Shown here: positions 1 through 64,000 of the stretch, piece by piece
Position numbering within the stretch: the first letter of the stretch is position 1
How the letters are laid out: each line of letters opens with the position of its first letter
DNA from: Owenia fusiformis
Lineage: Eukaryota; Annelida; Polychaeta; Sabellida; Oweniidae
Assembly (NCBI GenBank): GCA_903813345.2
Contig: CAIIXF020000008.1
Coordinates: forward strand, 10,567,278-10,631,277
Reading direction: 5' to 3'
Length of the DNA stretch: 64,000 nt
Translations under genes and position numbers: made by a program
The notes under the pieces: model-generated
What the model was told of the DNA's origin: nothing
Seen by the model: only the letters and a program-made list of their open reading frames with translations
Database searches by the model: none

Positions 1-214
1 AAGCATTAAAATATAAGAGGTTGAAGACTTTATACAGTCTGTTACACTGCTTCAAAGGCAAGCAGTTAAACCTGAAATATAAGAAATCTAAATAATATTG
101 TGCAATAATATATAGAAAAATATATTCATATTGCACACGAATGACATTTGTATATGTTGGATTGCTTGTAAATTGGCTCATAAACTCTGTAACCTCTTAT
201 ATTTTGATGCTTCT
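1..214. mobile_element. Small inverted-repeat element (MITE-like)
   Basis: Positions 1-22 and 193-214 are inverted repeats (one end aaaatataagaggtt, the other aacctcttatatttt) with one mismatch. The start may be cut by the window edge. Internal sequence about 28-165 is found again, inverted, at about 305-450. Confidence 0.6.
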
Positions 215-299
215 CTACCATGTTAATTCTCAAAAAAATAACATGGCGGACAGACCTCAAATTACAAGAGGGCACAGGCTTATTGCACTAAACACTGAA

Positions 300-510
300 T
301 AATCTGAAATATACAAATGTCATTCGTGTGCAATATGAATATATTTTTCTATATATTATGGCACAATGGTCTATAGATTTCTTAATTTTCAGGTTCAACT
401 GCTTGCCTTTGAAGCAGTGTAACAGACTGTAGGCCAATTTACAAGCAATCCAAGATATACAATTGTCATTCGTGTGCAGTATGAATATATTTTTCTATCA
501 TTAGACTATT
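300..510. repeat. Inverted and direct partial copies of the 1-214 element
   Basis: tgtcattcgtgtgcaatatg at 317 is the reverse complement of sequence near 130-150, and gcttgcctttgaagcagtgt at 402 that of sequence near 45-65. A further copy of the tcattcgtgtgca motif occurs at 467. The stretch from about 510 to 1030 shows nothing I can assign. Confidence 0.55.
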
Positions 511-1034
511 GCACAAATGCTATAACATGCGTATTCCCATCTAAATGATTTGTCCTTCAGAGAAATGAAGATTTTTGGACGAGTTATGGTATCATCATAC
601 CCCAGTATATTCTCTTTCAGTCAAAAAAGTTTGAACCAAAACTCCCCATGACAATCAAAAGGTCTCACCTGTAGAATACGCCATCTATAGAAAATTGTCA
701 CTCTGATTTTGACAGATGGAGGCAGGTCAAAAGGATCAAATTTCTTTAAGAAAATGCACCTCCATCACATCAAATCATGTGTTAGAGTTGGTCCATACAT
801 ACACTTTTTCATTCATGTACTTACCAAAATCCAACCACTGGTGATGCTAATATACATTATGTAACTACAATAATTGGACTATATTCTTGTTCTTAAAATG
901 CCATCTATTCGTCTTCCCACTCGGCGGAATGATCAATAAGTTGTGTGTCCCCGATTTCACTCACGGGAAGTACATAAGTTTCACAATTGGAACTGTATAG
1001 GCTAGGGAATATGATATGGAATCAATTAATCAAT

Positions 1035-4000
1035 AACAGTATGGCATCAGATGATATATGTCACGATATAGGGTAGAGATTTTTCTGTTTTTATTTTGTG
1101 CTACTTTTGGACTTAGAATAAAATCTAAAATGACCAGCCATCAGGGATCAGATTAAAAAAATAAGAACAGGACTCGTCAAAAGAGATAACGTATAGCATA
1201 AAATGGACTCTTTTTCAAAACCAACACAAATGGCGCAAAGTAGCACTTTCCAGAAAATAAACAAAGTTCAGCCTCTCGATAGATTTTCATACCTGTTTTT
1301 TCAAAACTAACAGAAATGGCGAAAACTAACATTTTTCAGAAAATAAACAAAGTTCAGCCCATCGATAGATTTTCATACCTTTTTTGAAAACCAACACAAA
1401 TGGCCAAAAGTAACACTTTTCCAGAAAATAAACAGAGTCCATCATATGATAGATTTTCATACCTTTTTTCAAAACCAACACAAATGGCCAAAAGTAACAC
1501 TTTTCCAGAAAATAATCAGAGTTCAGCCCATTGATAGATTTTCATACCTTTTTTGAAAACCAACACAAATGTCCAAAAGTAACACTTTTCCAGAAAATAA
1601 TCAAAGTTCAGCCCATCGATAGATTTCATCCCGTTTTTTCAAAACTAACACAAATGGTGAAAAGTAACACTTTTCCAGAAAATAAACAGAGTCCAGCATA
1701 CGATATATTTTCATACCTTTTTTCAAAACCAACACAAATGGTGAAAAGTAACACTTTTCCAGAAAATAAACAGAGTCCAGCATATAATAGATTTTCATAC
1801 CTTTTTTGAAAACCAACACAAATGACCAAAAGTAACACTTTTCCAGACAAGAGTCCAGCCTATCGATAGATTTTCATACCTTTTTTTAAAACCAACACAA
1901 ATGGCAAAAAGTAGCACTTTCCAGAAAATAAACAGAGTCCAGCATACGATAGATTTTCATACCTTTTTTCAAAACCAACACAAATGGCGAAAAGTAGCAC
2001 TTTTCAGAAAATAAACAGAGTCCAGCATAGGATAGATTTTTATACCTTTTTTCAAGACCAACACAAATGGCGAAAAGTAACACTTTTCAGAAAATAAACA
2101 GAGTCCAGCATACGATAGATTTTCATACCTTTTTTCAAAACCAACACAAATGGCGAAAAGTAACACTTTTCAGAAAATAAACAGAGTCCAGCATACGATA
2201 GATTTTCATACCTTTTTTCAAAACCAACACAAAATGGCGAAAAGTAACACTTTTCCAGAAAATAAACAGAGTCCTGTCTAGCGATAGATTTTCATACCTT
2301 TTTTCAAAACCAACACAAATGGCCAAAAGTAACACTTTTTCCAGAAAATAAATAGAGTCCAGCCTATCGATAGATTTTCATACCCCTTTTTCAAAACCAA
2401 CACAAATAGCCAAAAGTAACACTTTTCCAGAAAATAAACAGAGACCAACCTATCGATAGATTTTTATACCTTTTTTTCAAAAGGCCGTGGCTGGAGTGCC
2501 TTAAATTTTAAGGCTCTTTAGCATTTTGGTAACCAATTTGGCTAGAGAGCCTTAAATTTTAAGGTTCTTTAGCATTTCGGCTGAAAGAGCCTAAAATTTT
2601 AAGGCTCTTTAGCATTTTGATAGCCAATTTCGCTAGAGAGCCTGAAAGGAATTCTAGGTGACAGAAATGACAAAATATTGTTTCTTGGACGAGATCAAAC
2701 GACTTTGACTATATTCTATACCCAACCTATTTTGTAATTTTACAATCAGCACAAATATACATACCATATTAGCAGATATCGGACAAATTCATAAAAAATA
2801 TTTTTTGATCGATAAAATCGCTGATTATTAAACCGGAAGTGTCTTCTCTGAGGTCTGCGAAGAAGATGAAGAAGAAAACATATAAAGATTTCAGTCATTT
2901 CAAATTTGCCGTCGATTTGGTTTTAAATGGTTCTAAATTATCTTCGAATGCTTCCTATGACTTCTATTAGTACTGTTTTGACTTCCCCACTTCATAAAAA
3001 GAAGATTATCACCTTTTACTCGACTCATAACTTTACTTCCGGTCTACCGAGAAAAATAAAAGTTTGAACCTCAGTCAAGATTTGAAAAAAAACTTTTTGT
3101 TTATTTTCTGGAAAAGTGTTACTTTTTGCCATTTATGTTGCCTTTTAAAAAAGGAAAGAAAATCGATATATACTGAAGGCTGGACTCTGTTTATTTTCTG
3201 GAAAAGTGTTACTTTTGGCAATTTGTGTTGGTTTTGAAAAAAGGTATGAAAATCTATCGATAGGCTGATCTCTGTTTAGTGTTACTTTTGGCCATTTGTG
3301 TTGTTTTTGAAAAAAGGTATGAAAATCTATCGTATGTTGGACTCTGTTTATTTTCTGGAAATGTGCTACTTTTGGCCATTTGTGTTGGTTTTGAAAAAAG
3401 GTACGAAAATCTATCCTATGGACTCTGTTTATTTTCTGAAAAGTGTTACTTTTCGCCATTTGTGTTGGTTTTGAAAAAAGGTATGAAAATCTATCGTATG
3501 CTGGACTCTGTTTATTTTCTGAAAAGTGTTACTTTTCGCCATTTGTGTTGGTTTTGAAAAAAGGTATGAAAATCTATCGTATGCTGGACTCTGTTTATTT
3601 TCTGAAAAGTGTTACTTTTCGCCATTTGTGTTGGTTTTGAAAAAAGGTATGAAAATCTATCGTATGCTGGACTCTGTTTATTTTCTGAAAAGTGTTACTT
3701 TTCGCCATTTGTGTTGGTTTTCAAAAAGGTATGAAAATCTATCGTATGCTGGACTCTGTTTATTTTCTGAAAAGTGCTACTTTTCGCCATTTTTGTTGGT
3801 TTTGAAAAAAGGTATGAAAATCTATCGTATGCTGGACTCTGTTTATTTTCTGAAAAGTGTTACTTTTCGCCATTTGTGTTGGTTTTGAAAAAAGGTATAA
3901 AAATCTATCCTATGCTGGACTCTGTTTATTTTCTGAAACATTTCTGAAAAGTGTTACTTTTTGCCATTTGTTGGTTTTGAAAAAAGGTATGAAAATCTAT

Positions 4001-4722
4001 CGAATGCTGGACTCTGTTTATTTTCTGAAAAGTGTTACTTTTCGCCATTTGTGTTGGTTTTGAAAAAAGGTATAAAAATCTATCCTATGCTGGACTCTGT
4101 TTATTTTCTGAAAAGTGTTACTTTTCGCCATTTGTGTTGGTTTTGAAAAAAGGTATGAAAATCTATCGTATGCTGGACTCTGTTTATTTTCTGGAAAGTG
4201 CTACTTTTTGCCATTTGTGTTGGTTTTGAAAAAAGGTATGAAAATCTATCCTATGCTGGACTCTGTTTATTTTCTGAAAAGTGTTACTTTTCGCCATTTG
4301 TGTTGGTTTTGAAAAAAGGTATAAAAATCTATCGATAGACTTGACTCTGTTTATTTTCTGGAAAGTGCTACTTTTTGCCATTTGTGTTGGTTTTGAAAAA
4401 AGGTATGAAAATCTATCGTATGCTGGACTCTGTTTATTTTCTGGAAAAGTGATACTTTTGGCCATTTGTGTTGGTTTTGAAAAAAGGTATAAAAATCTAT
4501 CGATAGGCTGAACTCTGTTTATTTCCTGGAAAAGTGTTACTTTTGGCCATTTGTGTTGGTTTTGAAAAAAGGTATGAAAATCTATCGAAAGGCTGGACTG
4601 AACTGTATGTTTAAATGCCTGGTCATTTTAAATTTTATTTTAAGTCCAAAAGTAGCATAAAAAAAAAAAATACCCAATAATCGCTACCCTATATTGTGAC
4701 ACTGATGCATCAGATATGCTAC
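1035..4722. mobile_element. Large foldback element with 83-bp tandem-repeat arms
   Basis: Left arm: about 15 copies of an 83-bp unit (contains cataccttttttcaaaacca) from 1200 to 2480. Right arm: about 18 copies of the reverse complement from 3090 to 4600. The inversion continues beyond the arrays: gctacttttggactta at 1101 pairs with taagtccaaaagtagc at 4642, and tatagggtag at 1067 with ctaccctata at 4684. The central 600 bp carries short aaattttaaggctctttagc repeats (2505-2645) and no coding frame. The layout is that of foldback transposons. Open frames across the arrays are by-products of repetition. Confidence 0.8.
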
Positions 4723-4782
4723 AAATACAAACCCATTCCAAATGCCCAGTGTAAAAATAATGTTTTATTTTGATACTTGCAG

Positions 4783-6951
4783 GATATTCATGATGTAATA
4801 AAGCAAGCTCAAGATGTAAGTACATGCAAGGAGGATTGGAAGCCATTTTTTCAAACTTGTTACTCTGTTGCCCGGTCTATACCAATTTGGTATCAATATT
4901 ACTCATATTTTGAAGACTAGAAATGCTGAAGAAGCTTAAATACTACCAAAATATTCATAATGTCCATCTTTAACGAAATACTTGGTCCAAAGAGAACCAT
5001 ATACAAAATTTAATTTGTGGATGTTGTTTGGTGGTGGTTGGTGTCTGGCATTTTTTTTAACAAATGACAGGTGGTGAACTTTTGTATTTTTGCTCGATGT
5101 TCATGCCACCTGCTATGAATCTCTAGGTCAATTCACTCATTCTTATAAATGTTATACCAGCGTGAAATAATAAAAATAATAGAATAAATTATATGCATGT
5201 ACCATGATAATTGCATTATTTTACTTTATGTTGTAGAGTCGTGTAGCATGTGCTGTTGTTGTTGCTGAAACTAAAGATTGTTTTGAAAGAATTCTTTCAT
5301 TGTATGATAGGTAATTGGTAGCAATTACTCTATTTCTCCTCATTTATTTTCCCATGGGCATTGATTAGAAAGTGGCTTTTACAAATGACTATCATATAGA
5401 ATAATAGATGGCACTTTTGAAGTTAGATAAAATGTTTTCACTTTTCATAACCTCCTTGATAGTAAGCTCTTTTCCATCGTGAAAGATGTTTGAATTGTTT
5501 AAATTGATAACAATATATTTTCAAAATGTACACAACACCCATATAGCAAATCATTATTTAGTTTACATGTGTACCTATATTCCAGTTATCCAGAGTTCTG
5601 TATGCCATGTCTTGGGCTACATCCAGTACAAGGAGACTACAATAGTCCAAGTGAAGCAAGGAGTGTCAATTTAGAGGTATGATATAAATAATTCAATTGG
5701 TATAGTTATACTGGCCCTCTTGAAAGTATTGTATTTTAAGTCAAATACAGGATGTACCTAAAATCCAATTGCAGTTAATTTTAAAATGAAATACACTTTT
5801 TTTCCATGGAATTCCATGGAATTGATTCATTGTCAATGCTTTGGAGATCCCTTTAAATAATGCATGTATATACCATATTATTAAATATTTTATAGGATCT
5901 GGAAAAGGCCCTCCCAATTATAGAGGCTAACCAAGACAAACTTGTAGCGATCGGAGAGGTAAAAGAAAATGTTTTTCTTGCTTTACATATGTTAGTCCAA
6001 TTATCATTTATAGAACAGGGTATCCCGAAAGAATTGGACCCCCCAGGCAGACATATACAAATGTCTTCATAGTATGTGTCATATATCAATTTAAAGCTTA
6101 TTCAAAGTTGCATTGATTTGCCAAGTATCATGGTTCAACTCACAAATGGGAAAAGTTACATTTCAAAATTTAGTGTCCATGATATATGACACATACAATG
6201 GAGACATATGTCTGCTTAAGGGGGGGGGTCATACTTTCGGGGCATCCTGTATATTGTATCCTGATATCATAATTTTGCAATGCTCCAATATAATGGATAG
6301 AAATCATCTACAATTCAATATTTAACCTGTGCTTTCAATACAATATTTTTTTCTAAATCAGCTTACTCCATACAGAACAGCTCAAATTGACTTGGTGATC
6401 TAAATTGAAATATAAACTGTGTAATACTCTGGATATGTGAAAACTACACATTTCAGTAGAATCAAACATTTACTAATGTAGTTCAACTGTACAACAGCAT
6501 GTTGGATTTAGATCGTGGATAAATATACATGATTCACTATTTAGAATATTTGTTGAATTTAAACTGATTTCTGACTTTTAGGTTGGTCTTGACTTTACCC
6601 CTAGGTTTGTCAAGCAGGACTCTGACAAAGAGGCCCAAAGAGAGGTGCTGAGGAGACAAATTAAACTTGCACAGAAATATGATCTTCCCATGTAAGTCAT
6701 CTTTCATTTTGTTCTTGGGAAATGCTCCCTTTTCTCTTTTCCGATCAAATGATTTGATCTTCTTTGTGTCATTACTAGTATTCACTCTGTAGAATATATC
6801 TCTGGAGAAACTCCATGTTTAAATAGTGATTTGGGAAGTTTATGTATTGGTGTGCAACCATTTGTGCTATAATGCATTTATTTTGTTTTTTCTAGTAATG
6901 TTCACTCAAGATCAGCTGGAAGACCAACTATAGCTCTGCTAAAAGAAGAAG
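4783..6951 (+). CDS. TATDN3: TATDN3, first six visible exons
   Basis: Six compact exons: 4783-4815 (11 codons, starts [11 protein letters not shown]), 5237-5310, 5586-5676, 5896-5958, 6582-6691 and 6896-6951. The split codons agree: AG|T between exons 2 and 3, AT|T between 5 and 6, and a trailing G at 6951 that needs an acceptor in phase 1. They carry the first half of the TatD barrel, including the conserved Glu of GEVGLDF, which falls at the 5958/6582 junction, and the His of NVHSRS. Introns here are short (about 200-630 nt), unlike the 46 kb last intron. The first of these exons lies only about 60 bp after the end of a large foldback repeat. Confidence 0.9.
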
Positions 6952-9900
6952 GTTTGTGTCTTTTCCATTACATATATCCCATTGGGATTTTATATAATGT
7001 ACCCATCTGTTAAGAAAATATGAAGTTTGAGGTCTTGAATATTTTGTGATCTGAAGTTTCTTTCTCTATTGTCAAGAATGTAATTATATGATTGACACTT
7101 TGACTTACTTATTGTGGTTTAGAAATGTTCAAGTGTGCTATTTCATAGTATAATAAGAGGTTAAAATTACCAAATGTTGCATATTGGTTCGAGATTAGAC
7201 ACATTGTCCATTAGTGGGAATAATACAGTACATCTTGGACTTTCAAGAGATATGTTGAAAGCCCATGAGTACATGTTCCATCCCATAATAGTACAATAAG
7301 GTCATTTCGAAGGGCAATATAGTGAAATATTGGACCGAGGGCCGAAATGATGTTATTAGTATTATTACCACCATTAACGACCAGGACTGAAACAGCAAGA
7401 AAATCTTACGCACTGAACGATATCTAGTTTCCTGGGGAAAATTGCCAGTCGTTAAATGCATTCTCGACCGGTCTGAAATGCATTCTTGACCACCACTATG
7501 ACGTCACATATTGCTTAGGTTGATATAGTAAAATGAACGCCTTCTAGACTAGCACTAAAACTGTGGTAATAATACATAATCAGAAGGAAATTTATGATTG
7601 AAAATAGATTGAAAATATTGGATCTGTTGAAAGCCCACGTCTCTCCTTATAAGGATTTGTTTGTCATTTACTTTTAATTTCATTGTTATTTTGTCAGTAC
7701 ATGAAAGAGGGGGAAGTATGTATGTACATGTATATAAATACAGGGTGTTAAAAAAAACGCAACCCAAAGAAATTGCTATATCTTGGAAAATACTAATCCA
7801 ATTATGTTCATATTTTCAGGAAGGAAAGACGAGAATGTGTATGTATAGCCCCTGTTGTTAGTTAGTTGTAAAACATGATGCCTTGGACACTTGCTCAAAA
7901 GACAGGTGACAGCAAAATACGAAAAACGTGAATGGAAAATCACTATATCTTGGAAAATACTGATTCAATTATGTTCATTTTTCAGGAAAGGAAACAAGAG
8001 ACTGTTTATGTATAGCTCCTGCTGTCAGTTAGTTGTAAAACATGATGCCTTGGACACCAGCTCAAATGACAGTTGTACTAGGAAAATGTGAAAACGCTGT
8101 CAGAGGTGACTGCCACAGCAATAAAACCAAATAACTTTCTAACCATAGTGTTTTGGCACTTGAGATTTGGCACAATTATCCTTATTCAATGTGTGGTGAA
8201 TTTGTGGAGTTTCATCAAAATCACTCCAGGGACTTTACAGTCATGGTCAAAATGCCTTCTTAAGTCTCCCTGAACCAGGGTGTTTGACTGCGATTTGAAA
8301 GCATTTTGACCATGACTGTAAAGTCCCTGAAGTGATTTTGATTTCTCTCTACAGATTTACCATACAGTGAATGAAGATGATTTGTGCCAAATTTTAAGAG
8401 CCAAAACACTATGGTTAGAAAGTTATTTCGTTTTTATCATACCTAATAAAGGTACGATATTGTCGTCAGCTTGACGGGCGGGCGGCGTCTCACTTTTCAG
8501 CTTGTCTACAGGTTTCCAGCCAAACCATTTGACAGATTCATCTGAAATTTTCAGGAATGTTTCTATGTATCAAAGTTAAGAACTGATTAGTTTTTGGGCA
8601 TTCTGGGTAAATTTTTAGGTGGCCAATTTGGATTTTCCGTCCTAAAATCTTCACTTTCAAGACTTGTCTACAGGTTTCCAGCCAATCCATTTGACGGATT
8701 CATCTGAAATTTTCAGGAATGTTTCTACGATAAAAGTTAAGAACTGATTAGTTTTTGGGCATTCTAGGTAAATTTTAAGGTGGCCATTTTGGATTTTCCG
8801 TCCTAAAATCTTCACTTTCAAGACTTGTCTACAGGTTTCAAGCCAAACCATTTGACGGATTCATCTGAAATTTTCAGGGATGTTTCTACGTATCAAAGTT
8901 AAGAACTGATTAGTTTTTTGGCATTCTGGGTAAAATTTAAGGTGGCCATTTTGGATTTTCCGTCCTAAAATCTTCACTTTCAAGACTTGTCTACAGGTTT
9001 CCAGCCAAACCATTTGACGGATTCATTTGAAATTTACAGGGATGTTTCTACATATCAAAGTTAACAACTGATTAGTTTTTGGGCATTCTGGGTAAATTTT
9101 AAGGTGGCAATTTTGGATTTTCCGTCCTAAAATCTTCACTTTCAAGACTTGTCTACAGGTTTCCAGCCAAACCATTTGACGGATTCATCTGAAATTTTCA
9201 GGGATGTTTCTACGTATCAAAGTTAAGAACTGATTAGTTTTTGGGCATTCTGGGTAAATTTTAAGGTAGCCATTTTGGGTTTTCCGTCCTAAATTCTTCA
9301 CTGTCACACTGCTGTGTTTTAGGTACGATATTGTTCACGTCTGTGCCTTGTTTCCTGTTGCAGTCACCCCTGACTGTGTTTTTCGTATTTTCCTAGTACA
9401 ACTGTCTTTTGAGCATGTGTCCAAGGCATCATGTTTTACAACTAACCATTTACAGGAGCTATACATACACAGTCTCTTCTTTGTTTCCTGAAATGAACAT
9501 TATTGAACCAGTATTTTTCAAGATACAGTGATTTCTTTGGGTTGCGTTTTTTTAACACCCTGTATATACCAGTATACTATACATGTATACTATCTTAGTT
9601 TAATTTTAGTGATTGTGATTCTCGAGACCCTAATTTCCTGATTTATTATCATGTAGTCTAGCTAAAAGCCCTTGTCCCCCCCCTCATTACACCTACCCAC
9701 AAGCCAGTGCAGACAAGACTATGGTGGTAAAGTAGATAAGGGAGGATCCAGAGACTTAAATCAATGCTAAATATTACATAGAGCTCATATACTGAATGTC
9801 TGTTTAGGTCATCTCATGTTTACATCTTTATAGGTGTAAAGAGGGCGCTATTGCATGCATTCGATGGCCGTGCAGCTATTGCCATGGATGGGGTTCAAGC

Positions 9901-12900
9901 TGGATACTATTTCTCTGTACCGCCATCTATAGTCAGGAGTGAACAGGTACATCGTCATAGTGACAGAGTTATTGAAATAAAGTTCTCTTATCAATAGGTG
10001 TCAGGGCAGCAGTTCTCCATAATTTTGGTGGAAAGGCATCTGTTGCTCTAGAGGGTGTTGCTATTGGTTACCAGTTCTCTATTCCGCCTTATGCAATACA
10101 CAGGGATGAACAGGTTAGATCAAAACCATTGACCCTCTGAACAGCTGTTTCCATATCTTTTAAAGGCCCCATGCAAAGTTTGGAATATTGTTAAATCTTT
10201 GAAATATTATTGTTTGAGACATTTTTGAAATAAGTTTTAATTTTGATTTTCCTGCCTATTTAGCAGCAAACATTTAGATTTTTGGATCATCAAATGCAAC
10301 ACTCTACAGTAATAATGTATTAATTCACATTATTTTCTACAGTCCATAGATAGGTAGATCAAGTAAATGTGACAATATTTCGATCATTTAATTTCTTCTT
10401 TAATAGATATTTTTGAATATGTTAACTTTCAAAATAAAGCATTGGTGGTACACAGGCATATTGAAGTTGAAGGGATATGCAATGGTTATCCTGTCTTAAA
10501 TATTCCTGTACCATTTAATTTGAATGATTTGACTTTTTAAAATGCATTTTTCTGAACCATTTTTCTGCACTTTCTGTGAGTTAATTTCTCTCAAATTTTA
10601 GTAATCCCAAGAATAAACACCAGCTTTATGAAATATATTATAAAATATATGTTAAATATAAGTAATTTATCTCATTCTTGCAGAAATCTAAACTGGTGGA
10701 TAAAGTACCATTGACCCATTTGTTGTTAGAGACAGACTCACCTGCCCTTGGGCCTGAAAAACAAGTAAGTTATAGAAGGACTCATATAGATGGCAGTTCT
10801 TGTGGGTTGTTTTTCACACCCGACCCATTGTTTTGTGTGAAAATATTTCTGTATTAAAACTTCAAAAATATACTTGTACATTAATCAAATTGATATCGCA
10901 TTTTATTTTTCAATATATAGTTTCAATATCATAAGGTTCTGTATATTTTCATTGAATCTTGTGAGATTTTTGAAGCATTTTTAATTATTAAGTATATAAT
11001 TAAAACCTCTGAATTCTTTGCCATCTCTTGATAGTCCTTTTAATATGACAAACTAAAAACAGTCACTTATGATAAATGTGTTAATGTGATAAATCTCCAA
11101 TTAATTCGTTACTATAACAGTAAAAGTAAAACCAGAATATTTGTGGGACTGATTGATTTTTGGGGGTTTATTGGAGAGAGGCAGATTCAAAATTTGGGCC
11201 AATTAGTGGAAGAAAAATGGGGCAAGTGTAAAATATTTACAAGTTGTTATATTAGCCACCATCCATCCATCCATTCGTCCATCCATCCATCCATCCATCA
11301 ATCTGTCCATCCATTAAATCAACTTTTTAAAATATGGGCAAAATTTTGAAGGCCCCATTCAGTTTAGGCTAATCATTCAAATTTTAATTTTCATGACTTG
11401 AAAAACTATCAGCCAATTCCCGACATTTTAGAAACAAAAATTTAGATTTTTAGATCATCAAATACAAAACATAACACTGTTTAAACACATTGTTTGTGCC
11501 ACTCCACTGGATAGATCAGGCAAAAGTTGATTATTTCAACCATTCATGGAATGTCATGAGGATACTTTGAGGATATCTTTATTTCTTGTACAGATATTTT
11601 CTAAATATGCTTAACTTTCAAAATAAACCAATATTTCAAAAATTTTTATCATGTTTTGAATATTAATGTACCATTGGATTCAATGAGAAGTAAAATTTTA
11701 AAATGCTTTTTCTCTGAATGCTTTCTCTGCGCTAATGTGTTAATTTCTTGCTTATTTTCTATCTATTTTCATAAATTAATATTTTCATTACAACAAAATA
11801 GGTTAGAATGTATGTTATGGGTTGATGTAAATTATTGCCTAACAATGTACATGTTTCTGCTATTCTAGCTACAGATTCATAATTCCAAAAGTATTCAATC
11901 AATTTGCTTGAAACTCTACAGGTACTATACTTCACAAATAAGATAAAAAAATTAGTAGCAATTGAAGCATACCAGAAATCATTTAAACTTTATTGCAGTG
12001 TTTTATATTTTATTTATATACAGCAATGGACTCCAGCAAGGATACGGACCTTTCCATTTTCTCTTTCCATTTTTGTACCAGTATTTTGTGTCAAAAGTGA
12101 TGCCTCCTATCCTCGGTTTACATACTTGTCCCTGTCACACGGTTTTCCTTCTATAAAAACAACCAGCTCTGTTTTGGTATAAGACTAAAACTAAGTATTT
12201 AATGGATATATCAGTATATATTGCCCAACTTCCCATTTTCCTATCATGCCCAGGGGTGGTTGAAACCATGTATTGTTGTCAAGAACAGCTGTCAAAAAAT
12301 AAATATCAACAATAAAAAATGTAAAAATTTGTTTTGAAGAATCACGCCCCATTCTCAACACGTCGTACTAACAGAAGTGGATGACGTGCTTTTGGAGTCA
12401 AATTTGTAAGAACGTACTCATTTATTTCAACGTTTTGACAGAATATGAGCCTTTCTTCCTCATAGAAACATCGCCCATGCTACGCAGAGATCCCTTTAGT
12501 ATTGCTATGTCTCAACATTTTTTCTGAACACGATCTAGAACTTCTCAAACCTTCTAAAAAGCACAACATCTTCTTGAAAATATTGTCATTTTTCACAAAA
12601 TCCATCATATTTCCGACATATTGAGTTATATCGTCATGTTCAATTATTAATAAAATCATTATACATCATCCAGACACTTCAGTTTTCAAATAAATGGAAG
12701 AATTCGGAGGAATTAATTTAAGTTGGAAAGTGTACGACGTGAAGGGTGTGTACAAAGTGCACCATGATATTGTTGCTCATATGTCCTTGTTCTTAAAGGA
12801 ATATTCTTTGCCAGACCCTTTCTCTCTTGATATGGTAGCTATAATCATATATATAGTTTCCATATTTAGCAAAACATGGGAAAATGTTTTAATATGGTCA

Positions 12901-15900
12901 ATAATGATCATTTAAAAATCTAGTGCTTATTTCCAGTGAGCTGCCATCTTTTAAGATTTCTTGCAGGAAGTGATGTCATCAACTCTCAACTTCTATAACC
13001 TTGCCCATAACAGTATAGGAAAGTAGGACAAAATCACTTCTAGACAAATGATCATTACTTTCTGTGCAAAAATATTTTCAGGGCTTGTCAACTTAGAATA
13101 AAAGAAGAGATTTTCAGAAGGATTAAATAAGATACAAAGTTGAAGGAGAATATTTAGCTGGTTTAGTAATTTTTAATAGCTCCTCACCTAATGCTATATG
13201 CAAAGTTGAGAGTCGATGACATCACTTCCTGTGTGAAATTTTAAAAGATGGTAGCTTACTGGAATTGAGCATCACATTTCTAAGTGATCAAATTTGACCA
13301 TATCAAAACATTTTTGCGTGTTTTGCTAAACATGGCAAGCATATATATGGTTATAGCTACCATATGAGGAGAGAGATGGTTTGGCAAGGAATATTCCTCT
13401 AAGTTCCAAAACACATATTTCATAAGATTTACATGGATTTGCTATATAAATTTATGAAAATATGAATATGTTTTCTTCAAGTTGTGTCATGGGGTTTAGC
13501 AAGCCATGGCTGAAAAGTATCCATGGGCAAGAGAACTAAAGAAATAAACCATTGAACCATCCTATACAAGTATTTGTTATTTGTAATAACAAGCTACGTG
13601 CTTATTCAGGTCTAATGAAGTGTTGTATGGTTGTCAAGGTGACAATTCATGATGCCAACTGATACAAAAAAAGAACTTACAACTTGACCCTTGCAAATGT
13701 TTCCTTGAAAATATATTTCATATCTTTTAAGTGTTAGTCCAGGACTTAAATCCTTTAATAATTATGACTTTTGGGGAAGATTTTGTGTTATGATTTGATG
13801 ACACGTTCTAGCTCTTGTCAAGATGGATAACCATCTATACCAATATATTGTCCAACCAAGTAATTACAAAGCACCATGGTCTAAGGATATTTCACTTCGT
13901 ACCCATAGCAGCAAAGCCTGCTCTTGAGGAATGTCACAAAGTGATTTTAAATGCTATCAAAAACTACTTTGAATACCATTAATAATTACGTCTTGATGGC
14001 TTTCAAGATAATTAATGACTACATTATAAGTAATCTCTGATGGCACTCAAATGAATTTTTGATTGAGCTAAAGGTGATTCTTGTCATGGCGTGCAAAGTT
14101 TTACAATTCATTGATCTCGATGGCTACAAAGTAAAATATTCTCCTTGTAAAACTTAATATTGGCAATATCTCAAGGACGGAATTTACTATATTTGCACAT
14201 ATGGAAATCTTGATATTCCAAGTTCTTTTTAAAGGTCTTTTGTAAAAATGTAAGAAATTTTGGAAACACCTACACTACTTCAATCGATGCATAACATTCT
14301 AAAGTATCGTTTTTCTAACCATATATGGCTATCAGGAGTGGAAGAGGAAATATATTGAGGAAAATCTGATTGGAGTTGATAATTTTCAAGATGGTTTTTC
14401 AGGAAGTTGAGTAATGCGCTTGCGCCTCCATGCCATGAGATTTCCACTTCCGGTAAGTCGCATGCGCATTTGCGAGACTTCCTAGAAAACATGGAAAATA
14501 ACAAGTACCAAATACATTTTCGTCAATTAAACTGTCTCCCGACTCCGGATCGCGTGATATGGTTAGGAAAATGATACTTTAGAATGTTATGCATCGATTG
14601 AAGAAGCGTAAATGTTTCCAAAATTTCTTACATTTTTACAAAAGACTTTTAGAAAGGACTGGGAATATCAAGATTCTCATAGCCATCAATCTAAATGATG
14701 GCTATGTGCAAATATAGTAAGACAGAATCAAGATAATACATATCCACCTTTTGTATATGCAGTTCAATGATAATGAATTCTACCAGGTTCAGCAACGACC
14801 GATGCGGTACATCGTATCTCCATTTATATGTCAAATTTAAACCTACAACATCTTAAAATTTTTGGAAGCTCCTCGTTGGAAGAATACGCATTAACGGAGT
14901 TAATCACTAAAAGCGCACTGGGCGTTTATTTTGCACAAGGCATTTATTTGAAACAACTCAAAATAAATGCCCATGGGGCTTTATTAAGAGGGAAAACCAT
15001 TTTCCAAGAGAATGGGTGTTTATTAAGCTTAGAGGGTAAAGGTAGTCAATAAAAGCACTTTAAACATATTTCAATGAAGTTGTTGAATGTCCTCCACCTC
15101 GTACACACCCTTCATGTCGTACACTTTTCAACTAAAATTAATTTCTCTGAATTCTTTCATTTATTTCGGAAACTGGAGTGTCTGGTGTAGTTATTACATA
15201 ATATAATGGAAGATGTTTGAAATATGATGGATTTTGTGAAAAATGATTTCTAGATCACATTCAGAAAAAATACTGAGACGTAGCGTTACTAGACAAAAAC
15301 GTTATGTGACAATAATACAAATGTGCAATCACCGTTACGTGACATAATGAAAACATGCATTAAATATAATCTATATACAAATGTAGTGCAAATGATTAAA
15401 ACTGCAAGAATACCAAGTAAAATGCTTTGGAAAAGAACTGTAACGCAAACACTCAAAGAGTTCCATCTGAACGAATGGCACATTAAACTATTAACATATA
15501 GAAAACTCAGCCTATACTCAAATATAGTGATCGAGGTGAAACCAATATCATGGTGGATCATGGCCCGAAAATATCCCAGACTTGTCAAATACTCTCGGCT
15601 GATGGTTATGTTAATGACAGGTGAAGGAAATCTTCAAGTGAATATAGGTCGCTGGAAAAATACCCCAACCAATGAACGACTATGCAAAATGTGCAGATGT
15701 GAAATTGAAACGTTATCTCACATGCTGCTTGAATGTGAGCCTTTAAATGTGGAACGAACCCCTCTTCTGGATATGATGAGAGAATATGGTCTGACTGACA
15801 CTACATGCACAAATCAGCAGAAGTTGAACTTTATTTTTGACGAGGGACAGATTTTAGACTGCGAGGGTCTTATAAGGATAGCACAAAGTGTTTATAAAAT

Positions 15901-18900
15901 GTATAATATGCGACCGAAAGAGGATACGTTAATGTAACAAAAAAATGTATGATCTTAACCCAATGCGGTGAATACCTAGCATGTTATTGTTACTTACACT
16001 GTATATTAGAATGCAACTTTCTGACATCTTATAACTGTATAGATAAAAATTGTAAATTACAAAACTACATAAAATATTGTATAAATGTTGTCGTACTAAA
16101 TTATACTCTCATACTATGTACTCATCAAAACTGATGGATAAAATAAACATAATAATAACTAGATTTGTAAATTGAACAAAGTTCAATTTAAGACTCCAGA
16201 TTGATTTACTTGAGTAAAGAGCTGAGTAAGTAACTGAGTAGCAAGCTGAGTACGTAGATGATTAAGTAATTGAGTAAGTAGCTGAGTAGGTAGCTGAGTA
16301 AGCAGCTGAGTAGGTAGCTGAGTAAGTAGCTGAGTAGGTAGCTGAGTAAGTAGCCGAGGTAGGTAGGTAAGTAGGAATTTTTGAAAGTATATTTGATGGA
16401 TCTGCATTGTGGATACTGGCAAATGTGAATCTAAAATGGCGTAGAATTTAAACCGGGAGTCGGTGATTTGCAGATTTAAATTCCTGAGAAAATTCTACCC
16501 TTAATTCATAACTCATAAGTTAAATTTGGAGATTTTTTTATTTTTACCTACTTTTCGGACACCATATCTCAAAAGTGGGTCAAAATACTTTCTGATGGCA
16601 AAGGCTAACACTATTAGCATACTCTTTGCTACCTTTATACGAAATTTTAAAGCAAATCATTTAAACATAGTGTCAGAATCACAAAAATAAGGAAAAACTA
16701 TGGATTTGACCTAGATTTTGACCTAGGGATTTTGGTGTCCAAATTTTGAAGCTAAGTAGCCTTCGAGGTCCCCGTTTTAATAGGCTTTCAATATATTAAG
16801 CTGTACTCAGTCTATATCTCGTATTTTACACTTCAAAAAATCTTTTTTCCCATTGACATAACATGGGGAAGCAAATTTAGCGATTTTTGAGCTTTCAAAA
16901 CGCCATAACTTCCGAACAGGAAGTCTAATCGAAATTTGGTTTGCAGATTCGGATTCCTGATAAAATTCTACCCCTGATTCATAACTCATACGTTAAATTT
17001 GAAGAACTTTTTATTTTGACCTACTTTTGGGACACCATATCTCAAAAGCGGGTCAAAATACTTTCTGACGGCAAAAGGCTAACACTATTAGCACACTCTT
17101 GGCTACATGTATACAAAATTTCGAAGAATATAATCAGAGTGTAGTGTCAGAATCGCAAAAATAAGGAAAAACTATGAATTTGACCTAGATTTTGACCTAG
17201 GTCCTGGACTGGATTTGGACCTAGACTTGACTTGGACCTGGACAAATACTGGACTTGGACCTGGACTGGACCTTGACTTGGACCTGGAAATGGACTTGAC
17301 TGGTATTTTTTCAATTTTGTTTTCACTTTTCTTGACATTCTATAAGGTTATCATCAGATCGATTTTTCTCGAAATTTCAAAACGCCATAACTTCCAAACC
17401 AGAAGTCGGATCGAAATTTGGTTTGCAGATTCGGATTCCTGAGATCATTCTACACTTATTCCATTACTCACATGTTGAATTTGGAGAACTTTTTGTTTTG
17501 ACCAAATTTCCGGACGCCATATCTCAAAATCGGTACGAGTAATCAAAAATCTGTTGGCACACATATGAAAGAGCTGTTTCTAAGCTACATGATGAAAAAA
17601 AGACAAAGTTGTTCCCATAAATAATGACAAAGATAATTGATAGAATGTTGAAAATGCAAGATTTGACCTAGTTCTTGACCTTTGACCTAGATAAAAATTT
17701 GACCTAATTTCCCATCATCCCAGATACATTCCCTAGTTGATCATATAAGCAGCTTAAAGTAAGCTCTTCTAGTTGGTGAGAAATCTGGGAAGGAGGAATA
17801 ATAACTAGACATGTAAATTGAACAAGTTCAATTTAAGACTCCAGATTTAAAACTTTTTTTAAGCTGAGTCATCCAAAATACTGTAAGCTGAGCCATTCAG
17901 AATAAGCTGAGTCATCTAGAATACAGACATTTAGACAACTCTTAAGTAGGTTATCTTCGTCTCCATTGGCTTAACATGGGGATATCATAATATCGACTTT
18001 TCGAGACTTCAAACAACTATAACTATCTAACCAGAATTTGGGTCGAAATTTGGTTTGCAGATTCGAATTTCTGAGTAAATTCTACGTTTGTGTCATAACT
18101 CATACATTAAATTTTGAGAACTTTTTGTGTTGACCTACTTTCCGGACGCCATTCCTCAAAATCGGTAAGAGTAATCAAAAAAGACAGTTACAATAATGAA
18201 AGGACTGTCTTTAAGCTACATGATGAAAGAAAGATAAAGGAATAACGACGAATAGTGACAAAGATAATTGACATAACATGGGATATCAAAATACCAATTT
18301 TTTAATTTTTCAAAACGCCATTACTTCCAAACCGAGTGTCGGATTGAAATTTGATTTGAAGATTCGGATTCCTGAGAAAATTCTACCTTTCATTCATAGC
18401 TCATATGTTAAATTTGGGGAACTTTTTATTTTGACCTACTTTTCGGACACCATATCTCAAAAGTGGGTCAAAATACTTTCTGACGGCAAAAGGCTAACAC
18501 TATTAGCACACTCTTTGCTACCTCTATACAAAATTATGAAGTAAATTATTAAAGTGTAGTGTCAGAATCGTAAAAATAAGGAAAAACTATGAATTTGACC
18601 TAGATTTTGACCTAGGCATTTTGGTGTTCAAATTTTGAAGCTATGTAGCTTTTGAGGTCCCCTTCTTTTATAAGCATTCATTATGTTAAGCTGTACTCAG
18701 TCTATATCTTGTATTTTACACTTCGAAAAAGTCTTTTTTCCCATTGACTTAACATAGGCACCAAATTTAGCGATTTTTGAGCTTTCAAAACGCCATAACT
18801 TCCGAACCGAAAGTCGGATTGAAATTTGGTTTGCAGATTCAGATTTCTGGGAAAATTCTACCCTTAATTCATAGCTCATATGTTAAATTTGGGGAACTTT

Positions 18901-21900
18901 TTATTTTGACCTACTTTTTGGACACCATATCTCAAAAGTGGGTCAAAATACTTTCTGACGGCAAAAGGCTAACACTATTAGCACACTCTTTGCTACCTCT
19001 ATACAAAATAATGAAGTAAATTATTAAAGTGTAGTGTCAGAATCTTAAAAATAAGGAAAAACTATGAATTTGACCTAGATTTTGACCTAGGCATTTTGGT
19101 GTTCAAATTTTGAAGATATGTAGCTTTTGAGGTCCCTTTCTTTTATAAGCATTCATTATGTTAAGCTGTACTCAGTCTATATCTTGTATTTTACACTTCG
19201 AAAAAGTCTTTTTTCCCATTGACTTAACATAGGCACCAAATTTAGCGATTTTTGAGCTTTCAAAACGCCATAACTTCCGAACGGGAAGTCCGATCCAAAT
19301 TTGGTTTGCAGATTCGGATTCCTGAGATCATTTTACACTTATTTCATAACTCACATGTTGAATTTGGAGAGTTTTTGTTCTGACCTACTTTTTGGACGCA
19401 ATATCTCAAAATTGGTAAGAGTAATCAAAAAACGATTTGCCTTACGGAATTAGCGTTTTTTCCAAGGAACATGATGAAAAAAACCCGGAACAAAAATATT
19501 GAAAGACGACTGAGAAAAGTGGTGAATTAGTGAAAATCCCAGATTTGACCTAGTTCTTGACCTATGACCTAGATAGAAATTTGACCTAATTTCCCAGAAA
19601 GCCAGATACATTCCCTAGTCAACCATGTAGGTTGGATTAAGTAAGATGTTGGAGTTGGAGAGTTGTTGTAGTTGGAGAGAAAATCTGTTAGGAGGAAGAA
19701 AGAAAGAAAGAAGGAAAGAATAACTAGACATGTAAATTGAACAAGTTCAATTTAAGACTCCAGATATCAAACTTTTCTCAAGCTGAGTCATCCAATTACT
19801 TGTAAGCTGAGTCATTCAGAATAAGCTGAGTCAGCCAGAATATAGACATTTAGACAACTCTTAAGAATGTTATCTTCGACTCCATTGGCTTAACATGGGG
19901 ATTTCATCATATCGACTTTTCAAGACTTCAAACCGCTGTAACTATTTAACCAAAAGTTTCATCAAAATTTGGTTTAAAGATTCGGATTCCTGAGAAAATT
20001 CCACCCTTAATTCATAACTTATAGGTTAAATTTGGAGAACTTTTTATTTTGACCTACATTTCGGACACCATATCTCAAAAGTGGGTCAAAATACTTTTTG
20101 ACGGCAATGGCTACCACTACGAGCATACTCTTCGCTACCTGTGTACAAAATTTTGAAGCAAATCATTGAAGTGTATTGTCAGAAACGCTAAAATAAGGAA
20201 AAACTATGAATTTGACCTAGATTTTGACCTGGGCATTTTGATGTCCAGATTTTAAAGCTAGATAGCCTTCGAGGTCCCCTTCTTCTATAGGCTTTCAGAA
20301 TAATAAGCTGTTCTCAGTCAATATCTGGTATTTTACACATCAAAAAAATCTTTTTTCTCATTGACATAACATGAGGCACCATATTTAGCGATTTTTGAGA
20401 TTTCAAAACGCCATAACTTTTGAACCGAGGGTCGGATTGAAATTTGGTTTGCAGATTCGGATTCCTCAGAAAATTCTACCCTTAAGTCATACCTCATACG
20501 TTAAATTTAGAGAATTTTTAATTTTGACCTACTTTCCGGACACCATATCTCAAAAGTGGGTCAAAATACTTTCTGACGGCAAAAGGCTCACACTATTAAC
20601 ACACACTTTCCTATCTGTATACAAAATTTTGAAGCAAATTATTAAAGTGTAGTGTCAGAATCGTAAAAATAAGGAAAAACTATGAATTTGACCTAGATTT
20701 TGACCTAGGCATTTTGGTGTCCAAATTTTGAAGCTATGTAGCTTTTGAGGTCCCTCTCTTATAAAGGCATTCATTATGTTAAGCTGTACTCAGTCTATAT
20801 CTTGTATTTTACACTTCGAAAAAGTCTTTTTCCCCATTGACTTAACATGGGCGCCAAATTTAGCGATTTTTGAGATTTCAAAACGCCATAACTTCCGAAC
20901 TGGTAGTCGGATCGAAATTTTGTTTGCAGATTCGGATTCCTGAGATAATTCTACACTTATTTGATGATTCACACGTTGATTTTGGAGAATTTTTTATGTT
21001 CTGACCTACTTTTCGGACGCCATATCTCAAAATTGGTAAGAGTAATTAAAAAACGATTTGCCTTTCGGAATTAGCTTTTCTCTAAGGAACATGATGAAAA
21101 AAACCCGGAGCGAAAATACCGAAGGACGACTGAGAAAACTTGTAAAATAGTGAAAACTAACGATTTGACCTAGTTTTTGACAGTTGACCTAGATAAACAT
21201 TTGACCTAATTTCCCAGAAACTAGGTCTCATTACCCAGTTGACTGTGTTAGCAGATTTAAGTAAGTCTTTCTAGTTGCTGAGAAAACTGGTTCGGAAAGA
21301 AAAATAATAATAATAACTAGACATGTAAATTGAACAAGTTCAATTTAAGACTCCAGATTTCAAACTTTTCTCAAGCTGAGTCATCCAATTACTTGTAAGC
21401 TGAGTCATTCAGAATAAGCTGAGTCAGCCAGAATATAGACATTTAGACAACTCTTAAGAATGTTATCTTCGACTCCATTGGCTTAACATGGGGATATCAT
21501 CATATCGACTTTTCAAGACTTCAAACCGCTGTAACTATTTAACCAGAAGTTTAATCAAAATTTGGTTTAAAGATTCGGATTCCTGAGAAAATTCTACCCT
21601 TAACTCATAACTTATACGTTAAATTTTGAGAACTTTTTATTTTGACCTACATTTCGGACACCATATCTCAAAAGTGGGTCAAAATACTTTCTGACGGCAA
21701 ATGCCTACCACTATTAGCATACTCTTCGCTACCTGTGTACAAAATTTCGAAGCAAATCATTAAAGTGTATTGTCAGAAACGCAAAAATAAGGAAAAACTA
21801 TGAATTTGACCTAGATTTTGACCTAGGCATTTTGATGCCAAATTTTAAAGCTAGATAGCCTTCGAGGTCCCCTTCTTCTATAGGCTTTCAGAATAATAAG

Positions 21901-24900
21901 CTGTACTCGGTCAATATCTGGTATTTTACACATCAAAAAAATCTTTTTTCTCATTGACATAACATGGGGCACCATATTTAGCGATTTTTGAGCTTTCAAA
22001 ACGCCATAACTTTTGAACCGAGGGTCGGATTGAGATTTGGTTTGCAGATTCGGATTCCTGAGAAAATTCTACCCTTAAGTCATACCTCATACGTTAAATT
22101 TAGAGAATTGTTAATTTTGACCTACTTTCCGGACACCATATCTCAAAAGTGGGTCAAAATACTTTCTGACGGCAAAAGGCTCACACTATTAACACACACT
22201 TTCCTATCTGTATACAAAATTTTGAAGCAAATTATTAAAGTGTAGTGTCAGAATCGTAAAAATAAGGAAAAACTATGAATTTGACCTAGATTTTGACCTA
22301 GGCATTTTGGTGTCCAAATTTTGAAGCTATGTAGCTTTTGAGGTCCCTCTCTTATAAAGGCATTCATTATGTTAAGCTGTACTCAGTCTATATCTTGTAT
22401 TTTACACTTCGAAAAAGTCTTTTTCCCCATTGACTTAACATGGGCGCCAAATTTAGCGATTTTTGAGATTTCAAAACGCCATAACTTCCGAACCGGTAGT
22501 CGGATCGAAATTTTGTTTGCAGATTCGGATTCCTGAGATAATTCTACACTTATTTGATGATTCACACGTTGATTTTGGAGAACTTTTTATGTTCTGACCT
22601 ACTTTTCGGACGCCATATCTCAAAATCGGTAAGAGTAATCAAAAAAAAACGATTTGCCTTTCGGAATTAGCTTTTTCTCTAAGGAACATGATGAAAAAAA
22701 CCCGGAGCGAAAATACCGAAGGACGACTGAGAAAACTTGTAAAATAGTGAAAACTAACGATTTGACCTAGTTTTTGACAGTTGACCTAGATAAACATTTG
22801 ACCTAATTTCCCAGAAACTAGGTCCCATTACCCAGTTGACTGTGTTAGCAGATTTAAGTAAGTCTTTCTAGTTGCTGAGAAAACTGGTTCGGAAAGAAAA
22901 ATAATAACTAGACATGTAAATTGAACAAGTTCAATTTAAGACTCCAGATTTAAAACTTATTTTAAGCTGAGTCATCCAAAATACTGTTAGCTGAGCCATT
23001 CAGAATAAGCTGAGTCATCTAGAATACAGACATTTAGACAACTCCTAAGTAGCTTATCTTCGTCTACATTGGCTTAACATGGGGATATCATAATATCGAC
23101 TTTTCGAGACTTCAAACAGCTATAACTATCTAACCAGAATTTAGGTCGAAATTTGGTTTGCAGATTCGAATTTCTGAGAAAATTCTACGTTTGTGTCATA
23201 ACTCATACATTAAATTTTGAAAACTTTTTATGTTGACCTACTTTCCGGACGCCATTCGTCAAAATCGGTAAGAGTAATCAAAAAAGACAGTTACAATAAT
23301 GAAAGGACTGTCTTTAAGCTACATGATGAAAAAAAGATAAAGGAATAACGACGAATAGTGACAAAGATAATTGACATAACATGGAATATCAAAATACCAA
23401 TTTTTTAATTTTTCAAAACGCCATTACTTCCAAACCGGGTGTCGGATTGAAATTTGATTTGCAGATTCGGATTCCTGAGAAAATTCTACCCTTAATTCAT
23501 AACTCATACGTTAAATTTGGAGAAACTTTCATGTTGACCTCCTTTTCGGACACTATATCTCAAAAGTGGGTCAAAATACTTTCTGACGGCAAAAGGCTAA
23601 CACTATTAGCACACTCTTTACTACCTGTATACAAAATTTTAAAGCAAATAATTAAAGTGTAGTGTCAGAATCGCAAAAATAAGTTAAAACTATAAATTTG
23701 ACCTAGATTTTGACTTAGGCATTTTGGTGACCAAATTGTGAAGCTAGCTAGCTTTTGAGGTCCCTTTCTTTCATAGGCTTTCATTATGTGAAGCTGTACT
23801 CAGTCTTTATCTCATATTTTACACTTCAAAAAAATATTTTTTCCCATTGCCATAACATGGGGCACCAAATTTAGCGATTTTTGAGCTTTCAAAACGACAT
23901 AAATTCCAAACCAAAAGTCGGATTGAAATATAGTTTGCAGATTTGGATTCCTGAGAAAACTCTACCCTTAATTCATAACTCATACGTTAAATTTGGAGAA
24001 CTTTTTAGTTTGACCTACATTTCGGACACCATGTCTCAAAAGTGGGTCAAAATACTTTCTGACGGCAAAAGGCTAACACTATTAGCACACTCTTGGCTAC
24101 ATGTATACAAAATTTCGAAGAATATAATTAATCTGTAGTGTCAGAATCGCAAAAATAAGGAAAAACTTTGAATTTGACCTAGATTTTGACCTAGGCATTT
24201 TGGTGTCCAAATTTTTATGAAAAGAAGGTCTTGTGGTCCCTTTCTTTTATGGGCTTCCATTATGTTTAGCTGTGCTTAGTCTATATCTCGTATTTTACAC
24301 TTCAAAAAAATATTTTTTCCCATTGAATTAACATGGGGCACCAAATTTAGCGATTTTCGAATTTTCAAAACGCCATAACTTCTGAACCGGAAGTCAGATC
24401 GAAATTTGGTTTTCAGATTCAGAATCCTGATAAAATTTCCTATAAGACTGATATCCTGGACATTGGATTCGGAGAAATTTTTTTTGGACCTCGTTTTCGG
24501 ACACTGATATCTCGAAATCGGTTTGAGATACCAAAAAACTAAATGGACCCTAGGTTTTCTACTTTTTTATGAGAAACACAATGAAAAAAACCAGGATCAA
24601 AAATATTGAAGGACGACCGAGATAATGGGAAAAAGTGACAAAGTACTGGATTTGACCTAGTTCTTGACCTTTGACCTAGATAAAAATTTGACCTAATTTC
24701 CCAGAAAGCCGGTTTCAGTCTTTAGTTAACCATGTAAGTTGGATTAAGTAAGCTGTTATAGTTGACGAGAAATTTGGTGAGGAGGAAGAAAAATAATAAT
24801 AACTAGACATGTAAATTGAACAAGTTCAATTTAAGACTCCAGATTTCAAACTTGTTTTAAGCTGAGTCATCCAGATACTTGTAAGCTGAGTCATTTAGAA

Positions 24901-27900
24901 TAAGCTGAGTCAGCTAGAATATAGACATTTAGACAACTCTTAAGTAGGTTATCTTCGACTCCATTGACTTAACATGGAGATATCATCATATAAACTTTTC
25001 GAGACTTCAAACCGCTATAACTATCTAACCAGAAATTGGATCGAAATTTGGTTTAAAGATTCAGATTTCTGAGAAAATTCTACCCCTAATTCATAACTCA
25101 TACGTTAAATTTGGAGAACTTTTTATTTTGACCCACTTTTTGGACACCACATCTCAAAAGTGGGTCAAAATACTTTCTGACGGCAAAAGGCTAACACTAT
25201 TAGCACACTCCTTGCTACCTGTATACAAAATTTGGAAGCAAATCATCAAAGTGTAGTGTCAGAATCGCAAAAATAAGGAAAAATGAATTTGACCTAGATT
25301 TTGACCTAGGCATTTTGTTGTCCAAATTTTGAAGCTATTTAGCTTCAAAATGAATGAAAATGAATTTGACCTAGATTTTGACCTAGGCATTTTGTTGTCC
25401 AAATTTTGAAGCTATTTAGCCTTCGAGGTCCCCTTCTTTTATAGGCTTTCAGAATGTTAAGCTGTACTCAGTCTATATCTCGTTTTTTACACTTCAAAAA
25501 ATCATTTCTTTCTCATTGACATAATATAGGGCACCAAATTTAGCGATTTTTGAGCTTTCAAACTGCCATAACTTCCGAACCGAGAGTCGGATTGAAATTT
25601 GGTTAGCAGATTCGGATTCCTGGGAAAATTCTACCCTTAGGTCATACCTCATACGTTAAATTTGGAGAACTTTTTATTTTGACCTACATTTCGGACGTCA
25701 TATCTCAAAAGTGGGTCAAAATACTTTCTGACGGCAAAAGGCTAACAATATTAGCATACTCTTTGCTACCTGTATACAAAATTTTGAAGCAAATTATTAA
25801 AGTGTAGTGTCAGAATCGTAAAAATAAGGAAAAACTAAGAATTTGACCTAGATTTTGACCTAGGCATTTTGGTGTCCAAATTTTGAAACAATGTAGCTTT
25901 TGAGGTCCCCTTCTTTTATAGGCATTCATTATGTTAAGCTGTACTCAGTCTATATCTTGTATTTTACACTTCGAAAAAGCCTTTTTTCCCATTGACTTAA
26001 CATGGGCACCAAATTTAGCGATTTTTGAGATTTCAAAACGCTATAACTTCCGAACCGGAAATCGGATCGAAATTTTGTTTGCAGATTCGAATTCCTGAGC
26101 TAATTCTACACTTATTTGATAATTTACACTTTGAATTTGGAGAACTTTTTATTTTCTGACCTACTTTTCGGACGCCATATCTCAAAATCGGTAAGAGTAA
26201 TCAAAAAACGATTTGCCTTACGGAATTAGCTTTTTTCCAAGGAACATGATGGAAAAAACCCGGAGCGAAAATACTGAAGGACGACTGAGAAAACTTGTAA
26301 AATAGTGAAAAGTGACGGTTTGACCTAGTTCTTGACCTTTGACCTAGATAAACATTTTATCTAATTTCCCAGAAACTAGGTCTCATTACCTAGTTGACTA
26401 TGTTAGCAGATTTAAGTAAGTCCTTCTAGTTGCTGAGAAAACTGGGAGAGAAAGAATAATAATAATAACTAGATTTGTGAAATTGAACAAGTTCAATTTA
26501 AGACTCCAGATTTATTTGACCTAGATAGATCAGTAAAGAGCTGAGTAAGTAACTGAGTAATTAGCTGAGTAAGTACCTTAGTAGTAGTTGAGTAAGTAGC
26601 TGAGTAAGTAACTGAGTAAAAAGCTGAGTAGGTAGCTGAGTAAGTAGCTGAGTAAGTACCTGAGTTAGTAGCTGAGTAAGTTGCTAAGGAAGTAATAACT
26701 AATTAAGTAATTGAGTAAGTAGTCAAATAAGTAGCTGAGTAGGTAGAGAGGTAAAGTAGGGTATGCAGGAATTTTTGAAAGTATATTTGATCAATCTGCA
26801 TCGTGAATACTGGCAAGTGCGAATTTCAAACTGCAAAATGGCGTAGAATCTAAACCGGGGGTCGGATTGCAATTTTAATTTCAGATCCAGATTCCTGAGG
26901 AAATTCTACCCCTAATTCATAACTCATACTTTAAAATTGGAGAACTTTTTATTTTGACCTACATTTCGGACACCATATCTCAAAAGTGGGTCAAAATACT
27001 TTCTGACGGCAAAAGGCTAACATTATGAGCACCATCTTTGCTACCTGTATACAAAATTTAGAAGCAAATCATTTAAGTGTAGTGTCAGAATCGTAAAAAT
27101 TAGGAAAAACTATCAATTTGACCTAGATTTTGACCTTGGGATTTTGTTGTCTAAATTTTGAAGCTAGGTAGCTTTTGGGTACCCTTCCTTTATAGGAATT
27201 CATTATGTTAAGCTGCACTCTGTCTATATCTCATATTTTACAATTAAAAAAAGTCTTTTTTTCCCATTGACTTAACATGGGGCACCAAATTTAGCGATTT
27301 TTGAGCTTTCAAATCGCAATTACTTCCGAACAGGAAGTCGGATCGAAATTTGGTTTGCAGATTCGGATTCCTGAGAAAATTCTACCCTTATTTCATAGCT
27401 CATATGCTAAATTTGGAGAACTTTTTTAGTTTGACCTACTTTCGGGACGCCATATCTCAAAATCGCTAAGAGTTATCAAAAAACAGATGGCACACTCTCG
27501 ATTTGTTTTTTTCTAAGCTACATGGTGAAAAAAAGATGAAGGAGTTACCACAAGTAACAAGAAAGATAATTGACAGAATGTTGATTTTACCTAAATTTGA
27601 CCTAGTTCTTGACCTTTGACCTAGATAAAAATTTGACCTAATTTCCCAGAAACTAGGTTGATGGGCTATGTTAGCTATGTAAGTAGGTTAAAGTAAGTTC
27701 TTCTAGTTGCTGAGAAAAAGTGTTCGGAAAGAAAGAAAGAAAGAATGAATAATAACTAGATTGGTAAATTGAACAGAGTTCAATTTAAGACTCCAGATTG
27801 ATTTACTTGAGTAAAGACCTGAGTAGGAAGCTGAGTACGTAGATGAGTAGGTAGCTGAGTAAGTAGCTGAGCATGTAGCTGAGTAAGTAGCTGAGTAGGT

Positions 27901-30900
27901 AGCTGAGTAAGCAATTGAGTAGGTAGCTGCGTAAGTAGCTGAGTAAGTAGCTAAGTAAGTAATAACTGATTAAGTAATTGTGTAATTAGTAATCAAATAA
28001 GTAGCTGAGTAGGTAGGGAGGTAGAGTAGGGTATGTAGGAATTTTTGAAAGTAGATTTGATCAATATGCATCGTGAATACTGGCAAGTGCGAATTTCAAA
28101 CTTTAAAATGGCATAGAATCTTGACTGGGGGTTGGATTGCAATTTTAATTTCAGATCCGGATTCCCGAGAAAATTCTACCCTTAATTCATAACTCATACG
28201 TTCAATTTGGAGAACTTTATATTTTGACCTACTTTTCGGACACCATATCTCAAAAGTGGGTCAAAATACTTTCTGACAGCAAAAGGCTCTCACTAATAGC
28301 ACACTCTTTGCTACCTGTATACAAAATTTTGAAGGAAATCCTAAAAGTGTAGTGCCAGAATCTCAAAAATAAGGAAAAACTACGAATTTGACCTAGATTT
28401 TGACCTAGGCATTTTGGTGTCCAAATATTGAAACTAGGTAGCTTTTGAGGTCCTCTTCTTTTATAGGAATTCATTATCTTAAGCTGTACTCAATCTATAT
28501 CTCGTATTTTACACTTCAAAAAAATCTTTTTTCCTTGACTTTCTATCAGGATACCATCAGATCGATTTTCCGAAATTTCAAAACGCCATAACTTCCGAAC
28601 CGGAAGTCGGATCGAAATTTGATTTAAAGATTCGGATTCCTTACAAAATTCTACCCCTAATTCATAACTCATACATTAATTTTGGCGAATTTTTATTTTG
28701 ACCTACTTTTCGGACACGCCATAACTTTCGAACCGGAAGTCGGATCGAAATTTGGTTTGCAGATTCGGATTCCTGAGAAAATTCTACTCTTAATTCATAA
28801 CTCATATGTTAAATTTGGAGAATTTTTTATTTTGACCTACTTTTCGGACACCATATCTCAAAAGTGGGTCAAAATACTCTCTGACGGCAAAAGGCTAACA
28901 CTATTACCACACTCTTTGCTACCTGTATACAAAATTTTGAAGCAAATCCTAAAAGTGTAGTGCCAGAATCGCAAAAATAAGGAAAAACTATGAATTTGAC
29001 CTAGATTTTGACCTAGGCATTTTGCTGTCCAAATTTTAAAGCTAGATAGCCTTCGAGGTCCCCTTCTTTTATAGGCTTTCATTATGTTAAGCTGTACTCA
29101 GTCTATATCTCGTATTTTACACTTCGAAGAAGTCTTTTTCCCCATTGACTTAACATGGGGCACCAAATTTAGCGATTTTGAGATTTCAAAACGCTATAAC
29201 TTCCGAAGCGGAAGTCGGATCGATATTTTATTTGCAGATTCGGATTCCTGAGATAATTCTACACTTATTTGATAATTCACACGTTGAATTTGGAGAACTT
29301 TTTATGTTCTGACCTACTTTTCAGACGTCATTTCTCAAAATCGGTAAGAGTAATCAAAAAACGATTTGCCTTACGGAATAAGCTTTTTTTCTAAGGAACA
29401 TGATGAAAAAAACCCGGAGCAAAAATACCAAAGGACGACTGAGAAAACTTGTAAAATAGTGAAAACCCACGATTTGACCTAGTTCTTGACCTTTGACCTA
29501 GATAAACATTTGACCTAATTTCCCAGAAACTAGGTTTCATTACCTAGTTGACTATATTAGCAGATTTAAGTAAGTCCTTCTAGTTGCTGAGAAAAAGTGT
29601 TCGGAAAGAAAGAATAATAACTAGATTTTGGAAATTGAACGAAGTTCAATTTCAGACTCCAGATCTAGACTTTTTTTTAGCCGAGTCATCCAGAATAAGC
29701 CGAGTCATGCAGAATAAGCTGAGTCATCTAGAAAGAGATGGATAAATAAAATAGGAAGGTAGGATAGGATAGAATAGGAAAGAACGATAGGATAGAATAA
29801 GAAAGAAGGATAGGATAGAATAGAATAGGAAGAAAGGATAGGATAGGATAGGAAGGAAAAGATATGAAGGAAGGATAGATAGGAAGGATAGGGTAGGATG
29901 AGATAGGAAGGATGGATGAATTTTTCAATATTTTCTTCTCTACTCTTGACTTTCTATCAGGATACCATCAGATCGATTTTTCTCGAAATTTCAAAACGCT
30001 ATCACTTCCGAACCGGAAGTCGGATCGAAATTTGGTTTTCAGATTCGGATTCCTGACAAAATTCTACCCCTAATTCATAACTCATACGTTAAATTTGGAG
30101 ATTTTTTATTTTGACCTACTTTTCGGACACGCCATAACTTCCGAACCGGAAGTCGAATTGAAATTTGGTTTGCAGATTCAGATTCCTGACAGAATTCTTC
30201 CCTTAATTCATAACTCATATATTCAATTTGGAGAACTTTTTATTTTGACCTACTTTTCGGACACCATATCTCAAAAGTGGGTCAAAATACTTTCTGACGG
30301 CAAAAGGCTAACACTATTAGCATATTCTTGGCTACATGTATACAGAATTTCGAAGAATATAATTAAAGTGTAGTGTCAGAATCGAAAAAATAAGGAAAAC
30401 TTATGAATTTGACCTAGATTTTGACCTAGGCATTTCGGTGTCCAAATTGTGAAGCTAGATGGCTTTTGAGGTCCCCTTCTTTTAAAGGCTTTGATTATAT
30501 GAAGCTGAACTCAGTCTATATTCCGTATTTTTCACTTCAAAAAAATATTTTTTCCCATTGACTTAACATGGGCACCAAATTTAGCGATTTTTGAGTTTTC
30601 AAAACGCCATAACTTCCGAACTGGAAGTCGGATCCAAATTTCGTTTTTAGATTCGGAATCCTGAGAAAATTTCCTATAAGACTAATATCCTGAACATTTG
30701 ATTCGGAGAACTTTGTTTTGGACCTCGTTTTCGGACACTGATATCTCGAAATCGGTTTGAGATATCAAAAAACTAAATCGACCCTAGGTTTCCTACTTTT
30801 TCATAAGGAACACAATGAAAAAAACCCGGATCGAAAATATTGAAGGACGACCGAGAAAATCGAAAAAAGTGACAAAGTACTGGATTTGACCTAGTTCTTG

Positions 30901-33900
30901 ACCTTTGACCTAGATAAAAATTTGACCCAATTTCCGAGGAACTAGATTCTGAACCTAAATTGACCAACCGATTGACTTTACTGAAGACCCTATGGTTATT
31001 GAGAAAACGTGCCTGGAATAATAATAATAATAATAATAATAACTAGATTTTGGAAATTGAACGAGTTCAATTTCAGACTCCAGATCTAGACTTTTTTTTA
31101 GCCGAGTCATCCAGAATAAGCCAAGTCATCCAAAATAAGCTAAGTCATCCAGAAAAAGATGGATGGATGAAAAAGGAAGGAAGGATAGGATAGAATAGAA
31201 AGGAACGATAGGATAGAATAGGAAAGAAGGATAGAATAGAATAGGAAGAAGGGATAGAATAGGAAGGAGAGGATACGAAGCAAGGGTAGGTAGGAATGAT
31301 AGGATAGGATCAGAAAGGAAGGATGGATGCATTTTTCAATATTTTCTTCTCTACTCTTGACTTTCTATCAGGATACCATCAGATGGATTTTTCTTGAAAT
31401 TTCAAAACGCCATAACTTCCGAACCGGTAATCGGATCGAAATTTGATTTGCAGATTCGGATTCCTGACAAAATTCTACCCCTAATTCATAACTCATACGT
31501 TAAATTTGGCGAATTTTTATTTTGACCTACTTTTCGGACACGCCATAACTTCGGAATTGGAAGTCAGATTGAAATTTGGTTTGCAGATTCGGATTCCTGA
31601 CAAGATTCTACTCCTAATTCATAACTCATACGTTAAATTTGGAGAACCTTTTATTTTGACCTACTTTTCGGACACCATATCTCAAAAGTGGGTCAAAATA
31701 CTTTCTGACGGCAAAAGGCTAACGCTATTAGCACACTCTTGGCTACATGTATACACAATTTCGAGGAATATAATTAAAGTGTAGTGTCAGAATCGCAAAA
31801 ATAAGGATAAACTATGAATTTGACCTAGATTTTGACCTAGGGATTTTGGTGTCCAAATTTTGAAGTTAGGTAGCCTTCGATGTTCCCTTCTTTCATAGGC
31901 TTACATTATTTTAAGCTGTACTTAGTCTATATCTCGTATTTTACACTTCAAAAAAATCTTTTTTCCCATTGACATAACATGGGGCACCAAATTTAGCGAT
32001 TTTTAAGCTTTCAAAATGTTATTTCTTCCGAACCGGAAGTCGGATCGAAATTTGGTTTGCAGATTCGGATTCCTGAGAAAATTCTATACTTAGTTCATAA
32101 CTCACACGTTAAAATTGGAGAACTTTTTATTTTGACCTACTTTTCGGACACCATGTCTCAAAAGTGGGGCAAAATACTTTCTGACGGCAAAAGGCTAACA
32201 CTATAAGCACTCTCTTGGCTACATGTATACAAAATTTCGAAGAATATAATTGAAGTGTAGTGTCAGAATCGCAAAAATAAGGAAAAACTTTGAATTTGAC
32301 CTAGATTTTGACCTAGGCATTTTGGTGTTCAAATTTTAAAGCTAGATGGCTTTTGAGGTCCCATTCTTTTGAAAGCTTTCATTATATTCAGCTGAACTCA
32401 GTCTATATTTCGTATTTTTCACTTCAAAAAAATCTTTTTTCCCATTGACTTAACATGGGCACCAAATTTAGCGATTTTTGAGCTTTTAAAACGCCATAAC
32501 TTCCGAACCGGAAGTCTGATTCAAATTTGGTTTTCAGATTCGGAATCCTTAGAAAATTTTCTATAAGACTAGTATCCTGGACATTTGATTCGGAGAACTT
32601 TTTTTTGGACCTCGTTTTCGGACACTGATATCTCGAAATCGGTTTGAGATATCAAAAAACTAAATCGACCCTAGGTTTCCTACTTTTTTATAAGGAACAC
32701 AATGAAAAAAAACCGGATCAAAAATATTGAAGGACGACCGAGAAAATCGAAAAAAGTGGCAAAGTACTGGATTTGACCTAGTTCTTGACCTTTGACCTAG
32801 ATAAAAATTTGACCCAATTTCCGAGGAACTAGATTCTGGACCTAAATTGACCAAATGACTGACTTTACTGAAAACCTTATGGTTATTGAGAAAACTGGGT
32901 TAGAATAATAAGAAGAAGAAGAAGAAGAAAAAGAATAATAAGAAAACTGACGAAAACAATAGACTCCAGATTTCATCTGGAGTCTAATAATAAGAAAACT
33001 GACGAAAACAATAGACTCCAGATTTTCAATCTGGAGTCTAATAACTAGACTTTGGAAATTGAACGAAGTTCAATTTCAGACTCCAGATCTAGACTTTTTT
33101 AAGCCCAGTCATCTAAAATAAGCCGAGTCATCCAGAATAAGCTGAGTCATCCAGAATAAGATGGATGGATAAAATAGGAAGGTAGGATAGGATAGAATGG
33201 GAAGGAACGATAGGATAGAATAAGAAAGAAGGATATGATAGAACAGAATAGGAAGAAAGGATATGATAGGAGAGGATAGGAAGGATAGGAAGGAAAGGAT
33301 ACGAAGGAAGGATAGATAGGAAGGATAGGATCAGATAGGAAGGATGGATGAATTTTTCAATATTTTCTTCTCTACTCTTGACTTTCTATCAGGATACCAT
33401 CAGATCGATTTTCCGAAATTTCAAAACGCCATAACTTCCGAACCGGAAGTCGGATCTAAATTTGATTTAAAGATTCGGATTCCTGACAAAATTCTACCCC
33501 TAATTCATAACTCCTACGTTAAATTTGGCGAATTTTTATTTTGACCTACTTTTTGGACACGCCATAACTTCAGAACCGGAAGTCGAATCGAAATTTGGTT
33601 TGCAGATTCGGATTCCTGAGAAAATTCTATACTTAATTCATGACTCAAACGTCAAATTTGGAGAATTTTTAATTTTGACCTACTTTTCGGACACCATATC
33701 TCAAAAGTGGGGCAAAATACTTTCTGACGGCAAAAGGCTAACACTATTAGCACACTCTTGGCTACAAGTATACACAATTTCGAAGAATATAGTTAATTTG
33801 TAGTGTCAGAATCGCAAAAATAAGGAAAAACTTTGAATTTAACCTAGATTTTGACCTAGGCATTTTGGTGTCCAAATTTTGAAGCTAGATGGCTTTTGAG

Positions 33901-36900
33901 GTCCCATTCTTTTAAAAGCTTTCATTATATTTAGCTGAACTTAGTCTATATTTCGTATTTTTCACTTCAAAAAAATATTTTTTCCCATTGACTTAACATG
34001 GGCACCAAATTTAGCGATTTTAGAGCTTTCAAAACGCCATAACTTCCGAACCGGAAGTCGGATCGAAATTTGGTTTTCAGATTCGGAATCCTGAGAAAAT
34101 TTCCTATAAGACTAATATCCTGGACATTTGATTTGGAGAACCTTTTTTTGGACCTCGTTTTCAGACACTGATATCTCGAAATCGGTTTGAGATATCAAAA
34201 AACTAAATCGACCCTAGATTTCCTACTTTTTTATAAGGAACACAATGAAAAAAAACCGGATCGAAAATATTGAAGGACGACTGAGAAAATCGAAAAAAGT
34301 GACAAAGTACTGGATTTGACCCAGTTCCTGACCTTTGACCTAGATAAAAATTTGACCCAATTTCCGAGGAACTAGATACTGGACATAAATTGACTGAATA
34401 ATGATCTTTATTGGAAGCCTTATGGTTATCGAGAAAACTGGGAAAGAATAATAAAGAATAACTAGACTTTGGAAATTGAACGAAGTTCAATTTCAGACTC
34501 CAGATCTAGACTTTTTTAAGCCCAGTCATCTAAAATAAGCCGAGTCATCCAGAATAAGCTGAGTCATCCAGAATAAGATGGATGGATAAAATAGGAAGGT
34601 AGGATAGGATAGAATGGGAAGGAACGATAGGATAGAATAAGAAAGAAGGATAGGATAGAACAGAATAGGAAGAAAGGATATGATAGGAGAGGATAGGAAG
34701 GATAGGAAGGAATCTATACGAAGGAAGGATAGATAGGAAGGATAGGATCAGATAGGAAGGATGGATGGATGAACTTTTCAATATTTTCTTCTCTACTCTT
34801 GACTTTCTATCAGGATACCATCAGATCAATTTTCCGAAATTTCAAAATGCCATAACTTCCGAACCGGAAGTCGGATCGAAATTTGATTTAAAGATTCGGA
34901 TTCCTGACAAAATTCTACTCCTAATTCATAACTCATACGTTAAATTTGGCGAATTTTTATTTTGACCTACTTTTTGGACACGCCATAACTTCGGAACCAG
35001 AAGTCGGATCGAAAGTTGGTTTGCAGATTCGGATTTCTGAGAAAATTCTATTCTTAATTCATAACTCAAACGTTAAATTTGGAGAACTTTTTATTTTGAC
35101 CTACTTTTCGGACACCATATCTCAAAAGTGGGTCAAAATACTTTCTGACGGCAAAAGGCTAACGCTATAAGCACACTCTTGGCTACATGTATACACAATT
35201 TCGAAGAATATAATTGAAGTGTAGTGTCAGAATCTCAAAAATAAGAAAAAACTTTGAATTTGACCTAGATTTTGACCTAGTCATTTTGGTGTCCAAATTT
35301 TGAAGCTATGTGGCTTTTGAGGTTCTTTTCTTTTAAAGGCTTTGATTATATGAAGCTGAACTCAGTCTACATTTCGTATTCTTCACTTCAAAAAAATATT
35401 TTTTCCCATTGACTTAACATTGGCACCAAATTTAGCGATTTTTGAGCTTTCAAAACGCCATAACTTCCGAACCGGAAGTCGGATCGAAATTTGGTTTGCA
35501 GATTCAGATTCCTGACAAAATTCTACCCCTAATTCATAACTCATACCCTGAATTTGGAGAACTTTTGTTTTGACCTACTTTCTGGACGCCATATTTCAAA
35601 ATCGGTAAGAGTAATTAAAAAAAAACAGGGACATTTATGAAAGGGCTTTTTCTAAGCTACATGATGAAAAAAAGACGAAGACGTTTCGATAAATAACGAC
35701 GAAGATAATTGATAGAATGTTGAAAATGTAAGATTTGACCTAGTTCTTGACCTTTGACCTAAATAAAAAATTGACCCAATTTCCGAGAAACTAGATACTG
35801 AACCTAAATTGACCATATACAGGACTTGACTCAATGTCTTCTAGTTAAGGAGAAAACGTGGGTAGAAGAATAATAATAAAGAAGAAGAATACTGGCAAAA
35901 ACAATAGACTCCAGATTGATATCTGGAGTCTAATAATAATAATAAGAAAACCAGCAAAAGCAATAGACTCCAGATGAAATCTGGAGTCTAATAATAAGAA
36001 AACTGGCAAAAGCAATAGACTCCAGATTTTCAATCTGGAGTCTAATAACTAGATTTGTGAAATTGAACAAGTTCAATTTAAGACTCCAGATTTATTTGAC
36101 CTAGATAGATCAGTAAAGAGCTGAGTAAGTAACTGAGTAATTAGCTGAGTAAGTACCTTAGTAGTAGTTGAGTAAGTAGCTGAGTAAGTAACTGAGTAAA
36201 AAGCTGAGTAGGTAGCTGAGTAAGTAGCTGAGTAAGTACCTGAGTTAGTAGCTGAGTAAGTCGCTAAGGAAGTAATAACTAATTAAGTAATTGAGTAAGT
36301 AGTCAAATAAGTAGCTGAGTAGGTAGAGAGGTAAAGTAGGGTATGCAGGAATTTTTGAAAGTATATTTGATCAATCTGCATCGTGAATACTGGCAAGTGC
36401 GAATTTCAAACTTCAAAATGGCGTAGAATCTAAACCGGGGGTCTGATTGCAATTTTAATTTCAGATCCAGATTCCTGAGGAAATTCTACACCTAATTCAT
36501 AACTCATACTTTAAAATTGGAGAACTTTTTATTTTGACCTATATTTCGGACACCATATCTCAAAAGTGGGTCAAAAAACTTATTGAAGGCAAAATGTTAA
36601 CATTATTAGCACACTCTTTGCTACAAGTTTACAAAATTTCGGAGAATATCATTGAAGTGTAGTGTCAGAATCGCAAAATAAAAAAAACTATGAATTTGAC
36701 CTAGATTTTGAACTAGGTATTTTGGTGTCCAAACTTTGAAGGAAAGTAGCTTTTGAGGTCCCCTTCTTCTATGGGCTTTCATTATGTTTAGCTGTACTCA
36801 TTCTATATCTCGTATTTTTATACTTCAAAAAATTATTCGGTCCCATTGATTTAACATGGGGCACCAAATTTAGCGATTTTTGAGATTTCAAAACGCCATA

Positions 36901-39900
36901 ACTTCAGAACAAGTAGTCGGATCGAAATTTGGTTTGCAGATCTAGATTTCTGAGAAAATTCTACCCTTAATTCATAACTCATACGTTAAATTTGGAAAAT
37001 TTTTAACTTTGGCCTACTTTTCGGACACCATATCTCAAAAGTGGGTCAAAATACTTTTTGACGGCAAAACGCTAACAAGATAAGCATACTCTTTGCTACC
37101 TGTATACAAAATTTTAAAGCAAATCATTTAAATATAGTGTCAGAATCGCAAAAATAAGGGAAAACTATAAATTTGACCTAGATTTTGACCTAGGCATTTT
37201 GGTGTCCAAATTTTGGAGCTAAGTAGCCTTCGAGGTCCCCTTCTTTAATAGGCTTTCATTATATTAAGCTGTACTCAATCTATATCTCGTATTTTACACT
37301 TCAAAAATATCTTTTTTCTTTGACTTTCTATCAGGATAACATCAGATCGATTTTTCTTGAAATTTCAAAACGTCATAACTTTCAAACGGGAAGTCGGATC
37401 GAAATTTGGTTTGCAGATTCGGATTCCTGAGGAAATTCTACCCTTATTCCATAGCTCATATGTTAAATTTGGAGAACTTTTTTAGTTTGACCTACTTTCT
37501 GGACGCCATATCTCAAAATCGCTAAGAGTAATCAAAAAACGGATGGCACACTCTCGATTTGTTTTTTTCTAAGCTACATGTTGGAAAAAAGATGAAGGAG
37601 TAACGACAAACAACAACGTAGATAATTGACAGAATGTTGATTTGACCTAAATTTGACCTAGTTCTTGACCTTTGACCTAGATACAAATTTGACCTAATTT
37701 CCCAGAAACTACGTTGATGGGCTATGTTAGCCATGTAAGTGGGTAAAAGTAAGTTCTTCTAGTTGCTGAGAAAAAGTGTTCGGAAAGAAAGAAAGAAAAA
37801 GTTCAATTTAAGACTCCAGATTGATTTACTTGAGCAAAGAGCTGAGTAAGTAACTAAGTAGGAAGCTTAGTAAGTAGATGATTAAGTAATTGAGTAAGTA
37901 GCTGAGTAGGTAGCTGAGTAAGCAGCTGAGCAGGTAGCTGAGTAAGTAGCTGAGTAGGTAGCTGAGTAATTAGCTGAGTAGGTAGCTGAGTAGGTAGCTA
38001 AGTAGGTAGCCGAGTAGGTAAGTAGGTAGGTAAGTAGGAATTTTTGACCGGAAGTCGGATTGAAATTTGGTTTGTAGATTTAGATTCCTGAGAAAATTCT
38101 ACCCTTAATTCATAACTCATAAGTTAAATTATGAGAACTTTTTATTTTGACCTACTTTACGGACACCATATCTCAAAAGTGGGTCAAAATACTTTCTGAC
38201 GGCAAAAAGCTCTCACTATTATCACACTCTTTGCTACCTGTATACAAAATGTTGTAGCAAATACTAAAAGTGTAGTGCCAGAATCGCAAAAATAAGGAAA
38301 AACTATGAATTTGACCTAGATTTTGACCTAGGCATTTTGGTGTCCAAATATTGAAACTAGGTAGCTTTTGAGGTCCCCTTCTTTTATAGGAGTTAATTAT
38401 CTTAAGCTGTACTCAATCTATATCTCGTATTTTACACTTCAAAAAAATCTTTTTTCCTTGACTTTCTATCAGGATACCATCAGATCGATTTTCCGAAATT
38501 TCAAAATGCCATAACTTCCGAACCGGAAGTCGGATCGAAATTTGATTTAAAGATTCGGATTCCTGACAAAATTCTACCCCTAATTCATAAGTCATACGTT
38601 AAATTTGGCGAATTTTTATTTTGACCTACTTTTCGGACACGCCATAACTTTGGAACCGGAAGTTGGATCGAAATTTGGTTTGCAGATTCGGATTCCTGAG
38701 AAAATTCTACTCTTAATTCATAACTCATATGTTAAATTTGGAGAATTTTTTATTTTGACCTACTTTTCGGACACCATATCTCAAAAGTGGGTCAAAATAC
38801 TCTCTGACGGCAAAAGGCTAACACTATTAGCACACTCTTTGCAACCTGTATACAAAATTTTGAAGCAAATCTTAAAAGTGTAGTGCCAGAATCGCAAAAA
38901 AAAGGAAAAACTATGAATTTGACCTAGATTTTGACCTAGGCATTTTGGTGTCCAAATATTGAAACTAAGTAGCTTTTGAGGTCCCCTTCTTTTATAGGAA
39001 TTCATTATCTTAAGCTGTACTCAATCTATATCTCGTATTTTACACTTCAAAAAATCTTTTTTCCTTGACTTTCTATCAGGATAACATCATATCGATTTTT
39101 CTCGAAATTTCAAAACGCCATAACTTTCAAACAGGAAGTCGGATCTAAATTTGGTTTGCAGATTCGGATTCCTGAGGAAATTCTGCCCTTATTCCATAGG
39201 TCATATGTTAAATTTGGAGAACTTTTTTAGTTTGACCTACATTCCCGACGCCATATCTCAAAATCGCTAAGAGTAATCAAAAAACGGATGGCACACTCTC
39301 GATTTGTTTTTTCTAAGCTACATGATGAAAAAAAGATGAAGGAGTAATGACAATAAGCAACGAAGATAATTGACAGAATGTTGATTTGACCTAAATTTGA
39401 CCTAGTTCTTGACCTTTGACCTAGATACAAATTTGACCTAATTTCCCAGAAACTAGGTTGATGGGCTATGTTAGCCATGTAAGTAGGTTAAAGTAAGTTC
39501 TTCTAGTTACTGAGAAAACGTGTACGGAAAGAAAGAAAGAATAATAACTAGATTGGTAAATTGAACAAAGTTCAATTTAAGACTCCAGATTGATTTACTT
39601 GTGTAAAGAGCTGAGTAAGTACCTGAGTAGGAAGCTGAGTAAGTAGATGATTAAGTAAATGAGTAAGTAGCTTAGTAGGCAGCTGAGTAAGTAGCTTAGT
39701 AGGCAGCTGGTCGCAAAAATAAGGAAAAGCTGTGAATTTGACCTAGATTTTGACCTAGGCATTTTGGTGTCCAAATTTTGAAGTTATGTAGCTTTTGAGG
39801 TCCCCTTCTTTTATAGGCATTCATTATGTTAAGCTGTACTCAGTCTATATCTTGTATTTTACACTTCGAAAAAGTCTTTTTTCCCATTGGCTTAACATGG

Positions 39901-42900
39901 GCACCAAATTTAGCGATTTTTGAGATTTCAAAACGCCATAACTTCCGAACCGGTAGTCGGATCGAAATTTTGTTTGCAGATTCGGATTCCTGAGATAATT
40001 CTACACTTATTTGATGATTCACACGTTGAATTTAGAGAACTTTTTATGTTCTGACCTACTTTTCGGATGCCATATCTCAAAATCGGTAAGAGTAATCAAA
40101 AAACGGTTTAACGTTCGCAATAAGCTTTTTCTAAGGAACATGATGAAAAAAAACCGGAGCGAAAATACTGAAGGACGACTGAGAAAACTTGTAAAATAGT
40201 GAAAAACCACGATTTGACCTAGTTCTTGACCTTTGACCTAGATAAACATTTGACCTAATTTCCCAGAAACTAGGTATCATTACCTAGTTGACTATGTTAG
40301 CAGATTTAAGTTAGTCCTTCTAGTTGCTGAGAAAAAGTGTTCGGAAAGAAAGAATAATAATAAGAAGAAAACTGGCAAAAGCAATAGACTCCAGATTTTC
40401 AATCTGGAGTCTAATAATAACTAGACTTTGGAAATTGAACGAAGTTCAATTTCAGACTCCAGATCTAGACTTTTTTTTAGCCCAGTCATACAGAATAAGC
40501 CGAGTCATCCAGAATAAGCTGAGTCATCAAAATAAGCTGAGTCATCCTGAAAAAGATGGATGGGTGGATGGAATAAGCCTAGTCATCCAGAATAAGCCAA
40601 GTCATAGCCGAGTCATCTAGAATAAGCTGAGTCATTCAGAAAAAGATGGATCGATAAAATAGGAAGGTAGGATAGGACAGAATAGGAAGGAACGATAGGA
40701 AAGAATAAGAAAGAAGGATAGGATAGAACAGAATAGGAAGAAAGGATATGATAGGAGAGGAAAGGAAGGATAGGAAGGAAAAGATACAAAGGAAGGATAG
40801 AAAGGAAGGATAGGATAAGATCAGATAGGAAGGATGGATGAATTTTTCAACATTTTCTTCTCTACTCTTGACTTTCTATCAGGATACCATCAGATCGATT
40901 TTCCGAAATTTCAAAACGCCATAACTTCCGAACCGGAAGTCGGATCAAAATTCGATTTAAAGATTCGGATTCCTGACAAAATTCTACCCCTAATTCATAA
41001 CTCATACATTAAATTTGGCGAATTTTTATTTTGACCTACTTTTTGGAAACGACATAATTTCCTAACCGGAAGTCGGATCTAAATTTGGTTTGCAGATTCG
41101 GATTCCTTATAAAATTTTACTCTTAAATCATAACTCATACTTTAAATTTGGAGAAGTTTTTATTTTGACCTACTTTTCGGACACCATATCTCAAAAGTGG
41201 GTCAAAATACTTTCTGACGGAAAAAGGCTAACACTATTAGCACACTCTTGGCTACAAGTATACAAAATTTCGAACAATATAATTAAAGTGTAGTGTCAGA
41301 ATCGCAAAAATAGGGAAAAACTTTGAATTTGACCTAGATTTTGACCTAGGCCCTGGACTGGATTTAGACCTAGACTTGACTTGGACCTGGACATGTACCT
41401 GGACTTGGATTGAATAAGAAGGAAGAATAGGATAGAATAGGAAGGAAGGATAGGAAGGAAGGATAGATAGGAAGGGAGAATCATCCAGAATAAGATCATC
41501 TAGATAGAAAGGATAGGATAGACCTAAATTTTGATCTAGGTCCTGGACTGGATTTGGACCTAGACTTGACTTGGACAAAACTGGACTTGGACCTGGACTT
41601 GACCTTGACTTGGACCTGGAAATGGACTGGACTGGTATTTTTTCAATTTTATTTCATTTTTCTTGACATTCTATGAGGGTACCATCAGATCGATTTTCCT
41701 CGAACTTTCAAAACGTCATAACTCCTGAACTGGAAGTCGGATATCAATTCGGTTTTCAGATTCGGAATCCTGAGAAAATTTCCTATAAGACTATTATCCT
41801 GGACATCGGATTCGGAGAACTTTTTTTCGGACCTCGTTTTCGGACACTGATATCTCGAAATCAGTTCGAGATATCAAAAAACTAAATCGACCCTAGCTTT
41901 CCTACTTTTTTATGAGGAACACAATGAAAAAAACCCGGATCGAAAATACTGAAGGACGACTGAGAAAATTGAAAAAAGTGACAAAGTACTGGATTTGACC
42001 CAGTTCCTGACCTTTGACCTAGATAAAAATTTGACCTAATTTCCGAGAAACTAGATACTGGACCTGAATTAACAATATACAGATCTTGACTCAATGTCTT
42101 TTAGTTAAGGAGAAAACGTTGGAAGAATAATAATAATAATAATAATAATAAAGAAGAAGAATACTGGCAAAAACAATAGACTCCAGATTGACATCTGGAG
42201 TCTAATAACTAGATTTTGGAAATTGAATGAGTTCAATTTCAGACTCCAGATCTAGACTTTTTTTTAGCCGAGTCATCCAGAATAAGCTGAGTCATCCAAA
42301 ATAAGCTGAGTCATCCAGAAAAAGATGGATGGATAAAATAGGAAGGTAGGATAGGATAGAAAAGGAAGGAACGATAGGATAGAATAACAAAGAAGGATAG
42401 GATAGAACAGAATAGGAAGAAAGGATATGATAGGAGAGGATAGGATAGGAAGGATAGGAAGGAAATGATATGAAGGAAGGATAGATAGGAAGGATAGGAT
42501 AGGATAGGGTAAGATCAGATAGGAAGGATGGATGAATTTTTCAATATTTTCTTCTCTACTCTTGACTTTCTATCAGGATACCATCAGATCGATTTTCCGA
42601 AATTTCAAAACGCCATAACTTCCGAACCAGGAGTCGAATCGAAATCGAAATCGAAAAGATTCGGATTCCTGACAAAATTGTACCCCTAATTCATAACTCA
42701 TACGTTAAATTTGGCGAATTTTTATTTTGACCTACTTTTCGGACACGCCATAACTTCAGAACCGGAAGTCGGATCGAAATTTGGTTTGTAGATTCGGATT
42801 CCTGAGAAAATTCTATACTTAATTCATAACTCAAACGTTAAATTTGGAGAATTTTTTATTTTAACCTACTTTTCGGACACCATATCTCAAAAGTGGGGCA

Positions 42901-45900
42901 AAATACTTTCTGACGGCACAAGGCTAACACTATTAGCACACTCTTGGTTACATGTATACAACATTTCGAAGAATATAATTAATCTGTAGTGTCAGAATCG
43001 CAAAAATAAGGAAAAACTTTGAATTTGACCTAGATTTTGACCTAGGCATTTTGGTGTCCAAATTTTAAAGCTAGATGGCTTTTGAGGTCCCATTCTTTTA
43101 AAAGCTTTCATTATATTTAGCTGAACTCAGTCTATATTTCGTATTTTTCACTTCAATAAAATCTTTTTTCCCATTGACTTAACATGGGCTCCAAATTTAG
43201 CGATTTTTGAGCTTTCAAAACGCCATAACTTCAGAACCGGAAGTCTGATCCAAATTTTGTTTTCAGATTCGGAATCCTGAGAAAATTTCCTATAAGACTA
43301 ATATCCTGGACATTTGATTCGGAGAACTTTTTTTTGGACCTCGTTTTCGGACACTGATATCTCGAAATCGGTTTGAGATATCAAAAAACTAAATCGACCC
43401 TAGATTTCCTACTTTTTTATAAGGAACACAATGAAAAAACAGGGGTTCGAAAATATTGAAGAACGACCGAGAAAATCGAAAAAAGTGACAAAGTACTGAA
43501 TTTGACCTAGTTCTTGACCTTTGACCTAGATAAAAATTTGACCCAATTTCCGAGGAACTAGATACTGGACCTAAATTAACCAAATGATTGACTTTACTAA
43601 AGACCTTATGGTTATTGAGAAAACTGGGATAGAAAAAGAATAATAAGAAGAAGAATAAGAATAAGAAAACTGACGAAAACAATAGACTCCAGATTTCATC
43701 TGGAGTCTAATAATAATAAGAAAACTGGCAAAAGCAATAGACTCCAGATTTTCAATCTGGAGTCTAATAATAATAATATGAAGAAAACTGGCAAAAGCAA
43801 TAGACTCCAGATTTTCATCTGGAGTCTAATAATAATAAGAAAACTGGCAAAAGCAATAGACTCCAGATTTTCAATCTGGAGTCTAATAATAAGAAAACTG
43901 GCAAAAGCAATAGACTCCAGATTTTCAATCTGGAGTCTAATGAGAAAACAGGCAAAAACAATAGACTCCAGATTTTCAATCTGGAGTCTAATAATAATAA
44001 CTAGACATGTAAATTGAACAAGTTCAATTTAAGACTCCAGATTTCAAACTTTTTTTAAGCTGAGTCATCCAGAACTTGTAAGCTGAGTCATTCAGAATAA
44101 GCTGAGTCAGCTAGAATATAGACATTTAGACAACTTTTAAGAAGGCTATCTTCGACTCTCAATTGGCTTAATATGGGGATATCATCATATCGACTTTTCG
44201 AGACTTCAAACCGCTATAACTATCTAACCAGAAGTTAGATCGAAATTTGGTTTAAAGTCCCCGTCTAAAGTTTGAAAATATTTTTTTATCATTCATTTAC
44301 TATTTGTCATGACTTAAAAAGTTATTCTAGAGATTTTTGAAAGAAAACAATTTTTTGAAAAAAAAGTTGTGAGCATTTCATTTTTCAAATATTCAAATTT
44401 CCCGCCATTTTTCAAAAAAAGTTGAAATTTTTAAATCATCAAATATTTCTTAATGCATTTCGAAAAAGATTATCTTTTTAACACCAATGCAAAGATTGAT
44501 CAAAGGACACACTATTTCAATAATAAAATGCCATATTTAATGGGCCACTTCAATGTTTTAGCATATCAAAAATATTTTGCACCATTAGTGATGTCACTAA
44601 GGTACCAAAAACTTTTTGAAAAAAATTGAATTTTTTTTTTCGACGTCAATCTTTTCTAATTATGCTAGACTTCAATAATATACCAATGTTGATTGTCTAA
44701 CCAGGTTAAAAGGAAGAATATATTATGTTTTAGATATCATTGTACCATTGGTTTCTATGAGAACTAGAATTTTTAAATGCATTTTCTCGGAACCATTTTC
44801 ATGCACTGATAAGTTCATTTCTCGCTTATTTATGAACCGATTTTCTTAATTTTTTCGGCAAAAAACATGTGAGGATGAATGCTATGCATTGGTATGAGTT
44901 GTTGCTAATTAAAAGATATGTGTGACCTCTAAAAGTTAGTTTTAAACAAATTCACAAATTTTGGAACAAAAAGTCTATCAAAAACCACTTTTTGAAATTT
45001 AAAAAAAAAGTTTCACATATCACACTTTGATAACATTGGGTAAGACTACAATATAAGCCAAAGTGGTTTAAACTTTAGATGGGGACTTTAAAGATTCTGA
45101 TTCCTGAGAAAATTCTACCCTTAATTCATAACTCATACGTTAAATTTGGAGAATTTTTTATTTTGACCTACATTTCGGACACCATATCTCAAAAGTGGGT
45201 CAAAAAGCTTTCTGACGGCAAAGGCTAACACTATAAGCACACTCTTTGCTAACTGTATACAAAATTTTGAAGCAAGTCCAAATTTTAAAGCTAGATAGCC
45301 TTCGAGGTCCCCTCCTTTTATAGGCTTTTAGAATACTAAGCTGTACTTAGTCTATATCTGGTATTTTACATTTCAAAAAAATCCTTTTTCTCATTGACAT
45401 AACATGGGGCACCAAATTTAGCGATTTTTGAGCTTTCAAAACGCCATAACTTTCGAACCGGAAGTCGGATCGAAATTTTGTTTGCAGATATGGATTCCTT
45501 AGAAAATTCTACCCTTAATTCATAACTCATACGCTGAATTTGGAGAACTTTTTATTTTGACCTACTTTTCGGACACCATATCTCAAAAGTGGGTCAAAAA
45601 ACTTCCTGACGGCAAAAGGTTAACACTATTAACACACTCTTTGCTACCTGTCTACAAAATTTGGAAGCAAATCATTAAAGTGTAGTGTCAGAATCGCAAA
45701 AAAAAGTTAAAACTATAAATTTGACCTAGATTTTGACCTAGGCATTTTGGTGTCCAAATTTTAAAGCTAGGTAGCTTTTGAGGTCCCCTTCGTTTATAGG
45801 CTTTCATTATCTTAAGCTGTATTCAGTCTATATTTAGTATTTTACACTTTAAAAAAATCTTTTTTCCCATTGACTTAACATGGGGCACCAAATTTAGCGT

Positions 45901-48900
45901 TTTTTAGCTTTCAAAATGCCATAACTTCCGAACAGGAAGTCGGATCGAAATTTGGTTTGCAGATTTGGATTCCTGGAAAAATTCTACATCTTTTTCATAG
46001 CTCACACATTCAATTTGGAGGATGTTTAGTCGTGACCTACATTTCGGACGCCATATCTCAAAATCGGTAAGAGTAATCAAAATTCTGATGTCATATCTTT
46101 GATTCGCCTTTTTCTAAGCTACACAATGGAAAAAAGATGAAGGAGTTACGAAGAATATTGACGAAGATATGATGAAGAATGTTGAAAATGTAAGATTTGA
46201 CCTAGTTCTTGACCTATGATCTAGATAAAAATTTGACCTAATTTCCCCGAAAGCCAGATACATTCCCTAGTCAACCATGTAGGTTGGATTAAGTAAGATG
46301 TTATAGTTGGAGAGAAAATCTGTTAGGAGGAAGAAAGAAAGAAAAAAGAATAAGAAAACAGGCAAAAACAATAGACTCCAGATTTTCAATCTGGAGTCTA
46401 ATAAGAAAACTGGCAAAAGCAATAGACTCCAGATTTTCAATCTGGAGTCTAATAATAACTAGAGGCATATGTGCATGGCATGGGCAATTTTACTATGAGG
46501 AAGAAAGGCTCATATTCTGTCAAAACATTGAAATAAATGAGTTCTTACAAACTTGATGCCAAAAGCATGTCGTCCACTTTCGTTTGTGGGACGTGTTGAG
46601 AATGAGGCGTGAGAATGAGACTACAAAAATCACTTGGTGTGGATAATGAGAGCTATGTGTCTTTGATTTAACGCTACTTAAACATGTTAAATTGGCGATT
46701 TTTGAGATATCAAACTATTGGCATCTAATTAATTTGGCATTTTAAAGGGGATAAATCTCATATCTATGTATTTAATCAAGATACTTATTATTGGTGTTGT
46801 TCATTAAAAATGTCTTCTTATATTTCTAAATTTAAACGGCCCCATCCATTATATTTCTTACAACCGGAAGTGTGCTGAAAGAAAAACATGTCAAATTCCT
46901 CAGGATTTTGGCGATTATTTAATTTGGCGATTTTTTTAACTCCCCTTTGCCAAATTAGTCTGCTCACCAAATGAAAGACAAATACAGTAACTGAAATGTA
47001 TAACCTTGGTTTTCAGTTATACATCAGTATTCATCAGTTTGTATGCCAGAAATCACTTAATTCAAATTATTTTATGGCGACAGCAACTTACTTATTAAAT
47101 TGCGCTAGGCCTTAGTAATTTTGAGTACTTCATACCCAGGTCCCTTCAAAAAATGGGGTACAAATAATTATTTTGGGGTACAATGCATGTACAATGCATT
47201 GCAAGTCGTTCCTGTTTACCTTCTTCTGAGGCCTCCACAAAGTCCCTGTAACTTACCTTCCATGGCTAAGGTACCATCCATGGAATCTCCCTCTCCCAAA
47301 CACCCCAATATTGTTTCATCTTTCAACTTTAGAATTTAGCTCTCGAGACTAAACTGTAGCTCAAATTATAATATCATGAAAAAACATAAATCAAGGAGTC
47401 ATGAACATCTGTAGCCTTCTCGATGTGCCACGCCCACCCTGAAGTGTGGTGATGTGGAACGGCACTTATTATTATCAATTTTTGACGCGAGTTTTACACA
47501 AATAACCTGCCTAAATAAATTCCTGAGTGTTTTAGGATTCTTTTATGTTATTGAATCTCCGATCAAAAAAGTTAATCGGCACAGAACGAAGAAATTATCA
47601 TTTTTCATCGGAGGTTTGACTATGGACGGGGAATCCCCTTATGACATCCGGGTATGGTGCTTGCATCAGATTGCTGCAGTCGGTAGGCACTAAATAGCTG
47701 TGGTTATTTGAATGCAGTCCCACCGATTCAAGTGGCCATTCGAAATATTTAAAAAGAATCTAACATGGTAACCATCTATATTAGGGTTGATTGTCTCCAT
47801 TTACCATGAACAAGTTGATTCCTCACGGCTGTACAGTGCAGATTATAAAATAATCGATCAATTCACACGAATGGTCCTGCGGAAAAAATTCTGCAGCTAT
47901 ACCCTGTTTAGCCGCATACGTTTGCTACAAGAATTTTGATTGGCTTAATAACCGGAAGACAAATATTATGCACGAATCAGATTGATCGTTATGTTACGCT
48001 GTTAGAGAGCGTGCTTAAGTTTTTAATTTTTGTTTTTTGGTTGTTTTTGGTATTATTTCATCGGTACATTTGGGGGATATGATTTTTGCGTACATGATAC
48101 GTAAGATGTGTTGCAGTTTTGCGTGAAGATGAAATTAACTGCGTAAAAAACGCGAAAAAAAGCGTTAACGCCACGGACGTCAAGTAAGTTTCTGGCGAAA
48201 GCCGGAGCATAGATTATTTAGAGGACTGGAAACCAGAATGACCTACCTTTTTATTTCCCGAATCTCCCCTGAAATTAGCTCATCTTGGTGACTGTAACCT
48301 GTATATCTGTATTAATAGAGTCTTTTTGTATCGCATCTGCCTCAATTTTAAAGTTTAATTGGTATCTTTAATATGATTTCACTGTTTTTGTGGACTGGTA
48401 CGATTAAGCCAAGCAAATGGCAGCTGATTTGTTCAAAGTACTTTTAGTACTAATTATCGCAAATGACAATAATTTTGGAAACAAAATTATACTAAATAGA
48501 TTACTAAGCATCTAAGGTAAGTAAAACTAGATGAACAACTGAGTCAATAGTGAGAAATAGGCCAAAATGAACTGCCAGAATTGAAATAGACTGCCATCTT
48601 GTTTCCAGTCCTCTAAATAATCTATGCTCCAGCTTTTGCCAGAAACATACTTGACGTCCGTGGTTAACGCGAACCTAGTTTTTCCTCTATAATTTCCCAA
48701 CACCATAACTTTCCATCTGGTCCACACTTGCAGTATCGATCAAAACATCTTTTTGGTAGATATGCACCAAACCGATATTTAATCCCATCCTTGTAACATG
48801 GTTTGCAGTAGATACCTGAAAATAATACTTGATAATTAGATAGTAATATTATAGGATTATATTTTTACTCAATTAATTTGAGTGATGGTTGCAGAGCCAG

Positions 48901-51900
48901 TGGTCAATTTTGAATTTGAATTTGCTATATTTTTTAACTAAGATGTGTGGGTCTTCAGTTGTATCCAGTTGTATATATTTGACACCTAGTAGAAAGTATA
49001 TGGGGAAAATACTTTTGTAGCTATACCTGAATCAAACACCTTAATCTATTTTTGGTCATTTTTGTAGAAGTGAATGAAATTTATTTGCAATTAAACAATT
49101 TGCAATTGTATATATAGATCTATATTAGAGCTCTTTTATGCATATACATGTATTATGCAAATTATGTCATTTACATATTCTTTATTTTATGTAAGAAGTA
49201 CAGTATATTCATTTGAACATGTATTAATTTGATGTGAAAAGAGGTAACTTTAATATTTCCCAAAGAATGCAACTATAATATTTCAAAACTCACATTTTGG
49301 ATAGGTTCTGGGTGAGGTCCTCATAGTAGTTGTTGTTGTTTTTTCACATTCTGTGGGTGTCACAACACGTCCCATGAACAGAATTGCCTTTGTGTTTTCA
49401 TCAGCAATAACAAACAAGAATGGATGGTCAGCTCTAAACTTCTTTGGTGGATCTAGATTTATACTAGTTGTTCCGACTGTTATTGCAGTAGCTGCCGAAG
49501 CCTCTGTGCCTGAAATAAAAACAAAATTTTGAGCCATTATTGAAATGATAATAATCATAATTTTCATATACATGTACAATATTTGAGTAACAATTTATGT
49601 ACTTTTATTATATCACTATCTAGCTAGCGACAGTAGGATTGGTCAAAACTGGGTCACTTGTCGTGGGATATCTGGCGATATTCAATGGCAATGCTAATCA
49701 GATATCGCACGCTCCCGGGAATTTTCAAAGAATTTGTTTTCGTTAAGTGTAAATAATTTAGTTCAGTGTAAGTCAAAATGGCAGACGAACCGAATAGATT
49801 CATAAAAATATCTGAAGACGAAAAGTTGATGTTATTAGAGAGTGTACATGCAGACAATACAAAAAGGTAATATTAGGGATGTTTAGCTAGACAGTGACAT
49901 AATAAAACAAATATTTCACTCTATTTTCGGTGAATACCTGTAGCACTTTCACAAGGTGATATTCCACTTGCCCTTGGGGCTTCGTGGAATATCACTTGTG
50001 AAAGATGTACAGGTATTCACCTCAATAGAGTGAAATATTTGTTCAGTATTACATAAGTGTCCCTTTGATCACCCTTTACAATATTTGAAAAAAAATTTAC
50101 TTTACCTTCTTCATTCACTTCTACAAAGGCCTTGTGTATTACATCGCTAACTGACAGGTTGTATTGACTCATTTCTGTTATACCATTAGGTTCAAATATA
50201 GCCTGCATACCCAATGATTTAAGGATGTTTTTCACACTAAAGCTGTATTCGAAGGTGAAGCGTGGAAGCCAGACTTTAACTTCCTCTTCTTCGACATGAT
50301 ATAGAACCTTCATAAGCTTCCAATAATTATCTCCCTTTATGGCTGCCTCCAGTTTGGCCAGGCCATACTTAGTATTGGGGAGAATTACATACATGCTTAG
50401 TTTTCTTTTCGCTTCACAATCATATGGCAACTTCAGAACCTTAGAATCTAGTTCTTTACTCTTGCTGAACCCAAATGTTTTAGATAAATTGTACATCATA
50501 TTAACACAAATACCTGAACCACCTGGACCATAGAAGGAAGCTTGTTTAGTCTTTTCAGGCAGAAATGGTGTTTTCCATAGTCCTTTGAAGTAGATAGCAT
50601 TAACAATTACCATGGCTGTTGTATCATCAACTGCTCCTTTTGGAATAAGATCTTTTATTTTGTCATTAGTCTTATTTTCAACCCATTCATTAATAGCAAG
50701 TCGAACAGTTTCATATGCATTCAGGAAGTCAACCTCATCGATCTTTGCATCATAATAAGTCTTAACATCATCTAGGTACTTTTGAACAAATGGGTGTGTC
50801 TGTTCAGCAAAGATTCCATTGGCTGAAAGGAGAGTGCAATTGACTGATGACACATACAATTGGTCAGCTAGCTTCTTCAATGTTGGATGCAGAAGAGTTG
50901 GTTGCTCCTCAACAAATGTTCTCATTCTCATGGCTGTTATCATTTCCTGTTCTGTCTTACCACTTGTTCCCAACATTGTAATCGCTAAGGCCGTTGTTAT
51001 ACTGATTGGTCCTAAAAATAGGTTTCCCGGCTCCTCATTTCCTTCCGTGCTTGCTTCCTCTAGGACCTTGTTGTAGATGTCTATAGCGAAGTTATTATGC
51101 CTAGCAGCTATCTGATCTACTAGTGAATTGTGGACTATCCCACAGCATAGCAGCAATAGGGTTACCCTAATGGTGCCACTCTTGAATTTCTCCATAACAA
51201 GAATTGTATTCTCCTACCAATTGCTATGATATGAATACAATATATACGGGATAAATAGAACAATCTGTTAATGTTTTGATCTTTGCAATTTGATAATATT
51301 TTATACATGAATCATATTTTATACCCAGCATTAAAAGTGATGTCCTATTTAATGCTAAACATAAAAAGTGATATCCCATTTTATGCTCATCTTAAAAATG
51401 ATGTCCCATTAATGCTCATCATAAAAAGTGATATCCCATTTTATGCTCAGGTTAAAAATGATGTCCCATTAATCAGCATAAAAAGTGATGTACCATTTTA
51501 TTCCTGCATGATAGTAATAATGCTTTTTTAACACTTAACCATAATTGCCCCATTGTATATTACATTATAATGTAGTAGATGTAGGTGTATATTTACCTGT
51601 TTCCTTAAGTTGTTTCTAATGACTTCCACCCAATGTGTACTTTATATTAAAGCATTGCATGAGATGTCTGTCACAAAACAAAATGCTGATGCATAGTGAT
51701 TGTTATTTTCTGTTGGTTCAAGTAGAATGTCAAATAATGTTCCTGGTTTAATTAAGCCTGGATTTAATATCATATGTACTTGCCATTTGCAAGTTATGAC
51801 CGGGATGGCATTTTATATAAAACCACAACTAAAATGCTAATAGGGCATGGTGAAGAATTTTAGATATTTCATTCATATCAACATTTCAGTGATATTCCAC

Positions 51901-54900
51901 ATTACCCTTTCAATTAATTTTGTAGATAAACGACATGTACACTCAAACAAAGCAGTTTACTGTAGCATATCATATACAAATGGCCATGTGGGACAACTTG
52001 TAGACATATTTTTGCATTAATTCAACATACAAACCCACATGTAAAATGTCTCAAGGTAATTTACCTTTTAAAAAGTCATATGTAATAAATAGAATAAATA
52101 TTTATTGAAATTCTTTATAAACAGGATCGGCCAAAACATTCAAATTTTTTATTTGACATTAGACACTTTTTAATAATGCATATATTTTAGGATATTTTTA
52201 AGGAGATTAGGGAATCACTCTTACAATTTTTCCTGAAATAGGAAAAATAAATCTAGGTGTCTCAAGAATGATAGGCACTGTATCTTCATAATGATATTCA
52301 AAGCAATAAGTTTACACTGGTATAAGCCTAATTGAAATCAAGCAAAATTAAAAATGTTGACCTTTTTGGCCCACCTTGCATACTTTTTAGACAGAATAAA
52401 TTAGCATAAATAAGCTTCTTTTTTGCCTCCTTTGCATTTTCTTTTTCCATTTTTGCACTTGCATCTTCTTGGACCACATTTGCGTGTCTCAGGTAGCCTC
52501 TGACCGTGTCTGTATGTAACCCCATCAATGATACATGCTAAAATTGAAATTTCTCTTTTTATTCCTCGGCTCAATAACTTGTGCTTCTTTGTTAGTTTTT
52601 TGATTGGTTTCTTTGATGACACATATGATGTCATAATTAAGTGGCTTTTGGCTTGGTACTAGTATATGAAACTACCATAGCAGTATATACAAGTCGTTCA
52701 ATTTGGCTATGTTTATATTTGGCACTGTAGTTGTTGTCATAGTAACATAGTAAGGTTCAGCGGAGCGAATCATAATATCACAAATTAAAATTGTTTCTAT
52801 AGGAAAAATCTTTTTACATGATTTCTGATCAACTTATTTTGCTATAAAACTTTTAGCAAGCAATTTCTATGAGCAAAATTACCTTTACCGGATTTTCTCG
52901 CATATACGCCCCCCTAAATTTAGGCCCATGGGCCAAAAATCAAATGTAGAAGCGAGAAAATCCGGTACTTTACAATCTGTACATGTTACCATGTACTCAT
53001 TAATGTTAAATGATGTAACATAAATATTGCTCAAAAAATGCTGCTTTTAAAACTCACATCTTGGATAGGTTCTGGGTGTGGTCCTCATAGTAGTTGTTGT
53101 TGTTTTTTCACATTCTGTGGGTGTCACAACACGTCCCATGAACAGAATTGCCTTTGTGTTTTCATCAGCAATAACAAACAAGAATGGATGGTCAGCTCTA
53201 AACTTCTTTGGTGGGTCCATGTGTATACTGGTTGTTTCTATTAATATTATTGCAGTAGCTGCCGCAGCCTCTGTACCTAAAAAGTCATTATTGAGAGACT
53301 AAGAATTGTTATGATAAGAATAACTCAAACACCAGTTATTAAATGTTGGACCTCTACTCAGACAGAATTTCTAAAATGATGATGGTGTCATGTCAAGAAT
53401 GTAGATTTTGCCAAAAAGGGACAAAACCAGATCAATATAATATTTGGAAAATAATATTTACTTTTATCGTATGATCTGTAAAATGAAGCCCTCTGATTGG
53501 TCAGTTCTTGTGCTGTGACCATCTGTATTGCTACTGAGATTGTCCCCGTTGATCATCTCCGTTGCAATACAGAAAACATTGGTATGGAGGAGGCAATCTC
53601 AGTAGAAATACAGAGGATAACACAATAAAAACGTTATTGAATGATTTGAAGTGCAATACAGGATATATTCTGTCTCTATGTTCTGTATTGGCACTCGACT
53701 TCGTTTCGTTCCAATACGGAATTTCTCGAGTAGAATATATCCTGCATTGCACTTCAAATCATTCAATAACTTATATTATCGTATGATCTGTAAAATGAAG
53801 CCCTCTGATTGGTCAGTTCTTGTGCTGTACCAATCTGTATTGCTACTGAGATTGTCCCCGTTGCTCATCTCCGTCGCAATACAAAAAATATTGTTACGGA
53901 GGGGACAATCTGAGTATCAATACAGAGGATCACACGATTAAAGCGTTATTGAATGATTTGAAGTGCAATACAGGATACATTCTGTCTCGATATTCTGTAT
54001 TGGCACTCGACTTCGTCTCGTTCCAATACGGAATTTCTCGAGCAGAATATATCCTGTATTGCACTTTAAATCATTCAATAACTTATAGTATTTACCTTCT
54101 TCATTCACTTCTACAAAGGCCTTGTGTATTACATCGCTAACTGACAGGTTGTATTGACTCATTTCTGTTATACCATTAGGTTCAAATATAGCCTGCATAC
54201 CCAATGATTTTAGGATGTTTTTCACACTAAAGCTATATTCGAAGGTGAAGCGTGGAAGCCAGACTTTAACCTCCTGTTCGTTAGTTGATGATAGAAGCTT
54301 GGCAACCTTTCCATAGTTATCTCCTATGGCTTCCTCCAAGTCTGGCAGGCCATCCATAGCATTAGGGAGTATAACGTACATGCTTAGTTTCCTGTTCTCT
54401 TCACAATCATATGGTAGTTTTAGTACTTTAGAGTCTAGTTCTTTACTCTCAGTGTACCCAAATGTGTTAGATAGATTGTACATCATATTAACACAAATAT
54501 CTGAACCACCTGGACCATAGAAGGAAGCATGTTTAGTTTTTTGAGGCAGAAATGGTGTTTTCCATAGTCCTTTGAAGTAGATAGCATTAACAATTACCAT
54601 GGCTGTGGTATCATCAACTGCTCCTTTTGGAATAAGATCTTTTATTTTGTCATTAGTCTTATTTTCAACCCATTCATTAATAGCAAGTCGAACAGTTTCA
54701 TATGCATTCAGGAAGTCAACCTCGTCAATCTCTGCATCATAATAAGTCATAACATCATCTAGGTACTTTTGAACAAATGGGTGTGTCTGCTCAGCAAAGA
54801 TTCCATTGGCTGAAAGTAGGGTGCAATTGACTGATGATACATACAATTGGGCAGCTAGCTCCTTGAATGTTGCATGAAGAAGGCCTGGCTCCTTATCTAC

Positions 54901-57133
54901 AAAACTTGTCAATCTCATCGCTGATATCATTTCCTGTTCTGGTTGACCACTTGTTCCCAGCATTGCAATCACTATGGCTGTTGTTATACTGATTGGTCCA
55001 AAGAAGAGGTTTCCTGGATCATTTCCTCCTGTGCTTGCCTCCTCTAGGAGCTTGTTGTAGATGTCTAGGGAGAACTGATTGTGGGCCTGGGCTACCTCCT
55101 CTACTAGTACATTATGGACCATCCCACAACAAAGAAGCAACAGCGTTACCAAAATGATCTGACTCTTTAATGGCTCCATATCTAGCTTTCTATTGCCCTC
55201 TAAAAATTAAAAATAAAATAAATATCAGTATTTTCATCATATTTTTGACAAATTATTTTAATAGATTTAGAAAATGACATATTATTTACCTGTTCACCTT
55301 TTTAATTTCACCTGACTAATGATTCCCCATCCAACCTGTTCTTTTATCTTGGGACATCTGTCATGTTTATACTCACAAAATGCTGATGCACAATGATTGT
55401 TATTTCTGGCAATAATCAAAGTCTGTGGAATTGTTGAATAGGCCACTCGTCCCTCTGTCTGTCCATCCATATACCTCTTTACCAATTTGGATAATATTTA
55501 GGATAAAACTGCTTTATTACAACCTCTGTCTAAGAGAACATCCCTGAAAATGACATTTTAAGCTAATACTTGAATGCTTCTTTCCCAACTTTGGTTAGCC
55601 TAGAATAAAAAAAAACTCAATAGGTTTACAATCTCTGATCTCTGACAATTTCCAAATTGACCTTCGAATTCAAAATAGCCCCCACTTTCTTTCATGACAT
55701 AATTTTCACCAAAATATGTCACTTTTACTGCCTGGTTTTCTTATTATGGAATGAAGTCATACAATTTGAAAAGTGAGTGATTTGATAAGATTGTTTGGTG
55801 GAATTTGCTTCTCTGTGGAGCTGCTGCTTTTCTCGTTTCATTTGTATTGGATTAAATGCCAGATGAAGTTCCTGGTGTCTGTTGTTCATTAAGATTATTA
55901 AATTTTGAGTTTGATTATTTATATGAATGCTAGACTAGAGTGCTGATAGAGCATGATGAAGGATTTTTGATATTTTGCATTACTCTCTCAATAATTTTTA
56001 GGAAAGGATGGGTATGGATATGGTGAACTTTTTCAACATACATTTCTCTTAAACCAGTCATCAAAAAATTCTGAAAATTTTATACATCGTCAATTTAATG
56101 GTTATCTTTTGAATGGTAACAAGATAATTTGAAATAAATATGTATACTTTTCTCTTTTATTGTTTTAGAAAACACATCAGACACTTCTTTTGTTCTTGGT
56201 ATCATATTTTCAGAATGAAATGAAACATCTTTCCGAGCCTCATTGGAAAAAAATGACATAAACAAAAAGTGTTTAGGTCTCTCAATATTGTAATTGTATA
56301 AAGGAAAGTTTGGTTGATTTAAAAAAGTATCTTTTTTGAAATAAAAGGTTTATCTTAATTTTTATCTATTTTGGGGGTTTTTGTTTTAATTTTTTGAATA
56401 CTTGTTGTTAAATCAACCAAAATTTCCTTTGTATAACTATAATATTGATAGGTCTAGGAAAATGTTGTATATGCTATTTTGTTCCAACAAGGTTATTTTA
56501 TTTCATTCTCAAGAATTTGTAATAAGGAACAAAATTGAACTAAAAAAAAATGTTAACAAAAACAGTTACTGGGGTATATGAAATATATATAAAAAATATT
56601 CGCATTAAATTGTTGTAATAAAATTGTTGTCAATCAGTCAAAATTACCTAAAGGACCGTGTTTTTTACAGAGTGTTCTCAATAATTGGTTTAAGAGAAAC
56701 ACATGGCAACACCTTTTATTATCTGACCACCAGAAGTGGCGACATATTGTTATAGTCTCCAACTTGTTTTGTGGATGGTGTTTGGTGGTTGGTGTTTGGC
56801 TCTCAGCATCTGTAGCAAATGGCAGGTGGTAAGATTTGCATGCCATTGCCTTGTTTCTTTATGCATCTAACATGTCTATTTCTGATTTTTATCTTACTCG
56901 ATACACAAACAGGTATGTTATTGTTTTCAGGCATTTTTGAGTCTAAGGTACGATATTATTCACGTGTGCCATATTTTATTTTCCAGGTGAGGAACGTACC
57001 AGCCAACATCTTCCATTCTGCAGAATACATTGCCAAAATTAAAAAAGTAAGCGTAGAAGACGTCATCAGAATAACAACTGAGAATGCTTTGAGACTTTTT
57101 CCAAAACTGACTAGATATATGAAAAAAATATGA
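4783..57133 (+). CDS. TATDN3: TATDN3-like TatD metal-dependent DNase, 5' partial, multi-exon
   Basis: Joined exons read as a TatD-family hydrolase most like animal TATDN3, a putative metal-dependent deoxyribonuclease with a TIM-barrel fold. Exons: 4783-4815, 5237-5310, 5586-5676, 5896-5958, 6582-6691, 6896-6951, 9834-9946 (or alternative 9998-10113), 10684-10764 and 56987-57133. All have AG acceptors and GT donors. Their sum is 768 nt, 255 codons plus stop, with no frame break. Motifs in order: [18 protein letters not shown] (metal-ligand Glu), [12 protein letters not shown] (ligand His), LLHAFDG (ligand His), [15 protein letters not shown] (ligand Asp) and the C-terminal SAEYIAKIK. Vertebrate TATDN3 is about 274 residues, so roughly 20 N-terminal residues with the His-x-His motif are missing. 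I found no exon for them between 1 and 4782, so exon 1 probably lies upstream. The last intron is 46.2 kb and contains two serpin genes on the other strand. Confidence 0.92.
6015..6251. mobile_element. Short copy of the C/G-run TIR element
   Basis: The ends acagggtatcccgaaag and ctttcggggcatcctgta are imperfect inverted repeats followed inside by runs of C or G. The internal sequence matches the longer element at 60776-61426 (for example ttgccaagtatcatggttca), so this is a deletion derivative inside a TATDN3 intron. Confidence 0.7.
7739..9564. mobile_element. TA-flanked 1.8-kb TIR element with foldback and tandem core
   Basis: The terminal repeats are about 35 bp (cagggtgttaaaaaaaacgc at 7741; its inverse ends at 9562), flanked by TA on both sides, as in Tc1/mariner-type insertions. 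Inner arms are also inverted: the stretch around 8120-8256 pairs with 8300-8440 (ttttgaccatgactgtaaag). A nested tandem array occupies 8501-9310. There is no transposase, so it is non-autonomous. It lies in the TATDN3 intron before exon 7a. Confidence 0.75.
8501..9310. repeat. Five tandem copies of a ~162-bp unit
   Basis: cttgtctacaggtttc recurs at 8501, 8663, 8824, 8986 and 9148, a period of 161-162 bp. Units share gattttccgtcctaaa. Copies are about 90% or more alike by eye. Sequences like aggtacgatattgt flank the array (8456 and 9322). Confidence 0.85.
9834..9946 (+). CDS. TATDN3: TATDN3 alternative exon 7a
   Basis: This 113-nt exon starts with two bases that complete the Gly codon begun at 6951 and ends at a codon boundary. 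It reads [12 protein letters not shown] and continues to ...[17 protein letters not shown] matches the conserved TatD motif whose His is a metal ligand, so this copy is the one that resembles known TATDN3 proteins. The donor is GTACAT at 9947. A second, homologous exon lies 51 bp downstream in the same splice phases. Confidence 0.9.
9998..10113 (+). CDS. TATDN3: TATDN3 alternative exon 7b (duplicate of 7a)
   Basis: This 116-nt exon has the same entry and exit phases as 7a and an intact 38-codon frame plus the split Gly. It reads [20 protein letters not shown] and ends ...[12 protein letters not shown]. About half the residues match 7a by eye. The metal-ligand His is kept (VLHNF), but the neighbouring Asp of FDG becomes Gly and one residue is inserted after PP. 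The acceptor is tcaatag and the donor is GTTAGA, which looks weaker than that of 7a. The clean frame, kept splice sites and conservative changes suggest a functional alternative exon and not a relic. No expression evidence is available here. Confidence 0.8.
10160..10640. repeat. Repeat-family copy upstream of TATDN3 exon 8
   Basis: Begins ggccccatgcaaagtttg and shares blocks with 11350-11850 and 44256-45087, including tttagatttttggatcatca and a segment with aatgcatttttctgaaccat. It ends within about 40 bases of exon 8. Confidence 0.6.
10684..10764 (+). CDS. TATDN3: TATDN3 exon 8 (ETDSP motif)
   Basis: A 27-codon exon in phase 0 at both ends, starting [10 protein letters not shown] after ttgcag and ending GPEKQ before GTAAGT. 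It carries [15 protein letters not shown], the TatD motif whose Asp is a metal ligand. Copies of one repeat family lie on either side (about 10160-10640 and 11350-11850). The next exon is 46,222 bases downstream. Confidence 0.9.
11261..11316. repeat. (CCAT)n microsatellite
   Basis: Imperfect run of CCAT units broken by cgtc and caatctg. Confidence 0.9.
11350..11850. repeat. Repeat-family copy downstream of TATDN3 exon 8
   Basis: Starts ggccccattcagtttagg and shares tttagatttttagatcatc with the copy at 10160, and catgacttgaaaaactat plus aatgtaccattgg with the complete copy at 44256-45087. A CCAT microsatellite precedes it. Confidence 0.6.
12340..12490. repeat. Repeat paired in inverted orientation with 46465-46620
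   Basis: gacagaatatgagcctttct at 12437 is the inverse of sequence near 46498-46520, and acgtgcttttggagtcaaat matches atttga-type sequence near 46550. The two copies lie outside the large array, 34 kb apart. Confidence 0.6.
12505..15290. mobile_element. Nested foldback element complex
   Basis: Three inverted pairs are nested. Outer: 12505-12762 with 15092-15290 (sharing cacaaaatccatcatatttc and its inverse). Second: 12797-13003 with 13203-13409 (gtgatgtcatcaactctcaa with ttgagagtcgatgacatcac). Third: 14165-14345 with 14555-14740 (cgatgcataacattctaaag and its inverse). The intervening 13410-14160 and 14740-15090 show no gene. A LINE fragment abuts the right end. Confidence 0.65.
15290..15937 (+). 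mobile_element. 5'-truncated LINE, ORF2 C-terminal end
   Basis: The open frame 15323-15937 (204 codons) has the C-terminal features of a non-LTR retrotransposon ORF2: [20 protein letters not shown], then a zinc-knuckle [20 protein letters not shown] with spacing C-x2-C-x8-H-x4-C. No reverse-transcriptase motifs are present, so the copy is 5'-truncated and dead. Its 3' flank ends in an ATA-rich tail near 16138-16160, exactly where the large repeat array starts. The clade cannot be assigned from this part. Confidence 0.75.
16195..16375. repeat. gctgagtaagta minisatellite, type-A module head
   Basis: About a dozen 12-bp units of the form gtagctgagtag. The same type recurs at about 26540-26760, 27800-28030, 36110-36340, 37830-38040 and 39610-39710, always directly after agactccagat(tgattta) of a module head. 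Confidence 0.85.
17195..17305. repeat. ctggacttggac minisatellite
   Basis: Short units of ggacctggac and gacttggac. Similar tracts lie at about 41345-41415 and 41540-41635. They seem to grow out of the gacctag motif of the units. Confidence 0.75.
29735..29925. repeat. ggata/ggaag purine minisatellite, type-C module head
   Basis: Purine-rich tract of aggatag, aggaag and agaata units. Counterparts follow other type-C heads at about 31150-31330, 33160-33350, 34570-34770, 40650-40845 and 42325-42535, with a smaller one at 41405-41520. Confidence 0.85.
32940..33045. repeat. Mini-hairpin cluster (2 units)
   Basis: Two units of agactccagat-loop-atctggagtct separated by taataataagaaaactgacg. The hairpin word is the same agactccagat found at every module head. 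Confidence 0.85.
35887..36047. repeat. Mini-hairpin cluster (3 units)
   Basis: Three agactccagat/atctggagtct hairpins with loops tgat, gaa and tttca, followed directly by aataactaga and a new module head. Single hairpins also occur at 40386-40411 and 42178-42203. Confidence 0.85.
43665..43992. repeat. Mini-hairpin cluster (6 units)
   Basis: Six regularly spaced hairpins (agactccagat, short loop, atctggagtct) with near-identical linkers containing gaaaactggcaaaagcaata. The spacing is about 54-62 bp. Followed at once by a module head at 44011. Confidence 0.88.
44256..45087. mobile_element. 832-bp TTAA-flanked element inserted in the array
   Basis: Inverted ends agtccccgtctaaagttt and aaactttagatggggact are flanked by TTAA at 44252-44255 and 45088-45091. 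The uninterrupted target ggtttaaagattc is present in sister modules (for example near 21570), which fixes both the boundaries and the duplication. TTAA duplication is typical of piggyBac-type transposons. No transposase is present. Confidence 0.85.
46345..46455. repeat. Terminal mini-hairpin pair of the array
   Basis: Two agactccagat/atctggagtct hairpins with gaaaacaggcaaaaacaata and gaaaactggcaaaagcaata linkers, ending aataactagag. The array stops here. Confidence 0.85.
46465..46620. repeat. Inverted partner of 12340-12490
   Basis: Sequence such as gaagaaaggctcatattctg is the inverse of the copy near 12440. It starts immediately where the module array ends. Confidence 0.6.
46621..48160. other. 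No gene recognised
   Basis: AT-rich intronic sequence of TATDN3. Open frames of 72 and 79 codons at 47121 and 47454 show no recognisable motif. Some non-repeat, GC-richer patches (about 47590-47690) were examined without a match. Confidence 0.5.
48162..48670. mobile_element. Foldback element overlapping the serpin A stop codon
   Basis: Arms of about 75 bp: 48162-48236 and 48595-48670 are inverted copies (left contains cacggacgtcaagta and gcatagattatttagaggac). The interior of about 360 bp is non-coding. The right arm covers the last two codons and the TAA of serpin A exon 3. Confidence 0.8.
48664..48815 (-). CDS. Serpin A exon 3 (VWC-like cysteine-rich tail)
   Basis: Acceptor ttttcag; the first two bases complete Cys with the T at 49294. 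The peptide reads [17 protein letters not shown], then [20 protein letters not shown], then WCW, and ends EEKLGSR. The spacing C-x2-DG-x2-Y-R-x-G plus C-x4-C-x-C-x7-C resembles a single VWC domain. The paralogue has the same layout with different residues, supporting a real exon. The last codons and the TAA fall inside the arm of a foldback repeat (48162-48670), so the present C terminus may have been altered by that insertion. Confidence 0.72.
48664..51195 (-). CDS. Secreted serpin A with C-terminal VWC-like tail
   Basis: Three coding exons on the minus strand: 51195-50106, 49509-49294 and 48815-48664. Total 1458 nt, 485 residues plus stop. A hydrophobic signal segment ([10 protein letters not shown]) follows MEKFKS. 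The serpin fold is clear: [13 protein letters not shown], the hinge [11 protein letters not shown] across the exon 1/2 junction, and the ADHPFLFVI signature with FMGRVV near the end of the fold. NCT, NKT and NLS are possible N-glycosylation sites. After the fold come a Thr-rich linker ([18 protein letters not shown]) and a Cys-rich tail encoded by exon 3. The canonical small-residue hinge implies an inhibitory serpin that traps a protease; the target is unknown. The gene lies inside the last TATDN3 intron on the opposite strand, and its paralogue lies 1.2 kb upstream. Confidence 0.88.
49294..49509 (-). CDS. Serpin A exon 2 (reactive-centre loop and strand cap)
   Basis: Acceptor tttcag at 49510; donor T|GTGAGT at 49293. 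The exon starts (G)[19 protein letters not shown] and includes ADHPFLFVI and [10 protein letters not shown]. Aligned by the Ser-Ile pair to alpha-1-antitrypsin, P1 would be Thr and P1' Ser, which is tentative because loop lengths vary. The frame would stop at TGA (49283) if the donor were not used, but the paralogue keeps the same GTGAGT at the same codon and both have a matching downstream exon. Confidence 0.85.
49778..49866 (+). pseudogene. Isolated first-exon-like fragment, possibly Crypton/DUF3504-type
   Basis: ATG followed by [18 protein letters not shown] and [11 protein letters not shown], then AG|GTAATA. It looks like a 5' coding exon with a donor. The style (MA..RF..L.E.D...LL....A.NTKR) recalls the N termini of Crypton-derived or ZMYM/DUF3504-like proteins that are abundant in invertebrates, but this is recognition from memory with low certainty. 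I saw no matching second exon on the plus strand. It sits inside serpin A intron 1 on the opposite strand and is followed by a long palindrome (49893-50058), so a stranded transposon fragment is the likeliest reading. Confidence 0.35.
49893..50058. repeat. Long palindrome in serpin A intron 1
   Basis: aacaaatatttcactctatt at 49907 pairs with its inverse ending near 50043, and gtgatattccac pairs with gtggaatatcac around a short centre (49969-49983). This is an almost continuous hairpin of about 70 bp per arm, 50 bases from the exon 1 donor. Confidence 0.85.
50106..51195 (-). CDS. Serpin A exon 1 (signal peptide and main fold)
   Basis: Start ATG at 51195-51193; the frame is open for 363 codons, then the donor G|GTAAAG at 50105. 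The split Gly is P15 of the reactive loop. The same ATG context and N terminus occur in the paralogue. The open frame runs past the donor to 50017, but that extra peptide has no serpin character and enters a palindromic repeat. The acceptor of a preceding 5' untranslated intron may lie at ggtag just upstream of the ATG, by analogy with the paralogue. Confidence 0.88.
51330..51500. repeat. ~58-bp tandem repeat upstream of serpin A
   Basis: Alternating words aaaaagtgatatcccatttt and aaaaatgatgtcccattaat, about three units, in the likely 5' leader intron of serpin A. Confidence 0.75.
51591..51712 (-). promoter_or_regulatory. Serpin A upstream leader exon/promoter candidate
   Basis: A block shared with the region upstream of serpin B. 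It holds a donor-like ACAG|GTAAAT at 51597/51596, a TATAAA on the minus strand at 51646-51641, and a conserved stretch around TGCATCAGCATTTTG. The paralogous conservation suggests a non-coding first exon and promoter. The exact transcription start cannot be fixed from sequence. Confidence 0.4.
52401..52537 (-). CDS. Serpin B exon 3 (VWC-like cysteine-rich tail)
   Basis: Acceptor attttag; CA completes Ser with the T at 53058, then the peptide reads [20 protein letters not shown] followed by [17 protein letters not shown] and ends KEAYLC. The pattern C-x2-DG-x2-Y-R-x-G-x2-LP and C-x4-C-x-C-x6-C matches the tail of serpin A and the general plan of VWC domains. It is strongly basic ([17 protein letters not shown]), which could favour binding to acidic glycans; that is inference. 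Confidence 0.72.
52401..55179 (-). CDS. Secreted serpin B with C-terminal VWC-like tail
   Basis: Paralogue of serpin A with the same exon layout: 55179-54096, 53276-53058 and 52537-52401. Total 1440 nt, 479 residues plus stop. The signal segment ([12 protein letters not shown]) is followed by the serpin fold with [13 protein letters not shown] and the hinge [11 protein letters not shown], an excellent inhibitory consensus. The fold ends [10 protein letters not shown], then a Thr-rich linker and a basic, Cys-rich tail. It is very similar to serpin A over the core, including silent positions, so the duplication is recent or subject to conversion. Divergence concentrates in the reactive loop, the region around [13 protein letters not shown], and the tail. 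A possible minus-strand poly(A) signal lies at 52101-52106. Confidence 0.88.
52886..52967. mobile_element. 82-bp hairpin MITE
   Basis: The ends taccggattttctcgc and gcgagaaaatccggta are perfect 16-bp inverted repeats around a short centre. It lies in serpin B intron 2. Confidence 0.8.
53058..53276 (-). CDS. Serpin B exon 2 (reactive-centre loop and strand cap)
   Basis: Acceptor ttttag at 53277, donor T|GTGAGT at 53057. It starts (G)[20 protein letters not shown] and rejoins near identity with serpin A at [12 protein letters not shown]. The loop is one residue longer than in serpin A. Thr-Ser before Ile again suggests a Thr at P1, but P6-P2 are ILIET here against TVGT in A, which would change protease specificity. 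Confidence 0.86.
53465..54090. repeat. Two tandem 312-bp palindromic units in serpin B intron 1
   Basis: tatcgtatgatctgtaaaat starts at 53465 and again at 53777, an offset of 312. Each unit holds two hairpins: one built on ctgagattgtcccc and one on attgaatgatttgaagtgca with its inverse. The second unit ends at the exon 1 donor. Readthrough into it explains the long apparent open frame of serpin B. Confidence 0.85.
54096..55179 (-). CDS. Serpin B exon 1 (signal peptide and main fold)
   Basis: ATG at 55179-55177, donor G|GTAAAT at 54095, same split Gly as serpin A. The open frame continues to 53938, but that part is encoded by an intronic palindromic repeat and would be used only if the intron were retained. 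The sequence ttttag at 55206-55200 just upstream of the ATG looks like the acceptor of a 5' untranslated intron. Confidence 0.88.
55281..55410 (-). promoter_or_regulatory. Serpin B upstream leader exon/promoter candidate
   Basis: Counterpart of the serpin A block: donor-like ACAG|GTAAAT at 55290/55289, minus-strand TATAAA at 55371-55366, and the conserved TGCATCAGCATTTTG stretch. A fitting acceptor (ttttag) lies at 55206-55200, so a short 5' untranslated intron of about 90 bases is plausible. Confidence 0.4.
55500..56800. other. Serpin B upstream region, partly paralogous to serpin A upstream
   Basis: Around 55910-56000 the sequence (for example gctgatagagcatgatgaag) resembles 51840-51890, so the duplicated block extends several hundred bases upstream of each gene. 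No gene is seen. A ggtgtttggtggttggtgtt tract near 56775 resembles ones near 5030 and 58400. Confidence 0.5.
56987..57133 (+). CDS. TATDN3: TATDN3 terminal exon
   Basis: Forty-eight codons plus TGA follow the acceptor ttccag. The peptide begins [20 protein letters not shown] and ends LTRYMKKI; it matches the C terminus of TATDN3 proteins (vertebrate copies have VRNEP and SAEYIA at the same place). An open frame extends upstream to 56819 but has no family similarity, and the acceptor fits the phase-0 donor at 10765. A short stretch just upstream (about 56945-56970) resembles a piece of the repeat near 9322. Confidence 0.92.
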   Translation: MRNVPANIFHSAEYIAKIKKVSVEDVIRITTENALRLFPKLTRYMKKI

Positions 57134-58500
57134 TATCGACTTACTATGTGAACTATGTGAAATAGATCTTTAATCATTTAGATGCAAAAAAGAGTGGCTT
57201 TGTGAAACAATTTTATGTCAAGCTAATTGTATTTGAGGTAATAATTAGCCTCAGTTGGTGTGCTAAAGGATTCAGTTGTATGCTGATGTGGTAGAATAGT
57301 GGCATATAAAGAATAATCATGGACTACATGGACTAACAGAAAGTTTCCAGTTCATTTTTGTAAGTTTGTGAAAAATATGTACATTGAAAAAATGCAAATT
57401 ATGTTTTTAAATAAATATGACTTTTCTCTAAGAAAGTATTGATTGATCAATATTTTAATATCTGAATATTTTTCATTTACATCAGAGGATGTATGATGAT
57501 ATGTATATTTGCTTGAATATGTCAAAGTCATAACCATTGATGGGCAATTTATTCCTCTGCTATTTGATATGCTATTTGATTGTCATCCTTGTTATTTGCA
57601 ATAAAATTGTAATAAATGCAAACTGACTTCTGTATGACATTGTAAAGAAAATGTGGCTATAGCTTGATATCAATGACTCAGCCACAAAGGGCAGCATTTG
57701 AGAAATAACTCAGGGTAAATTATTATATTTAATTTCCCCCTTTGTGTACTGTGTGATACACTTAATTTGGCTACTGTTTTAATTTGACAGATAGAAGAAA
57801 TCTGCCAAATTAAAAATCCACCAATCAATTTTTGAATATCCTCAGTTAATTTGTAATTTGCAATTATTTCACTTTAGATGTTAGTGCTATACCAAGATTT
57901 ACAATAAGTAGAACACAGGATTCTGAAATGCTTATTTCCAGATCAATGATAGAAGTTAAGTGTATCTACAGTATTTGTATGTATCTTTATTTATCCCACA
58001 TCAAAGTGGATTTAATTTGAATTTATGTTACATGTACATTGTTGCTAATAATCCAATAGCGTGAATTGGATATTAAAACCATTATAATTATGGAATATAA
58101 TATGATACATCCCATATTATGTTTTATAATATTACTAGTCAATATATATTTATTAAAATGATTACTTTTTTATTATTGTTATCTTGATTTTATTGGTGGT
58201 AAATGGATGGATGGCTTCATATTCTTATAAAATAAGTTGACTTCTATGTTACACCCACCCTTTATTACATGTATTAATGTTTCTCAGGCCATGCCTGTTC
58301 CACTCATTTTCTCTCCAAAAATTCTTTGATTTTTATGTCAGCACCAAAAATTGACATATTGTTTTGGTCTCGGTTTTTCTGATGCGGTTGGCAACTGGCA
58401 GTTGGTGATCGGCTGTTGGTGTCTGTAAACAAATGGTGGTGACACTCATTTCTTCCTTGTTTGTGTTTTCAAACAGCACGTTACCTTTCCACCACTATGA
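57134..58500 (+). other. TATDN3 3' untranslated and flanking sequence
   Basis: AT-rich sequence with several AATAAA words. No further coding frame is supported. Confidence 0.5.
57410..57415 (+). terminator. Candidate polyadenylation signal of TATDN3
   Basis: AATAAA 277 bases after the TGA. Further copies at 57600-57605 and 57611-57616 could serve as alternatives. In an AT-rich region such hexamers also arise by chance, so the choice is uncertain. Confidence 0.4.
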
Positions 58501-58519
58501 TATTTTATTTCTGGTTACA

Positions 58520-58750
58520 AATTTTTGAAATTTTATTTCAGGGTACCATTTTTAGAATTGATTTTCTGGGTACCAATTTTGATATTTTATTCTTGGGTAC
58601 CATTGTAAGAATTATTTTTCTAGGTACCATTTTTGATATTTTATTCCTGGGTACCATTTTTAGAATTATTTTTCTAGGTACCATTTTTGATATTTATTCC
58701 TGAGTACCCATTTTTAAAATTGTTTTTCTGGGTACCATTTTTGATATTCT
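58520..58750. repeat. gggtaccattttt tandem repeat
   Basis: Units of about 35-37 bp alternate the words gggtaccatttttgatattt and aggtaccatttttagaatt-like forms. The 80-codon frame across it is hydrophobic repeat translation, not a gene. Confidence 0.8.
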
Positions 58751-60775
58751 ATTCCTGGGAACAATTTTTGATATTTCATCTATGAGTACAATTTGATATT
58801 TTGTTTCTTGGTAGCATTTTTTATATATCCATATTTTATTTCTGGGTTCCGTTTTGATATTTCTGTTTGCCATTTACATATTTTATTTGTGGGCTCCATT
58901 TCTGCAGAGGGACCTTGTATACAGATATAATGGGATTCATAAGGTCACCTCCTTTGAGCTACAATTTAAACAAGCTCAGCATCCTGTTGATGATCTAATA
59001 ACTAAAACAAGTCAATAAAAAGGTATAAGTCACATAAGTCGTATAAGTGCATATCATGGAATAATATTTGTGTTATGCAAGGGGCTACTAACACTTCAAA
59101 ATAAAAAAAATTGTAATTTTCCCTAACTTGGATTATAATTTTGTTAATTTCTCCTGTTCATAATTTAAATAAAGTATTTATAGTTTATTTCAAAAGGCAA
59201 CCTTATAAGGTACTTTAGCCAAATATGGTCATATATACTATATCTAGTATACTGTTGATTCTACTCTACCACTGCATACACTTTTTTCTGATAATATTTC
59301 TGATAATATTTCTGATAATAGACAAAAGCCAACATCAGAAAACGCAAAACTATTCAAAGCCCCATAAACAAGCTGAAGTAGAGATTTTAATTTTTTTATT
59401 TTAACCAAGGTTGCATATAAAAGTAGATGAAATGTCAATCTGACTTCTGATCCAGTAAATTGGGAGACATACTTCCCTATTTATCCAAGGACATGCTATA
59501 CCATTATAAAGGATGGTTCCATTATGGACCTTGAAATGTAAAAATGGACTCGACTGGTAATAAATCGGGTCAATAAAAGTAACATTGAGCTAAGATTACA
59601 CACAGTTAAGTCCAACAAGGAGAAGTAAGTTCAAATGAGGACATATAAAAAACCAATGCTTCTACACAAAATTGTTTGAGGACAACGTCAGGTTATGCAT
59701 TTTTTAGCTAACTAACAACTTCATATTGAGGTCATGTAATTTCAACCTGAGTTCATTCTGAATGTGTACTAATTACTTAAGACCCTGTCAGGACAGGGTG
59801 AGGAGAGCTTCAGTTCAATATTGATTTCTGTCAGTCCTTACATGTCAGACTGTAAAAAATGTGGAATCAGGTGAGGGTTTACACCTTGAGGCATCCTGAC
59901 ATGGGAGTGACCTGATGGATAAAGCTAAACAGTTATTAATGTAGAAGTGGCAATTCTAAGATGGTATTATAAAGGCTCATTTGCATTTATTGTATCATTT
60001 AAAATAAACTTTTGAACATTTTTCGTGCACAATGACGTTCATATGAACTTATTTCTTGCATTTCTTCAATAGGGCCGGGCTCTCTCACATCCTTGGGTCT
60101 AAGGGTATTTCACTTCTTTCCATAATAAGTAATAAATGAAGTCCTTTGAACGAATCGAAGGATGCTGTTTCAGGGTTCAATATATTTTAAGAACGTTGAA
60201 TAAACCATTCAAAATTGCACATAAAATGTATTTGCATGTCTCAATTACTAAAGCTACCATATTTGTATGTGTTGGTCAATTGGAGGGTATTCAATTTTCA
60301 ATAAAGGTGTATTGATACATTTACTTGCATTTGAAATGGAAAAAAGTTATTTTATGACCTTTAATAAAATTAGTAAAGTGCCTGATACCAAGAATAGCTG
60401 CTGGTTCTTTACTCATAATTAAGGGGTCAACACTATATATATATAGAGAGCTCAGTATAAAACAAGCAGTTACTAGATTTAAAACTGCATGTATTTCAGC
60501 TTCAGTTATCACTTATGGTTCTTTGATTAAAAAGTTAAAGTGTGTCTCTTTATCAAACGCTCGCTTTATATGTGTTATGGTATTTTTGTTTTAGAATAAT
60601 ATAAAATCCCAATCAGAAATACTGTTAGTTTTTTTCTTTCAACATCCACCCTTTGCGCGCAGGGTCTAGTTATAAACTGCCAAGACAAGACAAAGCTCTC
60701 TTTTAAGAAGTAAAAGTCGAACGAATGCAAAGGGTAACCCTGCTAAGATTTAGACCTTCGTTAGGAAGTTGCATA
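58751..60775. other. No gene recognised
   Basis: AT-rich sequence. A small tctgataatatt triplicate lies at about 59288-59322. No frame has a recognisable product. Confidence 0.45.
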
Positions 60776-61426
60776 TACAGGGTGTCCCGAAAGTATGCCC
60801 CCCCCCCTAGGCAGACATATACCAGTGCCGTCATAGTATGTGTTATATATCATTTTAAAGCTTATCCAAAGTTACATTGATTCACCAAGTATCATGGTTC
60901 AACTCTCAAATGTGAAAAAATTACAGACATTTCAAAATTTAGTGTTTGGTCAAAATTAAGTTCAATTTTACACCAAATCACTAGTCAATGTGTCCTTATG
61001 GGCCATCTTAACAGCAGCAATTTTTTCGGATCGGATGGATATTGAGTTGGAAAAAGAGAACGGTGAGGGTAGAAATTCTAAGGAAACTCTTCTAAAGTGG
61101 CTTAACAGGTTTTAAGAGGGTTATAAAATTCCACACCCCTATTTGAAGGGCTTTTAAGGTCATATCTGAAAATAATTGCTGCTGTTAACATGGCCAAGGG
61201 GGGGGGGACTCATTGACTAGTTATGTGGTGTAAAATTGAACTTTATTTTAACAAAACACTAACTTTTAAAACGACTGTAACTTTTTCCCATTTGGGAGTT
61301 AAACCATGATACTTGGTAAATCAATGTAACTTTGGATAAACTTTAAAATGATATATGACACATACTATGAGGACAATGGAATATGTCTGCCTAGGGGGGG
61401 GGGGCATACTTTCGGGACACCCTGTA
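60776..61426. mobile_element. 651-bp foldback TIR element with C/G runs
   Basis: Inverted ends tacagggtgtcccgaaagta followed by a run of C, and at the other side a run of G followed by the inverse. The inversion continues inward for about 220-260 bp (for example attgctgctgttaacatggc against its partner near 61010). The TA ends suggest Tc1/mariner-like insertion. No transposase. A shorter relative lies at 6015-6251. Confidence 0.8.
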
Positions 61427-64000
61427 TAATTAACTTTGAATGGTCTAAGTTAGAACTCTTGTTATGCCTTTAGAAGAATGATTTCCACACAAATATTTTG
61501 AAACCGATAAATCCGGTTAACTCTCAAATCATCACTCTATTCTTTGTTGCATTTTTAAGTTAAAATATATTCAATCGCCTTGTCAATGCCCTAATTTCAG
61601 ATAACGTTGATAAAATGAGATAACATACACATGCGTTTTTACATCTAACCCTAATGTCTGCAACCTTTTTTGTAACACTAAATCCGGCAAGGGGAGGGGA
61701 GTCATTTTTATTACTTGTCCGATTTCAATAATGTTGGTATTGTTGTAAACCATTATCCCTTCAGAAAAATATTGGTTTTTAAAAAGGTAGGTCAACAAAG
61801 GTCAAATCGAGGACAACTTGACATAGTGGTTGTACACTTTTGTGATAAATTGTTGATATTCTTTCAAAAGAAAATTTTGTTGCCAAAATCATGGGCTTTC
61901 AATTAGCTATTTGAAAGCTCACGCCAAAATGCTATATTTCCTAAAAGAATATTGAATTACCTTTCAAATGAAACAATGTTAATGTTTTTCTAGAACTGAA
62001 CTCATGCATTTTCAAAGATAGCAGGTAGCGTGAAAACCCATCGAAATCAATGTAAACGCGCAATTGAATAATCAACAATTTCAAAAGCAACTTGTTGTCT
62101 TTTAGCATTCATTTTTAAGATGTACTACAAATACCGATCAGTGTTTAATGAAGACTTGACTCGGAATTATTCCAATATAATGTTGGTTGATGATTTTACC
62201 TAGAGACCACCTAGCAAACGGCATATAAATCAAATTATTTTGGATCGGATTATCGTCATAATTCTGTTACTTCAGTTTGCGTTAACATTCAGGAACATGC
62301 AAAAATGAATGTCAAAGGTATTCATCTATTTTTTTAGAACAGTTTTCACTAAAAAGAGTTGGAGAATTAATTGTATTTAACCATAGTCAATGGTGGCTTG
62401 ATCTTCATTGAATAAAGCATGTTTTAAAGGGAATTCGAACATGACTGTATTCACGCCTTCTCTAAACTGTGAACAGAGTCAATGCTTCAGCTGGGTTATA
62501 TTCGAGATCAATGCCCCAGCTCTGTACTAGTGTTTCGTTAAGTGCACTCAATGGTCAGTTCAGGCTGTTTCGTTCTTTTCTCAAAATTAAATTTTTTATA
62601 TGGATATCCGCTGTGATTTTTTTGTTTCTGGGCAATATAAAATTAATTTCAATAATTATCAATGTAGTAGATATGCGTGAAACCAATAAAATAGGCCGAA
62701 ATGTCAATAAAAAAGTCGGGGCCAGGAGATAAGTAAACAGATTGAAAACAACTTCGGTCGTTCGGGGTACAGAAACGTTTTAATTCAATATGTTAATTAT
62801 TTATCGAACAGAGCAATAATGGTCACTTTGCTTCTACAGTATTAGAAACAATATTTTATGAATTTCATTTTTATTTGCATCAACTTACGACTATCATAAC
62901 GTTACCCTACTACCCCCATCACCTTGATTTTTGCACCAAAAAGTGTCATGTTATTTATCTCTGGCTCGAGCTAGAAAAATAACAGAGGCACAAATACACA
63001 ATAGGTGTCAAAAGGATTAGTAACGATGCTGCGTGCCTGCGTTTTATTATCGCCATTTCTGATGTTGTGCAGAATATCGTTAGTGGAGTCAGTTAGGGGA
63101 ATAAAAACCTAGAATTGTACATTCTATTACATATATAAAGCACCATTTTCGACTATCATATCATCACAGTGTCTAGCTACCTTTGTAGATGTTTTGATTT
63201 TATTAATTTGGTTTATATTGATGTATATGTGTATATTCATTCTAAAAATTATAAAATATACCCCTTTCCAATATATTTATGGGTTTGGCCACTTTAAATA
63301 ATTTTTAATAAAATACTATCCATTGTTCAATAATTGAAATCTTCATAAATGTATACTGTATCAGGAAAAGTCAGTAGAGAAATTTAGTGTTGTATACCAC
63401 TGCATTCTTTATTTGAACCTAGAAAAGTTTTTTTGCCATTTTGCGCCATCTAATATGCCAGGGACTTGTTACACATGATTTAAAGGCCTACATGATTGCC
63501 TACCTCTCTTGAAAGTCCATGATATGAAAGTCCTTTGTCTTAACATAAGCCCGGACATAAGCTGTATTCATATTAATCTTAACTAGAAATTGGCTATCAA
63601 ATAACAATACAGACACTATCAAAAACCATTGTTTAGTATACAATCACTTAAGGATTTATTCTTTCAAATGAATCTCATGTAGTATACATTAAATCGATTG
63701 ACATCTGCCTGGACTCATCTTTGTTCCGTCAATCTTATGATTGGTTTACATTTTGCACTCTTCTGGGAAGTCGGCTATCAATTTTGTGTATAAGTTGATG
63801 TTCAGGGTACTAACGGTTGGTACAGGCCTCTCTCATCTTTACAGCTTACTGTAGCTCCGGCTGCTTTTGTACATTTTACCACCTTGTAGGGCATACCTAA
63901 ACAGTTGTAAGTATCATTTATATGTGCATTATATATAAATAAAGAACCAAACAAAAATATGAAAAGGTCCTCCGTTAAGTAATGAGCATTTTGTATCTAT
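61427..64000. other. No gene recognised
   Basis: AT-rich flank. Short open frames (up to 87 codons at 62469) have no family motif, and no tRNA or other RNA gene could be supported. Confidence 0.45.

What the first reader, a model, noticed from the sequence alone, without database searches (positions are those of the whole stretch)
9834..10113. Two adjacent homologous TATDN3 exons that appear mutually exclusive
Exons 7a and 7b have the same entry and exit phases and both are open. They share about half their residues and keep the metal-ligand His. Only 51 bases separate them, probably too short for a spliceosome to remove as an intron. Joining 7a to 7b shifts the frame and gives TAG at 10049-10051. 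So both distance and frame force one-or-the-other use. The exchanged segment surrounds the active-site loop (LLHAFDG against VLHNFGG), so isoforms could differ in substrate or activity.
Basis: partly seen in the sequence, partly recalled or inferred. Interest (0 to 1): 0.85.

Follow-up and report, generated by a model that had tools for sequence, protein, structure and literature searches.

The report
Swappable active-site exon pair in TATDN3
An animal gene for a DNA-cutting repair enzyme carries two versions of the exon that builds part of its active site, laid out so that an mRNA can probably use one or the other but not both; the layout is of a known kind, and the open papers searched held no report of it in this gene.

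Summary
9834-9946 (7a, 113 nt) and 9998-10113 (7b, 116 nt) are homologous exons of an animal TATDN3 gene, 51 nt apart, with the same phases and 20 of 37 residues identical (E 9e-10). Either alone keeps the frame; both give TAG at 10049-10051; neither also breaks it. Every adenine before the 7b acceptor AG lies within 48 nt of the 7a donor, under the published 50-nt steric limit, so exclusive use is likely. Frame only spoils double products. 7b is not simply decaying: 4 of 5000 neutral mutants of 7a with equal identity fit the TATDN3 profile as well. The pair encodes a strand-loop-helix-strand-loop unit of the barrel. 7b keeps the invariant histidine and a matching helix but loses family signatures in both loops (HAFDG to HNFGG; PPSIVRS to PPYAIHRD). 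Human TATDN3 matches 7a. Best explanation: a mutually exclusive, tandem-duplicated exon pair that changes one face of the active site. No RNA data and no animal genome could be examined. New member of a known kind.

The parts
4783..4815 (+). TATDN3 exon (first one found in the window; 33 nt)
   Evidence: AG/GT borders, open in frame, aligns to human TATDN3 from chain residue 21
5237..5310 (+). TATDN3 exon
5586..5676 (+). TATDN3 exon
5896..5958 (+). TATDN3 exon ending in AIGE, whose Glu matches the metal-ligand Glu107 of human TATDN3
   Evidence: residue number from PMC10085689, matched by alignment
6582..6691 (+). TATDN3 exon
6896..6951 (+).
9834..9946 (+). Exon 7a, like human: [37 protein letters not shown]
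   Evidence: 24 of 37 residues as in human TATDN3; 95.3 bits against the TATDN3 profile
9947..9997 (+). 51-nt gap between the exons; branch-point-like adenines at +29 (TTGAA) and +34 (ATAA), pyrimidine-rich +37 to +46
   Evidence: the gene's other introns lying wholly in the window are 204 nt or longer
9998..10113 (+). Exon 7b, divergent copy: [38 protein letters not shown]
   Evidence: 20 of 37 residues as in 7a and 20 of 37 as in human; 42.5 bits against the profile
10684..10764 (+).
   Evidence: residue number from PMC10085689, matched by alignment
56987..57133 (+). Last TATDN3 exon with stop codon (VRNVPANIF...TRYMKKI*)
9681..9695 (+). Possible pairing arm, 14 of 15 complementary to 9831-9845 across the 7a acceptor; weaker pairing to the 7b acceptor. 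Doubtful.
   Evidence: 23 of 3557 (0.65%) non-repeat positions have as good an upstream partner; fold z-score only -0.33

Best explanation
An exon of an animal TATDN3 gene was duplicated in tandem long ago, and the two copies are now mutually exclusive alternatives. Shown here: homology, matching phases, both open, one-codon length difference, a 51-nt gap, and a broken frame for the double and the skipped product. Inferred for splicing: U1 on the 7a donor and U2 on the 7b branch point, about 29-34 nt away, cannot assemble together, so the 51-nt piece is not removed as an intron and exon 6 joins either 7a or 7b; rare double or skipped products are out of frame and probably destroyed. Inferred for the protein: the swapped unit is strand 6, loop 6, helix 6, strand 7 and loop 7 of the TatD barrel. 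Form A is the ordinary TATDN3 nuclease. Form B keeps the metal-binding histidine and the scaffold but has two altered active-site loops and one inserted residue, so it differs in DNA substrate, in the balance of AP-endonuclease to 3'-exonuclease activity, or is a weak or regulatory form.
For: Homology E 9e-10 and same phases. Frame logic. Candidate branch points at +29 and +34; the highest adenine before the acceptor AG is at +48, under the 50-nt threshold used in PMC5740500 and PMC7969005 (passages). Isoform B still matches human TATDN3 at 299.6 bits (A 324.8) and Pfam TatD_DNase at 189.3 (A 193.1). dN/dS between the copies about 0.48. 4 of 5000 neutral mutants of 7a with equal identity fit the TATDN3 profile as well as 7b. 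Differences avoid informative columns (permutation P 0.0019) and are more conservative than random changes (P 0.0033 BLOSUM62, 0.0083 profile). Helix 6 holds its profile score (18.3 to 16.7 bits) while the two strand-and-loop segments fall (29.5 to 5.7 and 47.6 to 20.1). The segment layout agrees with a predicted structure of the bacterial relative L001, pLDDT 97.2, closest solved structure human TATDN3 2y1h.
Against: No transcript or peptide was available. No animal collection could be searched, so conservation of 7b is untested. The pairwise dN/dS alone cannot exclude neutral drift of 7b over half of the divergence. The 7b acceptor is the second weakest of the ten scored. 7b loses positions nearly invariant in the clade, its residues at the 17 differing sites sum to -21.8 bits, disfavoured although less so than random changes at -42.5, and it scores below all 51 signature-bearing relatives (42.5 against a minimum of 55.3). 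Some animals splice introns of about 50 nt (recalled), so the steric argument is not absolute.
Confidence: 0.78

Rival explanations
1. 7b is a decaying duplicate, not or hardly used, that has simply not yet gained a stop codon.
For: It departs from clade signatures at HAFDG and PPSIVRS and has the second weakest acceptor of ten by a recalled matrix. If half the third-position changes fell on its branch, a neutral copy would keep about as many identities as seen.
Against: 4 of 5000 neutral mutants of equal identity reach its profile score. Substitutions lie in more variable columns and are more conservative than random. It is open over 38 codons, has both splice sites and the exact phase, and G+C of 0.47 between introns of 0.36 and 0.28.
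Confidence: 0.13
2. The pair is a switch for gene output rather than for protein form: inclusion of both exons, or of neither, makes a frame-shifted mRNA that is destroyed, and the ratio sets the TATDN3 level.
For: Both the double and the skipped product are out of frame.
Against: Protein-level constraint on 7b is not needed for a poison exon. The 51-nt gap works against double inclusion.
Confidence: 0.06
3. Choice between the exons is set by RNA pairing: an intronic arm at 9681-9695 hides the 7a acceptor or, in its other state, the 7b acceptor. This could act together with the best explanation.
For: 14 of 15 complementarity across the 7a acceptor, duplex -22.0 kcal/mol (1 of 300 random pairs as good); the same arm is the best upstream partner of the 7b acceptor, -13.4 kcal/mol (3 of 300 as good).
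Against: 23 of 3557 background positions (0.65%) do as well and five sites were tried, so about 3% by chance. The two acceptors share TAGGTGT by descent, so the second match is not independent. The fold is no more stable than shuffles: z -0.33, 65 of 200 shuffles as good. No other species to test.
Confidence: 0.08
4. Assembly artefact: 7a and 7b are two alleles or paralogous copies placed side by side.
For: The window is rich in tandem repeats.
Against: The copies differ at 17 of 37 residues, with 15/9/19 changes at codon positions 1/2/3, too many for alleles, and the gene's other exons each give one match in the window.
Confidence: 0.01

Closest known systems
Tandem duplicated exon substitution events (mutually exclusive homologous exons)
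   Same: Adjacent homologous exons, same phase, similar length, lengths not divisible by three, folded-domain segment, about half the residues kept. 236 such events are annotated in human (PMC9741552, abstract, passages and section 10).
   Different: No paper in the library held TATDN3 together with 'mutually exclusive'. [quoted passage not shown]
OGDH exons 4a/4b
   Same: Branch points 25-41 nt from the upstream donor, below the steric limit, enforce exclusive use (PMC7969005, abstract and passages). Here the candidates are at 29-34 nt.
   Different: The gap here is only 51 nt, with a short rather than very long pyrimidine tract, and the branch points are predicted, not mapped.
KHK and ACOX1 exon pairs
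   Same: Exon swap beside a ligand site of an enzyme with the key residues kept: the catalytic arginine of KHK, all five predicted FAD-binding residues of ACOX1 (PMC9741552 section 10).
   Different: Different fold and chemistry (general knowledge); here signature residues of the loops are not kept.
Human TATDN3 (PDB 2y1h)
   Same: Form A is 61% identical over the aligned region. Human TATDN3 is an AP endonuclease and 3'-exonuclease (PMC10085689, abstract, passages and section 15).
   Different: The crystallised human form has only the 7a-like segment. Whether the human gene has a second copy was not testable here.

Membership tests
Mutually exclusive tandem-duplicated exons | Neighbouring internal exons with significant sequence similarity | tested here: met
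   52.6% over 38 columns, E 9e-10
Mutually exclusive tandem-duplicated exons | Same reading frame and splice phase, length differing by whole codons, no stop | tested here: met
   113 and 116 nt, both open
Mutually exclusive tandem-duplicated exons | A mechanism against joint inclusion | tested here: met
   By sequence only: 51-nt gap, predicted branch points 29-34 nt from the donor; joint product frame-shifted
Mutually exclusive tandem-duplicated exons | Transcripts with each exon and few or none with both | not testable with these tools
   No RNA data available
Mutually exclusive tandem-duplicated exons | Both copies under protein-level selection | tested here: met
   Profile and substitution tests on 7b, with 7a as stand-in for the ancestor; the pairwise dN/dS alone is inconclusive
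TATDN3 (TatD nuclease, group II) | Best match to human TATDN3 among solved structures; Pfam TatD_DNase above its cut-off | tested here: met
   2y1h E 3.3e-96 (A) and 1.8e-88 (B); next 2gzx 4.2e-27 (A) and 2.3e-26 (B)
TATDN3 (TatD nuclease, group II) | N-terminal HxH motif | tested here: inconclusive
   First exon not found in the forward frames of 1-4783; it may lie outside the window
TATDN3 (TatD nuclease, group II) | Clade signature HAFDG ... PPSI(V/I)RSxQ in the swapped segment | tested here: inconclusive
   Met by form A, not met by form B, which has HNFGG and [10 protein letters not shown]: of 79 relatives with a residue there, 0 have N after the His, 2 have G for D, 0 have Q for F/Y, 0 have D for the last S
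Docking-site or competing-RNA-structure splicing | Conserved complementary arms | tested here: inconclusive
   One arm with borderline chance probability, fold z -0.33; conservation not testable

The most novel reading that the evidence does not exclude
One gene makes two forms of a DNA-repair nuclease with different active-site faces. A steric splicing switch chooses between the canonical TATDN3 site and a remodelled one that keeps the metal-binding histidine but has new loops, and hence a different nucleic-acid substrate or a different balance of AP-endonuclease to exonuclease activity.
Probability: 0.4. Interest if true: 0.62.

Novelty: new member of a known kind. Interest (0 to 1): 0.45.

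Why it matters
If used, the pair is a natural experiment on which loops decide substrate and activity in TatD nucleases: same protein, same metal residues, only two loops and a helix exchanged. It would add a DNA-repair enzyme to those whose active site is switched by exon choice, and give a very compact (51-nt) case for testing steric enforcement of exon choice.

Tried and rejected
Searches for relatives: isoform B alone found none in genome contigs (87 pattern matches, none confirmed), and an 85-residue part of it none in viral contigs (17, none). No eukaryote collection was available, so the decisive comparison with related animals was not possible and the species was not identified; that it is an animal is inferred from the gene.

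Pairwise dN/dS was judged not decisive because a neutral 7b with half of the changes on its branch would look similar. It was replaced by tests of which changes occurred. The null mutants start from 7a as a stand-in for the ancestor, and the profile rows were the 51 of 80 relatives that carry the HAFDG-like motif plus human; 29 relatives were left out of it. The alternative gap placement in 7b gives 41.0 instead of 42.5 bits.

Age of the duplication: identities 7a-human 24 of 37, 7b-human 20, 7a-7b 20; sites shared only by 7a and human 8, only by 7b and human 4, only by 7a and 7b 4. This does not tell whether the duplication came before or after the split from the human line.

An RNA pairing across the 7a acceptor was examined and kept only as a weak rival. 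Rfam gave nothing at gathering threshold for 4700-11000.

Literature, in the held open-licence library only: 'TATDN3' in 30 papers, 29 listed; with 'mutually exclusive' 0; 'TatD' with 'mutually exclusive exons' 8, seen as listing only, where the word start may also match TATDN1 and TATDN2; 'TatD' with 'alternative splicing', 'isoform' and 'exon duplication' 0; 'mutually exclusive exons' with 'nuclease', 'active site' and 'homologous exons' 1, listing only. (TATDN3 with animal names, any two terms) was too broad to be useful: 3,224 papers, 3 listed, none with TATDN3. Searches served to find papers on exon duplication. Papers read: PMC10085689 (abstract, passages, section 15), PMC5740500 (passages), PMC7969005 (abstract and passages), PMC9741552 (abstract, passages, section 10).
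Full report
What was claimed. Two adjacent homologous exons, 7a at 9834-9946 and 7b at 9998-10113, in an animal TATDN3 gene, used one or the other.

Observation. The coordinates are exact. 7a is 113 nt and 7b 116 nt, both bounded by AG and GT, with 51 nt between. Both complete the same split Gly codon left by the upstream exon and end on a full codon. Their peptides are 52.6% identical over 38 columns, tblastn E 9e-10, and the window holds no third copy (next matches E above 2). Spliced forms with 7a or 7b are open through the shared downstream exon. The form with both has its first in-frame stop at TAG 10049-10051, and the form with neither is also out of frame. G+C is 0.50 and 0.47 in the two exons against 0.36 and 0.28 in the flanking introns. 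The gene continues to a last exon at 56987-57133.

Which gene. Partial isoform A (255 aa) matches human TATDN3 (2y1h) at 324.8 bits and isoform B (256 aa) at 299.6 bits. The next solved structure is 2gzx at 98.6 and 96.3 bits. Pfam TatD_DNase: 193.1 and 189.3 bits. Isoform A is 61% identical to human over the aligned part, and the human segment resembles 7a.

Why exclusive. The 51-nt gap has candidate branch adenines at +29 and +34 from the 7a donor, 22 and 17 nt before the 7b acceptor, followed by a short pyrimidine-rich stretch. The highest adenine before the acceptor AG is at +48. Published work uses 50 nt between donor and branch point as the steric limit: potential steric interference in 57 human clusters, 9% (PMC5740500, passages). 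In OGDH, mapped branch points 25-41 nt from the donor enforce exclusive use (PMC7969005, abstract and passages). The other introns of this gene that lie within the window are 204, 219, 275, 421, 570, 623 and 2882 nt, plus 46,222 nt for the last (10765-56986, by subtraction). Frame is a second, weaker layer: it spoils double products but does not prevent them. In human, 83 of 377 clusters with lengths not divisible by three had joining reads.

Is 7b alive? The pairwise figures are dN 0.45, dS 0.93, ratio 0.48, with 15, 9 and 19 differences of 37 at codon positions 1, 2 and 3. Alone these do not exclude drift of 7b. A stronger test used 80 prokaryotic relatives, of which 51 carry the HAFDG-like motif. 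Against a profile of those 51 plus human, 7a scores 95.3, human 102.1 and 7b 42.5 bits. Of 5000 stop-free neutral mutants of 7a with the same 20 of 37 identities, 4 (0.08%) reach 7b; their mean is 4.0, sd 11.6. Differences sit in less informative columns (2.18 against 3.06 bits, permutation P 0.0019) and are more conservative than random changes (BLOSUM62 sum 7 against a null mean of -10.2, P 0.0033; profile sum -21.8 against -42.5, P 0.0083). So 7b has been held to a TatD-like pattern for much of its life. Against this, it scores below all 51 relatives (minimum 55.3).

What the swap changes. A structure predicted for the bacterial relative L001 (33-sequence alignment; pLDDT 97.2, pTM 0.93) places the segment as strand 152-155, loop, helix 161-169, strand 173-176 and the following loop and short helix. 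Its closest solved structure is human TATDN3, TM 0.95, rmsd 1.2. Going from 7a to 7b, the profile score falls in the first strand and loop (29.5 to 5.7 bits) and in the second strand and loop (47.6 to 20.1), but hardly in the helix (18.3 to 16.7). 7b keeps the histidine, present in 79 of 79 relatives with a residue there, and the F, G, FS, PP, R and Q of the pattern. It changes A to N (0 of 79 relatives have N), D to G (2 of 79), F/Y to Q (0 of 79) and S to D (0 of 79), and inserts one residue (0 of 80). In an alignment of 33 relatives the two serines of SIVRS are invariant and A and D of HAFDG nearly so. The histidine corresponds by position to TATDN1 His174, a ligand of one metal; H174A cut AP endonuclease only two-fold and left exonuclease unchanged (PMC10085689, section 15). 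That correspondence is my inference from spacing. Retaining the histidine therefore does not by itself show that form B is active, and the functional difference between the forms is inference.

Comparison with the known kind. [quoted passage not shown] The present pair fits this kind in the features that the sequence could test. It is unusual in diverging most at the active-site loops. I found no report for TATDN3, within an open-licence library only.

Limits. No RNA, no peptide, no animal genome and no species name. RNA pairing over the 7a acceptor (14 of 15; 23 of 3557 background positions as good; fold z -0.33) is too weak to rely on. The pattern of shared residues among 7a, 7b and human does not date the duplication.

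Verdict. A real and probably functional mutually exclusive exon pair: new member of a known kind, of moderate interest, higher if form B proves to be a nuclease with changed specificity.

Noticed in passing
50017-51213 and 53938-55206, minus strand: Two long serpin reading frames (Pfam Serpin 297 and 295 bits) lie nested, on the opposite strand, in the 46-kb last intron of TATDN3 (10765-56986); by eye their translations are very alike.
   Followed up: partly
1211-2482 and 3098-4599: Two arrays of an 83/84-nt tandem unit in opposite orientation, a large palindrome of tandem repeats just upstream of the first exon found.
   Followed up: no
7741-9561: An element-like stretch in intron 6 with similar inverted ends (by eye) around a 162-nt unit repeated 5.1 times at 8490-9306.
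   Followed up: no
18308-38774: Repeated blocks built on units of 475-477 nt and 133 nt, with 12/24-nt AGCTGAGTAAGT arrays; similar ORFs of 90-99 codons recur in them, one of which was tested and has no Pfam match.
   Followed up: partly
15293-15937, plus strand: 214-codon ORF resembling the end of a reverse transcriptase (zf-RVT 20.9 bits, below the cut-off of 27.5).
   Followed up: partly
53464-54091: 312-nt unit in two copies, overlapping the 3' end of the second serpin frame.
   Followed up: no
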